A stretch of DNA of 64,000 bases from the NCBI RefSeq assembly GCF_003967075.1, contig NZ_AP018664.1, forward strand, positions 372,001 through 436,000. The letters are read 5' to 3'. Origin of the DNA: Sphingobium amiense (lineage in GTDB: Bacteria; Pseudomonadota; Alphaproteobacteria; Sphingomonadales; Sphingomonadaceae). The position numbers were made by a program, and so were the translations under genes. The first letter of the stretch is position 1. Each line of letters starts with the position of its first letter. The notes below the pieces were generated by a model. It was not told the DNA's origin. It worked only from the letters and a program-made list of their open reading frames with translations, and made no database searches. Positions 1 to 64,000 of this stretch are shown in pieces.

Positions 1-1497
1 CCCCTGATTGAGGCCGCTGCGGAACCCCTGCGAATAGGAGAGATAGGCAGTGAAGGCGGGACTCGGGAGCCATGTGAGCGTGAGGCGCGGCGTGACCTTG
101 TTGAATTTGGCGACGGCCTTGTAGGCGGGCAGGAAGCCGCCCGAAAGAACCTCTGTCGTGGAGGTGTCGTGGAAATAGCGCAGGCCGCCGGTCAGTTCGA
201 ACGTGTCATCGGCAAAGGTGCGGGTGATCTGCCCGAACGCGGCGTATGATTCGGAGGAGTCGCGCGAATAGAGCGGTCCGGGCAGCAGTCCGGGCACCAC
301 GAAATCGACCCGGCCCCGCGCGTTCCGGTAGAAGGCACCTGCCGACCAGCGCCACGACCCCGAGCCTGCGGAGTTGAACAGCAGTTCTTCGGTAAACACT
401 TTCGTCGGCGACGAGGCGTTCAACTGAATCGGCGTGGTGTAGCCGGTGACATAGCTGAAATCGCTGGAGAAAGGCTGGTCGAAATCGAGATAGCCCGTCG
501 AGCTGGAAATCGACATGAAGGGCAGGTTGTAGGTAATCTTGCCGCTATACAGGTTGAACTTCGTCTTGCCCGGCTGAGCGACGGTCGACAACTGATTGCC
601 GTTCTTGTCGGAATAATCGCCGCTGTCCCACTGGTCCCTTTCGAACCATGCGCCAAGATCAATCCTGAGGTCATCGCTCGGCAGCGCGGCCAGTTTGAAA
701 CGCAGGCTCCGGTTGAGGGCGCTGTTGGCGTTCTTCTTGTTGCGGGCAGGCTGATTGACCCAGCCGCCGATGCTTTCGAGATCGGCGACGGCGCGCAGCG
801 CGAGCTTGTCCTCGATCAGGGGAATGTTGATCGCGGTATCCGCGCGGAAGCTGGGGTCGCCGCCTGAGGTGGTCGCGACGCCGCCGCGCGCCTTGAATTC
901 GAACTTCGACGGATCGGCGTCATTGGTGATGATGCGGATAACGCCGTTGAGCGCGCTCGCGCCGTAAAGCGTGCCCTGCGGGCCGCGCAGCACTTCGATC
1001 CGGGCCATGTCGTAGCTGTTCGTATTGGGCACCGTCGCGGCGCGGATCAGCGCGAAGGGCACCGCGTCGATATAATAGCCCGTGGTGGGGCCGCCAGCGC
1101 CGGACGGCACCCCCGGCGCCACGCCGCGAATGGTGACCTGCGTAAGATTGCCGGCATCGTTGTTGGTCTGCGAAATGGCGGGCACCTGAAGCAGCGCTTC
1201 CAGCGTGCCGCCCGAGGGCTGCTTGTCGAGAGTCTTGCCGCTGAGCACGGCGATGGAGATCGGCACCTTCTGCAGCCGCTCTTCCCGCTTTTGCGCGGTG
1301 ACGAAGATTTCCGGCTCCGCCGCATTGCCGGAGTCGGGTGACGGGCCTGTCTGCGCGAGCGCGCCCGAGGCCAGCATCGCCCCGATTCCGGCGCAGGCCA
1401 GTGCGGCGCGGCGGAAAGCGCGGTTGCCGGTCGACTTATAGTGGGAAAATTCGACGCAGTTCTGCGGAATGTTCACGTCTAAACGTTCATGGATCAT
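1..1497 (-). CDS. TonB-dependent outer-membrane receptor (3' end outside window)
   Basis: Reading leftward from ATG at 1495-1497 gives 499 open codons to the window edge. After a basic N-terminus and a hydrophobic stretch ending near ALAQ (signal peptide, about residue 50) comes a plug domain with FVTAQKREERLQKVPISIAV and the motif IEVLRGPQGTLYGASALNGV, both typical of TonB-dependent receptors. Aromatic-rich alternating beta-strand sequence follows (for example SYAAFGQITRTFADDTFELT). The usual family length is 700-900 residues, so roughly the last third is missing. The substrate cannot be told; the plug style resembles the large sphingomonad receptor families that take up siderophores or plant-derived compounds. 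The signal peptide is unusually long, so a later start is possible. Confidence 0.9.
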   Translation of the reverse strand, partial: MIHERLDVNIPQNCVEFSHYKSTGNRAFRRAALACAGIGAMLASGALAQTGPSPDSGNAAEPEIFVTAQKREERLQKVPISIAVLSGKTLDKQPSGGTLEALLQVPAISQTNNDAGNLTQVTIRGVAPGVPSGAGGPTTGYYIDAVPFALIRAATVPNTNSYDMARIEVLRGPQGTLYGASALNGVIRIITNDADPSKFEFKARGGVATTSGGDPSFRADTAINIPLIEDKLALRAVADLESIGGWVNQPARNKKNANSALNRSLRFKLAALPSDDLRIDLGAWFERDQWDSGDYSDKNGNQLSTVAQPGKTKFNLYSGKITYNLPFMSISSSTGYLDFDQPFSSDFSYVTGYTTPIQLNASSPTKVFTEELLFNSAGSGSWRWSAGAFYRNARGRVDFVVPGLLPGPLYSRDSSESYAAFGQITRTFADDTFELTGGLRYFHDTSTTEVLSGGFLPAYKAVAKFNKVTPRLTLTWLPSPAFTAYLSYSQGFRSGLNQG

Positions 1498-1642
1498 TTT
1501 ATTCTACCCCCCAGCTAATCGTTATGTTTGCTGTGGGCGGCATTAATTGCCATGAACCTTGCATAGACCTGACAGCTATGCGTATCCCGTTCAGATATGC
1601 TGTTTTTGTCGATGCCCGGTCGTCGGGATCGAGCCGGACGGG

Positions 1643-2338
1643 TCAGATCCGCCGGTAGCGGAAATACCAGACCTCATGCCCCTGACGCCGGGCTTTGGCT
1701 TCGTAGCGGGTTTCTGGCCAGCCGCCGGGGCGGTTCTGGAAGTCCTTCGGCTCGCTCGCCAGCCATTCGAAATCGGGATGGCCGTTCATCACCATCAGCG
1801 CCCAGCGCAGATAGACCGGATGGTCGGTGCCGAAGCGAAATTCGCCGCCGGGCTTGAGCTTTCGCGCGATCATCGCGACCGGGCCGGGGTTCATCATGCG
1901 GCGCTTGGCATGGCGCGCCTTGGGCCATGGGTCGGGGTGGAGGAGATAGACGAAGCTGAGCGCGCCGTCGGGAATGCGGGACAGCACCTGAAGCGCGTCG
2001 CCCATGTGAAGGCGGACATTGGCGAGGCCGCCGTCGCGGACATGGCCGAGCGCCTGCACGACGCCGTTGAGGAACGGCTCCGCGCCGATGAAGCCATGGT
2101 CGGGCAGCAGGTCGGCGCGCCAGGCGAGATGTTCGCCGCCGCCGAAGCCGATTTCGAAATGGAGCGGGCGGTCGGTGCCGAAGAGGGAGGCGGCGCTGAC
2201 TTCGCCTTCCTCCGGCACGGACAGCGCGGGGAGGAGGGTGTCGACCAGTTCCTGCTGGCCCTTGCGCAACCGGGGACCGGACTGGCGGCCATAGAGGCGG
2301 TTGAGCGTGGTGGGATCGCCGGACTTGTGCGCTGTCAT
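1643..2338 (-). CDS. trmB: tRNA (guanine-N7-)-methyltransferase
   Basis: Cytoplasmic SAM-dependent enzyme that makes m7G46 in the tRNA variable loop. The 231-residue protein starts MTAHKSGDPTTLNRLYGRQ. Visible motifs are the SAM loop FEIGFGGGEH, the acidic motif GAEPF, the family signature HPDPWPKARHAKRRMM, and a late FGTDHPVY motif, all in TrmB order. An upstream in-frame extension of 35 residues is rejected because it is low-complexity and family members start near the chosen ATG. No strong ribosome-binding site is visible. It lies alone between the TonB receptor and a small secreted protein on the same strand. Confidence 0.95.
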   Translation of the reverse strand: MTAHKSGDPTTLNRLYGRQSGPRLRKGQQELVDTLLPALSVPEEGEVSAASLFGTDRPLHFEIGFGGGEHLAWRADLLPDHGFIGAEPFLNGVVQALGHVRDGGLANVRLHMGDALQVLSRIPDGALSFVYLLHPDPWPKARHAKRRMMNPGPVAMIARKLKPGGEFRFGTDHPVYLRWALMVMNGHPDFEWLASEPKDFQNRPGGWPETRYEAKARRQGHEVWYFRYRRI

Positions 2339-2555
2339 GGGGTGCGCCGATAGCGGCGGAGAGCGACGCGGGCAAGCCGCGGCGGGGATCGGGCCGGAAA
2401 ACCGGACTGCCCCTCCCCACGTCCCAAGAGGAGGCAGGGACACAGGAAGGGGCAGATCGGTCGATGGCTGGCCGACGGGGTCAGGGGAACGGCCGTGTGT
2501 GCTGCCGGGCGCGAATGGCTGAAAGCCGCGCCCGCCACGCGATCAGTCCGTCAGA

Positions 2556-2735
2556 TCACTTGCATTTGATGAAGCGACCCTTCGCATCCTTGCACGGCGC
2601 CTTTTTGACGGGCGCCTTCTGGGGACATTTGACGAACTTGCCCTTGGCGTCCTTGCATGGTGCGGCAGACGCAGGAGCGGCGCTGCCGAGGGTGAGCGCA
2701 AGGCCGAGAAGGGCGGTGGCAACCATCCGGGTCAT
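2556..2735 (-). CDS. small secreted protein with duplicated Cys-Lys motif
   Basis: This 59-residue protein has a clear Sec signal peptide (TRMVATALLGLALTLGSAAPASAA) followed by two near-identical units, CKDAKGKFVKC and CKDAKGRFIKC, joined by a PQKAPVKKAP linker. ATG at 2735 is chosen because GGAG lies 7 nt upstream; a TTG directly before it is in frame. The paired Cys-x9-Cys units rich in Lys suggest a tiny periplasmic or secreted metal- or disulfide-bearing protein, but no function is known to me. The high Lys content gives it a strongly positive charge. Confidence 0.75.
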   Translation of the reverse strand: MTRMVATALLGLALTLGSAAPASAAPCKDAKGKFVKCPQKAPVKKAPCKDAKGRFIKCK

Positions 2736-2860
2736 CAAGAATCTCCGAGGAGTGAAGACTTTGAAGGTGCCGGGCTCGACAGGGGGACGAGCCCGACACC
2801 GGCTTTATGGGCCGGGCGGACGGGCTTTACCAATGAACTTTTCGTCATGTTCCCGACAGG

Positions 2861-2896
2861 AAAAAGGCGTCGCGGCGGAGTGCTGCGACGCCCTTT
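2861..2896 (-). terminator. intrinsic terminator downstream of metK
   Basis: An 8-bp GC-rich stem (2866-2873 with 2885-2892, arms GGCGTCGC/GCGACGCC) is flanked by five A on the plus strand, which give five T after the stem on the minus strand. It sits about 85 nt past the metK stop and would end metK transcription. The other flank CTTTTC makes weak termination in the opposite direction possible. Confidence 0.7.
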
Positions 2897-2911
2897 TCGA
2901 CGAGGCTTTTG

Positions 2912-2981
2912 CCCACCCCGCTGCGACTAGCGGCCGCTGCGCGGACGCAAGTCTCGCTGCCCCTCCCGTGGACGGGAGGGG
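2912..2981. repeat. two-hairpin dispersed repeat, copy D
   Basis: This is one of five copies in the window of an element built as arm ..GCGACTA, hairpin 1, arm AAGTCTCGCTG, then hairpin 2. Here hairpin 2 is a perfect 9-bp stem CCCCTCCCG (2960-2968) with CGGGAGGGG (2973-2981). The element abuts the metK stop codon at 2982-2984. It is very similar to copy E at 13650-13716. Confidence 0.7.
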
Positions 2982-4187
2982 TTAGAGTGCGGCCTTGAGC
3001 TTGTCGGCGAGGTCGGTCTTTTCCCAGGGGAAGAAGTCGCCTTCGGGCTTGCGGCCGAAATGGCCGTAGGCGGCAGTCGGCTGGTAGATCGGCTTGTTGA
3101 GGCCGAGATGCGTGCGGATGCCGCGCGGGGTGAGGCCGCCCAGTTCCGAGATCGACTTGATCGCGTCCTCGATCCGGTCGTCGCCGACCGTGCCGGTGCC
3201 ATGGGTGTCGACATAGAGGGAGAGCGGTTCGGAAACGCCGATCGCATAGGCGATCTGGATGGTGCAGCGGGTGGCGAGGCCGGCGGCGACGACATTCTTC
3301 GCGAGATAGCGGGTGATGTAGGCGGCCGAGCGGTCGACCTTGGTCGGATCTTTGCCGCTGAACGCGCCGCCGCCATGGGGGGATGCGCCGCCATAGGTGT
3401 CGACGATGATCTTGCGCCCGGTGAGGCCTGCGTCGCCGTCAGGTCCGCCGATCTCGAAGCTGCCGGTCGGGTTGATGTGATAGACGGTCGCATCGGACAG
3501 CAGGTTCGCGGGCAGGACGTCCGCGATGACGCCCTTCACATAATTTTTGAGTTCCGCTTCCTTGTCGCCGGTGTCGTAGCCCGGCGCGTGCTGGGTCGAG
3601 ACGACGATGGCGGTGGCGGCGACGGGCTTGCCGTTTTCGAAACGCAGCGTCACCTGGCTCTTGGCGTCCGGCTCCAGGAAGGGGGCCGCGCCCGAGTGGC
3701 GGTCGGCGGCCATCTTCGCCAGGATCTTGTGGCTGTAATCTAGCGTCGCGGGCATGAGATCGGGGGTTTCGTCGCAGGCGAAGCCGAACATGATGCCCTG
3801 ATCGCCCGCGCCCTCATCCTTGTTGCCCGCCGCATCGACGCCCTGCGCGATGTGGGCAGACTGGGCGTGGAGGTTGTTTTCGAAGCGGAAGCTTTCCCAG
3901 TGGAAACCGTCCTGCTCGTAACCGATGCGCTTGACCGTATCGCGGACGGCCTTTTCGATTTCTTCCTTCGCGCCCGGTGCCCACTCCCCATTTTCATAGA
4001 CGCCCTTGCAGCGGATTTCACCCGCGAGGACGACGAGCTGGGTCGTGGTCAGCGTTTCGCAGGCGATGCGGGCTTCGGGGTCTTTGGAGAGGAACAGGTC
4101 GACGATAGCGTCGCTGATCTGGTCGGCGACCTTGTCAGGATGGCCTTCGGACACCGATTCCGAGGTGAAGAGATAGTTCGAACGCAT
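2982..4187 (-). CDS. metK: S-adenosylmethionine synthase
   Basis: Makes SAM from methionine and ATP in the cytoplasm. The 401-residue protein has the full family architecture: N-terminal [20 protein letters not shown], the ATP motif [12 protein letters not shown] and the C-terminal signature [16 protein letters not shown]. Residues HPDK and the GGGAFSGKD loop are catalytic signatures of MetK. It follows lnt by 60 nt on the same strand. A perfect palindrome at 4218-4233 lies in that gap, so metK probably has its own regulated promoter and may also receive transcription from lnt. ATG at 4187 matches the usual family start. Confidence 0.98.
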
Positions 4188-4217
4188 GGTTGCTCCAGTC
4201 TGATGCTGTGTCTGCGT

Positions 4218-4233
4218 ATAAAGAAATCTTTAT
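4218..4233. promoter_or_regulatory. perfect palindrome upstream of metK, candidate SahR-type operator
   Basis: ATAAAGA-AA-TCTTTAT is a 7-bp perfect inverted repeat with a 2-nt centre, located 31 nt upstream of the metK ATG. It is very AT-rich against a background near 68% GC. From memory, the SahR (ArsR-family, S-adenosylhomocysteine-responsive) operator in proteobacterial methionine regulons has a similar AAAGA/TCTTT core. The site itself is seen; the regulator assignment is inference. Confidence 0.55.
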
Positions 4234-4247
4234 GTGCAGCCGACGCC

Positions 4248-5894
4248 TTAGCGGGCGGCGCGCCGGGATGCAATGGCGGCGGCGAGCAGCAGGCCCGCGA
4301 AGAGCAGCGGCAGGAGGTTGCCGAGCCGCGCGAACAGGGTGGGCGGGAGCGCGGGCGGCAGGCCCGATTCGAGATAGCCCGCGCGGTGGAGGCCCAGCGC
4401 ACGGAGCACCTGACCGCGCGCGTCGATCACGGCGGAAACGCCGGTCGGCGTCGAACGGAGGATGGGGACGCCCTCTTCCAGCGCGCGGAGGCGGGCCTGC
4501 GCGAGATGCTGGACCGGACCCCAGCTGCCGAACCATGCGTCGTTGGAAGGGTTGAAGAGGAAGGCGGGGCGGTTCTTTGCGTCGATGACCTGCCCTGAGA
4601 AGATGATCTCGTAGCAGATCTGGACGCCCATCTTCATGTCCGGGCGGCCGGTGGCGGCGGGCAGGGTCAGGCTCTGCGGGCCGGGGCCGGGCCAGAAATC
4701 GGCGTCGCCGGGGACGAGGCGGGAAAGGCCGAGGGGGGTCAGTATCTGCCGCATCGGCAGATATTCGCCATAGGGGACGAGGTGTGCCTTCGAATAGCGG
4801 CCCGCGATGGTGGCGCGCGGGGTGACGATCCAGAGGCTGTTGTTCGCGCCTGCGAGCTTTTGGGTGGTGACGCCCTTTTCGGTGACGGGCCTGAAATAAA
4901 CCTTGTCCGCGCCGGTCATCAACAGGTCGCCGGGGCCGAGCAGCGCGGCGAGGCGGGCGCGCCAGTCGGGTTCCATGTCGAGATAGGCGGGAATCGCGGC
5001 TTCGGGCCAGAAGAGGAGGCGCGGGGCGGGGCGCGGCTGGCCCGAGAGCATCGCGAGGGTGCGGAAGTGGCGATATTCCGCCTCGACCGAATATTTCTCG
5101 TCCTGCCCGATATTGGGCTGGACGATGCGGACGCGGGGTGCGCCGGGCGGAGTGGGCGGCGCGGGGGAGATGTGGCCCCATGTCGCGAGGGCGACAAGCG
5201 GAGCGCCGAGGATCGCGGCGGGGCGGAACTGGCGGCGGAGGGCGAGGAGGAGCGATCCGGCGGCGAGGATGGCGAGCGCGCCGAGGCCGTAGGTGCCGAT
5301 CAGGGTCGCGGCGATGGCGATGCCGGTCGGCAGCAGGCTGACGCCGAGCGGGTTCCATGCGAAGCCGGTGAAGAGCGTGGCGCGCAGATATTCGGCAAGG
5401 AGCCATGTGGCGGCGAAGAGGAGGGGGAGAGTCAATTCGCCCCTCCCCTTCAGGGGAGGGGTTGGGGGTGGGGCCTCTCGACCGGACGCAGCGCTTGGGG
5501 CAAGCCCCCACCCCAACCCCTCCCCTGAAGGGGAGGGGCTTTTCAGAATTGCGGAATGGGCCAGCCACCAAGCGCCCAGCGTCGCGGCGCCTGGATAGAC
5601 GGCGAGATAGAGCGAGAGCAGGACGACCGCGCCATAGCCGAACCAGTGCGGCATCGCGTCCTGATAGGTGAAGGCGTGGGCGATCCAGTTGAGGCCGAGG
5701 GTGAAGTGGCCGAGGCCGAACAGCCAGCCGCGTGCGAAAGCGGCGCGGCGGTCGGGCGCCTGCTCGATCAGCAGCATCAGCAGCGCGAGGCAGGCGAGGG
5801 AGACGGGCCAGAGGCCAAGCGGCTCGAACCCCGTGGCGGACAGGGTGCCCGCCGCCAGCGCAGCGAGCCTTGGCCGGGCGAGGAGCGCGCGCAT
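4248..5894 (-). CDS. lnt: apolipoprotein N-acyltransferase with in-frame repeat insertion
   Basis: Inner-membrane enzyme that adds the third acyl chain to lipoproteins. The 548-residue protein starts MRALLARPRLAALAAG, has several N-terminal membrane segments, then a nitrilase-like periplasmic domain. The catalytic triad is visible: Glu in LLFWPEAAIP, Lys in YSKAHLVPYGEYLP and Cys in VQICYEIIF. A low-complexity stretch of about 35 residues (SPSPSGEGLGWG to PPPTPPLKGRG) is encoded by a palindromic repeat at 5440-5539 inserted in frame between membrane segments; the reading frame stays open through it. The start is 8 nt after the stop of the DedA-like gene, indicating one operon. Confidence 0.93.
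   Translation of the reverse strand: MRALLARPRLAALAAGTLSATGFEPLGLWPVSLACLALLMLLIEQAPDRRAAFARGWLFGLGHFTLGLNWIAHAFTYQDAMPHWFGYGAVVLLSLYLAVYPGAATLGAWWLAHSAILKSPSPSGEGLGWGLAPSAASGREAPPPTPPLKGRGELTLPLLFAATWLLAEYLRATLFTGFAWNPLGVSLLPTGIAIAATLIGTYGLGALAILAAGSLLLALRRQFRPAAILGAPLVALATWGHISPAPPTPPGAPRVRIVQPNIGQDEKYSVEAEYRHFRTLAMLSGQPRPAPRLLFWPEAAIPAYLDMEPDWRARLAALLGPGDLLMTGADKVYFRPVTEKGVTTQKLAGANNSLWIVTPRATIAGRYSKAHLVPYGEYLPMRQILTPLGLSRLVPGDADFWPGPGPQSLTLPAATGRPDMKMGVQICYEIIFSGQVIDAKNRPAFLFNPSNDAWFGSWGPVQHLAQARLRALEEGVPILRSTPTGVSAVIDARGQVLRALGLHRAGYLESGLPPALPPTLFARLGNLLPLLFAGLLLAAAIASRRAAR
5440..5539. repeat. 100-bp palindromic repeat inside lnt, with G-quadruplex-type arms
   Basis: The left arm (5440-5473) and right arm (5505-5539) are near-perfect inverted repeats about 34 nt long, each containing an internal 22-bp palindrome of the form CCCCTCCCCTtcAGGGGAGGGG. 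The left arm carries G4-A-G4-TT-G5-T-G4 at 5453-5473; the right arm has the complementary C-tracts at 5505-5525. A half copy occurs at 20676-20718 with the same flanking ctNttcag. The element is translated as part of Lnt. Confidence 0.8.
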
Positions 5895-5902
5895 CGGCGT
5901 CT

Positions 5903-6541
5903 CTATCGGCCGAGGGTCGCCATGGTGGCGTTGGAGCATCGGTCGCCCTTGTCGCTGCCGCCCGACAGCATCGACGCGGCGAGGAAGCCGCCCACCACCA
6001 GCAGCACGAAGGCGGCGGAGAGGAGGGCGAGATATTTCTCGATGAAGGCCTTGATCGGTGCGCCGAACTTCCAGAACAGGAAGCCCACGAGGATGAACTG
6101 CGCCCCGCGGCTGACGATGCTGGCCCAGAGGAAGGTGAAGAGCGAAAGGCCGACGAAGCCCGCCGTAATGGTGATGAGCTTGAACGGGATGGGCGTCGCG
6201 CCCTTGATAAGGATGATTTCCGCCCCGTAATCGCGCAGATAGCAGGCCGCGACCGGGAATTTGGCGGCAAGGCCCAGTGCGTCCAGTATCTGCTGGCCCA
6301 GCGCCTCATAGAGGAAATGGCCGATGGCATAGCCGAACAGGCCGCCCAGCACCGAGGCGAGGGTGCAGATCACCCCGAAGCGAATCGCCTTTTGCGGCCG
6401 GGCGAGGCACATGAGACCCAGCAGCGGGTGCGGCGGGATGGGAAAGAAGCTCGATTCCATGAAGCTGATCGCGAAGAGCCAGCGTTCGGCATGGCGGTGC
6501 GCCGCCTTGGCGAGCGTCCATTGGTAGAGCTTCGTCAGCAT
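5903..6541 (-). CDS. DedA/YqaA-family (VTT domain) inner-membrane protein
   Basis: This 212-residue protein has at least four hydrophobic segments and the DedA-type sequence ESSFFPIPPHPLLGLM near the N-terminus, then GGLFGYAIGHFLYEALGQ and the G-x-TPIPFK motif (IKGATPIPFKLITITAGF). These features match the YqaA branch of the DedA/VTT superfamily, whose members are implicated in lipid scrambling or envelope homeostasis. It is the first gene of a likely operon with lnt (8-nt gap), consistent with an envelope role. ATG at 6541 fits the family start MLTKLYQWT. The substrate is unknown. Confidence 0.88.
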   Translation of the reverse strand: MLTKLYQWTLAKAAHRHAERWLFAISFMESSFFPIPPHPLLGLMCLARPQKAIRFGVICTLASVLGGLFGYAIGHFLYEALGQQILDALGLAAKFPVAACYLRDYGAEIILIKGATPIPFKLITITAGFVGLSLFTFLWASIVSRGAQFILVGFLFWKFGAPIKAFIEKYLALLSAAFVLLVVGGFLAASMLSGGSDKGDRCSNATMATLGR

Positions 6542-6717
6542 GTCCCGCGCCTAGCCGAGATCGTTTCGGGTCGCCAGCGCTTTCGCAGGTGCAGCGTGGG
6601 CGGAGACGCCTCCGGCCTGCCGGGAGTCTTTTGCGCCTCTGGCCTCCCGGCCTACGGCGTTGACCTTCCCGCGCCGTCTGGGCATGACGCCTTCTTCTGC
6701 TTGTCCGGTCGCTTCAT

Positions 6718-7485
6718 TTGAACATCCCTCCGATTCCCTGGGCCAAGGTGCGGCAGCGCGCGGGCGGGCTGGCGTTTGCGCTGGTGCTCAACCTGCTGCT
6801 GCTGCTGGCGCTCTTCACCCTGTCGCCGCGCTTCGAGCCGCCCAAACAGGACGACCGGCTGCCCGTGACCTTCGACACCGAAGCGGGCAGGCAGAGCGAG
6901 GAGGCGAAGGCCAAGTCGGAGAAGTCGCAGGAGCGCGAGCAGAAGAAGACCGCGCCGGAAAAGGCCGCCGAGCCGGTGGTTCGCCCGCCGATCCCGGTCG
7001 AAAAGCCCGCCGAGCAGCCGCCTTCGCCCTTCCCCTTCCTGACGCTGAACCGCGAGCAGATGGCCGCCGCCGACATCGGCAGCCTGCCCAAGGGCGCTGC
7101 CGGGGCGGGATCGGGCCAGGGGGACAGCAAGGCGGTCGCCGGGCCGGGCGAAGGGCCGGGTGGCGTGCAACTGTTCGAGGCGGAATGGTATCGGCGGCCC
7201 ACCAATGCCGAGCTTTCGCCCTATCTGCCGCAGGACGCGCCCGCGCGCGGCTGGGGGCTGGTCGCGTGCAAGACGGTCGACCATTATCATGTCGAAAACT
7301 GTCAGACGCTGGGCGAATCGCCGCTGGGATCGGGCTTTGCCAAGGCGGTGCGGCTGGCGGCGTGGCAGTTTCTGGTCCTGCCGCCCCGCGTCAACGGCAA
7401 GGCGATGGTGGGAAGCTGGGTGCGCATCCGCATCGACTATACCCGCACGATGGTGCCCGCCGACGGGCCGGGGGCGGGCGAGTGA
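6718..7485 (+). CDS. TonB-like membrane-anchored protein, function uncertain
   Basis: The 255-residue protein has an N-terminal membrane anchor (GGLAFALVLNLLLLLALFTL), a charged Lys/Glu-rich stretch, a Pro-rich segment (PVVRPPIPVEKPAEQPPSP) and a C-terminal globular domain of about 110 residues (FEAEWYRRPTNAELSPYLP to WVRIRIDYTRTM). The layout recalls TonB energy transducers, and the ending WVRIRIDYT resembles the last strand of a TonB C-terminal domain, but no clear TonB signature was found. The only start near the anchor is TTG at 6718; a GTG at 6748 is possible. It is transcribed divergently from the DedA-lnt operon. The identity is tentative. Confidence 0.65.
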   Translation: MNIPPIPWAKVRQRAGGLAFALVLNLLLLLALFTLSPRFEPPKQDDRLPVTFDTEAGRQSEEAKAKSEKSQEREQKKTAPEKAAEPVVRPPIPVEKPAEQPPSPFPFLTLNREQMAAADIGSLPKGAAGAGSGQGDSKAVAGPGEGPGGVQLFEAEWYRRPTNAELSPYLPQDAPARGWGLVACKTVDHYHVENCQTLGESPLGSGFAKAVRLAAWQFLVLPPRVNGKAMVGSWVRIRIDYTRTMVPADGPGAGE

Positions 7486-7522
7486 TGGCGACAGCGAAGT
7501 GGACAGGTGCGGCGGCGCGCTG

Positions 7523-7550
7523 ATTATCGTTTCGGATACGGAACGATAAT
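7523..7550. promoter_or_regulatory. inverted repeat, candidate operator upstream of GST gene
   Basis: ATTATCGTT (7523-7531) pairs perfectly with AACGATAAT (7542-7550) around a 10-nt centre that continues the symmetry partly (TCGG/CGG). It lies 84 nt before the GST ATG and 37 nt after the preceding stop. The AT-rich dyad suits a TetR- or MarR-type operator better than a terminator, since no T tract follows. Confidence 0.45.
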
Positions 7551-7633
7551 GCGGAGAAATCGGGTTGCAAATCGGAACTGAGCAGGCATTGTGCGCGGCA
7601 GGCAGATCCGACCATGATGAAGGAGGAGCAGGC

Positions 7634-8281
7634 ATGATTATCCATGGGGCGCGGCCGTCGCCTTTCGTTCGCAAGGTCATTGCGTTCGCGAGCGAGAAGG
7701 GGATCGAGGCCGAGGTGGTGACGGCGGGCTTCGGGCGCGGAGCGGAGGGCTATCTGAAAGGATCGCCCTTCGGCAAGATTCCGGCGCTGGAGGATGGCGA
7801 TTTCCTGCTGTGCGATTCGACCGCGATCATAACCTATATGGATGCCATAAAGCCCGGCGATGAGATGATCCCGACAGAGCCGAAGGCGCGGGCGCGGACG
7901 ATCTGGTATGAGGAGTTCGGCGACACCATCGCGCAGGCGGCGGGCGCGAAGATGTTCTTCAACCGCGCTGTGGCCAAGCTGATGAAGCTGGAACCGGATC
8001 TGGCCGCGGCGGACAGGGCCGAGGCCGAGGAAATGCCGAAAATCTACGATTATCTGGAAAGCGTGATGCCCGATAGCGGCTGGCTGATCGAGGATCGCTT
8101 CACGCTGGCGGATCTGGCGGCGGCGTGTCCGCTCATCAATGCAGGCTATGTTTCGGACGGGCTGGACCCGGCGCGCTGGCCGAAGACGGCGGCGTGGCTG
8201 GCGGCGGTCAAGGCGCGGCCGAGCGTCGCGGCGGCTTTGGCGGAGGAAGCGCCGATCATCGCGGCGATGAAGGCGAAATAA
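7634..8281 (+). CDS. glutathione S-transferase family protein
   Basis: The 215-residue cytoplasmic protein has a thioredoxin-like N-terminal domain (IIHGARPSPFVRKVIAFASEKG, then GKIPALEDGDFLLCDSTAII with the cis-Pro and the DST motif that bind glutathione) and an all-helical C-terminal domain containing FTLADLAAACPLIN, the conserved N-capping Asp motif. ATG at 7634 is preceded by AGGAGG with 7-nt spacing, so the longer frame from 7565 is rejected. A dyad at 7523-7550 may control it. The substrate is unknown. It borders the GTA cluster but is not part of it. Confidence 0.9.
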   Translation: MIIHGARPSPFVRKVIAFASEKGIEAEVVTAGFGRGAEGYLKGSPFGKIPALEDGDFLLCDSTAIITYMDAIKPGDEMIPTEPKARARTIWYEEFGDTIAQAAGAKMFFNRAVAKLMKLEPDLAAADRAEAEEMPKIYDYLESVMPDSGWLIEDRFTLADLAAACPLINAGYVSDGLDPARWPKTAAWLAAVKARPSVAAALAEEAPIIAAMKAK

Positions 8282-8368
8282 CCTATATGGCACTTTCTGC
8301 TTGACAGCGTCACGCTGTTCTGGCAGGGATGGGCATAGTGGAAAATTGTGAGTCGCCGGATGCGGCGA

Positions 8369-8408
8369 CGCAAAAGGGCCGGTCCTGCAGAGGGCTGGCC
8401 CTTTTGCG
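8369..8408. terminator. bidirectional terminator-like hairpin before the TerS candidate
   Basis: CGCAAAAGGGCC (8369-8380) pairs perfectly with GGCCCTTTTGCG (8397-8408), a 12-bp stem with a 16-nt loop. The A and T tracts at the stem base make it a bidirectional intrinsic terminator type. It may end GST transcription, but it also lies only 27 nt before the ATG of the GTA terminase-small candidate. Another small stem (GTCGCC/GGCGAC) precedes it at 8352-8369. Confidence 0.65.
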
Positions 8409-8435
8409 TTGGTGCAGCGGTCGGGAGGGGCGGAG

Positions 8436-8969
8436 ATGAAGAATGCGGCGATCGGAAAGCAGCGTGCGGGCGGCGCGGCGAAGCTGCAACAGCGCAAGCG
8501 CCGCAGCGACGGCTGGACGAAGGAGGAGGAGCAACTGTTCCTCGAAACACTGGCCGAAACCTGCAACGCGAGCGAGGCGGCGCGCGTCGTCGGGCGGTGC
8601 CGCGCGGGCGCTTACCGCAAGCGCAGAGCCGATCCCGCCTTCGACCGGGCGTGGGAGGAGGCGAGGGACGAGGGCTATGCCGAGATCGAGCTGCTGCTGA
8701 TGCGCGCGTCGCTGTTCGGCGCGGAAAGCGAGGAAGTGACGACCGGCGCGGACGGCGCGGTCAAGGCGCGCAAGGTCAAGCGCGCGCCCAACCTGACGGT
8801 CGCGCTGCGCCTGTTCCTCGCCTATCGCGACAAGGTGGCGCAGAGCCGCGCGAGGCGGCGCGGAGGCGGGCCGGGCGGCGGGGCGCGGCCCGACAGCCCG
8901 GAAGCGGTCGCGCAGGTCAAGGCGATGATGGCTGCCATCGCGAAGAAGCGCGCGGCGGCGGGGGCTTGA
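8436..8969 (+). CDS. candidate GTA small terminase subunit (g1-like), HTH protein
   Basis: The 177-residue basic protein is rich in Arg and Lys. Residues 25-75 (GWTKEEEQLFLETLAETCNA, then SEAARVVGRCRAGAYRKR) look like a helix-turn-helix of the type found in phage small terminases, followed by a helical segment FDRAWEEARDEGYAEIELLL and a Lys/Arg-rich tail. The position, upstream of large terminase in an RcGTA-like cluster, fits g1, which was recognised as TerS in Rhodobacter capsulatus. ATG at 8436 follows GGAGGGGCGGAG. Unlike RcGTA, about 1.9 kb of other genes separates it from terL. The role is inferred from position and the HTH-like region. Confidence 0.65.
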   Translation: MKNAAIGKQRAGGAAKLQQRKRRSDGWTKEEEQLFLETLAETCNASEAARVVGRCRAGAYRKRRADPAFDRAWEEARDEGYAEIELLLMRASLFGAESEEVTTGADGAVKARKVKRAPNLTVALRLFLAYRDKVAQSRARRRGGGPGGGARPDSPEAVAQVKAMMAAIAKKRAAAGA

Positions 8970-9122
8970 CGCGCGGTCGATCCGCGGCGGGGGTGCACGG
9001 GCTATGATGGACAGGCTTCGATGAAAGCCTTTGATTGGACAGCCTTCGATGGACAGGCGCGCGCGGACCTCTATCGTGCGGTGCGCGTTGGCGATGCGGG
9101 CGCGGCTGAACGAAGGACGGAT

Positions 9123-9473
9123 ATGCGGATCTGGGCGATGGCGGGACTGATGCTGGCGGGCGCGCTGGCGGGATGCGGCGAAAAAGCGGAGCAGCCGACG
9201 CTCGCCAATGCGGGCGCTGCGGCGGGCGGGGCGGCGGGCGCGGAGACGGGCGCGGCGGCTGAGGTCGCCAAGTTGGACGAGGCCACGCGCAACATCGTCC
9301 TCGAACGCGCGATCAAGGCGAGCGGCGCGGCCTGCCCCGCCGTGACGGCATCGACCCGCGTCGACGTGCGGCCGGGCGTGCCGGGCTGGAAAGCGCAATG
9401 CGACAATGACAGCGCGCACCTGATCGAGATATTGCCGGACGGCACGGGGAAGGTGACGAGCCGGACTTATTGA
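9123..9473 (+). CDS. small lipoprotein, function unknown
   Basis: The 116-residue protein has a type II signal sequence MRIWAMAGLMLAGALAGC, with lipobox LAGC placing the lipidated Cys at residue 18, then an Ala/Gly-rich linker and a C-terminal part with two Cys (AACPAV, AQCDND) that could form a disulfide. ATG at 9123 is preceded by AAGGACGG. It sits between the GTA terS and terL candidates on the same strand but has no resemblance to GTA structural proteins. I do not recognise the family. Confidence 0.7.
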   Translation: MRIWAMAGLMLAGALAGCGEKAEQPTLANAGAAAGGAAGAETGAAAEVAKLDEATRNIVLERAIKASGAACPAVTASTRVDVRPGVPGWKAQCDNDSAHLIEILPDGTGKVTSRTY

Positions 9474-9524
9474 GGGGGAAGATAGGATACAGCGGACGCC
9501 CACTTCGTCCATGACCGCCTATTT

Positions 9525-10019
9525 CTAACGGGCACTCCTGTCCACCACGAGAGATGGTGATTGGTTATGGTAGCTCCAGCGCTGTAAACACTGTCGAGCT
9601 TCATCCGTGATGCCGGGTGAGACCAATGAGAATGTTGGATTGCCGTAGGGACTTGTGCCGCGTCCAACATATTTTGGATCTGCTTGACATGCTTGCACGG
9701 CCTCCGACAAACTTCGCCCGGCGCAGATTTTTTGGCTGCGCGCATTATATTGGTAGGCGAGCCAAGTCGTAAGGAAAGCTGCAGAAGCAACAGCAGCGGC
9801 GAAGAAGAAATATCTCCAGAGGTTCTTCCTGGCAGCGCGAGACATAAGCCAAGCTGCAACGGCAAAAGCCAGTGGCATGACAATGCGGCTGACTATCTGT
9901 AACCAACCATCGTCCTCGCAAGGGGCATAGCTGTAGCTGAAGAAGAAGCCTAATGGCCAGAGACACGCAATCACAATAAGGCATGGAGCAACGGATAGGG
10001 CTGCACCTTTCAGGACCAT
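9525..10019 (-). CDS. hypothetical membrane protein in low-GC patch
   Basis: The 164-residue protein has three hydrophobic segments (APCLIVIACLWPLGFFFSY, IVMPLAFAVAAWLM, YFFFAAAVASAAFLTTWLAY) and a soluble C-terminal tail with several Cys (ICAGRSL, VQACQAD, RQCLQR). It runs antisense to the GTA genes around it. By eye the base composition is close to 50% GC, clearly below its surroundings, suggesting recent acquisition. ATG at 10019 is chosen; GTG and TTG codons 3-4 codons upstream are alternatives. The family is not recognised. Confidence 0.55.
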   Translation of the reverse strand: MVLKGAALSVAPCLIVIACLWPLGFFFSYSYAPCEDDGWLQIVSRIVMPLAFAVAAWLMSRAARKNLWRYFFFAAAVASAAFLTTWLAYQYNARSQKICAGRSLSEAVQACQADPKYVGRGTSPYGNPTFSLVSPGITDEARQCLQRWSYHNQSPSLVVDRSAR

Positions 10020-10031
10020 GCGCTTCAACAC

Positions 10032-10433
10032 CCGCGCAGGTTAGCAGGTCGGCTGAAATTCCGCCATATCCGCTTTTCTGGCCGTTGCCGGATATGCTCC
10101 GTTCCAAGGCGATGCGCGCCCGCACCTTGTCCTCTGAACGCCTGAGACCCCAGCCTTCGCTGGGGTGACGGGGGAGGAGGAGGGCGGTGCCGGTCTGCAA
10201 ACTGGCGTGGGAACGGCAAAGGTGCGTGCGGGGCCAGAGGGTGTTGCGCTCATCGGCGGGATGCCCCTCCGTCTGACCTTTGGTCGGGCACCTCCCCTGC
10301 GAGAGGAGGATGAGGGCGTCGCGCTCCATCCCCGTCATGCCGGGCTTGACCCGGCATCCCGCTTTCTGGGGGGGTAGCTGGACCCCGGATCAAGTCCGGG
10401 GTGACGGGGGTGGAGAGTGCGCAGCGTTGGCGC
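10032..10433. repeat. gene-free stretch carrying dispersed palindromic repeats
   Basis: No convincing gene is seen. It holds three inverted repeats of types common in sphingomonad intergenic DNA: GACCCCAGCcttcGCTGGGGT near 10145-10168, TGCCGGGcttgaCCCGGCA at about 10338-10356, and ACCCCGGAtcaagTCCGGGGT at about 10382-10402. The last two are joined by a short spacer and read like one composite unit. A related unit occurs at 13069-13144 and a partial one near 19270-19315. Confidence 0.6.
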
Positions 10434-10655
10434 CTACCGCGCGTCGGTGGTGTTGGCGGGGTCGGTGCTGGCGAGGGCGAGTGCCTGCGCGGTGCCGGTG
10501 GCGGGCTTTACGGGGTCGGGGCGGTGCGAGACATAGCCCGCGGCGAGCGATCCGCCGCCCACGATCAGCATGGCGCCCAGAATCGAGACGATTTCGTGGC
10601 GGCCCGGACGGCGGGCGGGCTGGGTCTTCGGACGGTCGGCAGGGGTGTCTTTCAT
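10434..10655 (-). CDS. small single-pass membrane protein, unknown
   Basis: The 73-residue protein begins MKDTPADRPKTQPARRPGR, has one membrane segment (IVSILGAMLIVGGGSLAAGY) and a short polar tail. ATG at 10655 has AGAAGGA about 8 nt upstream. It is antisense to the GTA genes and divergent from terL, leaving 200 nt between the two starts for control sequences. No family is recognised. Confidence 0.6.
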   Translation of the reverse strand: MKDTPADRPKTQPARRPGRHEIVSILGAMLIVGGGSLAAGYVSHRPDPVKPATGTAQALALASTDPANTTDAR

Positions 10656-10754
10656 CGGCGAAATCCTTCTTCGCGGTTGCGGTAGGAAGCCGGAGAAATG
10701 ACGCTGGCGCAGGCTGAGTTCCAGCAACGGACGATGACATTTTATTGCTGCAAC

Positions 10755-10767
10755 ACGGAAATTCCGT
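10755..10767. promoter_or_regulatory. 13-bp palindrome upstream of terL
   Basis: ACGGAA-A-TTCCGT is a perfect 6+1+6 palindrome in the divergent gap between the small membrane-protein gene and the large terminase gene, 89 nt before the terL ATG. The local sequence is AT-richer than the surrounding DNA. It is a candidate operator for the GTA terL transcript or the divergent gene. Confidence 0.4.
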
Positions 10768-10855
10768 TCGTTTACAGGCGCGAAACAGAGGCGCGGCGGG
10801 CTGTGCCGCCCGGGCGGCGGATCGTGATGCTGACGGATCGGGGAAAGGGAGGGCG

Positions 10856-12163
10856 ATGCGGGTTTCGGACAGCGAATGGCTGGCGCGCGCGGACGGGCGG
10901 GTGCGGGCGGCGCTGCTGGCGCGGCTGGACGCGGGAGGCGCGGAGCGGCTGCTGACCGAATGGCGGTTCCTCGCGCGGGCGGCGCAACTGCCGCCGCAGG
11001 GCGACTGGCGCGTGTGGCTGATGATGGCGGGGCGCGGCTTCGGCAAGACGCGCGCCGGGGCGGAATGGGTGCGGTCGGTCGCGGAAGCCGACCCGGCGGC
11101 GCGGATCGCTCTGGTCGGCGCGACGCTGGGGGAGGCGCGCAGCGTGATGGTGGAGGGCGCTTCGGGCGTGCTGAGCATCGCGCCATGGTGGGCGCGGCCC
11201 GACTATGCCCCGGCGCTGCGCAGGCTGACCTGGCCCAATGGCGCGGTGGCGACTTTGTTCGGGGCGGCGGACCCCGAAGGGCTGCGCGGGCCGCAGTTCA
11301 GCCATGGCTGGGCCGACGAGATCGCCAAATGGGCGGGCGGCGAGGCGGCGTGGGATAACCTCATGATGGGGATGCGGCTGGGCGAGCGCCCGCGCGTGCT
11401 GGCGACGACGACGCCGAGGCCGGTGCCGCTGGTGCGGCGGTTGGTGGGCGGGGACGGCGTGGCCGTGACGAAGGGCGCGACGGCGGAGAATGAAGCGAAC
11501 CTCGCGCCCGGCTTCGTCGCGGCGATGGCGGCGGCCTATGGCGGGACAAGGCTGGGGCGGCAGGAGCTGGACGGCGAGCTGATCGAGGAGGTGGAGGGGG
11601 CGCTGTGGACCCGCGACCTCATCGAGCGGTGCCGGGTGGCGCATGTGCCGGGCGTGCTGGCCCGCGTGGTGGTGGCGGTCGATCCGCCCGCGAGCGCGGG
11701 GGGCGATGCGTGCGGGATCGTGGTGGCGGGCGTGGGCGGCGACGGGCGCGGCTATGTGATCGCGGACGCGAGCGTCGAGGGGCAGCGGCCCGAAGGCTGG
11801 GCGCGGGCGGTCGCTGCGGCGGCGATGGTGCATGGCGCGGACCGGGTGGTGGCCGAAGCGAATAATGGCGGGCAGATGGTCGAAAGCGTGCTGCGCGCGG
11901 CGGAAGCGGCGCTGCCGGTGCGGCTGGTCCATGCGAGCCGGGGGAAGGCGGCGCGGGCCGAGCCGGTGGCGGCGCTCTACGAGGCCGGGCGGGTGGCGCA
12001 TCGCGGGGCTTTCCCGGCGCTGGAGGACGAGATGTGCGGGCTGCTGGCGGGGGGCGGCTATGTCGGGCCGGGGCGCTCGCCGGATCGCGCCGACGCTCTG
12101 GTGTGGGCGATGAGCGAGCTGATGCTGGGGAGAGTGGGCGAGGCGCGGGTCAGGGGGATGTGA
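10856..12163 (+). CDS. terL: GTA large terminase subunit (g2-like)
   Basis: The 435-residue packaging motor has an N-terminal ATPase with Walker A MMAGRGFGKTRAGAEW (about residues 55-70) and Walker B in SHGWADEIAKW, followed by the coupling region TTTPRPVP. The C-terminal RNaseH-fold nuclease shows acidic positions in VVVAVDPPAS, VVAEANNGGQM and SPDRADALVWAM. The length and order match the short terminases of GTAs and related phages. ATG at 10856 follows AAAGGGAGGGCG; the in-frame extension to 10745 is rejected as low-complexity. Codon use is extremely GC-rich, as in the other GTA genes here. Confidence 0.95.
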   Translation: MRVSDSEWLARADGRVRAALLARLDAGGAERLLTEWRFLARAAQLPPQGDWRVWLMMAGRGFGKTRAGAEWVRSVAEADPAARIALVGATLGEARSVMVEGASGVLSIAPWWARPDYAPALRRLTWPNGAVATLFGAADPEGLRGPQFSHGWADEIAKWAGGEAAWDNLMMGMRLGERPRVLATTTPRPVPLVRRLVGGDGVAVTKGATAENEANLAPGFVAAMAAAYGGTRLGRQELDGELIEEVEGALWTRDLIERCRVAHVPGVLARVVVAVDPPASAGGDACGIVVAGVGGDGRGYVIADASVEGQRPEGWARAVAAAAMVHGADRVVAEANNGGQMVESVLRAAEAALPVRLVHASRGKAARAEPVAALYEAGRVAHRGAFPALEDEMCGLLAGGGYVGPGRSPDRADALVWAMSELMLGRVGEARVRGM

Positions 12164-12221
12164 GGGATGGGGGGGAGAGCGGAATGTCGGCTTTGCGCTA
12201 GAAATCGACAGTAGCAGACGT

Positions 12222-12953
12222 TCAGTTCACGATGGTGCAGCCCCATCCGTCATACTCACCGCCACTATCCCGCGCCGCTCTGAAGAGATCGATTGTCACA
12301 TCATCGATTTGATCTGGCCGATCGATCCTATCGAACGTGACCTGAAATTCGCCGTTTGTAGCGTCAGCCTCTCCTATGACAGCATATCCCTTTGCGGCGA
12401 GATGTTTGACAAAGATATTTCTGGCCTCTCGCGAAGGAAATAGGGCAAAATGATCAATTGTTCGGGGTTCATCTATATGGTCGCCCTGTTTCAGTAGGTG
12501 ATCGACAACATCTCGATTTCCTATGCGTCGAAAATCTTCTGGTGATGGATAAAGAAAGCGCCAATACGTTGACCACTCCTTATCGCGGCGACAGCCAGTC
12601 TGATATTCATAGGACGGCCAATTTTTCATAGCCTTTCCAAAGAAATTTCCGATCAATTCATTTTGCGAGTAGAAGTAAAAATCTCGATTCCCACTTGACG
12701 TATTCCGCCCAACATAAAGATATTTCCCGGTGCGTTCTGCTGCTTCTGCTACGTCTTTCTCCAAAGAAATCAGACTATCGTATTCGTCTTGACTGGATAA
12801 CCCATCCGGCCGGGGATTATTCATCCTGACGCGTAAATATGCCATAATCGGAAAATCAGCGATCTGCGTTTCTTTCGTGACCCCGAGATCGACAAAGATC
12901 GACGCTGGCTCGTCATCGACAAGGAGAGCATAAAAATTCCAATTGTCGGACAT
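12222..12953 (-). CDS. DUF695 plus RraB-like two-domain protein, low-GC insertion
   Basis: The 243-residue soluble protein begins MSDNWNFYALLVDDEPASIF. Its N-terminal half (about 1-140, with ASIFVDLGV and LEKDVAEAAERTGKYLYVGR) resembles DUF695. The C-terminal part (about 150-243, IDHFALFPSREARNIFVKHL to GCTIVN) resembles the RraB/ribonuclease E inhibitor fold domain often attached to it. Both calls are from pattern memory. By eye its composition is near 48% GC against about 68% around it, and it is antisense within the GTA cluster, so it looks transferred. ATG at 12953 is used; GTG two codons upstream is possible. Confidence 0.7.
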   Translation of the reverse strand: MSDNWNFYALLVDDEPASIFVDLGVTKETQIADFPIMAYLRVRMNNPRPDGLSSQDEYDSLISLEKDVAEAAERTGKYLYVGRNTSSGNRDFYFYSQNELIGNFFGKAMKNWPSYEYQTGCRRDKEWSTYWRFLYPSPEDFRRIGNRDVVDHLLKQGDHIDEPRTIDHFALFPSREARNIFVKHLAAKGYAVIGEADATNGEFQVTFDRIDRPDQIDDVTIDLFRAARDSGGEYDGWGCTIVN

Positions 12954-13294
12954 CTGCACATCTCGTTGATTGAGAATGATTACCTGCGATGTAGGTCTAT
13001 ATGGGAGCTTTGAGGATACGCAATTGCTTATGCGGCTGACCTACAGTGGTCGCTTCTTGCCCTCCTTCGTCATGCCGGGCTTGGCCCGGCATCCCGCTTG
13101 TTTCCGATCGCTTGGAAAGCGGGCCCGGCTCGGGGGCAGGGATGACGGTGGGCGTTGCGCCGCCCCCTCATCCAACTTCGCCTAGCCGCCGTGCGGCAAG
13201 GCTTCGTATCCTTCTCCCCCATGTGGAGAAGGGTGGAACCCGCGCCGTCGCGTCATCGTTCTTGATCCAGATGAATTTCAACGGAGCAAGTGCG
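12954..13294. repeat. intergenic repeat block (composite palindrome plus two-hairpin copy A)
   Basis: The stretch holds TGCCGGGcttggCCCGGCA and a second partial stem to about 13144, the same family as 10334-10408. It is followed by copy A of the two-hairpin repeat (13165-13232): outer arms CCT/AGG, hairpin 1 GCCGC/GCGGC (13185-13197), hairpin 2 CCTTCTCC/GGAGAAGG (13210-13232). No gene is seen in it. Confidence 0.65.
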
Positions 13295-13633
13295 ATGAAG
13301 AAGGTTTCCATGCTGGCGGCTCTGGTCGGTGTGTCGGTGGTGGCCACGCCTGTCATGGCGGCGTCCCTCAACAGCAAGGAGCGGGCGCGGGTGGCGCGGG
13401 CGGCTCCGCGGGATCGGGACGATGTGCGCTACTGCCTGCTGCAGGGCAAGAAAGGGCGCGACAAGGGCACGGTGATCGGCGCGGCGGGCGGCGCGGGCGT
13501 TGGCCTGCTCGCGGGCGGGAGCGTCGGCGAGACTCTGCTGGGCGCGGGCGCCGGTGCGGTCGCGGGCCGCCTGATCGGCAAGAGCGAGGGCACGAACGCG
13601 ACCTGTGATCGGGTGCTGGCGAGGAATCGGTGA
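13295..13633 (+). CDS. secreted glycine-zipper protein
   Basis: The 112-residue protein has a Sec signal peptide (MKKVSMLAALVGVSVVATPVMAA) and a central glycine zipper (GTVIGAAGGAGVGLLAGGSV, then LLGAGAGAVAGRLIG) like that of small outer-membrane or periplasmic proteins in the 17 kDa antigen/YMGG group, with two Cys flanking it (YCLLQ, ATCDR). It has no lipobox Cys. ATG at 13295 has GGAG 8 nt upstream. It lies between GTA terL and portal but is probably a host envelope gene inserted there. The strong hairpin of repeat copy E follows its stop. Confidence 0.8.
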   Translation: MKKVSMLAALVGVSVVATPVMAASLNSKERARVARAAPRDRDDVRYCLLQGKKGRDKGTVIGAAGGAGVGLLAGGSVGETLLGAGAGAVAGRLIGKSEGTNATCDRVLARNR

Positions 13634-13649
13634 CGCGGCGTAGCGCTGG

Positions 13650-13726
13650 CCCACCCCGCTGTGACTAAGGCGGCAGAGCCGCCAAGTCTCGCTGCCCCTC
13701 CCGCGTGCGGGAGGGGTTTGTTTTTT
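13650..13726 (+). terminator. two-hairpin repeat copy E acting as a terminator
   Basis: Repeat copy E (13650-13716) has outer arms ACT/AGT, hairpin 1 GGCGGC/GCCGCC and hairpin 2 CCCCTCCCGC/GCGGGAGGGG (13695-13716, a 10-bp perfect stem with 2-nt loop). Hairpin 2 is followed by TTTGTTTTTT, which makes it a strong intrinsic terminator on the plus strand, 17 nt after the glycine-zipper gene. Confidence 0.7.
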
Positions 13727-13728
13727 GG

Positions 13729-13755
13729 AGCCTCTCCGTTGTGGGGAGGCTTTTT
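13729..13755 (+). terminator. terminator-like hairpin immediately before portal gene
   Basis: AGCCTCTCC (13729-13737) pairs with GGGGAGGCT (13743-13751) with one G-T wobble and a 5-nt loop, followed by TTTTG. It ends 20 nt before the portal ATG and stands in tandem behind the terminator at 13695-13726. Confidence 0.7.
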
Positions 13756-13775
13756 GCATTTTGGGGAGCATCCGC

Positions 13776-14912
13776 ATGAAATGGTTCGGGACGAAGGCGG
13801 CCGCGGGCGATGCGCGGCCGGTGCTGGCGCGTGCATGGGGCACGGGGGCGGTGGCGCTGGGGGAGTGGCCCGCAAGCTATGAGGCGCAGGTGCGCGCGGG
13901 CGTGATGGGCAATGCCGTGGCGCAACGGGCGATGCGGCTGGTGTCGGAGGGCGCGGGGGCGTGCCAGATCAAGGTGCGGACCGCCGATACGATGGGCGCG
14001 GGGGACGGCGCGCGCATCCTCGCGCTGGTCGGGCGGGCTTCGGCGGGACAGGGGCTGATCGAGACGCTGGCCTGCCATCTGCTGCTGCACGGCAACGCCT
14101 ATGTTCAGGTGATCGGCGGCGCGGACGGGATGCCCGCCGAACTTTTCGCGCTGCGGCCCGAGCGGGTGAGTGTGGAGGCGGACGCGCGCGGCTGGCCCGC
14201 CGCCTATCTCTATCGTGTGGGAGAGAGCGTGACGCGGCTGCACCCGGAGGATGCGGCGGGGCGGACGAGCGTGCTGCATCTGAAGTCGCTCCATCCGCTC
14301 GACGATCATTATGGCCTCGGCTGCGTCGGCGCGGCGGCGGGCGCGGTGGCGATCCACAATGCGGCGAGCGTCTGGAACAAGGCGCTGCTGGACAATGCGG
14401 CGCGGCCCAGCGGCGCGATGGTCTATGAGCCGGGCGACGGATCGGTGCTGTCGCCCGAGCAATATGAGCGGGTGAAGCGCGAGATGGAGGCGGCCTTCGC
14501 GGGCGCGGCCAATGCCGGGCGGCCGATGCTGCTGGAGGGGGGCTTAAGCTGGAAGGCGATGAGCCTGACGCCCGCCGAGATGGATTTTGTGGGGCTGAAA
14601 AGCGCGGCGGCGCGGGAGATCGCGCTGGCGTTCGGGGTGCCGCCGATGCTGATGGGGCTGCCCGGCGACAACAGCTACGCCAATTATCGCGAGGCGAACA
14701 AGGCGCTGTGGCGGCAGGCGATCCTGCCGCTGGTGGCGAAGATCTGCGGCGGATTGAGCCAGGGTCTGAGCGGCTGGTGGCCGGGCGTCGCGGTGGAGGC
14801 GGACCTGGACGCGGTGCCTGCGCTGTCGGACGAGCGGGCGGCTTTGTGGGAGCGGGTAGCGGCGGCGGATTTTCTGTCGGCGGACGAGAAGAAGGCGATG
14901 CTGGGGCTTTAG
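13776..14912 (+). CDS. GTA portal protein (g3-like, HK97 family)
   Basis: The 378-residue protein forms the dodecameric DNA-entry vertex. HK97-portal traits include LLLHGNAYVQVIGG, LHPLDDHYGLGCV, the stretch IHNAASVWNKALLDNAARPSG and the late motif FGVPPMLMGLPGDNSYANYREA. ATG at 13776 follows GGGGAGC. Terminator-like hairpins at 13695-13726 and 13729-13755 stand right before it with no room for a promoter after the second. Its last 4 nt overlap a convergent small gene. The length is near the lower end for HK97 portals and fits GTA forms. Confidence 0.95.
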   Translation: MKWFGTKAAAGDARPVLARAWGTGAVALGEWPASYEAQVRAGVMGNAVAQRAMRLVSEGAGACQIKVRTADTMGAGDGARILALVGRASAGQGLIETLACHLLLHGNAYVQVIGGADGMPAELFALRPERVSVEADARGWPAAYLYRVGESVTRLHPEDAAGRTSVLHLKSLHPLDDHYGLGCVGAAAGAVAIHNAASVWNKALLDNAARPSGAMVYEPGDGSVLSPEQYERVKREMEAAFAGAANAGRPMLLEGGLSWKAMSLTPAEMDFVGLKSAAAREIALAFGVPPMLMGLPGDNSYANYREANKALWRQAILPLVAKICGGLSQGLSGWWPGVAVEADLDAVPALSDERAALWERVAAADFLSADEKKAMLGL

Positions 14913-15082
14913 TCGGGCGCGCGCTGCGGCAGGGTGTCGAGGCGGCAGAAACCGCCGTCCCACGCCCATGTGCCGCCCTGCGTCCAGCAGTCGGCGGCGC
15001 GGTCGAGGCCGAAATGCCAGCCCAGCGCGGCGAGGGCGAGGATCGCGATCAGGATCAGGACTTTGCGGCGCGCGCGCTTCAT
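14909..15082 (-). CDS. small membrane-anchored protein, unknown
   Basis: The 57-residue protein begins MKRARRKVLILIAILALAALGW, a single basic-flanked membrane segment, followed by a short domain with two Cys in ADCWTQGGTWAWDGGFCRLD, which may form a disulfide in the periplasm. It is antisense inside the GTA cluster, and its stop overlaps the portal stop by 4 nt. I have a weak memory of similar short sphingomonad hypotheticals. No ribosome-binding site is obvious. Confidence 0.55.
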   Translation of the reverse strand: MKRARRKVLILIAILALAALGWHFGLDRAADCWTQGGTWAWDGGFCRLDTLPQRAPD

Positions 15083-15128
15083 GGCGGCGCAGATAGGCGC
15101 TGGGGCAAGCATTGGGAAGGAGGGCGGC

Positions 15129-15443
15129 ATGAAGGATGAGATGCTGGCGCGGCTGGTCGCGCAGGCGGAGGGGCAGGTCGCCGACATGGTGACGATCCGC
15201 GCGCTGATCGAAGAAGCGAGCGAGCGGGGCGCGGGCCGGGCGCTGGAGCGGCTGGGGCTGGCGGATCGCGGCGCGGAGGGCGATGTGCGGGAACTGCGCG
15301 AGCTGCTGTCGGCGTGGCGCGACGCGAAGAAGGCGGCGCGCGGCGCGGTGATCGGCTGGATGGCAAGGATCGCCATGGCGCTGATCTTGCTGGGGATCGC
15401 GGTGAAGACGGGACTTGTCGGATTGGTTCGCACCGGTCTTTGA
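15129..15443 (+). CDS. DUF6127-like protein between portal and protease (g3.5 position)
   Basis: The 104-residue protein has a predicted amphipathic helical N-terminus (MLARLVAQAEGQVADMVTIR, then ALIEEASERGAGRALERLGL) and one C-terminal membrane segment (WMARIAMALILLGIAVKTGL). It stands where RcGTA has g3.5. The pattern matches what I recall as DUF6127 in sphingomonad GTAs. ATG at 15129 follows GGAGGGCGGC. The role in the particle is unknown. Confidence 0.8.
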   Translation: MKDEMLARLVAQAEGQVADMVTIRALIEEASERGAGRALERLGLADRGAEGDVRELRELLSAWRDAKKAARGAVIGWMARIAMALILLGIAVKTGLVGLVRTGL

Positions 15444-15598
15444 TCCAGGACGGCCTGCAAACGGCATCGCCCTCCGCTTCCGGTGCTCACGTGCATTGAG
15501 CACGCTCCGCGCCGGTTCTCGGGCGACGCCATTTTCGGCTCATCCTGAACCAAATCCCGGCACGAACCGGGCATCATTGGACTTTGGAGGGAGGGGAT

Positions 15599-16000
15599 AT
15601 GGCAGGCGACCTGCGCTTTGCCGGATATGCGGCGATATTCGACCGGGTGGACCGGGGCGGCGATGTGGTGCGGGCGGGGGCCTTTGGCGACATCGCGGCG
15701 GCGGGCGTGCCTTTGCTGTGGCAGCATGGGCCGGGCGCGGTGATCGGCACGGTCGAGAGCGCGCGGGAAGATGCGCGCGGGCTGCGGGTGATTGCGCGGG
15801 TGTCGCGGTCGAGCGCTGCGGGGCGGGAGGCGGCGGCGGCGCTTGTCGAGGGCGCGGTGGATGGCCTCAGCTTCGGTTATCGCGTCAAGGCGGCGCGGGG
15901 CGCGAGGCCGCGCGAGCTGCTGGCGCTGGAACTGGTGGAGGTGAGCGTGGTGACGCACCCGATGCAGCCGCTGGCAAGGGTGGTGAAGGTGGAGGGGTGA
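15599..16000 (+). CDS. GTA prohead protease (g4-like, HK97 family)
   Basis: This 133-residue serine protease cleaves the capsid N-terminal domain during head maturation. HK97-protease traits are FAGYAAIFDRVDRGGDVV, the catalytic His in LLWQHGPG and the catalytic Ser in DGLSFGYRV. A late LVEVSVVTHPMQPLARV completes the fold. It is short for the family, as in GTAs. ATG at 15599 follows GGAGGGAGGGG. A frameshifted antisense gene separates it from the capsid gene it should serve. Confidence 0.93.
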   Translation: MAGDLRFAGYAAIFDRVDRGGDVVRAGAFGDIAAAGVPLLWQHGPGAVIGTVESAREDARGLRVIARVSRSSAAGREAAAALVEGAVDGLSFGYRVKAARGARPRELLALELVEVSVVTHPMQPLARVVKVEG

Positions 16001-16001
16001 G

Positions 16002-16674
16002 TCAGACGATCCCCAGCCATTCAAGGTCGCCGGGCAGCGGGTCGGCGCTGTAGTCGAGTTGCAGAACCCGGCGGCGGCGGGGGTTTGAGGCGGCGTCGGA
16101 GGCGTGAAGGATCGGCGTGGAATAGAGCCAGATGTCTCCGCGTTCGGCGAGGCAGCTTTGAATGCCGCATCGTTCGACGAGGGACAGGACTTCGCCTTCG
16201 GCCACGCGCCCATATCTATGCGATCCGGGCGCGATCAGCAGGGGGGGCATTGTTCGCATCGACGGGATCGAGGTGCACGCGCAAGGTCAGCATCCTGTCG
16301 AGCAGCGATTGGGGCGGAGCGACATGGTGGATGCCGGATTTGACCGTCCATGGGCCGAAGCCCGGCGTATCCACGCGGAATTGCACCGCGATGGTGCGGT
16401 CCTGATGCCATCCGAGCGCCCAGTTGTTTGCCTCGCTCTTGTCAAAGAGGATGGCGCGCACGGGCTGTGCCTTTGGTCCCAGATGGCTGGCGGCGTGACG
16501 GCCGATCCGGCCTGTCATTCCCAGAAGGGCGGCAAGCGCCGGAAGGTGGGTGAGGCGCTGGCCCGGCTGGTTTGCGGGCAGGGAGGCGATCGCATTTTCC
16601 ATTGACGCGAGCGCGGTGGCGTCAAGCGCCAGCGGGATATGCTGTGCGCCGTGATCGGCGAGGGTGAGGGACAT
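16002..16674 (-). pseudogene. phytanoyl-CoA dioxygenase-like gene with frameshift in a homopolymer
   Basis: Two overlapping minus-strand frames together make one PhyH-family Fe(II)/2-oxoglutarate oxygenase. The first (start 16674, MSLTLADHGAQHIPLALDAT) carries the metal-binding HxD in LGWHQDRTIAV. The second, ending at 16002, carries LLIAPGSHRYGRV and the distal HASDAASNPRRRRVLQLDYS with the second His and the 2-oxoglutarate Arg. They meet at seven C on the minus strand (16241-16247); six C would restore NN-A-PLLIAPGSH. It is a sequencing error, a recent inactivation or a phase-variable tract. It is antisense between GTA protease and capsid genes. Confidence 0.8.
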
Positions 16675-16714
16675 GCGCGCTTTATGAGCAAAGGCCGGAG
16701 GGGCGGCAAGCACT

Positions 16715-16787
16715 CGCTCCCCCCTCACCAACTGCGTCTGGGCAGCCAAGCTGCCAAGACTTCGTATCCTCCCCCCAAGGGGGGAGG
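16715..16787. repeat. two-hairpin dispersed repeat, copy C
   Basis: Architecture as in the other copies: outer arms TCT/AGA, hairpin 1 GGCAG/CTGCC and hairpin 2 CCTCCCCCC/GGGGGGAGG (16768-16787, 9-bp perfect). It is followed 9 nt later by a separate terminator hairpin just ahead of the capsid gene. Confidence 0.7.
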
Positions 16788-16795
16788 AGCATGTG

Positions 16796-16823
16796 GGCGG
16801 TCCATTTCGGGCCGCCTTTTTTT
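16796..16823 (+). terminator. terminator-like hairpin immediately before capsid gene
   Basis: GGCGGTCC (16796-16803) pairs with GGGCCGCC (16809-16816) with one T-G wobble, followed by seven T (16817-16823). It has the same stem sequence type as the UrrA terminator at 32425-32452. It ends 12 nt before the capsid ATG, leaving space only for the ribosome-binding site. Confidence 0.75.
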
Positions 16824-16835
16824 GTGGAGACGGGC

Positions 16836-17951
16836 ATGACGGATCAACTGGAAGCGAGCCTTGACGTGGTGGCGCAGGGGGAGAGGATCGAGGGGCTGGC
16901 GCAGGAGGTGGCGGCGCTGAAGGGGGCTTTGCTGAGCGCGCGCAGGCCCGCGCTCGACGGGGTGAAGGGCGGCGTCGAGGATCCGGCGCGGGCGGCGTTC
17001 GTCGATCGCTATCTGCGGCAGGGACTGGAAGCGGGCGTCGAGCTGAAGAGCTTTTCGGGCGCGTCGGGGGCTGCGGGCGGCTATGCCGTGCCGCGCGAGA
17101 TCGACCAGTTGATCGGATCGACGCTCAAGGGGCTGTCGCCGATCCGCGCCATCGCCAATGTGGTGCGCACGGGCAGCGCGGGATACCGCAAGCTGGTGAC
17201 GTCGGGCGGGATCGTGTCGGGCTGGGCGAGCGAGACGGGCGCAAGGGCCGAAACGGGCACGCCCGCCTTCAACGAGATCGTGCCGCCTTCGGGCGAGCTG
17301 TTCGCCAATCCGGCGGCCAGTCAGGCGATGCTGGACGACGCGCAGTTCGATGTCGAGGGATGGCTGGCGAGCGAGATCGCCCGCGAGTTCGCGGCGGCGG
17401 AGGGCGCGGCCTTCGTCAGCGGCAACGGGACGAACAAGCCCAAGGGCTTTTTGACCTATACCACCACCAATGAGGCGGACGGGGTGCGCGCGTTCGGGTC
17501 TCTGCAATATGTGGCGTCGGGCGCGGCGGGCGCTTTTGCAGCGAGCAATCCGCAGGACCGGCTGATCGACCTGATCCAGAGCCTGCGTGCGCCTTACCGG
17601 CAGGGTGCGAGCTTCGTCATGAACTCCGCGACGCTGGCGGTCATCCGCAAGATGAAGACGGCGGACGGGGCGTTCCTGTGGCAGCCGTCGATGGCGGAGG
17701 GGCGGCCCGCGACGCTGCTGGGCTATCCGGTGGTCGAGGCCGAGGACATGCCGGACATTGCCGCCAACAGCCTGTCGATCGCGTTCGGCAATTTCCAGTC
17801 GGGCTATGTGATCGCGGAACGCAGCGAGACGAGCATCCTGCGCGATCCGTTCAGCAACAAGCCCTTCGTCCACTTCTACGCCGTCAAGCGCGTCGGCGGG
17901 GGCGTGGCGAACTCGGAAGCGATCAAGTTGATGAAGTTTTCCGCCTCGTAA
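16836..17951 (+). CDS. GTA major capsid protein (g5-like, HK97 fold)
   Basis: The 371-residue protein has an N-terminal helical scaffold (about 1-90, LEASLDVVAQGERIEGLAQEV) that the prohead protease should remove. The HK97 fold follows, beginning near SGASGAAGGYAVPREIDQLI, with PASQAMLDDAQFDVEGWLAS, the loop AFVSGNGTNKPKGFLTY and GYPVVEAEDMPDIAANSL. ATG at 16836 has GGAGA upstream. A seven-T terminator ends 12 nt before the start, and another hairpin with a T tract follows the stop. Confidence 0.96.
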   Translation: MTDQLEASLDVVAQGERIEGLAQEVAALKGALLSARRPALDGVKGGVEDPARAAFVDRYLRQGLEAGVELKSFSGASGAAGGYAVPREIDQLIGSTLKGLSPIRAIANVVRTGSAGYRKLVTSGGIVSGWASETGARAETGTPAFNEIVPPSGELFANPAASQAMLDDAQFDVEGWLASEIAREFAAAEGAAFVSGNGTNKPKGFLTYTTTNEADGVRAFGSLQYVASGAAGAFAASNPQDRLIDLIQSLRAPYRQGASFVMNSATLAVIRKMKTADGAFLWQPSMAEGRPATLLGYPVVEAEDMPDIAANSLSIAFGNFQSGYVIAERSETSILRDPFSNKPFVHFYAVKRVGGGVANSEAIKLMKFSAS

Positions 17952-17977
17952 AAGGGCGGGACGGAAGGACGGTATCG

Positions 17978-18010
17978 GGGGCGCGGGCGGCAGGTCCGCG
18001 CCCCTTTTTC
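17978..18010 (+). terminator. terminator-like hairpin between capsid and adaptor genes
   Basis: GGGGCGCGG (17978-17986) pairs perfectly with CCGCGCCCC (17996-18004), followed by TTTTTC. It lies 26 nt after the capsid stop and 23 nt before the adaptor ATG. It would favour capsid mRNA over downstream tail genes unless transcription reads through. Confidence 0.75.
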
Positions 18011-18033
18011 TTTGACGGCGGGAGGCGGCCCAC

Positions 18034-18579
18034 ATGCTGATGGATGCGGAGGACGGGGCGCTGCCCGCGTCGCTGGCGGAACTGAAGACCTATCTGCGGA
18101 TCGCGGGGGATGGAGAGGATGCGGTGCTGAACGGGCTGCTGCGCGGCGCGGGGGCGCTGTGCGAGCGGTTCACCGGTCAGTGGCTGATCGTGCGGCAGAC
18201 GCGCGAGACGCTGTTCGGACCGCGCGCGGCGGGCGCGTGGCAGCGGCTGACGGCGCGGCCCGTGGTGGCGATCGAGAGCGTCGGGACGGTGGGCGCGGAC
18301 GGAGCGGTGACGCCGCTGCCGGTCGACGCCTATGCGGTCGACATCGACGGCAATGGCGAGGGATGGGTGCGCATCGCGCGCGGGGGCTTTTCCGGCACGA
18401 TGGCCGTCACCTATCGCGCGGGGCTGGCGAGCGATGCCGATGCGGTGCCGGAGGCGCTGCGGCAGGGCGTCGTGCGGCTGGCGGCGGAACATTATCTGGC
18501 GCGCGGGGGCGACAGCGCCACGCCGCCCGCCGTGGTGAGCGCGCTGTGGCGGCCATGGCGCCGGATGCGGCTGGCATGA
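18034..18579 (+). CDS. GTA head-tail adaptor (g6-like)
   Basis: The 181-residue protein matches phage gp6-like connectors: an N-terminal helical bundle (LAELKTYLRIAGDGEDAVLN, then LLRGAGALCERFTGQWLI), a central beta part (RPVVAIESVG..) and C-terminal EALRQGVVRLAAEHYLARGG. It joins the portal to the tail interface. ATG at 18034 follows GGGAGG. It overlaps the next gene as ATGA (stop 18577-18579, next start 18576), starting a chain of translationally coupled genes. Confidence 0.88.
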   Translation: MLMDAEDGALPASLAELKTYLRIAGDGEDAVLNGLLRGAGALCERFTGQWLIVRQTRETLFGPRAAGAWQRLTARPVVAIESVGTVGADGAVTPLPVDAYAVDIDGNGEGWVRIARGGFSGTMAVTYRAGLASDADAVPEALRQGVVRLAAEHYLARGGDSATPPAVVSALWRPWRRMRLA

Positions 18580-18758
18580 GGATCGCGCGGCTGCTGGAGC
18601 GGCGGGCGCAGGCGCGGCGCGAGGGGATCGCGGCGGCGCTGACGAACGCGGGGGTCGAGGCGCATGTCGAGGGCGAGGCGGTGCGGATCGGCGGGCGGGG
18701 GCTGCGCGCGCGCTGGATGCGTAATCTGGCCCTGCGCGAGGCGGGGAGAGGATTATGA
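18576..18758 (+). CDS. small head-tail joining protein (g7 position)
   Basis: The 60-residue protein, MRIARLLERRAQARREGIAA onward, is basic with a predicted helical start and a C-terminal beta-like part (VEGEAVRIGGRGLRARWMRN). By position, between adaptor and tail terminator, it corresponds to RcGTA g7 (stopper), though it is shorter and no motif proves it. It overlaps both neighbours by 4 nt (ATGA), so it is very likely translated. Confidence 0.7.
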   Translation: MRIARLLERRAQARREGIAAALTNAGVEAHVEGEAVRIGGRGLRARWMRNLALREAGRGL

Positions 18759-19159
18759 GCGCGGAAATGGCGGTGCGGGCCGCGATGATCGCGGCGCTGC
18801 GGGCGGACGGGGCGCTGATGGCGCTGGTCAACGGCGTGCATGACGGGGAGCCTGCGCGCGCGGCGGCGCCTTATGGCTTTGCGGGCGAGTGTATCGGCAG
18901 CGACTGGGGCGGCAAGGATCTGGAGGGGCGTGAGATACGCCTGTCGGTCGGCCTGGTGGCGGCGGCGGACGGTGCGGCGGCACTCGCGGCGATGATCGCG
19001 CGGGTCGATCCGGCGATGCAGGGGCTGGTGGCGGCGGACGGCTGGCGCGTGGCAAGCGCGCGGCTGGTGCGCTCCCGCATCGCGCGGGAGGGGCCGGCGC
19101 CGGCGAGCGGATGGCGCGCGGTGGTGGATTATCGCGTGCGGGTGGTGCGGGACGGGTGA
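18755..19159 (+). CDS. DUF3168 tail terminator protein (g8-like)
   Basis: The 134-residue protein has DUF3168 traits: AVRAAMIAALRADGALMALV at the N-terminus, then YGFAGECIGSDWGGKDLEGR and the C-terminal strand WRAVVDYRVRVVR. It ends the tail tube and joins it to the head. It is coupled to the preceding gene by an ATGA overlap. After it the cluster is broken by a repeat and an antisense gene before the tail tube gene. Confidence 0.88.
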   Translation: MSAEMAVRAAMIAALRADGALMALVNGVHDGEPARAAAPYGFAGECIGSDWGGKDLEGREIRLSVGLVAAADGAAALAAMIARVDPAMQGLVAADGWRVASARLVRSRIAREGPAPASGWRAVVDYRVRVVRDG

Positions 19160-19170
19160 CGGGCGCGCGC

Positions 19171-19226
19171 CCTCTCAACTTCGCCTGAGGCGGCTGACGC
19201 CGCCAAGGCTCCGTATCTCTCCCCGA
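19171..19226. repeat. two-hairpin dispersed repeat, copy B
   Basis: Outer arms are CCT/AGG, hairpin 1 GGCGGC/GCCGCC and hairpin 2 TCTCTCCCC/GGGGAGAGA with a 2-nt loop. A partial palindrome GGACCCGGctcggggGCCGGGG follows to about 19315, a fragment of the composite repeat also seen at 10334-10408. Confidence 0.65.
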
Positions 19227-19338
19227 GGGGAGAGATTGGCAGGCGGGCGGCGTCCCGTGGGGTGGCCTTGGCTGCAAGGAAGCTGGACCCGGCTCGGGGG
19301 CCGGGGTGACGGGGTTTTTTCAGCGGCTCGGGCGGAAA

Positions 19339-19665
19339 TCAGCCCGGACGGCTGCTCTCTTCATATTCCGACGTGATCTTGTCGACATATTCGCTGATCT
19401 GGTCGTCGGCGTCCGATGCCGACGCGCTGTCGGACATCTTGTCGCCCTTGTCCTGCGCGACGATGGCGGCGCGGAAGGCGGCTTCCTGCGTGGCGCAGGC
19501 TTTCTTGATCGACGCCTGAAAATCGCCGGTGGACTTCTTGGCGTCCAGCGCCGGCTGCACCTGCGCGGAGAGGCATTTGGTGAAATCCTTCCGCCCGGTG
19601 CCCACGGCATCGGCCGAAGGCGCGGTGGCGGCCATCATCGCGAGCGAAGCAACGGCAATGAACAT
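19339..19665 (-). CDS. secreted small periplasmic protein, unknown
   Basis: The 108-residue protein has a signal peptide (MFIAVASLAMMAATAPSADA) and a mature helical, charged domain with two Cys (FTKCLSAQV, KKACATQEAA) and an acidic tail DADDQISEYVDKITSEYEES. ATG at 19665 is preceded by GGAGAGGG, which decides it over the longer frame from 19722. It is antisense between GTA tail terminator and tail tube genes; its start lies 55 nt from that of the tail tube gene. The family is not recognised. Confidence 0.7.
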   Translation of the reverse strand: MFIAVASLAMMAATAPSADAVGTGRKDFTKCLSAQVQPALDAKKSTGDFQASIKKACATQEAAFRAAIVAQDKGDKMSDSASASDADDQISEYVDKITSEYEESSRPG

Positions 19666-19720
19666 CTTACCCTCTCCATATCCTGCATTTTGCACGGTTT
19701 GACCAAAGAAAGGATGCGCC

Positions 19721-20128
19721 ATGGGCGTCGAAAAAGGAAGTGCATTTTTGCTGAAGGTTGGCGACGGAAACAGTCCGGCAACCTATGCCACGGTCGCAGG
19801 GATGCGCACGACGCAGCTTTCCGTGAACGGCGAGGCGGTGAACATCACGAGCAAGGATTCGGGCGGCTGGCGCGAACTGCTGTCGGGCGCGGGCGTGCGG
19901 TCGGTCAGCGTGTCGGCGGCGGGGCTGTTCACCGGATCGGACGCGGAAGTGCGCATCCGCAACCATGCGCTGTCGGGCACCATCGAAAGCTATGAGCTGA
20001 GCTTCGAGAGCGGGGAGCGGATGCGAGGGAAATTCCTCGTCACGCGGCTCGACTATGCGGGCGATTATAATGGCGAGCGCAATTATGCGCTGAGCCTCGA
20101 AAGCTCCGGCGCGGTGGTGAGCCTGTGA
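19721..20128 (+). CDS. GTA major tail (tube) protein (g9-like)
   Basis: The 135-residue protein is all-beta in character. Traits of the TP901-1-type major tail family are GSAFLLKVGDGNSPATYATV, the motif VNGEAVNITSKDSGGWREL and C-terminal YELSFESGERMRGKFLVTRL. Hexamers would stack to form the tail tube. ATG at 19721 follows AAAGGA. Its stop overlaps the GTG start of the next gene, which restarts the coupled gene series after the antisense interruption. Confidence 0.92.
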   Translation: MGVEKGSAFLLKVGDGNSPATYATVAGMRTTQLSVNGEAVNITSKDSGGWRELLSGAGVRSVSVSAAGLFTGSDAEVRIRNHALSGTIESYELSFESGERMRGKFLVTRLDYAGDYNGERNYALSLESSGAVVSL

Positions 20129-20451
20129 GCGGGGCGGCGAATCCGGCCCCGGCCAATCCGGAGCGCGGGGAAGCGGCGCTGGAGCTGGGGGGCGAGGCGC
20201 TGCTGCTGCGCCCGAGCTTCGGCGCGCTGGTGGCGGCGGAGCAGGAGCTGGGGCCGCTGTTCGAGGTGGTCGAGCGGGCGGCGGAGGGCAGGCTGTCGCT
20301 GGGCGATCTGGTGGCGCTGTTCTGGCATTGTCTGGTGGATCGCGGCGGCCTGACGCGCGAGGCGCTGGGCGAGGCGGTGGTGGCGGCAGGGATCGCGAAG
20401 GTGACGCCCGCGCTCAAAAGCATCGTGCGGCAGATACTGGCGGGGACATGA
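20125..20451 (+). CDS. GTA gp10-family protein
   Basis: The 108-residue protein matches the GTA-gp10 family: ALELGGEALLLRPSFGALVA, AEQELGPLFEVVERAAEG and LGDLVALFWHCLVDRGGLTR. It sits between tail tube and tape measure genes, where phages encode tail assembly chaperones. It starts with GTG at 20125, overlapping the previous stop, and overlaps the next ATG by 4 nt. Confidence 0.88.
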   Translation: MSGAANPAPANPERGEAALELGGEALLLRPSFGALVAAEQELGPLFEVVERAAEGRLSLGDLVALFWHCLVDRGGLTREALGEAVVAAGIAKVTPALKSIVRQILAGT

Positions 20452-20651
20452 CGCGATTTGGCGAGGGCGCGGCGCGGCTGGCGGGCGTGGCGGGATGGCT
20501 GCTGGGCTGGCGGCCCGAGCAGTTCTGGCGCGCGACGCCGCAGGAACTGGCCTGCGTGCTGCGCGCGGCGCGGGGCGATGAGGAAGGCGGCGGCGGTGCG
20601 GGCGTCGATGGCGCGGAGTTGGCGCGGCTGATGGGGGCGATGCCGGATTGA
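20448..20651 (+). CDS. tail assembly chaperone (g10.1-like)
   Basis: The 67-residue protein contains ARLAGVAGWLLGWRPEQFWR, the core of the short GTA/phage tail assembly chaperone family in which a WxP-x-EFW-type motif is typical, then TPQELACVLRAARG. ATGA overlap with the gene before. It should bind the tape measure protein during tail assembly. Confidence 0.85.
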   Translation: MTRFGEGAARLAGVAGWLLGWRPEQFWRATPQELACVLRAARGDEEGGGGAGVDGAELARLMGAMPD

Positions 20652-20675
20652 GGCCGGAGGCTGGTGCGTGGGGGC

Positions 20676-20718
20676 TGCCCCACCCCAACCCCTCCCCTGA
20701 AGGGGAGGGGCTATTCAG
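20676..20718. repeat. half copy of the lnt palindromic repeat
   Basis: C-tracts CCCC-A-CCCC-AA-CCCC-T-CCCC at 20678-20697 run into the 22-bp palindrome CCCCTCCCCTgaAGGGGAGGGG and the flank ctattcag. This matches the right half of the element at 5440-5539. It sits in the 85-nt gap before the tape measure gene; the minus strand has G-quadruplex-type tracts. Confidence 0.75.
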
Positions 20719-20736
20719 GGCGGGAGGCCTTATTTC

Positions 20737-21297
20737 ATGGATGAAGAAATCGAGACGCTGGTGGTGCGGGTGCGCGCCGATACGGCGGGGCTGGCGCGCG
20801 ACGTGGATGCGATGCGCGCGGGGATGGAAGGGCCGCTGGCGGAAGGAGCGGAGCGGGCGGCGCGGCGGATCGAGAGCGGGCTGCTGCGCGCCGTCAGGAC
20901 AGGCAAGTTCGGGTTCGACGATCTGCGGCGGATCGCCATCGGGGTGCTCGATTCCATCGCGGCGAGCGCGCTGAAGGGCGGCATCGGCGCGCTGGGCGGC
21001 GGTGGAGGCGGCGGGCTGGTGAGTCTGGGCGCGTCGCTGCTGACGGGCGCTCTGGGGCTGCCGGGACGGGCGACGGGCGGGCCGGTGACGCCGGGGCGCG
21101 CCTATCTGGTAGGCGAGCGGGGACCGGAGGTCTTCGTGCCGACGGCGAGCGGGCAGGTGCAGACGGGCGCTGCCGGCGGCGCGCGGGACGTGCGGGTGAA
21201 TATCGCCGTCAGCGCGCGCGGCGGGGAAAGCGAGGCGCGGCTGCTGGGGCGGAGCGCGCGGCAGGTGGCGCGGGCGGTGAGGGGAGCGTTGCAATGA
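20737..21297 (+). CDS. GTA tail tape measure protein (g11-like, short)
   Basis: The 186-residue protein begins with a helical part (VRVRADTAGLARDVDAMRAG), a Gly-rich hydrophobic centre (IGALGGGGGGGLVSLGASLL) and the tape-measure C-terminal motif GRATGGPVTPGRAYLVGERG followed by PEVFVPTASGQV. Its length implies a very short tail, consistent with GTA particles. ATG at 20737 follows GGGAGG. A repeat palindrome lies directly upstream. It overlaps the next gene by 4 nt. Confidence 0.88.
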   Translation: MDEEIETLVVRVRADTAGLARDVDAMRAGMEGPLAEGAERAARRIESGLLRAVRTGKFGFDDLRRIAIGVLDSIAASALKGGIGALGGGGGGGLVSLGASLLTGALGLPGRATGGPVTPGRAYLVGERGPEVFVPTASGQVQTGAAGGARDVRVNIAVSARGGESEARLLGRSARQVARAVRGALQ

Positions 21298-23624
21298 GCG
21301 GCCTCGATTACTGGCTGGCCGACGCGCGGCGGGGGCAGGAGGCGCGCTTCATGAAGCGCTTTGCCGCGAGCCACTGGACCGTCAATTTCCCGCGCCCGAT
21401 GATGGCGAGCGTGGTGACGACCGCGCCCGATGCTCTCCGCATGGACGCGGTGTTTTACGGGTCGGGCGATCTGGCCGGGCTGATCTGGGAAGCGGAGGAC
21501 CGATGGAGCCACCCGCTGCTTGCCTATGAAACCGCGCGGGATTTTCGGGACTGCGTGCTGTCTTTCCGCTGGCGGTCGGGCGGCGTGCGCAGGCTCGACC
21601 AGACGCACGGGCCGACGCTGACGATCGAGGGGCGGGACGAAAGCGGGAACCCGCGCGCCTGGTATGTGCGGCTGTGGAACTATGCGAACGGCGGGCCGGA
21701 AGATGCTGTCATCACGCTGGATTTTGCCGACCTGAAGGGCGGATACCGATTGCCCGAGGATGCGGATCCGGTGTGGGCGGGGGATATCGACCGGATGTTC
21801 CTGTCGCTGGTGCCGCCAGGCTATGATGAGGGCGACACCGCCTTTCCCGCCGCCGTCGAGGGATGGGCGGAAATGAGCGCGATCCGGTGCGACGGAGCGG
21901 GATCGGTGATCGCGGTGGGCGACGCGATGCTGCCCGAACATGGGCTGTCGATGGCGACGGGCTATGACGATGCGTTCAACCAGACGCCGCAGCGCATCGT
22001 CGAGGCGATCCACGCGCTCGGCTATCGCGGGGCGATCAACCATTATGTCGGGATGAGCCATTATTTCCGGCTGGAGCGGGCGGCAAGCGGGCTGTTCGTC
22101 AGCCTTGCGGGCGGGGTGCTGAATGCGCCGTGCGCGGCGTGGCACCGGGACTTCGCGGCGCGCGCGAAGGCGATGGGGATGGGGGTCATCTGGTCGCTGT
22201 CCTACGAGCTGTTCGACGCGCATTGCTGGGGCGACTGGAAGCAGCGGGCGGAAAATGGCGACCCGGCGCTGACGGGGTGGGAACCGCCATCTACCCTGCT
22301 GTCGCCCGCACATGACGGGGCGATGAGTTATCTCAAGGCGGTGGCGGGTGCCTTTGTTTCCATCGGGTTGGAGGCCGGTCTGCCGATCCTGTTTCAGGTC
22401 GGCGAGCCATGGTGGTGGGTGATGCCGGGCGACGGGCGCATCTGCCTCTATGACGATGCGGCAAGGGCGGCGCTGGGCGGGAGTCCGGTGTCGGTGCCGA
22501 GCGTCTGGGGCGAACTGGACGCGGCGCAGACCGCGCTGCTGGATGCGGCGGGGGCTTTGCTCGCGGCATCGACCGCGGCGCTGTGCGCGCATGTGAAGGG
22601 GATCGCGCCGGGGGCGGTGACGCATTTGCTCGCCTATCTGCCGACCGTCCTCGACCCGCGCGCGCCGGAAGCCAAGCGGGCGAACATGCCGGTGGGGTGG
22701 GCGTCGCCTGCCTTCGATGTGCTGCAACTGGAAGATTATGACTGGGTGACGGAGGGGCGGCCCCATCTCACCGCGCGGGGCGTGGCGCTGGCGACGGAGC
22801 GGCTCGGCTATCCGGTGGCGGAACAACATTATCTGGCAGGCTTCGTGCTGCTGCCGGAACAGGCGGGCCAGTGGCGGAGAATCGCGGCGGCGGCGCGGGC
22901 TTCGGTGGCGCGGGGCACGGCGGCGACCTTCGTCTGGGCGCTGCCGCAGGTGTGCCGCGACGGCTTCACTGCCTTCAGAATCGATGGGGAGGATGAGATG
23001 CAGGCCTTTGACGATGTGCTCTTTCCGCTCGGCATCGGGCGGGAGGCGAGCGTGTCGCCCGCCTTTTCGACACAGGTGGTCGAGAGCGTGAGCGGGCATG
23101 AGCGGCGCAGTAGCGACTGGGCGGACGCGCGGCTGTCCTTCGACGCGGGGCCGGGGGTCCGGTCGGAGGGCGACATGGCGCGGCTGATCGCATTTTTCCG
23201 GGCGAGGAGAGGCGCGGCGCGGGGGTTCCGCTTTACCGATCCCTATGACGACCGGAGCGGCGCGCCGGGGGTCGCGCCTTCGCCCATCGACCAGCGGCTC
23301 GGGACGGGCGACGGGGTGCGCGCCGAATTTCCGCTGATGCGCCATTATGGCGAGGGGGATGAGGCGCAGGGCCGCCGGATCACGCGGCCGGTGGCGGGGA
23401 GCATCCGGGTCGCTGTCGATGGCGCGGAACTGACGAGCGGGTGGAGCCATGCGGGGATGGGCGTGATCGCGTTCGATGTGGCTCCGGCGGCGGGCGCGGT
23501 GCTGACGGCGGGCTATCGCTTCGACGTGCCGGTGCGTTTCGCCGAGGACCGGCTGGAGATCAACCGCGCGACCTTTGCGGCCGGGGAAGCGCCTTCGGTG
23601 CCGCTGGTGGAGATCCGCGAATGA
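21294..23624 (+). CDS. large tail protein: N-terminal TIM-barrel-like region fused to DUF2460 (g12)
   Basis: The 776-residue protein has two parts. About residues 565-776 (FSTQVVESVSGHERRSSDWA, GFRFTDPYDDRSGAPG, VRFAEDRLEINRATF) are a standard DUF2460 distal tail protein, equivalent to RcGTA g12. The first about 560 residues are extra: HWTVNFPRPMMASVVTTAPD, TLTIEGRDESGNPRAWYVRL, then a region with alternating alpha/beta character (YRGAINHYVGMSHYF, MGVIWSLSYELFD, GLPILFQVGEPWWW, AFDVLQLEDYDWV) suggesting a TIM barrel. From memory such proteins are named non-contractile tail sheath in sphingomonads. The start overlaps the tape measure stop (ATGA). Confidence 0.88.
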   Translation: MSGLDYWLADARRGQEARFMKRFAASHWTVNFPRPMMASVVTTAPDALRMDAVFYGSGDLAGLIWEAEDRWSHPLLAYETARDFRDCVLSFRWRSGGVRRLDQTHGPTLTIEGRDESGNPRAWYVRLWNYANGGPEDAVITLDFADLKGGYRLPEDADPVWAGDIDRMFLSLVPPGYDEGDTAFPAAVEGWAEMSAIRCDGAGSVIAVGDAMLPEHGLSMATGYDDAFNQTPQRIVEAIHALGYRGAINHYVGMSHYFRLERAASGLFVSLAGGVLNAPCAAWHRDFAARAKAMGMGVIWSLSYELFDAHCWGDWKQRAENGDPALTGWEPPSTLLSPAHDGAMSYLKAVAGAFVSIGLEAGLPILFQVGEPWWWVMPGDGRICLYDDAARAALGGSPVSVPSVWGELDAAQTALLDAAGALLAASTAALCAHVKGIAPGAVTHLLAYLPTVLDPRAPEAKRANMPVGWASPAFDVLQLEDYDWVTEGRPHLTARGVALATERLGYPVAEQHYLAGFVLLPEQAGQWRRIAAAARASVARGTAATFVWALPQVCRDGFTAFRIDGEDEMQAFDDVLFPLGIGREASVSPAFSTQVVESVSGHERRSSDWADARLSFDAGPGVRSEGDMARLIAFFRARRGAARGFRFTDPYDDRSGAPGVAPSPIDQRLGTGDGVRAEFPLMRHYGEGDEAQGRRITRPVAGSIRVAVDGAELTSGWSHAGMGVIAFDVAPAAGAVLTAGYRFDVPVRFAEDRLEINRATFAAGEAPSVPLVEIRE

Positions 23625-24433
23625 GCGCGGCGGAGACATTGGCGCAGCCGCTGGTGACGCTGGCCTTCTGCTGGCGGATCGAGCGGCGGGACGGGGTGAC
23701 GATCGGGCTGACCAGCCACGACCGTGATCTGGAGATCGGCGGGCTGCTTTATCGCGCCGCGCCGGGCATGACGCCGGGCGCGGTGCGCAGCGGCATCGGT
23801 ATGGAGGGGGAGGACAGCGACATAGCGGGCGCGCTTACCAGCGACGCGATCAGCGAGCGCGACCTGATGGCGGGGCGATGGGACGGAGCGGCGCTGGAAC
23901 TGCGGCTGACGCAGTGGGAGGCGCCGGGCGATCTGTGGCTGCTGCTGGCGCGGGGCGAGATCGGCGCGGTGGCGCGGACGGGCGCGGCGTTCACGGCGGA
24001 GCTGATCGGCGCGGCGGCGCTGGGGGAGCCGGTTGCGCCATCCACTTCGCCCGATTGCCGCGCGACGCTGGGCGACGGCAAGTGCCGCGTCGATATGGCG
24101 GGAAGGCGGCGGATCGTCACGGTGGCGGGCGTGGAGGATGCGCGGGTGGCCGCGAGCGGCCTTGCGCCGGGGGTTTATGCCTTCGGCACGCTGCGCTGGC
24201 TGACCGGGGCGAATGCGGGGATGTGTCAGGCGGTGGCGGACAATGATGCCGACGGGCTGACGCTGGCCGATCCGCCCGGCTTTGCGGTGGAGGCGGGGAC
24301 GCTGGCGCTGCTGACGCAGGGGTGCGACCGGCAATTGGCGACCTGCGCGGCGCGGTTCGGCAATGCGGTGAATTTTCGCGGCGAGCCTTATCTGCCGGGC
24401 ATGGACCTTCTGACGCGATACCCCGGCGCGTGA
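23621..24433 (+). CDS. GTA tail hub, DUF2163 (g13-like)
   Basis: The 270-residue protein matches DUF2163: N-terminal LVTLAFCWRIERRDGVTIGL with TSHDRDLEIGGLLYRAAPG, and C-terminal Cys-bearing motifs PDCRATLGDGKCRVDMAGR and GCDRQLATCAARFGNAVNFR ending with GEPYLPGMD. The four conserved C-terminal Cys are like those that hold an iron-sulfur cluster in phage tail-tip hub proteins. ATGA overlap with the previous gene and a GTGA overlap with the next. Part of the tail tip that passes DNA through the recipient envelope. Confidence 0.92.
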   Translation: MSAAETLAQPLVTLAFCWRIERRDGVTIGLTSHDRDLEIGGLLYRAAPGMTPGAVRSGIGMEGEDSDIAGALTSDAISERDLMAGRWDGAALELRLTQWEAPGDLWLLLARGEIGAVARTGAAFTAELIGAAALGEPVAPSTSPDCRATLGDGKCRVDMAGRRRIVTVAGVEDARVAASGLAPGVYAFGTLRWLTGANAGMCQAVADNDADGLTLADPPGFAVEAGTLALLTQGCDRQLATCAARFGNAVNFRGEPYLPGMDLLTRYPGA

Positions 24434-24801
24434 GCGGCGCGGAGATCGTGGCGGCGGCGCGGGCCTTGATCGGCGCGCCGTTCCGGCTGCACGGACGCGG
24501 GCGCGACGGGATCGACTGCGTGGGGCTGGCGGCGGTGGCGACGGGGCGGGATGCGCCCTGCGCCTATGGCCTGCGCAGCGGCGATGCGGCGCGGGCGGAG
24601 CGCTGGTTGCGGGAGGCCGGGCTGCGCGCGGTAGCGGTAGGCGCGGCGGGCGATGTGGCGCTGGTGCGGCCGGGGCCGATGCAACTCCACCTGATGATCG
24701 CGACGGATACCGGCTTCGTCCACGCCCATGCGGGACTGGGCCGTGTGGTGGAGACGCCGGGCGCGCCGCTCTGGCCTGTGCTCGGCTGGTGGCGAATATA
24801 A
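24430..24801 (+). CDS. NlpC/P60 tail peptidase (g14-like)
   Basis: The 123-residue putative cell-wall peptidase has the catalytic Cys in GRDGIDCVGLAAVA, a His in PMQLHLMIATDTG and HAHAGLGRVVETP further on, as in NlpC/P60 enzymes of GTA and siphophage tail tips that cut peptidoglycan during DNA entry. It starts with GTG at 24430, coupled to the hub gene. It is shorter than typical (about 140-150 residues) but keeps both halves of the active site. Confidence 0.9.
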   Translation: MSGAEIVAAARALIGAPFRLHGRGRDGIDCVGLAAVATGRDAPCAYGLRSGDAARAERWLREAGLRAVAVGAAGDVALVRPGPMQLHLMIATDTGFVHAHAGLGRVVETPGAPLWPVLGWWRI

Positions 24802-24813
24802 GGGGAGACAGGC

Positions 24814-27012
24814 ATGGCGACGATGGTGCTTACGGCGGTGGGGAGGGCGCTGGGCGGGCCGATCGGAGGCGCGATCGGCGCTCTGGTCGGCAATGCGTTC
24901 GACCATGCGGTGCTGTTCCGCCCCAAGGGGCGCGAGGGGCGGCGGCTGGCCGAGCTTCAGGTGCAGACATCAACCTATGGAACGCAGGTGCCGAAGATTT
25001 TCGGCACGATGCGGGTCGCGGGCACGGTGATCTGGGCGACCGACCTTAAGGAAACGCGCAAGAAAGAGAGCGCGGGGAAGGGGCGCGGGAGAGTCACGAC
25101 ATACAGCTATTCGGCGAGCTTCGCAGTCGCGCTGTCGGCGCGGCCGATCCGGGCGATCCGACGCATCTGGGCGGACGGCAATCTGCTGCGCGGGGCGGCG
25201 GGGGACTTCAAGACCGAGCTTTCGGCTTTCCGCGTACATCATGGCGGTGAGGGGCAGGCGGCCGATCCGCTGATCTCTTCGGCGGTGGGGGCGGGGCAGG
25301 CGCCCGCGCATCGGGGGATCGCCTATGTGCTGTTCGAGGATCTGGCGCTGGCCGATTATGGCAACCGCATCCCGTCCCTGACCTTCGAAGTGGAGGCGGA
25401 CGCGGGGCCGGTGCCGATGGAGCAGGTGGCGCGCGAGGCGAGCGGCGGGCTGCTGGGCGGAAGCGGACTGGGTCTGGTTGCGGGCTATGCCGCGGGCGGG
25501 CCGGACGTGCGCGAGGCGCTGATGCCGATGATCGAGGCGCGGGGACTGGCGCTGGCGGGCGGGGAAGCGGGGTTGCGGCTGGTCGCGGCGGCGGAGGCGG
25601 CGGACGGAGAGATCGGCGCGGGCGGGCTGCTGGCGCGGGTCAACGGGCGCGGCGTCGATCCGCAACAGCGGTCGGGCGGGGCGGCGGACGGTGTGCCGGT
25701 CGCGCTCAGCCTGCGCCATTATGACGCCGCGCGCGATTATCAAACCGGCGTGCAGCGCGTGGTGCGGGCAGGAGCGGGGCGGCAGGAGCAGGGCATCGAC
25801 CTGCCCGAAGCGATGAGCGCGGACGCGGCGCGGGCGCTGGCGGCAGCGCGGCTCCATGCGGCGTGGAGCGGGCGGGCGCGGATGGAGCTGCGCTGCGGCT
25901 GGGAGGCGCTGGCGCAGGAGCCGGGCGAAATTGTGACTGTGGCGGGCGTGCCGGGGCTTTGGCGGATCGAGGAGCGCGAATGGGAAGCGATGGCGGTGCG
26001 CCTGTCGCTGCGGCGGGTGCCGGGCGCTGGCGGAGCGATGCCGCCGGGCGCCTCGGGCGGGGCCATCGTGCGGCAGGTGGATGCGCCGCACGGAGCAACG
26101 AGCCTGATGCTGGCCGACCTGCCGCCGCTGCGCGAGGGGGTGGCGAGCGCGCCGCTGATCGTCGCGGCGGCGAGCGGCGGGGCGGGCTGGCGCAGCGCGG
26201 CGCTGTTCGTGATGGGCGCGAGCGGCGAGGCGGTCCCGGCGGGGCGCAGCGCGGGGCGGGCGGTGATGGGCGTTACCGACGCGGCGCTGGCTCCGGGGAG
26301 CGTCACGCTGGTGGACCGGCGGGCGGTGCTGGACGTGACCCTGCTGGCGGAGGACATAGCGCTTTCACCCGCGGACGAGGCGATGCTGGGGCAGGGGCGG
26401 AACCTCTGTCTGGTGGGGCGCGAGTTGATCCAGTTCGAGAGCGCGGTGCGGACCGGGACGCGGCAGTGGCGGCTGACGGGTTTGCGGCGCGGGCTGCGCG
26501 GGACGGAGTGGGCGTGCGGCGCGCATGAGGCGGGCGAGCCTTTCCTGCCGGTCGAGGAGGAAAGGCTGGCCGATCCGCTGGGTTTCGCGGGGCAGAGCGT
26601 GGAACCGGGCGCGGCGCTGCGCGTGGCGGCGCTGGGGCTGGGGGATGTGGAGCCTGTGGAGGCCGTCATGACGGTCGCGGGCGAGGCGCTGATCCCGCCT
26701 GCGCCGGTGCATCTGACGGCGCGGGCGGAAAGCGGCGGCGTGGCGCTGCGCTGGGTGCGGCGGAGCCGGGCGGGATGGCGCTGGAGCAGCGGGAGCGACG
26801 TGCCGCTGGCCGAGGAGGCCGAGCGCTATGCGGTGCGGCTGATGGACGGCGCGCGGCTCGTGCGGGCGGCAGAAACGGCGGTTCCGGCGTGGACCTATGA
26901 TACGGCGGCCATTGCGGCGGACGGGAGCGCCGGAGCGGCGCTGACCGTCGAGGTGGCGCAGATCGGCACCCATGCGACCGGGCGGGCGGCCCGGATCGCG
27001 ATCACGGTATAA
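24814..27012 (+). CDS. GTA megatron / host-specificity tail tip protein (g15-like), short form
   Basis: The 732-residue protein opens with a Gly-rich hydrophobic helix (AVGRALGGPIGGAIGALVGN). A tail-tip domain follows with QTSTYGTQVPKIFGTMRVAG, VIWATDL and YSYSASFAVALSARPIRAIR IWADG, then IPSLTFEVEADAG and a phage-tail-protein/FnIII-like C-terminus with APVHLTARAESGGVALRWVR. RcGTA g15 is about 1,300 residues and includes a GTA_TIM glycosidase-like domain; that length is absent here, and N-terminal tail-tip sequence runs straight into the phage-tail part. ATG at 24814 follows AGGGGAGACAGGC. Confidence 0.9.
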   Translation: MATMVLTAVGRALGGPIGGAIGALVGNAFDHAVLFRPKGREGRRLAELQVQTSTYGTQVPKIFGTMRVAGTVIWATDLKETRKKESAGKGRGRVTTYSYSASFAVALSARPIRAIRRIWADGNLLRGAAGDFKTELSAFRVHHGGEGQAADPLISSAVGAGQAPAHRGIAYVLFEDLALADYGNRIPSLTFEVEADAGPVPMEQVAREASGGLLGGSGLGLVAGYAAGGPDVREALMPMIEARGLALAGGEAGLRLVAAAEAADGEIGAGGLLARVNGRGVDPQQRSGGAADGVPVALSLRHYDAARDYQTGVQRVVRAGAGRQEQGIDLPEAMSADAARALAAARLHAAWSGRARMELRCGWEALAQEPGEIVTVAGVPGLWRIEEREWEAMAVRLSLRRVPGAGGAMPPGASGGAIVRQVDAPHGATSLMLADLPPLREGVASAPLIVAAASGGAGWRSAALFVMGASGEAVPAGRSAGRAVMGVTDAALAPGSVTLVDRRAVLDVTLLAEDIALSPADEAMLGQGRNLCLVGRELIQFESAVRTGTRQWRLTGLRRGLRGTEWACGAHEAGEPFLPVEEERLADPLGFAGQSVEPGAALRVAALGLGDVEPVEAVMTVAGEALIPPAPVHLTARAESGGVALRWVRRSRAGWRWSSGSDVPLAEEAERYAVRLMDGARLVRAAETAVPAWTYDTAAIAADGSAGAALTVEVAQIGTHATGRAARIAITV

Positions 27013-27025
27013 GAGGAAGGAACGG

Positions 27026-27526
27026 ATGATGGACGCAACATCGCGCTGGGCGCTGCCGCTGCTGTTTGCGGGGCAGGCGCAGAAGGAATTGTTCCACAAC
27101 GAAGCGCTGACATTGGCCGACGCGCTGCTGCACGGGGCGGTGGAGAGCGCGGATCTGGCGGTTCCGCCGGTCGACGCGGAACCGGGGCGATGCTGGATCG
27201 TGGCGGCGGGGGCAAGTGGCGAATGGGCCGGAAAAGACGGGGCCGTCGCGGTGGCGAGCGAGGGGGGGTGGCGCTTCATCACGCCGCGCGCGGGGTTGAA
27301 CTTGTGGGTCATCGACCGGAATGTCGCGCTTTTTCATGACGGTGCACAGTGGCGGGAAGGCGCGGTTCATGACGATGGCCTGTATCTCGGCGGCAATCGC
27401 GTGGTGGCGGAACGTCAGGATGCGATCGGCGATCCGGCGGGCGGCGCTGTCGTCGATGCGGAAAGCCGCGCGACCATTGCCGCCATTCTGGAGGCACTGC
27501 GTTCCCACGGGCTGATCGTACCGTGA
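27026..27526 (+). CDS. DUF2793 protein, end of GTA cluster
   Basis: The 166-residue protein begins DATSRWALPLLFAGQAQKEL and continues FHNEALTLADALLHGAVESA, the classic DUF2793 opening. This family is found as a phage or GTA tail accessory protein beside the megatron and may be a small fibre or cell-binding component. GAGGAAGG precedes the ATG at 27026; ATG at 27029 is equally possible. It is the last gene of the cluster; OmpA follows after 200 nt. Confidence 0.9.
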   Translation: MMDATSRWALPLLFAGQAQKELFHNEALTLADALLHGAVESADLAVPPVDAEPGRCWIVAAGASGEWAGKDGAVAVASEGGWRFITPRAGLNLWVIDRNVALFHDGAQWREGAVHDDGLYLGGNRVVAERQDAIGDPAGGAVVDAESRATIAAILEALRSHGLIVP

Positions 27527-27727
27527 TATTTGGGCATCATCGGGTATTTGTTTGAGGGGTAGCTTGAATATTACCGGATCGTGACGATATAGCCTGTCGG
27601 CCACTTGATAGTCGGCTTAGTGCGTTATTTTTGCAACGGTTTCACTAAATGTGGACTTGCCATGAAACTTTCTACCCGATAGAGGGTTTCAGCAGTCCTT
27701 CGTGACACTCTTGAAAGGGGAATTCAG

Positions 27728-28804
27728 ATGCGGAAGCTTGCCCTCGCGGCTGCGCTTGCGACCAGTGTTTTGGCCACCCCGGCCATGGCACGCGACAATA
27801 GCTGGTATGTCGGCGTCGACGCCGGCGGTCTGATCGTTGAAGATCAGGACATCACCTTCACCCCCGGCAACGCCGGTGCGGCCAGCAACACCGTTTCGGG
27901 TGTTGACTACCACAAGGGCTATGATTTCGACGCCAATATCGGCTACGATTTCGGCGGTTTCCGTCTGGAAGCCGAAGCGGCCTACAAGCGCGCCAAGGTC
28001 GACCTCGACCAGAGCGGCTTCGGCGGCGCGGCCTCGGCCCTGTCGTTCATGCTGAACGGCCTGCTCGACTTCGGTCCCGATGACGGCCTGCAGGGCTTTG
28101 TCGGCGGCGGCGTCGGCGTGTCGCGCGGCAAGCTGGCCAACGATCTGGTCAACGACAGCGACACCGGCTTCGCCTGGCAGGCGATCGCGGGCGTTCGCTA
28201 CCCGCTCGGCTCGAATGTCGACGTCTCGCTGAAGTATCGCTTCTTCAACCAGGACGACATCAAGCTGATCCCGGCCTACACCACCATCGGTGGCCCCGCC
28301 GGTTCGAGCGTGGACACCAAGCTGCGCACGCACAGCGTCCTGCTCGGCCTGACCTACAACTTCGGCGCTCCGGCTGAAGCGGCTCCTCCGCCGCCCCCGC
28401 CGCCCCCGCCGCCTCCGCCGCCCCCGCCGCCTCCGCCGCCGCCGGTGGCAGAGTGCAACCCCGGACCGTACATCGTGTTCTTCGAATGGGACAAGTCGGA
28501 CATTACGCCTGACGCCGCCACCATTCTGGACAACGCGGTTTCGGCCTACAGCAGCTGCGGCAGCGCCCAGGTCATGCTGGCGGGTCACGCGGACAAGTCG
28601 GGTTCGGCCTCCTACAACGTCGGCCTGTCCCAGCGCCGCGCCGATGCGGTCAAGGCCTATCTCGCCTCGAAGGGTATCCCTGACGGCGTGATGACCACCC
28701 AGGCGTTCGGTGAATCACGTCCTCGCGTCGAAACCGCCGATGGCGTTCGCGAAGTCCAGAACCGTCGCGTGGAAATCAGCTACGGCCCCGGCGCGGGCAT
28801 GTAA
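27728..28804 (+). CDS. OmpA-family outer-membrane protein with polyproline linker
   Basis: The 358-residue protein has a signal peptide (MRKLALAAALATSVLATPAMA), an eight-stranded beta-barrel domain (about 25-220, SWYVGVDAGGLIVEDQDITF to LLGLTYNFG), an uninterrupted run of about 20 prolines, and an OmpA C-terminal peptidoglycan-binding domain (ITPDAATILDNAVSAY, LAGHADKSGSASYNVGLSQR RADAVKAYL, NRRVEISYG). Codon use and the strong terminator at 28837-28867 suggest high expression. The barrel links to the cell wall through the C-terminal domain. The 200-nt upstream region is AT-rich and probably holds its promoter. Confidence 0.97.
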   Translation: MRKLALAAALATSVLATPAMARDNSWYVGVDAGGLIVEDQDITFTPGNAGAASNTVSGVDYHKGYDFDANIGYDFGGFRLEAEAAYKRAKVDLDQSGFGGAASALSFMLNGLLDFGPDDGLQGFVGGGVGVSRGKLANDLVNDSDTGFAWQAIAGVRYPLGSNVDVSLKYRFFNQDDIKLIPAYTTIGGPAGSSVDTKLRTHSVLLGLTYNFGAPAEAAPPPPPPPPPPPPPPPPPPPPVAECNPGPYIVFFEWDKSDITPDAATILDNAVSAYSSCGSAQVMLAGHADKSGSASYNVGLSQRRADAVKAYLASKGIPDGVMTTQAFGESRPRVETADGVREVQNRRVEISYGPGAGM

Positions 28805-28836
28805 GCCGGTTTCCGTCCTTCGGGATGGAACAGAAG

Positions 28837-28867
28837 AGGGGCTGGTCATCCGACCGGCCCCTTTTTC
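28837..28867 (+). terminator. intrinsic terminator of OmpA gene
   Basis: AGGGGCTGGTC pairs with GACCGGCCCCT (one wobble) with a 4-nt loop, followed by TTTTC. It lies 33 nt after the stop codon of the OmpA gene. Confidence 0.8.
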
Positions 28868-29046
28868 TTTGTCCGGCGAAGGCGGAGGGGGTGAGGAGAA
28901 TGCGGCGCGGCGGCGTCGGTAGCAGAACGCCCGCGCCTGTGCGGCAGACGGTTCCTTCCGGTCCCGCTTGCCAAACGGAGCCGGGGGCGCAACAAAAGAT
29001 CAGCCTTTGCGTTCCCCCAGCACCCCCATCAATCCCGGAGCCTGCC

Positions 29047-29580
29047 ATGACCCGTTTGCTGCTCGCCGCCACTCTTCCCCTCGGCCTCGCCATCGCGGGA
29101 TGCGCCACCGCCGCCCAGACCAAGGCGGCGCCGATGGCGACCGCAAAGCTCGCTGCGGGCGACGGCAGCGCGCGCGGGACGGCGACCGTGACGCAGGCCG
29201 GTGACGGGCTGCATGTCGTGGTGAAGGCGACGGGCCTCACGCCCGGCATCCATGCGGTGCACATCCACACCACCGGCCAGTGCGTCGGCCCCGACTTCAC
29301 GAGCGCGGGCGGCCACTGGAACCCCACCGGCCGCAAGCATGGCAAGGACAATCCGGACGGCATGCACATGGGCGATATGCCCAATATGACGGTTGCGGCG
29401 GACGGCACCGGCTCCATCGAATATCATGTTCCGAGCGGCGCGATTTCCGGCGGCGCGACGCCGCTGCTGGACGCGGACGGAGCGGCCATCGTGGTGCACG
29501 CCCAGCCCGACGACAATGTGAGCGATCCGGCGGGCAATGCCGGGGGCCGGGTCGCGTGCGGCGTTCTGGCCGCAGGCTGA
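29047..29580 (+). CDS. sodC: Cu/Zn superoxide dismutase lipoprotein
   Basis: The 177-residue protein starts with a lipoprotein signal MTRLLLAATLPLGLAIAGC (lipid-anchored Cys 19). Cu/Zn ligands are visible: HAVHIHTTGQC, GGHWNPTGRKHG, DNPDGMHMGDMPN and late AIVVHAQPDD. The C-terminal GGRVACGVL provides the conserved disulfide partner of GQC. It detoxifies superoxide in the periplasm. ATG at 29047 fits the signal; the long upstream frame is rejected. The convergent thpR gene begins 8 nt after its stop. Confidence 0.97.
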   Translation: MTRLLLAATLPLGLAIAGCATAAQTKAAPMATAKLAAGDGSARGTATVTQAGDGLHVVVKATGLTPGIHAVHIHTTGQCVGPDFTSAGGHWNPTGRKHGKDNPDGMHMGDMPNMTVAADGTGSIEYHVPSGAISGGATPLLDADGAAIVVHAQPDDNVSDPAGNAGGRVACGVLAAG

Positions 29581-29587
29581 GCGAGGC

Positions 29588-30130
29588 TCAGGACCGGGAA
29601 TCGCGGCGATAGTCGGCGACCGCTTCGTAGCGGGCGCCGGCGTGGCCGACATGGCTTTCGAACAGGGTGAAACGGTCGACACGGAATGGTGCGCTCGACA
29701 GGGCGGCGTGGCGGACAAGGAAGGGATCGACCACAGCGCCGCCGCGCCCGAAGCGGGCGAGGGTGATATGCGGCAGGTAAGCGCGGCCTTCGGGCGCGAG
29801 GCCGAGCGCCACGCAGGCGCGGTCGATCTTGCGGTGGAGATGCGCGAGCGGATCGCGCGGCTGGACGCCCGCCCACAGAGTGTCGACCACACCTTTGCGG
29901 TCGAACGCGCCGACGCCGTGGATCTGTGCGTCGAAGGACGTAAAGCGGATGGCGGTGAGCGCGGCGGCGATGTCTTCGGCCATGCGCCGGTCGACTTCGC
30001 CGATGAAGCGCAGCGTCAGGTGAAGTTGATCGTCATCCTGCCAGCGCGCGCCCTCGACCCCTTCCATCAGGTCGAGCAACTGGCTGCGCAGCGCGGCAGG
30101 CGGGCGGATAGCGACGAACAGGCGGTGCAT
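29588..30130 (-). CDS. thpR: RNA 2',3'-cyclic phosphodiesterase
   Basis: The 180-residue 2H-phosphoesterase has the two defining HxTx motifs: LHLTLRFIGEV near residue 40 and LPHITLARFG near residue 130. The N-terminus MHRLFVAIRPPAALRSQL is the typical ThpR/LigT start. It opens 2',3'-cyclic phosphate ends of RNA in the cytoplasm. ATG at 30130 is chosen over 30166 because family members begin at this residue. It converges with sodC. Confidence 0.95.
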   Translation of the reverse strand: MHRLFVAIRPPAALRSQLLDLMEGVEGARWQDDDQLHLTLRFIGEVDRRMAEDIAAALTAIRFTSFDAQIHGVGAFDRKGVVDTLWAGVQPRDPLAHLHRKIDRACVALGLAPEGRAYLPHITLARFGRGGAVVDPFLVRHAALSSAPFRVDRFTLFESHVGHAGARYEAVADYRRDSRS

Positions 30131-30275
30131 GGGATGGGCATAGGCCGCATCGCGCGCCGCTGCCATATATTAGCACATTGTCATAATTCAGCAACACGGC
30201 TTACTCTTGAAGTTGAGGCCGGATAGGCCGATACTATGGGGACCGGCGGACATGCCGGCAAAGGAGATGAATTTC

Positions 30276-31022
30276 ATGGCCAACTGGTCCGATCCCCGTC
30301 CCGGCACACAAACCCGCATTGCGGGTTTTGGCGGGGCAACCGCCGCGCGCGGCGAGGCGTTCGACGCCGGGCTGCGCCGCTATATGCTGTCGGTCTATAA
30401 TTATATGGCGAGCGGCGTGCTGCTGACCGGCATCGTCGCTCTGCTGTTCGCATCGAGCGGGCTTGCCTACAGCGTGTTCGCCGGTCCCGGCATCCTCAAA
30501 TATATCGTGATGTTCGCGCCGCTGGCGTTCGTGATGGTGCTGAGTTTCGGTATCAGCCGGCTGTCGACCTTTGCGGCGCAGGCGCTCTACTGGGCTTATG
30601 CGGCGGTGATGGGCGTTTCGCTGTCCTACATCTTCCTCGCCTATACCGGCGTATCGATCGCGCAGACCTTCTTCGCGACGGCGGCGGCGTTCGCGGGCCT
30701 CAGCCTCTGGGGCTATACGACGAAGAAGGATCTGTCGGGCTTCGGCACGTTCCTCATCATGGGCGTCGTGGGCCTTCTGGTGGCGAGCCTCATCAACCTG
30801 TTCCTGAAGTCGAGCGCGATGGATCTGGTCATCAGCGGCGTCGGCGTCCTGCTCTTCGCGGGGCTGACCGCCTATGACACGCAGAAGATCAAGAGCATCT
30901 ATGCGCATGTCGCGGGCACGGACATGATGGGCAAGTCGGTGGTGATGGGGGCGCTGAACCTCTATCTCGACTTCATCAACATGTTCCTGTTCCTGCTGCG
31001 GCTGTTCGGCGACCGCCGCTAA
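30276..31022 (+). CDS. Bax inhibitor-1 (BI-1/YccA) family membrane protein
   Basis: The 248-residue protein has seven hydrophobic segments, the N-terminal GLRRYMLSVYNYMASGVLLTG and the family C-terminus GLTAYDTQKIKSIY followed by ALNLYLDFINMFLFLLRLFG. The AYDTQ motif belongs to the conserved aspartate region of BI-1 proteins. In bacteria, relatives modulate FtsH proteolysis (YccA) or leak cations. AAGGAG precedes ATG at 30276 by 9 nt, which decides against ATG at 30267. A strong bidirectional terminator follows. Confidence 0.95.
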   Translation: MANWSDPRPGTQTRIAGFGGATAARGEAFDAGLRRYMLSVYNYMASGVLLTGIVALLFASSGLAYSVFAGPGILKYIVMFAPLAFVMVLSFGISRLSTFAAQALYWAYAAVMGVSLSYIFLAYTGVSIAQTFFATAAAFAGLSLWGYTTKKDLSGFGTFLIMGVVGLLVASLINLFLKSSAMDLVISGVGVLLFAGLTAYDTQKIKSIYAHVAGTDMMGKSVVMGALNLYLDFINMFLFLLRLFGDRR

Positions 31023-31042
31023 TCGCAGCATAGCGAGACAGG

Positions 31043-31074
31043 AAAGGCCCGGCGGAGCGATCCGCCGGGCCTTT
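31043..31074. terminator. bidirectional terminator between BI-1 and GST genes
   Basis: AAAGGCCCGGCGGA pairs with TCCGCCGGGCCTTTT through a 4-nt GCGA loop, a perfect stem of 13 bp or more with A and T tracts on both sides. It serves two convergent genes. Confidence 0.85.
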
Positions 31075-31094
31075 TGCTTTGTGGGGCGGAAGCG

Positions 31095-31724
31095 TCAGCC
31101 CTTCGCCTGCATTTTCGCGATAAGGGCGTTATCCAGTTCCTTCTGCCGTTTGTAGGCAGGGCGCTCGCGCAGGCGGGCGGCATAGGCTTCGAAGGCGGGG
31201 CTGGTGGGGATGGATCTGAAGCTGAGACCCCAGTCCACCTGCGCGCCGACATAGACATCGGCGGCGGTAAACTGTTCGCCGCAGATCCAAGCGTCGCCCG
31301 AGACCGCCTTTTCCAGCGTGGCGACGGCGTCGTCGAAACTGCCATAGCCCGCCATCCGCTCACGCCCCTCCGGCACGACGAAGCCGAGCGCGCGGTTGGT
31401 GACGGCGGCTTCCACCGGCCCGGCGGCGAAGAAGAGCCAGCGATAATAATCGTGCCGCCGGTCGAGCGGCGGGGCGAGGCCCGCGTCGGCAAAGGCGTCG
31501 GCGAGATAGGCGCAGATCGCGGCGCATTCGGTGACGACATGGCCGCCATGCACGACCGTGGGCACCTTGCCCATCGGATTGATCGCGCGATAGTCCGCCG
31601 ACTTCATCGCGCCTTCATAGTCGAGCAGGACGGTCTCATAGGGCTGGCCGACCTCTTCGAGCATCCAGCGGGCGATCTGACCCCGCGACATGGGGTTGGT
31701 GTAGAGCGTGAGACCGGCAGGCAT
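31095..31724 (-). CDS. glutathione S-transferase family protein
   Basis: The 209-residue protein begins AGLTLYTNPMSRGQIARWML, with the catalytic-type Ser in a GST N-terminal domain, followed by INPMGKVPTVVHGGHVVTEC (cis-Pro and glutathione-binding motif) and the helical domain with GEQFTAADVYVGAQVDWG. It resembles the GstB/URE2-like bacterial forms. ATG at 31724 follows GGAGGG. It is unrelated in sequence to the GST at 7634. The substrate is unknown. Confidence 0.9.
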   Translation of the reverse strand: MPAGLTLYTNPMSRGQIARWMLEEVGQPYETVLLDYEGAMKSADYRAINPMGKVPTVVHGGHVVTECAAICAYLADAFADAGLAPPLDRRHDYYRWLFFAAGPVEAAVTNRALGFVVPEGRERMAGYGSFDDAVATLEKAVSGDAWICGEQFTAADVYVGAQVDWGLSFRSIPTSPAFEAYAARLRERPAYKRQKELDNALIAKMQAKG

Positions 31725-32041
31725 GGGCTTTTCCCTCCATTTTTTACCTCGCCCCGCAAGCGGGCTGGCAATGCGGGCGCAGTCTGCCCATGCGGCGCCG
31801 GTTCTGCAAGGCGCTGAAAAATGGCGGGATCGGCGAATAATATTTCGAGTGTGAAAATATAATCTTACTGATGTATAATATAATGGCGGAAAATATCGCT
31901 GTTTAACAAAAGAGAAATATTATTTTATGTGGACAAAATACTCTGGATAAGTAAAGGGGCCGCCTGGGTAGCCAAGACGAACAATATTCAACGATATAGT
32001 CTTGAATTCGTCATTTAAGTGCAACCGCAGGAGATTTTCCC
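31725..32041. promoter_or_regulatory. AT-rich intergenic region upstream of UrrA-family gene
   Basis: About 317 nt without a gene. From about 31838 to 31990 it is unusually AT-rich with tracts such as AATATTATTTTAT and TATAATATAATGG, standing out in this GC-rich genome. It lies between two divergent genes and very likely holds their promoters and binding sites; no single consensus is convincing. AGGAGATTTT precedes the GTG start of the UrrA-family gene. Confidence 0.5.
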
Positions 32042-32398
32042 GTGAAAAAGATCATTGCCGGCATATTTGCCGCGACCATCGCTTCGTCCGCTTTCGCCGC
32101 GTCGTCCGAGCCGCAGGGCGTCACGCGCGAAGTGCATTTCGGCGGTCTCAACCTTGCCAATGCGGAGGGTGAGGCCATGCTGAACGAACGCATCACGCGG
32201 GCAGTTCGCCAGATTTGCGGCCAGCGCGTTTTCGCGCCTCTGCAGGACGCCATGGCGCAGCGCGAATGCTATCGCAAGGTTTTCGCTTCGGCCAGACCGC
32301 AGGTGGAACTCGCAGTCGCCAAGGCGCGCAGCGGCAACCGCTATGCGGGCGATCCGGCGGTGATCGCCATCGCGCCGACGGGCGGCAAGGGTCTCTGA
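32042..32398 (+). CDS. UrrA-family secreted protein
   Basis: The 118-residue protein has a signal peptide (MKKIIAGIFAATIASSAFAA) and the short UrrA domain: VHFGGLNLANAEGEAMLNER, ITRAVRQICGQRV and ECYRKVFASARPQVELAVAK, with two Cys likely paired. The family is common in sphingomonads; its role is unknown. It starts with GTG at 32042, supported by AGGAG 8 nt upstream. It has its own terminator and a long AT-rich upstream region. Confidence 0.85.
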   Translation: MKKIIAGIFAATIASSAFAASSEPQGVTREVHFGGLNLANAEGEAMLNERITRAVRQICGQRVFAPLQDAMAQRECYRKVFASARPQVELAVAKARSGNRYAGDPAVIAIAPTGGKGL

Positions 32399-32424
32399 CG
32401 CCACCAGATTCGTTCGAAGGAAAT

Positions 32425-32452
32425 GGGCGGTCCTGACGGGCCGCCCTTTTTT
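32425..32452 (+). terminator. intrinsic terminator of UrrA-family gene
   Basis: GGGCGGTCC pairs with GGGCCGCCC (one wobble) through a short loop and is followed by six T. It is close in sequence to the hairpin before the GTA capsid gene at 16796-16823. Confidence 0.8.
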
Positions 32453-32528
32453 GTCGCGCGCGGGGGAAGGTTCTTCTCCTCGACTTTGCGGCGGGCGGCG
32501 GGCAAGAAGATGCCCGGAGGAGCCTGCC

Positions 32529-33242
32529 ATGGACATAGCCGATACCGCCGACCAGCCGCATCACGCCGTCCATTATGTCAACCGCATCGGCTGGCTGCGC
32601 GCCGCCGTGCTGGGAGCCAATGACGGGATCGTGTCGACGGCCAGCCTGATGGCGGGCATCGCCGCTTCGGGGGCGGGCGGACAATCGGTGCTGCTGTCGG
32701 GCATCGCCGCGCTGGTGGCGGGCGCGATGTCGATGGCGGCGGGCGAATATGTGTCGGTCAGCGCGCAGTCGGACACCGAACGCGCCGACCTTGCCAAGGA
32801 AAAGGCCGCGCTGGCGACGCAGCCCCATGCGGAATGGGCGGAACTGCGCGACATCTATGTCGAGCGCGGGCTGTCGGCCGATCTGGCGGGGCAGGTTGCG
32901 CAGCAGTTGATGGCGGCCGATGCGCTGGGCGCGCATGCCCGCGACGAGCTGGGCATTTCGGAAATCGCGACCGCGCGGCCGGCGCAGGCGGCGCTGGCGT
33001 CGGCGGCGAGCTTTGCCGCGGGGGCCACTCCGCCGGTGCTGGCGGCGGCGGTGGCGCCGGGGAGCGGCGGGGTTCCCGCGATCGTGGGCATATGCCTGCT
33101 GTGCCTCGTCATGCTGGGCTATGCGGGCGCGCGGCTGGGTGGAGCGCGGCCCGTGCGGTCGGTGCTGCGCACGCTGTTCTGGGGGGCGCTGGCGATGGGA
33201 GTGACGGCGGGCGCGGGCCATCTGTTCGGCGCGGCCATTTGA
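32529..33242 (+). CDS. VIT1/CCC1-family iron or manganese transporter
   Basis: The 237-residue membrane protein shows the VIT1 opening WLRAAVLGANDGIVSTASLM and the motif GAMSMAAGEYVSVSAQSDTE, followed by a Glu-rich cytoplasmic helix region (ADLAKEKAALATQPHAEWAE) that binds metal in the family, and three more membrane segments. It exports or sequesters Fe2+ or Mn2+. GGAGG precedes ATG at 32529. A glutathione peroxidase follows 41 nt downstream on the same strand, suggesting a joint oxidative-stress role. Confidence 0.93.
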   Translation: MDIADTADQPHHAVHYVNRIGWLRAAVLGANDGIVSTASLMAGIAASGAGGQSVLLSGIAALVAGAMSMAAGEYVSVSAQSDTERADLAKEKAALATQPHAEWAELRDIYVERGLSADLAGQVAQQLMAADALGAHARDELGISEIATARPAQAALASAASFAAGATPPVLAAAVAPGSGGVPAIVGICLLCLVMLGYAGARLGGARPVRSVLRTLFWGALAMGVTAGAGHLFGAAI

Positions 33243-33283
33243 TGCCAAGGTCCGCCCTTTCCTGATTCCCCGGAGATAGAGAC

Positions 33284-33829
33284 ATGACCGACATCCAGCA
33301 GATCCCGCTCAAGACCATCAAGGGAGCCGACGCCAGCCTTGGCGATTATGCGGGCAAGGTGGTGCTGGTGGTCAATGTCGCGTCGAAATGCGGGCTGACC
33401 CCGCAATATGAGGGGCTGGAGAAGCTCTACGCCGATTATCGCGACCGGGGGCTGGTGGTCGCGGGCTTCCCCGCCAACGATTTCGGCGCGCAGGAACCGG
33501 GCAGCAATGACGAGATCGCGACATTCTGCACCACCAATTTCGGCGTCGATTTCCCGATGTTCGAAAAGATCGTGGTGACGGGTCCGGACAAGCATCCGCT
33601 CTATGCCGCGCTGACCGGCGCCGCGCCGGACGCGCAGGGCGAGGGCGCGGCGTTTCGCGAAAAGCTGGTCGGTTATGGTATTACGCCGGGCGATGCGCCC
33701 GAAGTGCTGTGGAATTTCGAGAAATTCCTGATCGGCAAGGACGGCGCGGTGAAGGCGCGCTTTGCGCCGACGACCGCGCCCGGCGACCCGGCGCTGGTCG
33801 CCGCGATCGAGGCGGAACTGGCGGCGTGA
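33284..33829 (+). CDS. glutathione peroxidase
   Basis: The 181-residue thioredoxin-fold peroxidase has the catalytic Cys in VVNVASKCGLTPQYEGLEKL, the Gln-region motif GFPANDFGAQEPGSNDEI and the Trp-Asn motif VLWNFEKFLIGKDG, giving the complete active site. It reduces hydrogen peroxide or lipid peroxides, probably using thioredoxin or glutathione. It may share a transcript with the VIT1-like gene upstream. Confidence 0.95.
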   Translation: MTDIQQIPLKTIKGADASLGDYAGKVVLVVNVASKCGLTPQYEGLEKLYADYRDRGLVVAGFPANDFGAQEPGSNDEIATFCTTNFGVDFPMFEKIVVTGPDKHPLYAALTGAAPDAQGEGAAFREKLVGYGITPGDAPEVLWNFEKFLIGKDGAVKARFAPTTAPGDPALVAAIEAELAA

Positions 33830-33862
33830 GGACAGGGCGGGCGATGGCGGCGTGATGCGACG

Positions 33863-34501
33863 ATGACGCCCGCGCCCTCGCTCGCCACGACCATCGGCCC
33901 GGTGCTCGAAACGCTGAGTATCGTCGGCACCTTCGTATTCGCGGCGTCGGGCGCGCTGGCGGCGGCGCGGCTGGGGCAGACGCTGGTGACGTTCGCCTTT
34001 TTCGCGCTGGTGACGGGCGTGGGCGGCGGCACGGTGCGCGACCTGCTGATCGGTGCGCCGGTCTTCTGGGTGGTGGACGCCGTGCCCGCCATCGCCTGCA
34101 TGGGCGCGGCGCTGATCGTGTGGTTCACGCCGCGCCGCTGGTGGAGCGAGCGGGCGCTCGACTGGCTGGACGCCATCGGGCTGGCGGCTTTCGCGGTATT
34201 CGGTGCGGCCAAGGCAATGAGCTTTGGCGTGCCGCCCTTCGTCTCGGGGATCATGGGCGTGGTCACGGGATGCGTCGGCGGCATCCTGCGCGACCTGCTG
34301 GCGGGCGAGCCGTCGATCCTGCTGCGGCCCGAGCTTTATGTGACGGCCGCGGCCTTCGCCTCCGGGTCGTTCGTGGCGCTGCGCTGGGTGGGGCTGGACG
34401 TGCCGGTCGCAGGCGTGGCGGCGGCGCTGCTGGGCTTTGCGCTGCGGGCGGTCGCGATCTGGCGGGGGCTGGCGCTGCCCGCCTATCGCGACCGGGCGTG
34501 A
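33863..34501 (+). CDS. UPF0126/TRIC-type trimeric cation channel family protein
   Basis: The 212-residue protein is built of two internal repeats of three membrane segments, each with the family motif: GVGGGTVRDLLIG and CVGGILRDLLAG. Members form trimeric intracellular-cation-channel-like pores for monovalent cations. ATG at 33863 lies 33 nt after the peroxidase stop on the same strand. It converges with the DUF2147 gene. Confidence 0.93.
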   Translation: MTPAPSLATTIGPVLETLSIVGTFVFAASGALAAARLGQTLVTFAFFALVTGVGGGTVRDLLIGAPVFWVVDAVPAIACMGAALIVWFTPRRWWSERALDWLDAIGLAAFAVFGAAKAMSFGVPPFVSGIMGVVTGCVGGILRDLLAGEPSILLRPELYVTAAAFASGSFVALRWVGLDVPVAGVAAALLGFALRAVAIWRGLALPAYRDRA

Positions 34502-34505
34502 CGGG

Positions 34506-34922
34506 TCAGCGCAGCGGCGTCCACGTCTGCGTCTTGCAGAAGAAGGCGATGCAGCCCTGCACCTTGAGCGTGCCGTCGGAATTGCGGCTGACCTTCGAGC
34601 TGTAGCTCTTGCCGCTTTCGGGGTCGTAGATCGTGCCCTTCCAGAGTTCGCCCGCATCCTCGAAACCGGACAGCAGCGTCAGGCCCACGAGCGGCTTGGA
34701 GCGCAGCGCGGGGTCGGGGTTCTTGATGTCGGTCTGCGGGCGGCCCGGCGTGGGCTTCACAATCCGTTCGATGCGGCCGCAAAGCTGCCTGCCGCAGGGC
34801 GCGATCTGGACGATGGCCTTGCCGTCGACGGTGGCCCAGCGGCCCGTGACGGGCTGGGCGGCGTGCGCGGGGAGGGCCGTGGCGGCGGCCAGCGTGGCAG
34901 CGGCGATGGCGAGGCTTTTCAT
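34506..34922 (-). CDS. DUF2147 secreted protein
   Basis: The 138-residue protein has a signal peptide (MKSLAIAAATLAAATALPAHA) and the DUF2147 fold: VTGRWATVDGKAIVQIAPCG, GRIERIV, GLTLLSGFEDAGELWKGTIY, DPESGKSYSSKV and LKVQGCIAFFCKTQTW. Four Cys suggest disulfides in the periplasm. ATG at 34922 follows AAGGAGAAGGA. The function of the family is not established. The convergent TRIC-like gene ends 4 nt away. Confidence 0.92.
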   Translation of the reverse strand: MKSLAIAAATLAAATALPAHAAQPVTGRWATVDGKAIVQIAPCGRQLCGRIERIVKPTPGRPQTDIKNPDPALRSKPLVGLTLLSGFEDAGELWKGTIYDPESGKSYSSKVSRNSDGTLKVQGCIAFFCKTQTWTPLR

Positions 34923-34963
34923 GCGATCCTTCTCCTTGTGGCTGGTCAGGGAGATAGGCACGG

Positions 34964-35002
34964 AAAAACCCGCCTGCCAGCGCCAATTGCGCAGCAGGCG
35001 GG
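34964..35002 (-). terminator. terminator of the Tad pilus operon
   Basis: On the minus strand CCCGCCTGC and GCAGGCGGG form a 9-bp stem (34969-34977 with 34994-35002) followed by five T (complement of 34964-34968). It lies 50 nt past the tadC stop and ahead of the DUF2147 gene, so it closes the tad transcript. Confidence 0.75.
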
Positions 35003-35051
35003 GCAGGGACGGGCGGACGCTACGGCAGCGCCCGCCCCGGCCTTCGCTTTT

Positions 35052-36041
35052 TCAGAAAGCCTTGGAGATGGAACAGGCCGCCGGACCCAGAATGACCACG
35101 AACAGAACCGGCAGGATGAAGAGAATCAGCGGCACGGTCATGATCGCGGGCAGGCGGGCGGCCTTTTCCTCGGCGCGCATCATGCGTTCGTGACGGAACT
35201 CGGCGGACAGGACGCGCAGCGCCGACGCGAGCGGGGTGCCGTATTTTTCCGTCTGGATCATGGTGGTCACGACGCCGCGGATCGCATCGAGCTTCACGCG
35301 CGTGGCGAGGTTTTCGAAGGCCATGCGCCGTTCGGTGAGGAAGCTCAGTTCAATCGCGGTAAGCTGGAACTCGTCGCCCAGTTCGGGATAGGCCTTGCCC
35401 AGTTCGCGCGAGACGCGGTTGAAGGCGGCGTCGACGGTCAGGCCCGCTTCGGCGCAGATGACGAGCAGGTCGAGCGCGTCGGGCAGCCCCTTGCGGATCG
35501 CGGCGGAGCGCTTCTGCACCTTGTTGTTGATGAAGATGTCGGGCGCCTTGTAGGCGAGCAGCAGGGAAACCGCGAAGGCGAAGAAGCGCTTCATCGGTCC
35601 CCATTCGGGCTGGATACCGATGCCGTAGAGCAGCAGCGCCGCCGTGCCGCCGACGACGATCGGCATGATCATGCGGCCGAAGATGACGGCGACGGCCAGA
35701 TCCTTCGACCGGATACCGGCCTGCGCCAGGCGCACCTGCGCGTCCTTGAGCTGGTCGTCCTGCAGCACCTTGAGGCTGGAGAGGAAGGACCGCATCTGGT
35801 CCGTCGCCTGATTTTTCTGCACCAGCTTGGCGCGGCGCTTGGCGGTGGAGGCGGTGATCCCGGCCTTCAACTGTTCGCGGCGCTCGTTGAGCGCCTTGAC
35901 GCGCCGGGCCATCGGATCGCGCACGGTCATCACCGTGTAGAGCGCGAACAGCACCGCCAGCGTCGCCAGCGCGGCGAGCAGCGTGCCGAAGTCCGTGGCG
36001 TTCATCCCGAAGAGGGTGCCGGCTTGCGCAGGGGCGTTCAT
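35052..36041 (-). CDS. tadC: Tad pilus inner-membrane platform protein TadC
   Basis: The 329-residue type II secretion F-domain protein has membrane segments near the N-terminus (LLAALATLAVLFALYTVM), in the middle (MIMPIVVGGTAALLLYG) and at the C-terminus (PLILFILPVLFVVILGPA). The conserved F-domain stretch is KGLPDALDLLVICAEAGLTV to FEFLTER-like ELSFLTERRMAFENLA and YGTPLASALRVLS. It forms the pilus assembly platform with TadB, 21 nt upstream. It is the last gene of the operon. Confidence 0.95.
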   Translation of the reverse strand: MNAPAQAGTLFGMNATDFGTLLAALATLAVLFALYTVMTVRDPMARRVKALNERREQLKAGITASTAKRRAKLVQKNQATDQMRSFLSSLKVLQDDQLKDAQVRLAQAGIRSKDLAVAVIFGRMIMPIVVGGTAALLLYGIGIQPEWGPMKRFFAFAVSLLLAYKAPDIFINNKVQKRSAAIRKGLPDALDLLVICAEAGLTVDAAFNRVSRELGKAYPELGDEFQLTAIELSFLTERRMAFENLATRVKLDAIRGVVTTMIQTEKYGTPLASALRVLSAEFRHERMMRAEEKAARLPAIMTVPLILFILPVLFVVILGPAACSISKAF

Positions 36042-36062
36042 GATCTTTTTCCCTCTCGCCGC

Positions 36063-37061
36063 TCAGATTTCGAAATTGACCATCTGGGCCATGATGAAAG
36101 CGCCGATGCTCATCCAGCACAGGCCGCCGATGCCGATCACCTGCATGAGGCTCAAACCGAAGATGCCGGCAGGATCGGGCGTGAAGAAAGGCGACATATA
36201 GTTATAGTTGATGTAGCAGATCATGCCGAACACCAGGAACGGCAGCACGCCGATGATATAGGCGGACGCTTTCGATTCCGAGGACATGGCGCGGATCTTG
36301 AGCTTCATCTGCGCGCGCTGGCGCAGGACGTTGGCAAGGTTCGACAGCGTTTCGGCAAGGTTGCCGCCCGTTTCCCGCTGGATCGACAAAGTGATGACGA
36401 AGAACTGGAATTCGGGCGTGCCGAGGCGGTCGGCTGTTTCCTGAAGCGCCTGCTCCATCGTCTTGCCGATCTTGATGCGTTCGGTGATGAGCTTGAACTC
36501 TTCGCCCACCGGTCCTGGAATTTCGCTCGACACGATGCCCAGCGTTTCCGCGATGGGAAGGCCCGAGCGCAGGCCGCGCGTCAGCAGGTCGAGCGCGTCG
36601 GGAAATTTGACGGTGAAGGCGTTGACCCGCTTGGTGATGAGGCGGCCGACCCACCAGTGCGGCAGGCCCAGACCCGCCGCCATGCCGAACATCAGCGCGA
36701 ACAGAAACGGAAAGCCGCGCAGTTGCAGCATCGCGACCACGAACAGGAATATGCCCGCGCAGGTCGTCAGATACTGGCTGAGGGTCCATTTCTTGCCCGT
36801 CATCCGCAGCCGCTTGGCAAGGTTTTCGGGGTTCGGGACCAGCGACACCAGCATCTTGCCCTCGCCGCCGGTGACCCGGTTCGAGATCGCCTTGCGCATC
36901 CGCGCTTCGAGCAGCGCGTCAGCGGACTCGCTGTGACGCCCGCGAATGTTGGCGACGCGGCGGCGGCGCGCTTTCTCCGGCGAAGGACCGGCGAAAGCGA
37001 CCACGCAGATACCCGTCAGGGTCGCCACCAGCAGCATGATGAGAACGAAATTGCTGTCCAT
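36063..37061 (-). CDS. tadB: Tad pilus inner-membrane platform protein TadB
   Basis: The 332-residue type II secretion F-domain protein starts MDSNFVLIMLLVATLTGICV. The F domain includes KFPDALDLLTRGLRSGLPIA, IPGPVGEEFKLITERIKIGK and QRETGGNLAETLSNLANVLR, and it ends with two membrane segments. It should pair with TadC and the assembly ATPase. The ATPase gene (cpaF/tadA), normally next upstream, is not here: only 59 nt separate it from cpaE. Confidence 0.95.
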   Translation of the reverse strand: MDSNFVLIMLLVATLTGICVVAFAGPSPEKARRRRVANIRGRHSESADALLEARMRKAISNRVTGGEGKMLVSLVPNPENLAKRLRMTGKKWTLSQYLTTCAGIFLFVVAMLQLRGFPFLFALMFGMAAGLGLPHWWVGRLITKRVNAFTVKFPDALDLLTRGLRSGLPIAETLGIVSSEIPGPVGEEFKLITERIKIGKTMEQALQETADRLGTPEFQFFVITLSIQRETGGNLAETLSNLANVLRQRAQMKLKIRAMSSESKASAYIIGVLPFLVFGMICYINYNYMSPFFTPDPAGIFGLSLMQVIGIGGLCWMSIGAFIMAQMVNFEI

Positions 37062-37120
37062 CGCTTCGCCTTATGCACGTCGAGTAAGGGCGTGCGCCGC
37101 ACCGGGCGGCGCGCGCGCCG

Positions 37121-38401
37121 TCAGTCCTCCTGCGCGACCTTTTCCTTGCGGCGCGAGGAGATCATCGCCCGGAAATCAATCTTGCCGAGCAGGGACTGGC
37201 CTTTCTTGCCGCCCTTGGCCGAAGGCTCGTCCTCGACCTGCGCGGCGCCCAGCGCCTGCTCCATCATCCCGGTGAGGGCCGCACCGACCTTGGCGCCCTT
37301 GGCCGCTTCGGCCAGGGTCTTGCCGAGCTTGGCGGCCTGAGAGGCGATGCGCAGGTCGAACGGGACGAGCACGTCTACCTTGCGTTCGATCGACTGTTCG
37401 AAATCCTTGCGGCTGATCTCCGGCGATCCCGTATGCACCCGGTTGGCGACGACCAGCACCCGCGTCTGCGGCGCGTTGGTCTTGAGCCAGGAGAGGATGC
37501 GGATCGTGTCGCGCGCCGCGGCGAGCGTGAGGTCGGTGACGACCAGCGTCACGTTCACGTCCGTCATCAGGTGCGGATGCTGGATCAGCATGTTGCGCGG
37601 CAGGTCGATGATGCTGCATTCGAAAGCCGCGCGGAATTCTTCCAGCAACTGATAGAATGCGCCGCCGTCGGTCAGCATCGGCTGGCTGATCGGCGCTTCG
37701 GCCGACAGGATCGCGAGCGTGTCGCTGGCCCGCACCATGGCGCGTTCGATGAAAAGGCCGTCAATGCGGCTGGGATTTTCGATCGCGTCGGTGAGGCCGC
37801 GGCCCGGCTCCAGATCCATGACCAGCGCATTGGTGCCGAAATGGACGTCGAGGTCGAGCAGCGCGGTCGGGCGCTTCTTCTTTTCCGACAGCAGCCAGGC
37901 GAGCGAGGTCGCGACGCTGGATGCGCCGACGCCGCCGCGCGTGCCGATGACGGCCATGGTGCAATGCGGCTGTTCAGGCCCGGCGTCGCGCGGGGCCATG
38001 AAGACGGCCTGCGCCTGCACCAGCGCTTCGCGCAACTGATCCGCGCCGAAGGGTTTCAGCAGATAGTCCTGAATGCCGCTGGCGACGAGATCGCGATAGA
38101 GGCGCACGTCGTTGACCTGACCCGCCGCGATCACCACCGTGCCGGGTTCGCACACTTCGGCGAGGCTGTTGATATCGTTGAGCGGATCGCCGCTTTCCGA
38201 CATGTCGACGAAGAGGATCTGCGGGCTGGCGGTGATCGACAGGCTCTGGACCGCATTGCGCATCCCGCCCTTGTTCACCTTTTCCGGCGCCCAGCCCAGT
38301 TCCGCCGCGACCGCGCGCAGCAGGTCGAAGCTGTGATCGTCGCAGACATAGGCATGGAACGGATCGCGCGGACCGCCGCCCGGTTTCCAGGGTGCGTTCA
38401 T
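37121..38401 (-). CDS. cpaE: Tad pilus localisation ATPase CpaE/TadZ
   Basis: The 426-residue protein has an N-terminal receiver-like domain (about 15-135: FHAYVCDDHSFDLLRAVAAE, SPQILFVDMSESGDPL, VVIAAGQVND, YLLKPFGADQLREAL) and a MinD/ParA-type ATPase (VIGTRGGVGASSVATSLAWL, ALLDLDVHFGTNALVMD, ANRVHTGSPEIS). The Walker A lacks the usual GK[ST] lysine (GGVGASS), as in atypical TadZ proteins. It places the pilus machine at the pole. ATG at 38401 is used; the upstream extension overlaps cpaD and is rejected. Confidence 0.95.
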   Translation of the reverse strand: MNAPWKPGGGPRDPFHAYVCDDHSFDLLRAVAAELGWAPEKVNKGGMRNAVQSLSITASPQILFVDMSESGDPLNDINSLAEVCEPGTVVIAAGQVNDVRLYRDLVASGIQDYLLKPFGADQLREALVQAQAVFMAPRDAGPEQPHCTMAVIGTRGGVGASSVATSLAWLLSEKKKRPTALLDLDVHFGTNALVMDLEPGRGLTDAIENPSRIDGLFIERAMVRASDTLAILSAEAPISQPMLTDGGAFYQLLEEFRAAFECSIIDLPRNMLIQHPHLMTDVNVTLVVTDLTLAAARDTIRILSWLKTNAPQTRVLVVANRVHTGSPEISRKDFEQSIERKVDVLVPFDLRIASQAAKLGKTLAEAAKGAKVGAALTGMMEQALGAAQVEDEPSAKGGKKGQSLLGKIDFRAMISSRRKEKVAQED

Positions 38402-38402
38402 C

Positions 38403-39056
38403 TTACTGGCCTCCCAGTTGCTTGAGATCGCCCGCGCCCGTGGGCTGCTTGTCGCGATAGGTGGAGATGGCGCGGTTCGACGTGGCGGTGCGCAGGCCGC
38501 TTTCATTGCCCTGACCGCGGACGAGATCCTCCGGATCGGCGACCATCGCGGCCCAGTTGCTGTTGACGCCGCAGCCGAAGTTGGACGTGCCGCTCAGCGT
38601 ATCGTTGGTTTCGGCCTGCTCGCTCCAGTCGGGGCAGCCCGGCACGCTGGCGGAGGCGCGGCGCACGATGAGGCGGACGCTGCCTGCGGGCGCCTGCCCG
38701 GCGGCGGCAGAGCTGTCCTCGCCGATGAGGAGACCGTGGCGGGCCGTCACATCGGCGATGCCGTCGCGCGCGGCGGCGTCGACATAGGCGGAGTCGCCGG
38801 CGATGGCGACCTGATCGCCGTAGCCAAGGCCGATCGAGCGATACCAGTCCTCCAGCCGCGTGGCTTCGGCAGGCGAAAGCCCGCCCATGCCTGCCTGCAC
38901 ATCGAAGGTGTAGAGGCTGTGGCTGACGACAGGCTGGTGCACCGAGTCGAGGGTGCGGTTGGTGCGGCCCCGCGCATCGGCGTGCGCGGGCACGAGGATG
39001 ATCGCCAGCGCGGTCAGCGCGGGAGCGGCGAGACGGATGGGGAAGCGTGCGGTCAT
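38403..39056 (-). CDS. cpaD: Tad pilus lipoprotein-like component CpaD
   Basis: The 217-residue secreted protein has a signal sequence (IRLAAPALTALAIILVPAHA) and CpaD-family traits: VRLIVRRASASVPGCPDWSE, NDTLSGTSNFGCGVNSNWAA and MVADPEDLVRGQ. It is thought to assist secretin assembly at the outer membrane. Unlike many CpaD proteins no lipobox Cys is visible at the signal end. Its stop is 1 nt from the cpaE start. Confidence 0.93.
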   Translation of the reverse strand: MTARFPIRLAAPALTALAIILVPAHADARGRTNRTLDSVHQPVVSHSLYTFDVQAGMGGLSPAEATRLEDWYRSIGLGYGDQVAIAGDSAYVDAAARDGIADVTARHGLLIGEDSSAAAGQAPAGSVRLIVRRASASVPGCPDWSEQAETNDTLSGTSNFGCGVNSNWAAMVADPEDLVRGQGNESGLRTATSNRAISTYRDKQPTGAGDLKQLGGQ

Positions 39057-39070
39057 GTCAAATCCTTCCG

Positions 39071-40525
39071 TCAGAAGCTGAAGCCGGGAGCGGGCGCGGC
39101 CGATTTGCCGTCGCCGCGCGGAGCGGGGGCGGCCGATCCGGGCACGCGGCGCGGCTGTTGCGGACGAGCGCCGCTGACGCCGTCATTGCCGACCTGACCG
39201 ACTAGACCCTGCGCCGCCGTGGCGTTGCGGAAGCCGTCGGTCGGCAGGCGCACGTCCGAAGCGTTCATGGGTTTCACGAGGTAAGGCGTCACCACGATCA
39301 CCAGTTCGGTTTCGTTGCGCTGGAACTGGCGCGACTTGAACAGGCTGCCGAGGATCGGCACGTCGCCCAGGAACGGCACCTTGTTAATTCCATTGCTGGT
39401 GTCGTTGCTGAGAAGCCCCGCAATCATGAAGGCCTGGCCCGACCCCAGTTCCACCGTCGTCTCCGCCGTCCGGCTCTTGAGCGCGGGCACCGTGGCGTTG
39501 ATGGTAAAGTCAAGGCTCGACACAGTCGGGCGGACGCGCAGCGAGATGCGGCCATCCGACAGCACGGTGGGCGTGAAGGCGAGCTGCACGCCATATTGCT
39601 TGAATTCGATGCTGTTGCCCTGCGTGCCGTTGCTGACCGTGTAGGGATATTCACCGCCCGCCAGGAAGCTGGCGGTCTCACCCGAGAGCGAGGTCAGGTT
39701 AGGCTGCGCCAGAGTGGTTGAAAGACCGCTGGATTCTGCCAGGTCGAGGGCAGCGGCGACGTCGATGCCCAAAAGCTTTGCAACGCCGCCGATACTATAA
39801 GCGCCGTTGACTGGATTGGTGAACGTCCAATATGCAGGCTCATCCTTGGTTGCGCGCGTATATTTGGCAAAATCACGAGTTCCGCCGCCCACATAGCCGC
39901 TGTAATATTGACCTGTCGAAGCGAGATTAAGGCCGATCTTGTGCCCGACATCCTTGCTTACTTCGGCGATCTTGACCTGCAGCATCACCTGAAGCGGGGT
40001 CGCCATGCGCAGGCGGCTGACCACGGTCACGTCCTTGCCGACGAAGGCCTGCGTCAGCCGTTCGGCTTCGGCGGCGTCTTCGGGCGCCTTGATCGTGCCG
40101 GTCAGCAGGACCATGCCGTTCATCTTGTTCACCGCGATGCTCGCGTCCGGCATGGCGAGGCGCAGCATGTCGTCGATGCTGGTCAGGTTGTTGCCGACCC
40201 GCACCGTGCCCGAAAACAGCACCTTGCCGTTCTTGGCCGTGACGAAGATGGTGCTTTCGCCCGGCTTCTTCGCGATGATGTAGAGCTGGTTCTGCGAGCG
40301 GACATAGGCGTCGGCGACTTCGGGGTTGCCGATCACCACGTCCGACATCGGCGCGGAGAGGTTCACCACGCGGCTGCCGCCCGCCGACATCAGGATCGCA
40401 TTGTCCTGTTCCGCCGCCGGGGCGGCATTGAGGGCCGAGGTCGGAGCGGCGATGGCCGCGACCGCAAGGCCCAGCGCGACCGCCGGAGCGGCGAGGCGCG
40501 TGGAGCGACGATGCAATTTCTTCAT
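39071..40525 (-). CDS. cpaC: Tad pilus outer-membrane secretin CpaC/RcpA
   Basis: The 484-residue protein has a signal peptide, an N-terminal pilus-assembly domain (VVNLSAPMSDVVIGNPEVAD, LYIIAKKPGESTIFVTAKNG), a BON-like part (DASIAVNKMNGMVLLTGTIK) and a secretin domain ending VPFLGDVPILGSLFKSRQFQ, then ETELVIVVTPYLVKP, the secretin signature. A Pro/Ala/Gly-rich tail of about 60 residues follows. It forms the outer-membrane pore for the pilus. ATG at 40525 follows the cpaB stop by 1 nt. Confidence 0.97.
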   Translation of the reverse strand: MKKLHRRSTRLAAPAVALGLAVAAIAAPTSALNAAPAAEQDNAILMSAGGSRVVNLSAPMSDVVIGNPEVADAYVRSQNQLYIIAKKPGESTIFVTAKNGKVLFSGTVRVGNNLTSIDDMLRLAMPDASIAVNKMNGMVLLTGTIKAPEDAAEAERLTQAFVGKDVTVVSRLRMATPLQVMLQVKIAEVSKDVGHKIGLNLASTGQYYSGYVGGGTRDFAKYTRATKDEPAYWTFTNPVNGAYSIGGVAKLLGIDVAAALDLAESSGLSTTLAQPNLTSLSGETASFLAGGEYPYTVSNGTQGNSIEFKQYGVQLAFTPTVLSDGRISLRVRPTVSSLDFTINATVPALKSRTAETTVELGSGQAFMIAGLLSNDTSNGINKVPFLGDVPILGSLFKSRQFQRNETELVIVVTPYLVKPMNASDVRLPTDGFRNATAAQGLVGQVGNDGVSGARPQQPRRVPGSAAPAPRGDGKSAAPAPGFSF

Positions 40526-40526
40526 C

Positions 40527-41537
40527 TTACTTACCCCCGACCGGAACCACGGTCACATCGGTGGCGCGCGCCACCTTGACCACCGGACCATTGATGGCGC
40601 TGGCCAGTGCAGGCGCACCGGGCTGGCCGTTGAGCGACTGACCGGCATCCGCCTTGGGGGGAACCGAGCTGCGCTGATAACGGGACACGTCCGCGCCCGT
40701 CGAATAGGTGGTGCCGCGATCCACGGGGCGCGCGGCGATTTTCGCCAGCATCGCCTTTTCCGCCTTGCCGCTGGCCGCGCCGCCCAGGTCCACGTCGGTG
40801 CCCGCAATCGCGGCATCGAGATCGGACGTTGTGTCGGCGATGGAGCGCAGCGACATGGAAAGCGAACCGATGGTCTGGGCGACCGCGATCTTTTCGGCGA
40901 TCTTGGGCGTCACTTCGATCGTGACGTTGGAGAAGGTCTTGACCTCCGGCTTGCCGTCGTCGCCCATCGCGTCCATGCGCTGATCGGTGGCGAGCACGCG
41001 CAGGTTGCGCAGGATGGTTTCCGACACCTTGAGCGGATCGCCGTCGCCGCCGCCCGAGACGCTCTGCGTCAGGACGAGGTCGATGCGGTCGCCGGGGAAG
41101 ACGAAGCCCGCGACCGAGGACTGGGCCGTCACCGGCACCGTCACGGCGCGCATGCCCGGCCCGAGCGCGGCGGCCAGGAAGCCGCGTTCGCCGGGCTTGA
41201 CGATCGCGCCCTGCGTCAGCGGCTGGCCAGCGGTGATCGCGGTGCGAACGACGCTGCCCGCGAGCTTGGCGGGATCGGCCTGACCCTGGATATAATAGGC
41301 CTGCTCGACCAGATCCTTGGGCCAGGGCTGAAAGCGGAAGCTCTCCGCATCCAGGATCGTGCCCACGGGCAGAGCCTTTGTGGCGACGAGAACACGAGGC
41401 TGATTGGCCTCGACCGGCATGGCTGCCGCGTTGACCTGCGGCGTGCTGGATGAATTCAGCATGTTGCGCGCAAGCAGAGCTGTAGTGACCGCTATGATAA
41501 GCGCGCCAGCCAGCAGCACGATCTTCTTAGCCTCCAT
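40527..41537 (-). CDS. cpaB: Tad pilus periplasmic protein CpaB/RcpC
   Basis: The 336-residue protein has an N-terminal membrane anchor (IVLLAGALIIAVTTALLARN), an SAF domain (RVLVATKALPVGTILDAESF, AGQPLTQGAIVKPGERGFLA) and the RcpC/CpaB part AVTVPVTAQSSVAGFVFPGD, RIDLVLTQSV. It is believed to stabilise the secretin and contact peptidoglycan. ATG at 41537 follows GGGAGGCG; the 16-residue extension to 41585 lacks support and would overlap cpaA. Confidence 0.95.
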   Translation of the reverse strand: MEAKKIVLLAGALIIAVTTALLARNMLNSSSTPQVNAAAMPVEANQPRVLVATKALPVGTILDAESFRFQPWPKDLVEQAYYIQGQADPAKLAGSVVRTAITAGQPLTQGAIVKPGERGFLAAALGPGMRAVTVPVTAQSSVAGFVFPGDRIDLVLTQSVSGGGDGDPLKVSETILRNLRVLATDQRMDAMGDDGKPEVKTFSNVTIEVTPKIAEKIAVAQTIGSLSMSLRSIADTTSDLDAAIAGTDVDLGGAASGKAEKAMLAKIAARPVDRGTTYSTGADVSRYQRSSVPPKADAGQSLNGQPGAPALASAINGPVVKVARATDVTVVPVGGK

Positions 41538-41588
41538 GACGAAATTCGCCTCCCTCAAGTGGGTGCATGTGCCCCATTGGCCCACTCA

Positions 41589-42062
41589 TTACGCAAAATG
41601 GTTAAGATATCGTTCGCCAATCACCCACAGGCCGGCGAGCGAGATGGCGACGCCATAAGGGATTTCGGGTTGCCCCTCCCTCCGGCGCAGCTTGTGGTCG
41701 ACGATGGTCGCGACCGTGACCCCGCCGCCCACCACCGCCATCAGCACGATGAGCGAGAGGAGGACCGGCCACGGGAACCAGAGCGCGAGCGCGCCGAGCA
41801 GCTTCACGTCGCCCCCGCCCATCATCCCCATCGCAAAGAGCGCGGCGAAGGCCGCGAACACGATGACGCCGAGCAGCAGTTGCAGCGCGACCCCCGGCCA
41901 GAGCGGCAGGCCGCTCGCAACCCACCAGAACGGCGCGAGCGCCGCGACGGCAAGGTTCAGCCGGTTGGAAATGATGCGCGAACGCAGGTCCGTGACGGCG
42001 GCCCAGATGAGCAGCGCGCCTAGAGCGCCGATCAGCGCAACCCTGAAAAATTCCCCGGACAT
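41589..42062 (-). CDS. cpaA: prepilin peptidase CpaA (A24 family)
   Basis: The 157-residue membrane aspartyl peptidase cuts the Flp prepilin leader. The two catalytic Asp are visible in AAVTDLRSRIISN and in MGGGDVKLLGALALW (GxGD motif). It has about five membrane segments and lacks an N-terminal methylase domain, as is typical for CpaA/TadV. It is the first gene of the operon on this strand, with no flp pilin gene before it in the window; a convincing pilin gene was not seen. Confidence 0.93.
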   Translation of the reverse strand: MSGEFFRVALIGALGALLIWAAVTDLRSRIISNRLNLAVAALAPFWWVASGLPLWPGVALQLLLGVIVFAAFAALFAMGMMGGGDVKLLGALALWFPWPVLLSLIVLMAVVGGGVTVATIVDHKLRRREGQPEIPYGVAISLAGLWVIGERYLNHFA

Positions 42063-42113
42063 GGGGCTATGCCCTAGACCAGATGGCTTACCAAACAGTA
42101 ACCACGGGGCCAG

Positions 42114-43067
42114 ATGGATTCGCCCGGCCTCCCCGCACCCGCCTTCGACCGCCGCGCCTGGCCGGAGGGCGGGGTGCTGGATTACTGGCTCGCGCCCGAT
42201 GGCTGGCCGATCCGCCGCTATCGCCTCGGCAGCGGGGAGCGCGGGCGGATGCTGGTGCTCAACGGGCGCGGCGACATGATCGAGAAATATCTCGAAGTCA
42301 TCCACCACTGGGCGCAGCGCGGCTGGGCCGTCACCGCGTTCGACTGGCGCGGGCAGGGCGGATCGGGGCGGCTGACGGACGATCCGATGTGCGGGCATAT
42401 CGGCGATTTCGGCGTCTGGATCGAGGATTTCCGGGCGCTGGCGACGGAGTGGCGCGGCGGGGGGCAGGGGCCGTCCGTCATGCTGGGGCACAGCATGGGC
42501 GGGCATATGCTGCTGCGCGGCCTGACCCAGGGCGTGCCGCCGCCCGACGCGGCGGTGACGGTCGCGCCGATGCTGGGTCTGCACAGCGCGCCGCTGCCGC
42601 GCTGGCTGGCGGTCGGCATCGCGCGGGGGATGATGCTGCTCGGCCAGGGGGAGCGGCAGGCATGGACGCAGAAGGAGGACAGCGAGAGGCTGCGCCGCAT
42701 CCGGCAGCAGCGGTTGACGCACGATCCCGACCGCTATGCCGACGAACTGTGGTGGCGCGACCATAGCCGCGGCATCGCGCTGGGGCCACCGAGCTGGGCG
42801 TGGGTCGATCAGGCGCTGCGCTCGACGCACGATCTGGCGGAGGGGGAGGCGATCGCGCGCATCGGTGTGCCGCTGCTGATACTGGCGGCGCAGGCGGACC
42901 GGCTGGTGTCGACATCCGCCATTCGGCGCGTCGCGGCGCGCATTCCCGGTGCGCGGCTGCATGTCTATGGGCGCGAGGCGGCGCATGAAATCCTGCGCGA
43001 AAGCGATCCGGTGCGGCTGGACGCGCTGGCGCGTATCGACGCCTTTCTGGATGAGGTTGCGCCTTGA
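42114..43067 (+). CDS. alpha/beta hydrolase, lysophospholipase/monoacylglycerol lipase type
   Basis: The 317-residue serine hydrolase has the nucleophile in VMLGHSMGGHMLLRGL (GxSxG), oxyanion-region sequence MLVLNGRGDMIEKYLEVIHH, FDWRGQGGSGRLT, the acid in LLILAAQADRLVS and the late His in GREAAHEILRE. This order fits the PldB/Hydrolase_4 group acting on lysophospholipids or monoacylglycerols. It overlaps the next gene by 4 nt and diverges from cpaA across a 51-nt gap. Confidence 0.9.
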   Translation: MDSPGLPAPAFDRRAWPEGGVLDYWLAPDGWPIRRYRLGSGERGRMLVLNGRGDMIEKYLEVIHHWAQRGWAVTAFDWRGQGGSGRLTDDPMCGHIGDFGVWIEDFRALATEWRGGGQGPSVMLGHSMGGHMLLRGLTQGVPPPDAAVTVAPMLGLHSAPLPRWLAVGIARGMMLLGQGERQAWTQKEDSERLRRIRQQRLTHDPDRYADELWWRDHSRGIALGPPSWAWVDQALRSTHDLAEGEAIARIGVPLLILAAQADRLVSTSAIRRVAARIPGARLHVYGREAAHEILRESDPVRLDALARIDAFLDEVAP

Positions 43068-44167
43068 CCCGCGCCGACATCGTGATCGTGGGCGGCGGCA
43101 TGGCGGGCGCGAGCCTTGGCGCGGAGCTGGCCGGGGATGCGCGCGTCATCCTCCTCGAAATGGAGGAGAGCGCGGGATATCATGCCACGGGCCGGTCGGT
43201 CGCCTTCTGGGAAGAAACCTATGGCGGCCCGGCGGTACAGCCGCTCACCACCGCGTCGGGACCGCTGCTGGCCGCGCCCGATCCCGACTTTCACGAAGGC
43301 AGCTTCCTGTCGCCGCGCCGCACGCTGCATGTCGGGCGGGCGGGGGATGAGGGCGCGCGCGACGCGCTGCTGGCGCAGTTCGCGGGCAAGGTGGAGCTGT
43401 CGCCGCTCGATCCGCATGCGCTGGTGCCCGGATTGCGGCCCGACTGGACGCTGGGCGTGCTGGAGCCGAGCTGCCGCGACATCGACGTCGCGGCGCTGCA
43501 TCAGGCGTATCTCAGGCGCTTTCGCCGGCGCGGCGGCGAGGTCCGGCTGGGCGCGCGGCTGACGGGCGCGGCGCGCGAGGGCGATGGCTGGCGGATCGAG
43601 GCGGCGGGGGAGGCGATACGCTGCGGCCTGCTCGTCAATGCGGCGGGCGCGTGGGCCGATGAGGTGGCGCGGCTCTGCGGCGTCGCCCCCATCGGCATCG
43701 CGCCGCTGCGGCGGACGGTGGTGCAACTCCATGTGCCCGCCATGCCGCAGGACGATCTGCCGCTGGTGATGGACCTGCGATCCCGTTTCTATTTCAAGCC
43801 GGAGGGGCGGCAGCGCCTGTGGCTGACCCCGCATGACGAAGCGCCGTCCGTCCCCTGCGACGCCGCGCCGGAGGATCTGGCGGTGGCGCAGGCGGTCGCG
43901 CGGTTCGAGGAGGCGGTGGACTGGGGTCCGGCCAGCGTCGAGCATAAATGGGCGGGGCTGCGCAGCTTCGCGCCCGACCGCGCGCCCGTCTATGGGCATG
44001 ATCCGGGCGAGCCTGCCTTCTTCTGGTTCGCCGGGCAGGGCGGGTTCGGCATCCAGACCGCGCCTGCCGCGGCCTTCATCGGAGCGGCGCTGATCGGCGG
44101 CGCCGCCCTTCCGCCTGCGGTCGCGGAGATAGATCCCGCGCCCTATTCCCCCGCGCGCTTCCGCTAA
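43064..44167 (+). CDS. FAD-dependent oxidoreductase (DAO family)
   Basis: The 367-residue protein starts at TTG 43064, overlapping the previous stop. It has the dinucleotide fold ADIVIVGGGMAGASLGAELA with the acidic LLEMEESAGYHATGRSVAFW, and the DAO-type late motifs HKWAGLRSFAPDRAPVYGHD and FFWFAGQGGFGIQTAPAAA. It is in the D-amino-acid dehydrogenase/glycine-oxidase-like group; the substrate is unknown. Its 3' end overlaps the convergent flippase gene by 4 nt. Confidence 0.88.
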   Translation: MTRADIVIVGGGMAGASLGAELAGDARVILLEMEESAGYHATGRSVAFWEETYGGPAVQPLTTASGPLLAAPDPDFHEGSFLSPRRTLHVGRAGDEGARDALLAQFAGKVELSPLDPHALVPGLRPDWTLGVLEPSCRDIDVAALHQAYLRRFRRRGGEVRLGARLTGAAREGDGWRIEAAGEAIRCGLLVNAAGAWADEVARLCGVAPIGIAPLRRTVVQLHVPAMPQDDLPLVMDLRSRFYFKPEGRQRLWLTPHDEAPSVPCDAAPEDLAVAQAVARFEEAVDWGPASVEHKWAGLRSFAPDRAPVYGHDPGEPAFFWFAGQGGFGIQTAPAAAFIGAALIGGAALPPAVAEIDPAPYSPARFR

Positions 44168-45471
44168 CCCGTTTTCAGCGCCCGGCGGCTGGCGAGGCCC
44201 ATCATCGCGAAGGCGGCGAAGGACGCCGCGATATTCGCCATCGCCGCGCCCTGCGTCCCGTAAACCGGCAGCAGCGCCGCCTGCAATCCCAGCAGCAGCA
44301 GCGTCGCGACGACCGAGATGCGCAGCGACAGCCCCGCCCGATCCGTCGCCATCAGCAGCGGGCGATAGCTGACCCCCATAAGCTCGATACAGGCGGCGAT
44401 GCCCAGCATCAGCAGCAGCGGATAGGCGGGCAGGAACGCCTTGCCCGCGATGAGACCGAGCAGCGGATGGCCGATGACGAGGATAAGGCCCACGATCGAC
44501 GCGCCCGCCGCCATCGCCAGCCGGTTGGTGCGGCGGAACAGGTCGCCCAGCGCTTCCTTTCCGTGCGTCGTGGTTCGCGACAGTTCGACGAAGATGCTGC
44601 GCGAGAGCAAGCTGGAAATCTTCGTCAGCGAATTGGCGAGCTGGTTGGCGAGGCGGTAGAGGCCCGCGCCCGCAGGCCCGACGAAACCGCCGACGATCAG
44701 CACCGCGACCTGCTGCCCGATGGAGGTGAGGCTGGTCTGGAGATTGGTCGCGGTGAGGAAGCCGACGATGCCCGAATTTTCGCGCAGGGCATCCAGCGTG
44801 CGGCCTGCGCGCCAGCCGCCGATCCGGTCGCCGCCGACCTTCAGCGCCAGATACCAGTAACTCGCCGCGCACAGCAGTTCCGCCGCGCCCCAGCCGATCA
44901 GGAAGCCGGTCACGTCCGGCATCGCGATCCACGCGGCCGCCGCGCCGATCATCCGCCCGACCGGGATCATCGTCTCGGCAAAGGCGGCGGAATCGAAGCG
45001 GTCGAACAGGCGCAGGACGCCTGTCGGGCTGGACCGGATCGTCACCATCATCACCATGCAGAACAGCCAGACCGGCCAGCCCATGTCCGGCCCCAGTTCC
45101 AGCGCCTTTCCGAACAGCAGGATGATCGCGCCCGCGATCGCGCCGCCCGCAAGCGCGGAGGCGAGGTCGATGAGGATGCAGAAGCGCAGCAGCCGGTTGA
45201 GCGCGTCGCCTTTGCCATCGGCCAGATGTGGCTGGCCGTAGCGCACGACGATCTGCCAGCTATCGAAACTCACCAGCGTCTTGACGACGTTGGCGGCGCT
45301 CAGCACCAGCGCGAAGCGGCCGAAATCGACGACGCCCAGCGTGCGCGTCACGATGGCGAGATAGGCGAGGCTGAGCACCGCGCCCACGCCCTTGCCCCCC
45401 AGCAGCCAGCCCGTGTTCGCCAGAATGCGCGCGAACCCGTCCCCCGCTACGCCCGGCTTGCGCTTGAACAT
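44164..45471 (-). CDS. polysaccharide/lipid flippase (MOP superfamily)
   Basis: The 435-residue integral membrane protein has about 12 hydrophobic segments. The N-terminal ILANTGWLLGGKGVGAVLSL and AYLAIVTRTLGVVDFGRFAL are typical of Wzx-type oligosaccharide flippases in the MOP superfamily. It should move a lipid-linked glycan or a similar lipid across the inner membrane. ATG at 45471 is chosen; the long upstream frame is antisense to the neighbouring nucleotidyltransferase gene. Neighbouring CDP-alcohol enzymes hint at the cargo. Confidence 0.88.
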   Translation of the reverse strand: MFKRKPGVAGDGFARILANTGWLLGGKGVGAVLSLAYLAIVTRTLGVVDFGRFALVLSAANVVKTLVSFDSWQIVVRYGQPHLADGKGDALNRLLRFCILIDLASALAGGAIAGAIILLFGKALELGPDMGWPVWLFCMVMMVTIRSSPTGVLRLFDRFDSAAFAETMIPVGRMIGAAAAWIAMPDVTGFLIGWGAAELLCAASYWYLALKVGGDRIGGWRAGRTLDALRENSGIVGFLTATNLQTSLTSIGQQVAVLIVGGFVGPAGAGLYRLANQLANSLTKISSLLSRSIFVELSRTTTHGKEALGDLFRRTNRLAMAAGASIVGLILVIGHPLLGLIAGKAFLPAYPLLLMLGIAACIELMGVSYRPLLMATDRAGLSLRISVVATLLLLGLQAALLPVYGTQGAAMANIAASFAAFAMMGLASRRALKTG

Positions 45472-45583
45472 CACCTGACGAACGATCCTTGACCGGGGCT
45501 GCTGTTCGCGCTTTAGGCGAGCGCGCGGGGGAGTGCAAACGCCGCCTTTTTTTCGGCCCAATCGCGCGCTAAAGCCCCGCTCC

Positions 45584-46354
45584 ATGAGCATCACCAAAGC
45601 CATCATCCTGTCGGCGGGACAGGGTTCGCGCCTGTTGCCGCTGACGCGCGACGTGCCCAAATGCATGATCGACTTCAACGGGCGCAGCCTTCTTGGCTGG
45701 CAGGTCGCGGCGCTGGTGGCGAACGGCGTCACCGACATCGTCGTGGTGACGGGTTTCCGCACCGAACGGGTCGAGGATCATGCGCTGCAACTCTACCGCG
45801 ACACCGGCGCGCGTATCCGCACCGTCTTCAACCCCTTTTTTCAGGTGGCCGACAATCTGGGCACCTGCTGGATCGTGCGGGAGGAGATGGACCGGGACTT
45901 CATCATCCTGAACGGCGACACCATCGTGTCGGACGAGATCGTCGCGAAGCTGATCGCCGGGGCGCGGGACGCGATCACCGTCACCGTCGATGTGAAGGCC
46001 GACGGCGGCTATGACGACGATGACATGAAGGTCAGCCGCGACGCGGACGGGCGTCTCCATGCCATCGGCAAGCGGCTGCTGCCCCCTGACACCAATGCCG
46101 AATCCATCGGCATGCTGGCCTTCACCGGCGAAGGTCCGGCGATCTTCCGCAACCAGATCGAGCAGATGATGCGCACGCCCGAAGGCGTCGAGCGCTGGTA
46201 TCTGCGCGCCATCGACATCATCGCGAAGGGCAACCGCGTCGGCACCGTCTCCATCGAGGGGCTGGACTGGCAGGAAGTCGACTTCCCTCAGGATGTGGAG
46301 GCGGCGGCTGCGCTGACCGAGAAGTGGGCGGCGCAGGGGCGCTACGCGAAATAA
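45584..46354 (+). CDS. sugar/alcohol-phosphate nucleotidyltransferase
   Basis: The 256-residue NTP-transferase protein has the P-loop-like AIILSAGQGSRLLPLTRDVP with following KCMIDFNGRSLL, metal-binding ILNGDTIVSDEI and C-terminal GLDWQEVDFPQDVEAAAAL. The W-x-E-[IV]-D ending resembles phosphocholine or inositol-phosphate cytidylyltransferases more than glucose-1-phosphate enzymes. It could make a CDP-alcohol for the phosphotransferase at 46764-47870. ATG at 45584. It converges with the HIT gene and overlaps it by 13 nt. Confidence 0.88.
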   Translation: MSITKAIILSAGQGSRLLPLTRDVPKCMIDFNGRSLLGWQVAALVANGVTDIVVVTGFRTERVEDHALQLYRDTGARIRTVFNPFFQVADNLGTCWIVREEMDRDFIILNGDTIVSDEIVAKLIAGARDAITVTVDVKADGGYDDDDMKVSRDADGRLHAIGKRLLPPDTNAESIGMLAFTGEGPAIFRNQIEQMMRTPEGVERWYLRAIDIIAKGNRVGTVSIEGLDWQEVDFPQDVEAAAALTEKWAAQGRYAK

Positions 46355-46767
46355 CCCTTCAGCCAGTCGCGCAGCCCTTCGATCCTTTCCTCCAGCTTCA
46401 CCGCCGCGCCGAGGTCGGGCTGGCCCGGCCAGCCTGCGTCGCGGATCGTCAGGCCCATGGCGCTGCCTTCCCCTTCGTAGCGGGGGATGACGTGGAAATG
46501 GACATGCGGGTCGACCATCATCAGCATCAGATAGTTGATCTTTGCATAGTCCACCGCGCCGCGCAGCGCGTGCTCGATGGCGGCGGTCACGGTCTTGAGT
46601 TCGGCATGCGCTTCGCCGGGCAGATCGCCGAACGCGGTCGCTTCGCCCTTGGCCGCCAGCACCAGCGACCCCAGCGTCGGCTGCGCCGGACGCAACAGCA
46701 CGACCCAATGGTCGAACTCCGCCACCAGCGTCTCGGGCCAGCCGAATTTCGCGATGGTCGCGTTCAT
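46342..46767 (-). CDS. HIT-family nucleotide hydrolase
   Basis: The 141-residue protein carries the histidine triad in VDPHVHFHVIPRYEG, preceded by YAKINYLMLMM. Relatives hydrolyse diadenosine polyphosphates or nucleotidyl-phosphate esters. Its ATG overlaps the stop of the CDP-alcohol phosphotransferase gene (4 nt), so the two are translationally coupled. That linkage suggests a role in nucleotide-alcohol chemistry. Confidence 0.92.
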   Translation of the reverse strand: MNATIAKFGWPETLVAEFDHWVVLLRPAQPTLGSLVLAAKGEATAFGDLPGEAHAELKTVTAAIEHALRGAVDYAKINYLMLMMVDPHVHFHVIPRYEGEGSAMGLTIRDAGWPGQPDLGAAVKLEERIEGLRDWLKGYFA

Positions 46768-47870
46768 GCCGTGGCTCCTTCCGCTTCGTCCATCCAGCTC
46801 AGGATCGGGCGGCCCGACCGCTTCACGGCATAGGCCTGCGCCAGCCGCACCGCGTGGACGATGAGCGAGACGATCGTCCACCATGCCAGCGCGACGAGGC
46901 CGATGTCGGGCCGTCCGGCGAGCAGCGCGACGAAAAGGATCACCATATTGGGATTGCGCCGCGCGGTGATGAGGCGGAAGCGGCTGTCGAACGGACGCCA
47001 GACATGGATGTCCATCCCGAAATCCTTGAGGAACGCACCCTCGATCAGCCGTTGCAGCACATAGCCCGCGATCACCGCGCCCATGACGAAGGCGAAGGTA
47101 TCGTCCGGCAGCGCCAGCCCCCATGCGGCAAGGCCCGTCCCCCAGAAATACCACCAGAAGGGCGGGTGGACGAGGTCGACGCCATGGTCGATCACATTGC
47201 CCCATCTGGACGAGGTGATGGTGCAGCGGGCGAGCTTTCCGTCCACCGTGTCCAGCACCATGAAGATGAAACCGCTGAGGAACCCGCTCCAGTACATGCC
47301 TTGTGCGAACAGATATGTCGCCAGCAGGCACAGGGTGACGCCGATCACCGACACCATGTTGGGCGTCATGCGAAGCTGCGCCGCGATGCGCGTCAGCACC
47401 AGCGCGAGTTCGGGCCAGAGATATTTGGTGAGCAGGTCGGTGACGCCCTTGTAGGCGCCGAAATAGCTGCGCCGCTCGATGGCGCGGCGGGTCGTGGGGG
47501 TGAGTTCGCGCACCATCGGCTGTTCCAGCTTGCGGAGCTGGCGGTTATAGAGTTTGCGCCCGTCCGACAGGTCGATGATATGCGGCGCGCTCATCGGATC
47601 GCTGCCCTGCGCCACCTGCCCGACGATGGGCGCATCCCCCCATGTGAACAGCGTCCCCGGCGTTTCCAGCGCCAGCCGCAGCAGCAGCGGATCGAACGCA
47701 TAGGCGAGGTTGAAGAGCAGTTCGTGCCCCGGCGCCAGCGCGCTGCCGTTCTTCGCCGCGCTTTCCGCCATGCGCCGGTTGCGCTCGGCATTGGACATGC
47801 CCCAGATCGGCGTCGCATTCCCGCCGATCAGGCGGACGGGACCGATGCTGGTGGCGAGGATTTCAGTCAT
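46764..47870 (-). CDS. CDP-alcohol phosphatidyltransferase family protein
   Basis: The 368-residue protein has an N-terminal soluble part (about 1-150) ending with RRAIERRSYFGAYKGVTDLL, and a membrane catalytic domain with the full signature VLDTVDGKLARCTI, then GNVIDHGVDLVH, matching D-x2-D-G-x2-A-R-x8-G-x3-D-x3-D. It transfers a phospho-alcohol from a CDP-activated donor to an acceptor. The extra N-terminal domain is unusual for phospholipid synthases and could be a regulatory or second enzyme domain. It overlaps both neighbours by 4 nt in one operon. Confidence 0.9.
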   Translation of the reverse strand: MTEILATSIGPVRLIGGNATPIWGMSNAERNRRMAESAAKNGSALAPGHELLFNLAYAFDPLLLRLALETPGTLFTWGDAPIVGQVAQGSDPMSAPHIIDLSDGRKLYNRQLRKLEQPMVRELTPTTRRAIERRSYFGAYKGVTDLLTKYLWPELALVLTRIAAQLRMTPNMVSVIGVTLCLLATYLFAQGMYWSGFLSGFIFMVLDTVDGKLARCTITSSRWGNVIDHGVDLVHPPFWWYFWGTGLAAWGLALPDDTFAFVMGAVIAGYVLQRLIEGAFLKDFGMDIHVWRPFDSRFRLITARRNPNMVILFVALLAGRPDIGLVALAWWTIVSLIVHAVRLAQAYAVKRSGRPILSWMDEAEGATA

Positions 47871-48937
47871 GAACGGGCTTTCGCGAAAGTCTCTATGATG
47901 TCGGCCTGCCGCCGGGATGCGGGGATCGGCGACTGGTCGATCGAATCCCGCATAGCCGCCAGTTGCGCCGCCTCATAGGCGGGTTGCACGTCGGATGCAC
48001 GAGCGAGCGCGGCGGGAAGGTCGCTCATATCCTCGATCACCTGCCCCAGCCGCCAGTGAGCGAAAGCCTCCCCGCCCGCGTCGCGCCGGTCGAGATTGAG
48101 GAAGATGCAGGGGCGGGGGCGCAGCAGGAACTCGTAAACCTGGCTCGACACGTCGCCCAGATAGGCGTCCGCGCTGACCGTATAGCTCATGTCGATGGAA
48201 TGGCGGCTGCCCATATCGACGCGGATGTGCGGCGCGGCGGTCGCGATGGGCGGCACGCGCGCGGCGAGCTTCGTGTGCGGAGCGACGATGACGTTCCACC
48301 CCTCCAGCGACTCCAGCGCTGCGAGCACTTCTGGCCCGTGCCGGACCCAGGAAGACAGTTCCGCGTCGAAATGCGGATTGTAGAGCAGCACCGGCGCGTC
48401 GTCGGGAAAGAAGCGCTGCCGCTGTGCCATCAGTTCGAACTTGGCATATCCGCCCACCGCGACCGAGTCGGGCGCGCACAGGCCGCGCTCGATCATGCGC
48501 CGCCGGTCCTTTTTCCCCGCGACCAGCGTCAGGTCGAAATCGGCATGGCGGCTCTTATACCCGCCCTCGCGGTCGCCCGCGCCATGCTTGATAAGGATGA
48601 GGCGGGACGCGAAGCCGGGCACGCGCCGCAGCCATGCGGTGCTGATCTCGGTCGTCACGATGGCCGGAAAACGCGCGATGGCGCGATAGTTGAGCAGCAG
48701 CGTGGCCAGCCGCGAGGGCTGGCGAAAGAGCGAGTCGGGCGGCGAGAAGGGCGGGCGCTTCAGCCGCTTCCGCAGCAGCAGGCCGTCCGGATCGTAACCC
48801 GCCACCAGATCGAGGATCGCGTCCGATGGCGACAGCACGCTGACCCGCAGGTCCGGCCGCCGCGCCAGTTCCAGCGCGGCGGGCAGCCAGTGGTAAAGCT
48901 GCTGCGCTTCGGCAATGGCGAGAAAGGCGATGTCCAT
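47867..48937 (-). CDS. TagB/CDP-glycerol glycerophosphotransferase-like GT-B protein
   Basis: The 356-residue protein is not membrane-spanning. Traits are DIAFLAIAEAQQLYHWLPAA at the start, LILIKHGAGDREGGYKSRHA, VLLYNPHFDAELSSW, NVIVAPHTKLAARVPP and YTVSADAYLGDVSSQVYEFL; the HGAGD, NPHFD, PH-K and GDVSSQVYE motifs are in the order seen in teichoic-acid-type CDP-glycerol glycerophosphotransferases. It starts the operon with the CDP-alcohol phosphotransferase and HIT genes. It may polymerise or add phospho-polyol groups to a surface lipid or glycan; this is inference. Confidence 0.75.
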   Translation of the reverse strand: MDIAFLAIAEAQQLYHWLPAALELARRPDLRVSVLSPSDAILDLVAGYDPDGLLLRKRLKRPPFSPPDSLFRQPSRLATLLLNYRAIARFPAIVTTEISTAWLRRVPGFASRLILIKHGAGDREGGYKSRHADFDLTLVAGKKDRRRMIERGLCAPDSVAVGGYAKFELMAQRQRFFPDDAPVLLYNPHFDAELSSWVRHGPEVLAALESLEGWNVIVAPHTKLAARVPPIATAAPHIRVDMGSRHSIDMSYTVSADAYLGDVSSQVYEFLLRPRPCIFLNLDRRDAGGEAFAHWRLGQVIEDMSDLPAALARASDVQPAYEAAQLAAMRDSIDQSPIPASRRQADIIETFAKARS

Positions 48938-49102
48938 GCGGAGGTCCGGAAATGCGCGGGCGGCAGGGGCGGGTTAGCGGTCAAAAGCCGACCCATGCAA
49001 GGGGCTGGGCCATTATGTCCTTTCGTGAGTGCTGGACCTTTGCGGATTTTTCGTTATGCGCACGCCTAGCAGATTGACTTTGACGAAGAGGCTCGACGAG
49101 CG

Positions 49103-49891
49103 ATGGCCGAATTTTCTTTGCCCAAGAACAGCAAGATCAGCGGCAAGGGCACGACGCACAAGGCACCGGAAGGCGCGACCAACGTCAAATCCTTCAAGGT
49201 GTATCGCTACGATCCCGACTCGGGCGACAACCCGCGCTACGACACGTTCGAGATCGACCTCGACAGTTGCGGGCCGATGGTTCTCGACGCGCTGCTCAAG
49301 ATCAAGAATGAATATGATCCGACGCTGACCTTCCGCCGCTCGTGCCGCGAGGGCATTTGCGGTTCCTGCTCGATGAACATGAATGGCAAGAACGGCCTCG
49401 CCTGCACCACCGCCATCGACGAGTGCGGGACGAAGGAAGTGCGCATCACGCCGCTGCCGCACATGGACGTCATCAAGGATCTGGTGCCCGACTTCACGCA
49501 CTTCTACGCGCAGTACAATTCGATAAAACCGTGGCTGCAAACCGTCAGCCCGCCGCCCAGCGGCAAGGAGCGGCTTCAGTCGCCTGCCGACCGCGAGAAG
49601 CTCGACGGCCTCTATGAGTGCATCCTGTGCGCCTGCTGCTCGACGAGCTGCCCGAGCTACTGGTGGAACAGCGACAAGTTCCTGGGGCCGGCGATCCTGC
49701 TCCAGGCCTATCGCTGGCTGGCCGACAGCCGCGACGAATATACCGGCGAGCGGCTGGACGAGCTGGAAGATCCCTTCCGCCTCTATCGCTGCCACACCAT
49801 CATGAACTGCGCCAATGTCTGCCCCAAGGGTCTCAGCCCCGCCAAGGCGATTGCCGAAACCAAGAAGATGATGGTCGAGCGGCAGCTTTAA
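49103..49891 (+). CDS. sdhB: succinate dehydrogenase iron-sulfur subunit
   Basis: The 262-residue protein carries the [2Fe-2S] motif [20 protein letters not shown] with NGLACTTAI, then the [4Fe-4S]/[3Fe-4S] motifs [20 protein letters not shown] and [19 protein letters not shown]. It passes electrons from SdhA to quinone at the inner membrane. sdhC, sdhD and sdhA are not in the window: the upstream neighbour is on the opposite strand 165 nt away, so sdhB starts its own transcript here. A thioesterase and zapE follow with almost no gaps. Confidence 0.98.
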
Positions 49892-49892
49892 G

Positions 49893-50354
49893 TTGGCGAG
49901 CGACGGCGTTGCCGGCGGGGAGCCGCTGAGCGAAGGCGAGGGGGCGGGCTGGATCGCATGGTCCGACCCGGAACCCGACACTTTTCATGTCGCCATCGGC
50001 GGCGCGCGGGGACGGGTGCTGGGACCGGCGAAGGCGCTGGTGGCACTGGCGACCCGGCGCGATCACCGCAACCGACTGGGTGCGCTGCACGGCGGTTTTC
50101 TGGCCGCTTTTGCCGACCACGCCTTCTTTGTCGGCCTGTCCGCCATGGGCCACAGGGCGCATATGGAAGGCGTGACCGTCGATCTGTCGATGCAATATCT
50201 GGGTGCGGGCGTGGTGGGGCCGGACCTGATGGCCGAAGTCGAGATTCTGCGGGAAACCGGACGCCTCTATTTCCTGCGGATGGTCATCAGTCAGGACGGC
50301 AATCCCGTCGCCGCGTCCACCGCCACCATCCGCAAGGGTTCGTCGCGCAAGTGA
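49893..50354 (+). CDS. PaaI-type hotdog thioesterase
   Basis: The 153-residue hotdog-fold protein has NRLGALHGGFLAAFADHAFF, the HGG-x-helix typical of PaaI/YdiI acyl-CoA thioesterases, and VDLSMQYLGAGVVGPDLMAE as the following strands. It starts at TTG 49893, 1 nt after the sdhB stop, and overlaps zapE by 4 nt. The acyl-CoA substrate is unknown. Confidence 0.85.
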   Translation: MASDGVAGGEPLSEGEGAGWIAWSDPEPDTFHVAIGGARGRVLGPAKALVALATRRDHRNRLGALHGGFLAAFADHAFFVGLSAMGHRAHMEGVTVDLSMQYLGAGVVGPDLMAEVEILRETGRLYFLRMVISQDGNPVAASTATIRKGSSRK

Positions 50355-51463
50355 CCGGCGTGCTTTCCCGTTACGATGCGCTCGTCGCGGGCGGCGAACT
50401 GCGGCCCGATCCGGACCAGCGCGCCGCGGCAGAGCGGCTCGACGGCCTCCAGCAGCAACTGGAAGCCGCGCCCGCGCGCGGATCGACGCTGTGGAAACTG
50501 CTGCGTAAACCGCCCGAGCCGCCGCGCGGCCTCTACATGTGGGGTGGGGTGGGGCGCGGCAAGTCGATGCTGATGGACCTGTTCTTCGACACGGTGCAGG
50601 TCAAGCGCAAGAAGCGCGCGCATTTCCACGAATTCATGCTCGACGTGCATGCCCGGCTCGCGGAGGCGCGCAAAAGCGAGAGCGGCGATCCGATCCCGCC
50701 GGTCGTGGAATCGCTGGCGGACGAAGCGCGGCTGCTCTGCTTCGACGAGATGGTGGTGAACAACATGGCCGACGCGGCGATCATGTCGCGGCTGTTCACC
50801 GGGCTGCTGGACAAGCGCGTGACGATCGTCACCACGTCCAACCGCGTGCCCGACGATCTCTACAAGGACGGCCTCAACCGCCAGCTTTTCCTCCCCTTCA
50901 TCGCCCTCATCAAGAACAAGCTCGACGTGATGAGCCTTAACGGGCCGACCGATTACCGGCGCGACCGGCTGGGCGATGCGCAGCTCTGGCACTGCCCCAA
51001 CGGCCCGGAAGCGACGGCGGCCCTGTCGACGGCCTTTTTCCGCCTCACCGACTTTTCCGTCGAGGATCGCGCCAAGGTGCCTGCCGAGGACATCCCGGTG
51101 CAGGGCGGGCGGACGCTGCACGTGCCCAAGAGCCTGAAGGGCGTCGCGGTCTTCTCTTTCAAGCGATTGTGTGAGGAAGCGCGCGGCGCGCCCGACTATC
51201 TGGCGATCGCGCGCAAATATCATACCGTCATCATCGTCGGCATCCCGGTGCTGGGACCGGAAAAGCGCAACGAGGCGGCGCGTTTCGTCACGCTGATCGA
51301 CTCGCTCTACGAATATAAGGTCAAGCTGCTGGCCGCCGCCGATGCGTCACCCGCGCGGCTCTATCCGGAAGGCGACGGCGCGTTCGAGTTCGAGCGCACC
51401 GTGTCGCGCCTCATGGAAATGCAGTCGGACGATTATCTGGCGCTGGGCCACGGACCGAAATAG
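50351..51463 (+). CDS. zapE: AFG1/ZapE-family ATPase
   Basis: The 370-residue protein has Walker A GLYMWGGVGRGKSMLMDLFF, Walker B LLCFDEMVVNNMADAAIMSR and a sensor region TIVTTSNRVPDDLYKDGLNR, the AFG1-like order, with FRLTDFSVEDRAKVP and PKSLKGVAVFSFKRLCEEAR in the C-terminal part. It is a division-associated ATPase in E. coli and linked to complex assembly in mitochondria. GTG start at 50351 overlaps the thioesterase stop. Confidence 0.96.
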   Translation: MTGVLSRYDALVAGGELRPDPDQRAAAERLDGLQQQLEAAPARGSTLWKLLRKPPEPPRGLYMWGGVGRGKSMLMDLFFDTVQVKRKKRAHFHEFMLDVHARLAEARKSESGDPIPPVVESLADEARLLCFDEMVVNNMADAAIMSRLFTGLLDKRVTIVTTSNRVPDDLYKDGLNRQLFLPFIALIKNKLDVMSLNGPTDYRRDRLGDAQLWHCPNGPEATAALSTAFFRLTDFSVEDRAKVPAEDIPVQGGRTLHVPKSLKGVAVFSFKRLCEEARGAPDYLAIARKYHTVIIVGIPVLGPEKRNEAARFVTLIDSLYEYKVKLLAAADASPARLYPEGDGAFEFERTVSRLMEMQSDDYLALGHGPK

Positions 51464-51470
51464 CCGCGCG

Positions 51471-52028
51471 TCAGAAGCGCGCGGCCAGAGCGATGCCGCC
51501 GCCGTGCAGATCCGCCCACGGCGTCAGCCGCACCCGGTCGTCCGCCTTTTGGGTGAGCAGCAGGCCGGACGCTTCGCCGATGGCCGCTCCGGCAGCGACA
51601 TCGCGCCAGCGATGCTTGTGCGCTTCGACGCGGGCGGTCCCGACGAAGAGCGCAAGGAGATGGGCGGGCAGCCCGACTTCCCAGCCATAACGGTTATAGA
51701 GCGTCGCCGCCGCGGAAAAGGCAACGGAGCTGTGCGCGGACGGAAAGCCCTTGCGGTCGGAATGGTCGGGCCGCCATTCGGGCACGACCTGCTTCAGGCC
51801 ATAGGCGATGCCGCCGCCGATGCCGATGCTCTCCGCCGCCTGTGCAAGCCCGCCGCCATCCCCCTTGACGAGCGGCACGCCCAGCGCCGCGCCGACCAAT
51901 ATCCCCGCGCCCGCCGTGCTGGCCTGCGACCATGCCCGGTCGCTCGCCTGCGCCGGGCCGCCATGGCCGGTCGCCGCCGCCATCAGCGCCGCACAGGCGA
52001 TCCACCGCGTCTTGACCCCGTCCCTCAT
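51471..52028 (-). CDS. PAP2-family phosphatase
   Basis: The 185-residue protein has a signal-like or membrane N-terminus and the three PAP2 motifs: GLKQVVPEWRPDH (KxxxxxxRP), GFPSAHSSVAFSAA (PSxHS) and ARVEAHKHRWRDVAAGAA (xRxxxxxHxxxD). It removes phosphate from a lipid such as undecaprenyl pyrophosphate or phosphatidic acid. It ends 7 nt from the convergent zapE gene. Total membrane span is lower than usual. Confidence 0.88.
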   Translation of the reverse strand: MRDGVKTRWIACAALMAAATGHGGPAQASDRAWSQASTAGAGILVGAALGVPLVKGDGGGLAQAAESIGIGGGIAYGLKQVVPEWRPDHSDRKGFPSAHSSVAFSAAATLYNRYGWEVGLPAHLLALFVGTARVEAHKHRWRDVAAGAAIGEASGLLLTQKADDRVRLTPWADLHGGGIALAARF

Positions 52029-53338
<1,310 letters not shown>

Positions 53339-53439
53339 TTTTCAAGAATCCTGCACCGTCACGCCTCAGGTAAGTGCGCAGCCTGAGGCGGGGCGCCTTT
53401 CGACCAAGTGCCACTTCCACAGAAACAAAGGGACACTTC

Positions 53440-54324
53440 ATGTCCATTCTGGTGAACAAGAACACCAAGGTCATCACCCAGGGGATGACCGGCGCGACCG
53501 GCACCTTCCACACCGAACAGGCGCTGGCCTACGGCACGCAGATGGTCGGCGGCGTAACGCCGGGCAAGGGCGGCACGACGCATATCGGCCTGCCCATGTT
53601 CGACACTGTGCTGGAAGCCAAGAGCAAGACCGGCGCCGACGCTTCGGTCATCTACGTGCCGCCGCCGTTCGCGGCTGACTCGATCCTCGAAGCGATCGAC
53701 GCGGAAATCCCGCTGATCGTCTGCATCACCGAAGGCATTCCGGTGCTCGACATGGTGCGCGTGAAGCGTGCGCTTTCGGGCAGCAAGTCGCGGCTGATCG
53801 GGCCGAACTGCCCCGGCGTGCTGACGCCCAACGAATGCAAGATCGGCATCATGCCCGGCTCCATCTTCTCGAAGGGCAGCGTGGGCGTCGTTTCGCGCTC
53901 GGGCACGCTGACCTATGAAGCGGTGTTCCAGACCACCAACGCAGGCCTTGGCCAGACCACGGCGGTCGGCATTGGCGGCGATCCGGTCAACGGCACCAAC
54001 TTCATCGACGTGCTGGAACTGTTCCTGGCCGACGACGCGACCGAATCGATCATCATGATCGGTGAGATCGGCGGCGACGCGGAAGAACAGGCCGCGCAGT
54101 TCCTGATCGACGAGGCGAAGAAGGGCCGCAAGAAGCCGATGGCCGGCTTCATCGCGGGCCGCACCGCGCCTCCGGGCCGTCGCATGGGCCATGCCGGCGC
54201 GATCGTGTCGGGCGGCAAGGGCGACGCGGAAAGCAAGATCGCGGCGATGGAAGCGGCGGGCATCAAGGTCGCGGCCAGCCCGTCGGAGCTTGGCTCGACG
54301 CTGGTCGAGGTCTTGAAGGGGTAA
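53440..54324 (+). CDS. sucD: succinyl-CoA ligase alpha subunit
   Basis: The 294-residue protein has the CoA-binding [40 protein letters not shown] and the phospho-histidine in [20 protein letters not shown]. It makes succinate and ATP or GTP from succinyl-CoA together with the beta subunit SucC. sucC is absent: the gap from mdh is only 101 nt, and no ATP-grasp gene is found elsewhere in the window. ATG at 53440. Confidence 0.98.
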
Positions 54325-54401
54325 GATAACTCCTACATATAGAGCGGCCGGGCTGCACCCCGGCTGCTATTCTCCCGCTTCCGCGACTGCACGCGGCTCA
54401 G

Positions 54402-57209
54402 ATGGGACAAATCATGGGTTACGAGAACCAGGAATTCGAAGTCGAGCGCGGCCCGAGCTGGGCGCGCGACAATTGGCCGCTCAATGATACGGACGATCTG
54501 ACCGGAGCGCTGGACCCCACGCAGATGCAGGTCGCGGTGAAGGCCGCCGCCAAGGGCGCGGGTAAGGCCGTATCCGACGCCGATGCCGTCGCCGCCGCCG
54601 ACGATGCGATCCGCGCGCAGATGCTGATCCGCACCTATCGCGTGCGCGGCCACCTCGCCGCCAATCTCGACCCGCTGGGCCTCACCAAGCGCGATCTTCC
54701 CGCCGACCTCACGCCCGAATATCACGGCCTGACCGACCCATCGAAGAAGATCTATCTCGGCGGCACGCTGGGCCTGCAATATGGCACGGTGGCGGAAATC
54801 GTGTCGATCCTGCGCGCGAACTACTGCGGCAATGTCGGCCTTGAATATATGCACATCGCCGACGTGGAGGAGCGCCGCTTCCTTCAGGACCGTCTGGAAG
54901 GCAAGGACAAGGAAATCATCTTCACGCCCGAGGGCAAGAAGGCGATCCTCGCCAAGGTCATCCAGGGCGAACAATATGAGAAGTTCCTGGGCCGCAAATA
55001 TGTCGGCACCAAGCGCTTCGGCCTCGACGGCGGCGAGTCCATGATCCCCGCGCTTGAAGCCGTCATCAAATATGGCGGCCAGTCGGGCGTGCGCGAGATC
55101 GTGTTCGGCATGGCGCATCGCGGCCGCCTCAACGTCCTCGCCAACGTGATGGCCAAGGGCTTCCGCGTCATCTTCCACGAATTTTCGGGCGGCACCGCCA
55201 ATCCCGAGGATGTCGGCGGATCGGGCGACGTCAAATATCACCTCGGCACCTCGACCGACCGCGAATTCGACGGGATCAAGGTCCATATGTCGCTGGTCCC
55301 CAACCCCTCGCACCTCGAAACCGTCGATCCGGTGGTGCTGGGCAAGGTGCGCGCGCAGCAGACCTTCCGCGACGACCTCGGCAAGCATGAGCAGGTGCTG
55401 CCCGTGCTGATCCACGGCGACGCCGCCTTCGCGGGTCAGGGCATCGTGTGGGAATGTTTCGGCTTTTCGGGCGTGCCCGGCTACAACACGGGCGGATGCG
55501 TCCACTTCGTCGTCAACAACCAGATCGGCTTCACCACCAGCCCGCAATTCTCGCGCGGCTCGCCCTATCCCAGCGATGTGGCGAAGGGGGTTCAGGCGCC
55601 GATCCTGCACGTCAACGGCGACGATCCCGAAGCCGTGACCTTCGCATGCAAGCTGGCGATGGAATATCGCCAGACCTTCCACCGCGACATCGTGATCGAC
55701 ATGTGGTGCTATCGCCGCTTCGGCCACAATGAAGGCGACGAGCCGGGCTTCACCCAGCCGCTCATGTATCGCGAAATCCGCCAGCACCCGCCAGTAAGCG
55801 ACGTCTACGCCGCGCGGCTCAAGGCCGAAGGCGTGGTTGACGACGCCTTCATCGCGCAGGCGACCGACGGCTTCGTCGCGCATCTGGAGGAAGAGTTCGA
55901 GGCGGCCAAGAGCTACAAGGCGAACAAGGCCGACTGGTTCGCCGGACGCTGGTCGGGCCTGCACAAGCCCGCCGACGCCGAAACCACGCGGCAGAGCGTG
56001 GAATCGGCGATCAGCGCCAAGCTGTTCGACAGCCTCGGCAAGACGCTGACCACCGTTCCCGATGGCCTCAACGTTCACAAGACGCTCAAGCGCGTGCTCG
56101 ACGCCAAGGCGGAGATGTTCCGCACCGGCGAGAATTTCGACTGGGCGACCGGCGAGGCGCTCGCGTTCGGTTCGCTCCTGTCGGAAGGCTATGGCGTGCG
56201 CCTGTCGGGGCAGGATTCGGGCCGCGGCACCTTCAGCCAGCGGCACGCGGTCTGGACCGATCAGGACACGGAAAACAAATATATCCCGCTGTCGACCGTG
56301 CCGCACGGCCGGTTCGAGGTGCTGGATTCGCCCTTGTCCGAATATGGCGTGCTGGGCTTCGAATATGGCTTTGCGCTGGCCGACCCCAAGAGCCTCGTCA
56401 TCTGGGAAGCGCAGTTCGGCGACTTCGCCAACGGCGCGCAGATCATCTTCGACCAGTATATCGCGTCGTCGGAGACCAAGTGGCTGCGGTCCAACGGCCT
56501 CGTCTGCCTGCTGCCGCACGGTTATGAAGGGCAGGGGCCGGAGCACAGCTCGGCACGTCTGGAGCGCTATCTCCAGCTTTGCGCCGAAGGAAATATCCAG
56601 GTCGCGAACATCACGACCCCGGCCAATTATTTCCATGCGCTGCGCCGCCAGATGCTGCGTCCGTTCCGCAAGCCGCTCATCATCATGGCGCCCAAGTCGC
56701 TGCTGCGGCACAAGAACGCCGTGAGCCGGACCGAGGATTTCCTGGGCGACTCGCACTTCAAGCGCATCCTGTCCGATCCCAATGGCGCGGCGGACGCACA
56801 GACGAAGCGGCTGGTCCTGTGTTCGGGCAAGGTCTTCTACGACCTCGCCGACGCGCGCGACGCGGCGGGCGACAGCGACGTGCAGATCGTCCGCATGGAG
56901 CAGATCTACCCGTTCGCGACCGAAGCGCTCGCCGCCCGGATCGAGCGGATGACCGCTCTCGAAGAAGTGGTGTGGTGTCAGGAAGAACCGCGCAACAATG
57001 GCGCGTGGTTCTTCGTCGAACCCTATATTGAGGAAGCGCTGGCGATGGCCGGCAAGGCGCCGATGCGCGCCCGCTATGCCGGTCGCAAGGCGGCTGCCTC
57101 GCCCGCCACGGGCCTGGCCTCGCGCCATGTGTCCGAACAGGGCGCTCTCGTCGCCGATGCGCTGGGTCACAGCGTCCGCACCGAAATCCGTCGCCAGAAG
57201 AAAGGCTGA
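54402..57209 (+). CDS. sucA: 2-oxoglutarate dehydrogenase E1 component
   Basis: The 935-residue thiamine-diphosphate enzyme has YRVRGHLAANLDPLGL, FGMAHRGRLNVLANVMAKGF, the TPP motif GDAAFAGQGIVWECFGFSG with VNNQIGFTT, RRFGHNEGDEPGFTQPLMYR and C-terminal HGYEGQGPEHSSARLERYLQ. It decarboxylates 2-oxoglutarate and passes the succinyl group to SucB. ATG at 54402 is used; ATG at 54414 is an alternative. The gap to sucB is 6 nt. A small GC hairpin sits in the 77-nt gap after sucD. Confidence 0.98.
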   Translation: MGQIMGYENQEFEVERGPSWARDNWPLNDTDDLTGALDPTQMQVAVKAAAKGAGKAVSDADAVAAADDAIRAQMLIRTYRVRGHLAANLDPLGLTKRDLPADLTPEYHGLTDPSKKIYLGGTLGLQYGTVAEIVSILRANYCGNVGLEYMHIADVEERRFLQDRLEGKDKEIIFTPEGKKAILAKVIQGEQYEKFLGRKYVGTKRFGLDGGESMIPALEAVIKYGGQSGVREIVFGMAHRGRLNVLANVMAKGFRVIFHEFSGGTANPEDVGGSGDVKYHLGTSTDREFDGIKVHMSLVPNPSHLETVDPVVLGKVRAQQTFRDDLGKHEQVLPVLIHGDAAFAGQGIVWECFGFSGVPGYNTGGCVHFVVNNQIGFTTSPQFSRGSPYPSDVAKGVQAPILHVNGDDPEAVTFACKLAMEYRQTFHRDIVIDMWCYRRFGHNEGDEPGFTQPLMYREIRQHPPVSDVYAARLKAEGVVDDAFIAQATDGFVAHLEEEFEAAKSYKANKADWFAGRWSGLHKPADAETTRQSVESAISAKLFDSLGKTLTTVPDGLNVHKTLKRVLDAKAEMFRTGENFDWATGEALAFGSLLSEGYGVRLSGQDSGRGTFSQRHAVWTDQDTENKYIPLSTVPHGRFEVLDSPLSEYGVLGFEYGFALADPKSLVIWEAQFGDFANGAQIIFDQYIASSETKWLRSNGLVCLLPHGYEGQGPEHSSARLERYLQLCAEGNIQVANITTPANYFHALRRQMLRPFRKPLIIMAPKSLLRHKNAVSRTEDFLGDSHFKRILSDPNGAADAQTKRLVLCSGKVFYDLADARDAAGDSDVQIVRMEQIYPFATEALAARIERMTALEEVVWCQEEPRNNGAWFFVEPYIEEALAMAGKAPMRARYAGRKAAASPATGLASRHVSEQGALVADALGHSVRTEIRRQKKG

Positions 57210-57215
57210 CAGCTC

Positions 57216-58472
57216 ATGGCTACCGAAGTCAAAGTCCCCACGCTGGGCGAATCCGTCACCGAAGCAACCGTGGGCCAGTGGCTCAAGAAGCCCGGCGAGG
57301 CCGTGAAGGCCGACGAGCCGATCGTCAGCCTCGAAACCGACAAGGTCGCGGTCGATGTGCCTGCGCCCGCCGCCGGGACCATGGGCGACATCGTCGCGAA
57401 GGAAGGCGACACGGTCGAGGTCGGCGCGCTGCTCGGCTATGTGAACGCGGGCGATTCCGCCGCCGCGTCGCCAGCGCCTACCGCTGCACCCGCCGCGAAG
57501 GCCGAAGCAGCCGCGCCCGCTCCGGCGGCGTCCGCGCCTGCCCCCGCCGTCGAGGATGAGGGCGAGGGCGGCAGCCTGACGCTGTCGCCGTCGGTCCGCC
57601 GTCTCGTGCTGGAGCATGGCCTCGACCCGAGCAAGATCAAGGGCACCGGCAAGGATGGCCGCCTGACCAAGGACGATGTGGTGGCCGCTGCCGCCGCGGG
57701 CACCGCCAAGGCCGCCGCTTCCGCGCCCGCCGCCGCTGCCCCCGCTGCCGCTGTCCCTTCCTCCGGCCCGTCGCGCGGCCAGGAACGCGTCAAGATGACC
57801 CGCCTGCGCCAGACCGTCGCCAAGCGCCTGAAGGAAGCGCAGAACAACGCTGCGCTGCTGACCACCTTCAACGATGTCGACATGACCGCCGTCATCGAGG
57901 CGCGCGCGAAATACAAGGATCTGTTCGAAAAGAAGCATGGCGTGCGCCTCGGCTTCATGGGCTTCTTTACGAAGGCCGTGTGCATGGCGCTCCGCGACAT
58001 TCCGGGCGTCAATGCGCAGATCGAAGGCGACGAGATCGTCTATAACGACTTTGCCGACATTTCCGTCGCGGTGTCCGCGCCGACCGGCCTCGTCGTCCCG
58101 GTGATCCGCAACGCCGAAAGCATGAGCGTCGCGCAGATCGAAAAGACGATCGGCGATTTCGGTCGCAAGGCGAAGGACGGCAAGCTGACGATGGAAGATA
58201 TGAAGGGCGGCACCTTCACCATTTCCAACGGCGGCGTGTTCGGATCGCTGATGTCGACGCCGATCATCAATCCGCCCCAGTCGGCGGTGCTGGGCCTTCA
58301 CCGGATCGAGGATCGCCCGGTCGTGCGCGACGGTCAGGTCGTGGTGCGCCCGATGATGTATCTGGCGCTCAGCTACGATCACCGCCTGATCGACGGGCGT
58401 GAAGCGGTCACCTTCCTCGTCGCGGTCAAGAATGCGATCGAAGACCCGACCCGCCTGCTGATCGACCTCTAA
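57216..58472 (+). CDS. sucB: dihydrolipoamide succinyltransferase E2 of 2-oxoglutarate dehydrogenase
   Basis: The 418-residue protein has one lipoyl domain (residues 1-78, lipoyl Lys in [15 protein letters not shown]), an Ala/Pro linker, a peripheral-subunit-binding domain ([20 protein letters not shown]), a second linker and the catalytic core ending [20 protein letters not shown] with the catalytic His and Asp. It forms the core of the complex. 6 nt after sucA, so coexpressed. Confidence 0.98.
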
Positions 58473-58594
58473 AGAGGGGTTCGGGCCATCCCGCGCGCTG
58501 TCCTTTTTGTTTGAGAAGGACAAAAGAAGAAGTAATGGCGTTCGACGGTTCGGGGCGAGGCACGCGGCTCGCCCCCAGCACGAACGGAGATGAT

Positions 58595-59995
58595 ATGGCT
58601 GATTTCGACTATGACGTCCTTGTGATCGGTGCCGGGCCGGGCGGCTATGTCGCCGCGATCCGCGCGGCGCAGCTTGGACTCAAGACCGCCTGCGCCGAAA
58701 GCCGCGAAACGCTGGGCGGCACCTGCCTCAATGTCGGCTGCATTCCGTCCAAGGCGATGCTGCACGCGTCGGAACTCTATGACGAAGCCGCGAACGGCGC
58801 GCTCGCGAAGCTGGGCGTGAAGATCGACGCGATGAGCCTCGACCTCGACACCATGCAGGGCCAGCGCATCGACGCGGTCAAGGGGCTGACCGGCGGCATC
58901 GAATTTCTGTTCAAGAAGAACAAGGTGACATGGCTGAAAGGCCTCGCCAGCTTCACCGGCGCGAACACGGTCGAAATCGCGGGTGAAAAGGTGACGGCGA
59001 AGAATATCGTCATAGCCACCGGTTCCTCGGTCACGCCGCTGCCCGGCGTCACGGTCGACAATGCGGGCGGCAGGATCGTCGATTCGACCGGCGCGCTGGA
59101 ACTGGCGAAGGTTCCGGGCCATCTCGTCGTCGTGGGCGGCGGGGTCATCGGCCTTGAACTCGGCAGCGTCTGGAAGCGGCTGGGCGCGAAGGTCACGGTC
59201 GTGGAATTTCTCGACCAGATCCTGCCCGGCATGGACGGCGAAGTCCGCAAGGAAGCGAACAAAATCTTCAAGAAGCAGGGCTTCGAATATAGGCTCGGCA
59301 CCAAGGTCACGAGCGCGCAGGTGGTTGGCGACGGCGTGAAGCTGACCGTCGAGCCTGCCGCCGGCGGCGCGGTCGAAACGATCGAGGCGGATGTCGTGCT
59401 GGTTTCCATCGGCCGCCGTCCCAATACCGAAGGTCTCGGTCTCGACAGGATCGGGCTAGACGTGAACCAGCGCGGCCAGATCGAGATCGGTCACGACTTC
59501 GCCACCAAGGTGCCGGGCGTCTGGGCCATCGGCGACGTGGTGCCCGGCCCGATGCTCGCGCACAAGGCCGAGGACGAAGGCATCGCCGTCGCTGAAAATA
59601 TCGCGGGCCTGACCGGCATCGTGAACCATGACGTGATCCCGAGCGTGGTCTACACCAAGCCCGAAATCGCGGGCGTGGGCCTGACCGAGGAAGCCGCGAA
59701 GGCGCGCGGCGAAATCAAGGTCGGCAAATTCCCGATGCTGGCCAACAGCCGCGCCAAGACCAATCACGAGCCGGACGGTTTCGTGAAGGTGATCGCCGAC
59801 GCGGAGTCCGACAAGGTGCTGGGCGTGTGGATCATCGCCACCGTCGCGGGCACGATGATCGCGCAGGCGGCGCAGGCGATGGAGTTCGGCGCGTCGAGCG
59901 AGGACATCGCCTACACCTGCCATGCGCACCCGACGCACAGCGAAGCGATCAAGGAAGCCGCGATGGCGGTGACGGGCAAGCCGATCCACATGTGA
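58595..59995 (+). CDS. lpdA: dihydrolipoamide dehydrogenase E3
   Basis: The 466-residue flavoprotein has FAD motif YDVLVIGAGPGGYVAAIRAA, redox disulfide GGTCLNVGCIPSK, NAD motif HLVVVGGGVIGLELGSVW and the C-terminal active-site His-Glu in AHPTHSEAIKEA. It reoxidises lipoyl groups of the 2-oxoglutarate (and likely pyruvate) complex. ATG at 58595 is chosen on family start and CGGAGA; ATG at 58535 would add 20 residues. An intrinsic terminator closes the operon. Confidence 0.97.
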   Translation: MADFDYDVLVIGAGPGGYVAAIRAAQLGLKTACAESRETLGGTCLNVGCIPSKAMLHASELYDEAANGALAKLGVKIDAMSLDLDTMQGQRIDAVKGLTGGIEFLFKKNKVTWLKGLASFTGANTVEIAGEKVTAKNIVIATGSSVTPLPGVTVDNAGGRIVDSTGALELAKVPGHLVVVGGGVIGLELGSVWKRLGAKVTVVEFLDQILPGMDGEVRKEANKIFKKQGFEYRLGTKVTSAQVVGDGVKLTVEPAAGGAVETIEADVVLVSIGRRPNTEGLGLDRIGLDVNQRGQIEIGHDFATKVPGVWAIGDVVPGPMLAHKAEDEGIAVAENIAGLTGIVNHDVIPSVVYTKPEIAGVGLTEEAAKARGEIKVGKFPMLANSRAKTNHEPDGFVKVIADAESDKVLGVWIIATVAGTMIAQAAQAMEFGASSEDIAYTCHAHPTHSEAIKEAAMAVTGKPIHM

Positions 59996-60020
59996 TCCGG
60001 CGCTCGCCTTACCGAAACTG

Positions 60021-60052
60021 AAAAAGGCTCCTGCGATGCGGGAGCCTTTTTT
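60021..60052. terminator. bidirectional terminator after lpdA
   Basis: AAAAAGGCTCC and GGAGCCTTTTTT form a stem extended by further pairs in TGC/GCG, with A and T tracts on both sides. It lies between lpdA and the convergent GntR gene and can serve both. Confidence 0.85.
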
Positions 60053-60057
60053 CTGAT

Positions 60058-60396
60058 CTACACGCTGGCGAGATCGTCGATCCGGATGCCCAGCCGCCGC
60101 ATCTGTGCCGCGACCGGCGGCCAGACGGTTTCGAGGAAACGCTCCCGCTCCGCCTGCCGCAGCCTGCGCGTCGCACCGTCCGCGACGAACATGCCGACGC
60201 CGCGCTTGACGATCACGATGCCGTCATCCTGAAAGCTCTGATAGGCCTTGGCGACGGTCAGCGGATTGGCCCCCTGCGCGGACGCGAAGGCGCGGACCGA
60301 GGGGAGCAGGTCTCCGTCGGCAAATTCGCCGTCGAGAATGGATGCTGCGATGATCTCCCGCAGGCGGAGATAGACGGGTTTGGAGTCGTCGGCCAT
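60058..60396 (-). CDS. GntR-family regulator, YtrA type
   Basis: The 112-residue protein has a winged helix: VYLRLREIIAASILDGEFAD, LLPSVRAFASAQGANPLTVA, KAYQSFQDDGIVIVKRGVGM. A short C-terminal helical tail (AERERFLETVWPPVAAQMRR) without a ligand domain is typical of the YtrA subfamily. The 71-nt gap after it holds AT-rich near-repeats (ATGGCTGT.., ATGGCAC) that may be its own operator. The target is unknown. Confidence 0.92.
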   Translation of the reverse strand: MADDSKPVYLRLREIIAASILDGEFADGDLLPSVRAFASAQGANPLTVAKAYQSFQDDGIVIVKRGVGMFVADGATRRLRQAERERFLETVWPPVAAQMRRLGIRIDDLASV

Positions 60397-60467
60397 GGTG
60401 CATCAGTGCCATAATACAGCCATAGGGGTCAAGAAAATTGCTGACATAAACTTATTTGTCTGTGTAA

Positions 60468-61058
60468 TTATCTGTCCCAGATGGACACGATGGAGACATA
60501 ATCTGGCCGGGGCCGTTCCTCTTGCGGTCTGCCCGGCGTGCCGATGAAGACGAACCCGGCGATCTTCTCGCCATCGCCGCCGAAGGCCGCGCGCACCGTC
60601 TCGTTATAGCTTGGCCACCCCGTCAGCCAGCCCCCGGCAAAGCCCAGCGCGTGCGCCCCGTGCAGCAGGTTCATGATCGCCGCGCCCGCCGACAGTTCCT
60701 GCTCCCACACCGGGATCTTGCTGCCCGCGACCGGCGCGGAAAGCGCCACGACCAGCGTCGGCGCCTGATGCGCGAACTGCCGCATCGCTTCCAGCTCCAG
60801 CCGCCCCGCGTCGGGCTTTTCGGCGAGATAGGCGTCCTCCAGCAGCCGGGCGAGCGCGTCGCGCTTCTCCGGCGGCACGATGACGAAGCGCCAGGGCGAG
60901 AGCTTCCCGTGATCGGGCGTGCGTAGCGCCACTTCGAGCATCTGGCGCAACTGCGCCTCGTCGGGACCGGGGGCGATCAGGTCGCGCGGCTTGCCCGACC
61001 GGCGCGTGCGCAGCAGGGCGAGGGGGGAAGAAAGATCGTTGAACATCGCGCCAGACAT
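60468..61058 (-). CDS. nitroreductase family protein (NfnB/YdjA type)
   Basis: The 196-residue FMN enzyme has SPLALLRTRRSGKPRDLIAP with the FMN-binding RRS/T, TPDHGKLSPWRFVIVPPEKR, SAGAAIMNLLHGAHALGFAG and GWLTGWPSYNETVRAAFG. This matches the short YdjA-like group. ATG at 61058 or 61046 is possible; the longer frame to 61172 is rejected as Arg-rich low-complexity. No clear ribosome-binding site is visible. The substrate is unknown. Confidence 0.9.
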   Translation of the reverse strand: MSGAMFNDLSSPLALLRTRRSGKPRDLIAPGPDEAQLRQMLEVALRTPDHGKLSPWRFVIVPPEKRDALARLLEDAYLAEKPDAGRLELEAMRQFAHQAPTLVVALSAPVAGSKIPVWEQELSAGAAIMNLLHGAHALGFAGGWLTGWPSYNETVRAAFGGDGEKIAGFVFIGTPGRPQEERPRPDYVSIVSIWDR

Positions 61059-61189
61059 GGCGGCGCGCGGTCCGCCGCGCAAGACGCAGCGCAGCGCTTT
61101 TGACAGCGCGCGCCAAAGCCGCCTAGGTTGCGGCGCATATAAGGCGGTCTGTCGGGCACGCTGCAAAGGCACATATCAAGGGGCGCCGC

Positions 61190-62713
61190 ATGGCATCTTC
61201 GGACATCAGCGGGGGCGAGGCAGGCAGGACCTGGCTCGGCCATCCGCGCGGGCTATATCTGCTCTTCTTCGCGGAAATGTGGGAGCGTTTTTCCTATTAC
61301 GGCATGCGCGCCATCCTGATCTTCTACCTCACCAAACATTTCCTCTTCGGCGAGGACAAGGCATATCTGCTCTACGGCGCCTATACCTCGCTGGTATACA
61401 TCACGCCGGTGATCGGCGGCTATCTGTCCGACCGCTATCTCGGCCCGCGCAAGGCGGTGACGGCGGGCGGCGTGTTCATCGCCATCGGCCATTTCCTGAT
61501 CGCCCTGACCGAAGGACCGGGCGGGCAGCAGCCCTTCTACCTCAACGGCTTCTATCTGGCGCTGGCCAGCATCATCGTGGGCACCGGCTTCCTGAAGGCG
61601 AACGTGTCGGTGCTGGTGGGCGAGCTGTATCCGCGCGACGACGCACGCCGCGACCCGGCCTATTCGATCTTCTACATGGGGATCAACATGGGCGGGATGC
61701 TGGGGCCGATCGTGTGCGGCCTGCTGGGCGAGCTTTTGGGCTGGAGCTGGGGCTTCGGCGCGGCGGGCGTGGGGATGCTGCTCGGCCTCGTCGGCTTCGT
61801 GGGACTGCGGCCATGGCTGCTGGGCAAGGGCGAGCCGCCCGTTCCCGGCGCGCTGCGCGAACGGTCGCCGGTGGGCGTCAGCCGCGAATGGGCCATCTAT
61901 CTCGGCGCGGCGCTGGGCGTCGTCGCGATCTGGGGCGTGATCCGTTACGCCGAACTGCTGGGCTATGCGCTGCTGATCTTCTCCGCCGCGACCGTGGCCT
62001 ATATCCTGTGGCGCAGCTTCGCGACGCTGGGCAGGGTGGAGCGCGACCGGATGCTGGCCGCGCTGTTCCTGATCGCGCTCAATCCGCTTTTCTGGGGGCT
62101 GTTCGAACAGACGGGATCGTCGCTCAACATCTTCACCGACCGCAATGTCGACCGCGTCATCCTTGGCTGGGACGTGCCGGCCTCACTGTTCCAGTCGGTC
62201 AATTCGATCTTCATCATCCTGCTCGCGCCACTGTTCGCGCTGCTCTGGACGCTGCTCGACAGGCGTCGGCTGGAGCCGTCCTCCACGGCCAAGTTCGGCG
62301 TCGGCCTCATCCTGTGCGGCGCGGGCTTCCTCGTGCTGGTGGCGGGCGCGGCCATGGCGGGGGAGGGGCTGACGCCGGTAATCTTCGTCTTCCTCATCTA
62401 CCTTTTTCACACCATGGCGGAACTCTGCTTCTCGCCGGTGGGCCTGTCCGCCATGACGCGGCTATCGGTGTCTTCGATGGTCGGCCTTGTCATGGGCACA
62501 TGGTTCCTCGCCATGGCGGCGGGCAATTTCATCGCCGGTCTCATCGCTCGCGCGACGGGCAGTGGGGAGGCGGGCAATGTCACGCAGGTGCTGGACGTCT
62601 ACACGCAGATCGGCTGGTTTTCGGCCATCGTCGGTGTGGGCGTGCTGCTCATTTCGCCGTGGATCACGCGGATGATGCACCTCGACAGCATCGGTGCGGA
62701 GGAGAAGGCGTAG
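61190..62713 (+). CDS. POT/PTR2-family peptide transporter
   Basis: The 507-residue inner-membrane MFS protein has the family motif FAEMWERFSYYGMRAILIFY (ExxER), then YTSLVYITPVIGGYLSDRYL and GTGFLKANVSVLVGELYPRD with FYMGINMGGMLGPIV. About 14 membrane segments. It imports di- and tripeptides with protons. ATG at 61190 is 131 nt from the divergent nitroreductase start. Confidence 0.95.
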   Translation: MASSDISGGEAGRTWLGHPRGLYLLFFAEMWERFSYYGMRAILIFYLTKHFLFGEDKAYLLYGAYTSLVYITPVIGGYLSDRYLGPRKAVTAGGVFIAIGHFLIALTEGPGGQQPFYLNGFYLALASIIVGTGFLKANVSVLVGELYPRDDARRDPAYSIFYMGINMGGMLGPIVCGLLGELLGWSWGFGAAGVGMLLGLVGFVGLRPWLLGKGEPPVPGALRERSPVGVSREWAIYLGAALGVVAIWGVIRYAELLGYALLIFSAATVAYILWRSFATLGRVERDRMLAALFLIALNPLFWGLFEQTGSSLNIFTDRNVDRVILGWDVPASLFQSVNSIFIILLAPLFALLWTLLDRRRLEPSSTAKFGVGLILCGAGFLVLVAGAAMAGEGLTPVIFVFLIYLFHTMAELCFSPVGLSAMTRLSVSSMVGLVMGTWFLAMAAGNFIAGLIARATGSGEAGNVTQVLDVYTQIGWFSAIVGVGVLLISPWITRMMHLDSIGAEEKA

Positions 62714-62856
62714 GGCGGGTGCGGCTGTCCTATCCGCCGCCCGCCGGGCTAAGGATCAGACTGCGTCCGCTGGCCCGTGCCTTTCGGAAAATGTCCAACA
62801 TAGGACATGAAATGTCGAAACTTGCGGGAAATATGCGAAGTTAAGCGGGCGCGATC

Positions 62857-63354
62857 CTATTCCCCGGTCGCGCCCCAGATGTCGCCCGCCTTCACAAAGC
62901 CGCGCTGTCCCTTCACGTCGAAAGCGCACCAGCCGCCCGAACAGTCGCCCAGTCGCCCGACCACGCCCTTCTGCGCGCGGAACAGCGTGCGGGACTCGTC
63001 CTTGGCCGCTTCGTGCATCGGCGCGGTCTGCGCGCGGACGATGGCGGTCGGCGTGTCGCTGAGCAGGCGGACATGCATCCAGCCTTGCGTGCCGTCCGGG
63101 TCTTCGATCTTGCGCCACAGGCCCAGAACATGCACCACCTTCACCGGCAGGTCGCGGCGGCGATAGACCCAGTTGGACGGGTAATCGAGGCTCGGCCCCA
63201 CGCGCATCCGCGCCTCGTCATGCGACAGCGATGCCCAATAGGGCGTCTTCTTCGCGGGCGAGGCGTCGGCGCCGGACAGTCCCGCCAGCGCGGGCAGCAT
63301 CGCCGCCGCGACGCAGAGGCGCCTGATCGAAGGCCGGGGTGGTCGTTGCGTCAT
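62857..63354 (-). CDS. secreted SH3-domain protein
   Basis: The 165-residue protein has a signal sequence (LCVAAAMLPALAGLSGADA) and two SH3_4-like units: WASLSHDEARMRVGPSLDYP with LPVKVVHVLGLWRKIEDPDG and TQGWMHVRLLSDT; then TLFRAQKGVVGRLGDCSGGW CAFDVKGQRGFVKAGDIWG. Such bacterial SH3 proteins usually bind the cell wall. ATG at 63354. It lies between the POT transporter and a divergent dehydrogenase. Confidence 0.9.
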   Translation of the reverse strand: MTQRPPRPSIRRLCVAAAMLPALAGLSGADASPAKKTPYWASLSHDEARMRVGPSLDYPSNWVYRRRDLPVKVVHVLGLWRKIEDPDGTQGWMHVRLLSDTPTAIVRAQTAPMHEAAKDESRTLFRAQKGVVGRLGDCSGGWCAFDVKGQRGFVKAGDIWGATGE

Positions 63355-63468
63355 GCCCCCTCCATAGCGCGCGCAGGCAGCCCCCGACAATGTTTCAATC
63401 GCGGCGGATCGGGATGGACTGTCTCATATCCGCTTGACCCGCGATCCGCCCGCGCATAGCCGCTTCCT

Positions 63469-64000
63469 ATGGCCCAGACCCCGCGCAAGACCCGCCCGCG
63501 CCCCGCAAAGCCCCGGATCGTCGTCACGCGCCGCCTGCCGCCGCAGGTGGAAGCGCGCATGGCCGAACTGTTCGACGCGCATTTCAACGCGACCGACAGG
63601 GCGATGACCCGCGATCAGATCGCCGACGCGATGGCCGATTGCGACGTGCTGGTCCCGACCATCACCGACCAGATCGACGCCGCGCTGATCGACGGCGCGG
63701 GCGAACGGCTGCAACTCATCGCCAGCTTCGGCAGCGGCATCGACCATGTCGACCTGTCCGCCGCGCGCCGCCGGGGCATCATCGTCACCAACACGCCGGG
63801 TGTTCTCACCGAAGACACCGCCGACATGACGATGGCGCTGATCCTGTCGGTGCCGCGCCGCCTTGCCGAAGGGGAAAAGCTGGTGCGCGCGGGCGAATGG
63901 CACGGCTGGAGTCCCTCGGGCATGCTGGGCCACCGGATCGGCGGCAAGCGGCTGGGCATCATCGGCATGGGACGCATCGGCCGCGCCGTCGCCCGCCGCG
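63469..64000 (+). CDS. D-2-hydroxyacid dehydrogenase, glyoxylate/hydroxypyruvate reductase type (3' end outside window)
   Basis: 177 codons are present. The protein opens with a basic AQTPRKTRPRPAKPRIVVT, then LPPQVEARMAELFDAHFNAT, LIASFGSGIDHVDLSAARRR, VTNTPGVLTEDTADMTMALI and the NAD-binding start RLGIIGMGRIGRAVARR (GxGxxG). These fit D-glycerate/glyoxylate reductase-type enzymes. The catalytic Arg, Glu and His in the second half are beyond the window. ATG at 63469. Confidence 0.9.
   Translation, partial: MAQTPRKTRPRPAKPRIVVTRRLPPQVEARMAELFDAHFNATDRAMTRDQIADAMADCDVLVPTITDQIDAALIDGAGERLQLIASFGSGIDHVDLSAARRRGIIVTNTPGVLTEDTADMTMALILSVPRRLAEGEKLVRAGEWHGWSPSGMLGHRIGGKRLGIIGMGRIGRAVARR

Follow-up and report, generated by a model that had tools for sequence, protein, structure and literature searches.

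The 64,000-nucleotide stretch of the Sphingobium amiense genome analysed here (the window) contains a GTA cluster in which terminator-like hairpins stand directly before the starts of four genes, and this raises the question of how such a cluster could be transcribed. The earlier note on this DNA proposed that these genes are reached by read-through or by processive antitermination, and added that no such mechanism was described for GTAs. The addition was mistaken, as antitermination of the Caulobacter crescentus GTA cluster by GafZ has been published (Tran & Le 2024, PMC11150451). The proposal itself gains from the conservation of the hairpins in relatives, their sense-strand orientation and a GafZ-family protein encoded in this genome, with termination itself, and any role of it in rare-cell expression, presumed.

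The cluster comprises the following genes.

8436..8969, + strand: TerS, terminase small subunit (phrog_4044, E=3.4e-08; a Pfam search of this protein gave no match)
10856..12163, + strand: TerL, terminase large subunit (Pfam PF03237, PF17289)
13295..13633, + strand: resident gene upstream of the portal gene (weak glycine-zipper matches)
13776..14912, + strand: portal (PF04860, E=1.7e-71)
15599..16000, + strand: head maturation protease (PF04586)
16836..17951, + strand: major capsid protein (PF05065, E=4.4e-87)
18034..18579, + strand: head-tail adaptor (PF05135, phrog_442)

The order TerL, portal, protease, HK97-type capsid and adaptor, recovered through Pfam and PHROG matches, is that of an RcGTA-like head-tail cluster, an assignment made from the genes alone. 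The gene caller's choice of capsid start, 16791, was dropped, relatives not sharing a start at that position (read by eye), and 16836 was set by hand. Gene order in relatives was compared over 80 named loci; among the loci listed (the first 48 of the 80), many close relatives carry a + strand gene (x111-x114) at the place of the resident gene. Three gaps, in part antisense and measuring 1.9, 1.1 and 0.8 kb, break up the cluster, and an unmodified polymerase would probably find them hard to cross.

The hairpins in question are as follows.

8366..8411, + strand: terminator-like hairpin in the probable leader, ahead of TerS; its T4 lies within the stem
13694..13726, + strand: first intrinsic terminator before portal (scan, fold, shuffles)
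13727..13757, + strand: second intrinsic terminator before portal (scan, fold, shuffles, relatives)
16795..16824, + strand: intrinsic terminator before capsid, a stem plus T7 (scan, fold, shuffles, relatives)
17977..18013, + strand: intrinsic terminator after capsid, before adaptor (scan, fold, shuffles, relatives)

Their coordinates, and the start codons that they precede, are as the earlier note had them, and no promoter fits between hairpin and start codon. By form, the two portal hairpins and those of capsid and adaptor are canonical intrinsic terminators, with a GC-rich stem followed by a T run on the transcribed strand. RNA folding gives -20.9 kcal/mol for the first portal hairpin (13694-13717; 1 of 200 dinucleotide shuffles as stable), and -16.8, -17.1 and -27.1 kcal/mol for the second portal (13728-13752), capsid (16795-16817, with T7) and adaptor (17977-18005) hairpins, none of which was equalled in 200 shuffles. 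The TerS hairpin (8366-8411, -41.1 kcal/mol, 0/200 shuffles as stable) has a longer, symmetric stem (A4...T4) whose T4 is its sole T run. A scan of 7001-27000 for terminator-like sites returned 16, mildly above shuffles (9.4, sd 3.6); the list opens with the adaptor, first portal, capsid and second portal hairpins, and the TerS hairpin is absent from it. Among the 26 gene starts in 8400-28000, exactly four (TerS, portal, capsid and adaptor) have a terminator-like site 5-70 nt upstream, as against 17/365 other gene starts in a 464-kb background made up of the window and 20 stretches of 20 kb (capsid start taken as 16836). A known RNA family was not recognised in window 1-32000, where all 16 Rfam matches at E<=1 fell below the gathering score (14 at 5426-5551, one at 10320-10421 and one at 14554-14600).

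Further, the four hairpins do not form the single class that had been supposed, and the TerS hairpin is preceded by a promoter-like block, in a region with these elements.

8278..8292, + strand: AACC-N5-GG element ahead of the promoter block, where an upstream regulator may bind
8301..8329, + strand: putative cluster promoter (TTGACA, 17-nt spacer, CAGGGA at the -10 position)
8305..8317, + strand: palindrome CAGCGTCACGCTG within the spacer of this putative promoter, a candidate site for GafZ binding

The block TTGACANCGTNACGCT occurs with at most one mismatch in 52 of 81 sequences and has one exact match in this genome; across 61 aligned sites, the columns beyond the search pattern are likewise conserved. 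CAGGGA is a weak -10 in this genome, and a second -10 may lie about 10 nt further downstream. In the same 61 sites the AACC-N5-GG element retains C at -17 in 58, G at -11 in 54 and G at -10 in 56, and gafZ of this genome is preceded by a similar AACC-N5-GGTT. The palindrome sits between the -35 and -10 of the putative promoter, and its arms are retained around other centres in six other genera (L114, L115, L118, L119, L122, L133); its left arm is CATCG in 43/61 sites, so that it is imperfect there. Hence, to judge from this arrangement, the TerS hairpin is probably within the leader of the cluster transcript. The leader hairpin shows covariation in 15 close clusters, these being the aligned part of the 22 close clusters that have the promoter block (L006, L028, L030, L034, L035, L039 and L041 are absent, several having no such hairpin), and in some other genera it carries T5-6 (L114, L117, L127).

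The comparison with relatives called for by the earlier note is the stronger evidence and bears out the conservation of the hairpins. In the 41 closest clusters, mostly of Sphingobium, a strict rule that includes at least 5 T in 8 found a sense-strand terminator upstream of capsid in 37/41 (3.65 expected from shuffles), of portal in 21/34 (2.75 expected), of adaptor in 14/40 (0.95 expected) and of TerS in 4/24 (0.45 expected), as against 1/41, 0/34 and 0/40 for capsid, portal and adaptor on the antisense strand. A terminator follows capsid within 90 nt in 19/41 (2.85 expected), and the adaptor hairpin is better named the terminator after capsid, since other genes separate it from adaptor in many relatives. 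In a more distant set of 40 loci the corresponding counts are 7/40 for capsid (0.70 expected), 2/37 for portal (0.35) and 2/38 for adaptor (0.55), with no excess after capsid (3/40 vs 2.10 expected). Covariation in the capsid hairpin is mixed. The alignment holds 27 of 36 hairpins: L005 and L021 (other hairpin or register) were omitted before counting, as were L030, L033, L034, L036, L037, L039 and L054 (different stems), and L024 and L027 were retained despite MAFFT placing both out of register. It is 95.9% paired, a level reached by 5/500 shuffles, and 7 cells changed on both sides (0/500 shuffles); pairs changed on both sides were reached by 71/500, the covariation score by 13/500 and further pair types by 500/500, and a shift of the partners by +1 or +2 raised the covariation score. 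The portal alignment holds 19 of 21 sequences, with L014 and L030 omitted.

This pattern could be read without dedicated antitermination, as insulation and dosage: ordinary terminators would close off resident genes, keep out read-in transcription and set gene ratios through partial read-through, for example holding the genes after capsid below the capsid level. The portal hairpins do come after the resident + strand gene 13295-13633 and may be its own terminator, and after-capsid terminators are also present in 7/20 regions from outside the family. We nevertheless regard this reading as unlikely, in that a hairpin before capsid would reduce the protein required in most copies, and six tight clusters (L011, L017, L018, L020, L024, L032), with a protease-capsid gap of only 66-97 nt and no inserted gene, retain the capsid hairpin directly between the two; additionally, if the 8301 block is the promoter, no cistron precedes the leader hairpin in its transcript. 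The retention of the capsid hairpin in these tight clusters, together with the absence of minus-strand T runs after the portal, capsid and adaptor stems, also led us to reject the hairpins as terminators of inserted minus-strand genes. It is considerably less likely still that they chiefly protect or mark processed mRNA 5' ends, yielding a stable capsid message flanked by hairpins: under a looser rule capsid is flanked on both sides in 33/41 close clusters, but a 5' stabiliser requires no T run, and in each of the 37 capsid hairpins scored the stem is followed within 6 nt by 4-6 T (their selection having already asked for at least 5 T in 8). That they are functionless chance GC-rich hairpins or dispersed repeats is scarcely credible. 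In favour of this are the only mild excess of sites over the 20 kb, a partial second copy of the first portal hairpin at window 2948-2983 (92% over 36 nt) and two capsid-like hairpins elsewhere in the genome (one at window 32426). Chance is rejected on the shuffles, the other gene starts and the antisense strand, with place- and strand-specific conservation far above shuffles, and repeats are rejected as the source of the capsid hairpin on the lack of a second copy of its upstream stretch in the 464 kb searched, where the adaptor and TerS upstream stretches likewise have none.

The preferred reading, antitermination, requires a factor, and the genome encodes one GafZ-family (DUF6456) protein, above the Pfam cut-off (E=3.8e-37; 2.1e-37 in a second search). 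Its gene is unlinked to the GTA cluster here and adjoins a divergent XRE-type regulator gene. Elsewhere the two are linked: 12 genomes, from 12 other genera, carry gafZ on the capsid strand at 3.6-12 kb before that gene, and 11 of them have a divergent xre next to it. In the relative L115 the order is xre, gafZ, promoter block, terminator, terS, terL, portal. Co-occurrence is uninformative, with gafZ in 63/70 capsid-positive and 24/29 capsid-negative genomes. A GafY would be DnaA domain IV-like and adjacent or fused to GafZ; no such gene was recognised beside gafZ, and a PF08299 search gave no clear candidate in this genome, its one match over the cut-off (C1:1126-1332) being taken by its place to be DnaA and the other being weak (E=0.075). 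RogA, a repressor of gafYZ, combines an N-terminal HTH with a LexA/cI-like C-terminal domain; an XRE-type HTH was found in the XRE protein here, with no S24 match at E<=1.

Lambda Q, acting at PR'/tR', is a late antiterminator switch with the same logic as that proposed here. Shared with it are a candidate antiterminator gene that precedes the late promoter in some relatives (L115), a candidate binding element between -35 and -10, a terminator-like leader hairpin and late genes thereafter; the additional terminators inside the structural cluster are a difference. Lambda Q and GafZ have been compared, and GafZ is reported to lack sequence or structural similarity to Q (Tran & Le 2024, PMC11150451). 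According to the same paper, Caulobacter GafZ reads through a terminator, its binding element (ZBE) is a palindrome between -35 and -10, and terGTA consists of three 150-bp GC-rich repeats after the first gene. The GafY/GafZ/IHF-controlled system, as described there, shares with the present locus an RcGTA-like cluster, a terminator to cross and a GafZ-family gene in the genome; the single promoter ahead of its first gene, its untranslated leader and the palindrome in its promoter spacer have candidate counterparts here. It differs in that T-run hairpins, found here in the leader, ahead of portal and on either side of capsid, take the place of a terminator after the first gene, the promoter-like block has a consensus TTGACA, the palindrome sequence is another and no GafY was found. 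GafA of Rhodobacter capsulatus is likewise a DUF6456-family activator of an RcGTA-like cluster, but is described as a longer protein with an N-terminal DNA-binding part that contacts the RNA polymerase omega subunit, and "terminat" is absent from the main text of that paper (PMC9638019). Related homologues are reported across alphaproteobacterial orders, and strong selection for translational efficiency is reported for the GTA genes of the group to which the present cluster belongs (PMC9765227).

The explanation that we consider probable as a whole is one promoter followed by leader and internal terminators that a GafZ-family antiterminator overcomes. The main promoter at 8301-8329, upstream of TerS, would drive the cluster, and RNA polymerase would run into the leader hairpin first, then into the terminators ahead of portal and on either side of capsid. 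Leaky and read-in transcription would be halted by them in ordinary cells; in producing cells the GafZ-family protein, encoded elsewhere beside the divergent XRE-type regulator, would bind the spacer palindrome and join the polymerase, which would then ignore the terminators along the cluster. The hairpins with their conservation and strand bias, the conserved promoter-like block, the palindrome, the DUF6456 gene and the linkage of gafZ to GTA clusters in relatives make this reading well supported by anatomy, from which we infer termination, the start site and the action of GafZ at this locus. Counting against it are the unlinked gafZ and its uninformative presence, the lack of a clear GafY, the 4/24 of the TerS hairpin by the strict rule, the weak -10 and the sparse terminators in the 40 more distant loci.

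A wider reading, offered tentatively and with somewhat less than even confidence, is that Sphingomonadaceae RcGTA-like elements retain a complete domesticated late-phage switch. It would comprise an XRE repressor, gafZ and one promoter whose spacer contains an antiterminator site, then a leader terminator of the tR' kind and further terminators ahead of portal and flanking capsid. GafZ would serve as a Q-type factor, perhaps loaded at a promoter-proximal pause. Selection would hold the added terminators in place while some stems change, and they could act as fail-safes that make capsid and portal expression all-or-none per cell.

What is new here is a layout, conserved among relatives, that resembles lambda Q-PR'-tR' and adds terminators ahead of portal and on either side of capsid. 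It names cis elements that can be tested, namely the putative promoter, the candidate GafZ site, the leader terminator and the internal terminators. If the antitermination reading is correct, GafZ antitermination, so far shown in Caulobacter, would extend to this further group; a cluster broken by 0.8-1.9 kb of unrelated, partly antisense genes could be read as one unit, and the avoidance of leaky capsid production would be explained.

In the window (G000:C1:372001-436000, on contig C1 of the 4.77-Mb S. amiense genome, G000), the identities of TerL, portal, protease, capsid and adaptor are backed by both Pfam and PHROGs and that of TerS by PHROGs only, and the closest relatives of the capsid come mostly from named Sphingobium strains. 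The earlier note had placed terminator-like hairpins directly before TerS, portal, capsid and adaptor and raised antitermination as a possible control; sequence and RNA folding recover all of them as described. The two tandem portal hairpins and those before capsid and adaptor head the list of terminator-like sites for 7001-27000, which was drawn up, like the gene calls and motif searches, with simple scripts of our own. The TerS hairpin, the most stable of the set (-41.1 kcal/mol), has only a T4 run, within the stem, and is absent from that list.

The cluster also contains minus-strand genes (12222-12959, encoding a DUF695 + RraB protein, 14909-15082 and 16002-16674). Near-identical short intergenic repeats lie in or near the GTA region (10333-10364/13068-13099 and 2948-2983/13683-13718), with few or no further copies by BLAST in 400 kb from the rest of the genome. 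A strong inverted repeat at 5426-5551, which matches hairpin RNA models (mostly of microRNAs) 14 times over the two strands, always below threshold, is probably just a long perfect hairpin.

Within this single genome the excess over chance is modest: 4/26 called GTA-region starts have a terminator-like site versus 17/365 other starts (464 kb), and 20 kb contain 16 sites versus 9.4 by shuffle (sd 3.6). The clear answer comes from the relatives, for which the window was compared with 80 named loci, the best 80 of 541. Under the strict rule, a hairpin of at most 40 nt at -12 kcal/mol or better with at least five T in eight was sought in the 90 nt ending 5 nt before the start codon.

Terminators in the close set, i.e., the 41 closest among the window and the best 80 of 541 relatives (window, L004-L042, L054; mostly Sphingobium): observed, with the expectation from shuffles in brackets; all "before" rows by the strict rule.
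Before capsid: 37/41 (3.65)
Before portal: 21/34 (2.75)
Before adaptor: 14/40 (0.95)
Before the gene at 20737-21297: 8/36 (1.90)
Before TerS: 4/24 (0.45)
Before TerL: 2/28 (0.70)
Before DUF6127: 1/34 (0.55)
Before major tail protein: 1/36 (1.15)
Before protease: 0/36 (0.65)
Before tail completion gene: 0/36 (0.25)
After capsid: 19/41 (2.85)
After protease: 10/39 (1.90)
After portal: 3/34 (0.30)

Conservation in related clusters, one of the checks named in the earlier note, holds in this set for capsid, portal and adaptor, with TerS reaching only 4/24 by the strict rule. Antisense-strand terminators are near absent from the same set (capsid 1/41, portal 0/34, adaptor 0/40). The 40 other loci of the best 80 of 541 give weaker counts, observed (expected): capsid 7/40 (0.70), DUF6127 5/38 (0.60), portal 2/37 (0.35), adaptor 2/38 (0.55), TerS 3/20 (1.05) and after capsid 3/40 (2.10). 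Outside the family, 20 regions were fetched, from 20 of 28 matching genomes; a terminator precedes the capsid in three (L141 and L142, of the same family, and L152) and follows it in seven, and two (L136, L139) hold a DUF6456 gene within the stretch. It is chiefly the closest clusters that carry the internal terminators.

In most close relatives the capsid hairpin reads GGGCGGTCC-loop-GGGCCGCC and then a T run; it usually lies 18-41 nt ahead of the start codon. Together with the next six bases it has a mean pairwise score of 0.63 among 37 close clusters, versus 0.37 for the 30 nt upstream (shuffled 0.35) and 0.49 for 30 nt of capsid coding sequence. A quite different stem occupies the same place in L030, L033, L034, L036, L037 and L039. 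As formal counting of covariation in the shared stem gave a mixed outcome, the case rests on conserved place, strand and form. A terminator whose stem nearly matches the capsid one (GGCGGTCC-TGAC-GGGCCGCC, then a T run) follows an unrelated gene at 32425-32450, and a third copy of the pattern lies at C1:4020368.

Simple insulation by terminators, instead of antitermination, explains the hairpins in part: it accounts for those before portal and for the terminator after capsid, but leaves the one before capsid unexplained. By the looser rule, 48 of 81 loci (window and best 80 of 541) have a terminator before capsid, 51 after it and 36 on both sides, the figures for the 41 closest being 38, 36 and 33, with the post-capsid site overlapping the next gene's called start in a few rows. 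The pre-capsid hairpin is kept even where the protease-capsid gap is only 66-97 nt (L011, L017, L018, L020, L024, L032). Where the gap is 14-23 nt it is found in 0/14 loci, seven of which have a post-capsid terminator (L049, L051, L060, L062, L070, L079, L081). In the window the head-tail adaptor is directly 3' of capsid with no gene between; in many relatives this interval holds two further genes, for a fibre-like Peptidase_S74 (chaperone of endosialidase) protein and for a gp77-like fibre-tail adaptor of 92 aa (L004:11204-13145; also L012, L035, L050).

TerS is preceded by a block that is conserved across the family: AACC-N5-GG, then an A/T-rich segment, TTGACA, 17 nt of spacer (TCGTCACGCTG.T.TGG), the -10 position and GAAAAATTGTGAGTCG. 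The hairpin comes next, which would place it in the putative leader of the cluster transcript. The block occurs with at most one mismatch in 52/81 sequences (window and best 80 of 541), several of those without it being contigs that end early, and in L049, L051, L055, L058 and L078 it stands 2.5-3.5 kb from TerS. With at most two mismatches it precedes TerS or TerL in 14/20 other-genus regions fetched. The own genome has it exactly once, at window 8301, with two more matches at three mismatches (reversed control, 1). The first 16 logo columns are the search pattern, their conservation being built in by site selection; outside it, among 61 sites, T19 (60), G22 (60), G23 (57), A25 (60) and A27 (53) are conserved, as are upstream C-17 (58), G-11 (54) and G-10 (56). 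In the window, TTGA is followed at once by the palindrome CAGCG-TCA-CGCTG, whose arms are kept around differing centres in L114, L115, L118, L119, L122 and L133; the left arm is imperfect in 43/61 sites because position 7 is T there. The Caulobacter GafZ element is likewise a palindrome between -35 and -10, according to excerpts of Tran & Le 2024 (PMC11150451). Across 15 of the 22 close clusters that carry the block, pairing in the leader hairpin reaches 98% over its 10 base pairs, with covariation (four pairs with both partners altered, 0/500 shuffles; score 0.262 versus 0.165, 0/500). The window's form is absent in L028 and L034, and other genera have other stems, some with T5-6 and some with weak T runs.

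DUF6456, the family name applied to GafA homologues in excerpts of PMC9638019 and PMC9765227, is represented once in this genome (G000:C1:2613048-2613434, E=3.8e-37). In the fetched own-genome region, L003, it is one of a divergent pair (L003:8040-9155 = C1:2613039-2614154) far from the GTA cluster:
L003:8040-8501, minus strand, DUF6456 (gafZ) protein of ~153 aa, by profile match
L003:8592-9155, plus strand, XRE-type gene divergent from gafZ

The XRE gene may encode a RogA-like repressor. In the family sample gafZ is present in 87/99 genomes and a capsid relative in 70/99; since gafZ occurs in capsid-positive (63/70) and capsid-negative (24/29) genomes alike, co-occurrence is uninformative. 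Linkage, unlike co-occurrence, is informative: in 12 genomes from 12 other genera gafZ and capsid share a strand, with gafZ 3.6-12 kb upstream. A divergent xre adjoins it in 11/12 such regions fetched (L118 has no xre match), and L115 has the order xre, gafZ, promoter block, terminator, terS, terL, portal. AACC-N5-GGTT occurs in 7/11 xre-gafZ gaps (L114-L117, L119, L122, L125) and upstream of the own-genome gafZ. A search of this genome for GafY found none.

In the open-licence literature searched we found no description of sphingomonad GTA terminators or promoter and no match for GTA with intrinsic terminator; among the matches only the title of Tran & Le 2024 (PMC11150451) joins GTA and anti-termination, and "terminator" in the excerpt of PMC11409702 is the tail terminator protein. 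Transcription initiated at the 8301 block would first meet the leader hairpin, next a 1.9-kb stretch of genes on mixed strands ahead of TerL and one of 1.1 kb ahead of the resident gene (13295). Two terminators then precede portal, a 0.8-kb stretch ending in a terminator precedes capsid, and one more terminator follows capsid. An unmodified polymerase would be expected to halt on this route, including by Rho in the long untranslated stretches. In Caulobacter, per excerpts of Tran & Le 2024 (PMC11150451), GafZ lets polymerase from the GTA promoter pass terGTA and E. coli rrnB T1, and by analogy the anatomy of the window fits this read-through model. Further, the shared AACC-N5-GGTT suggests that gafZ and the cluster may be under a common upstream regulator, comparable to GafY in Caulobacter.
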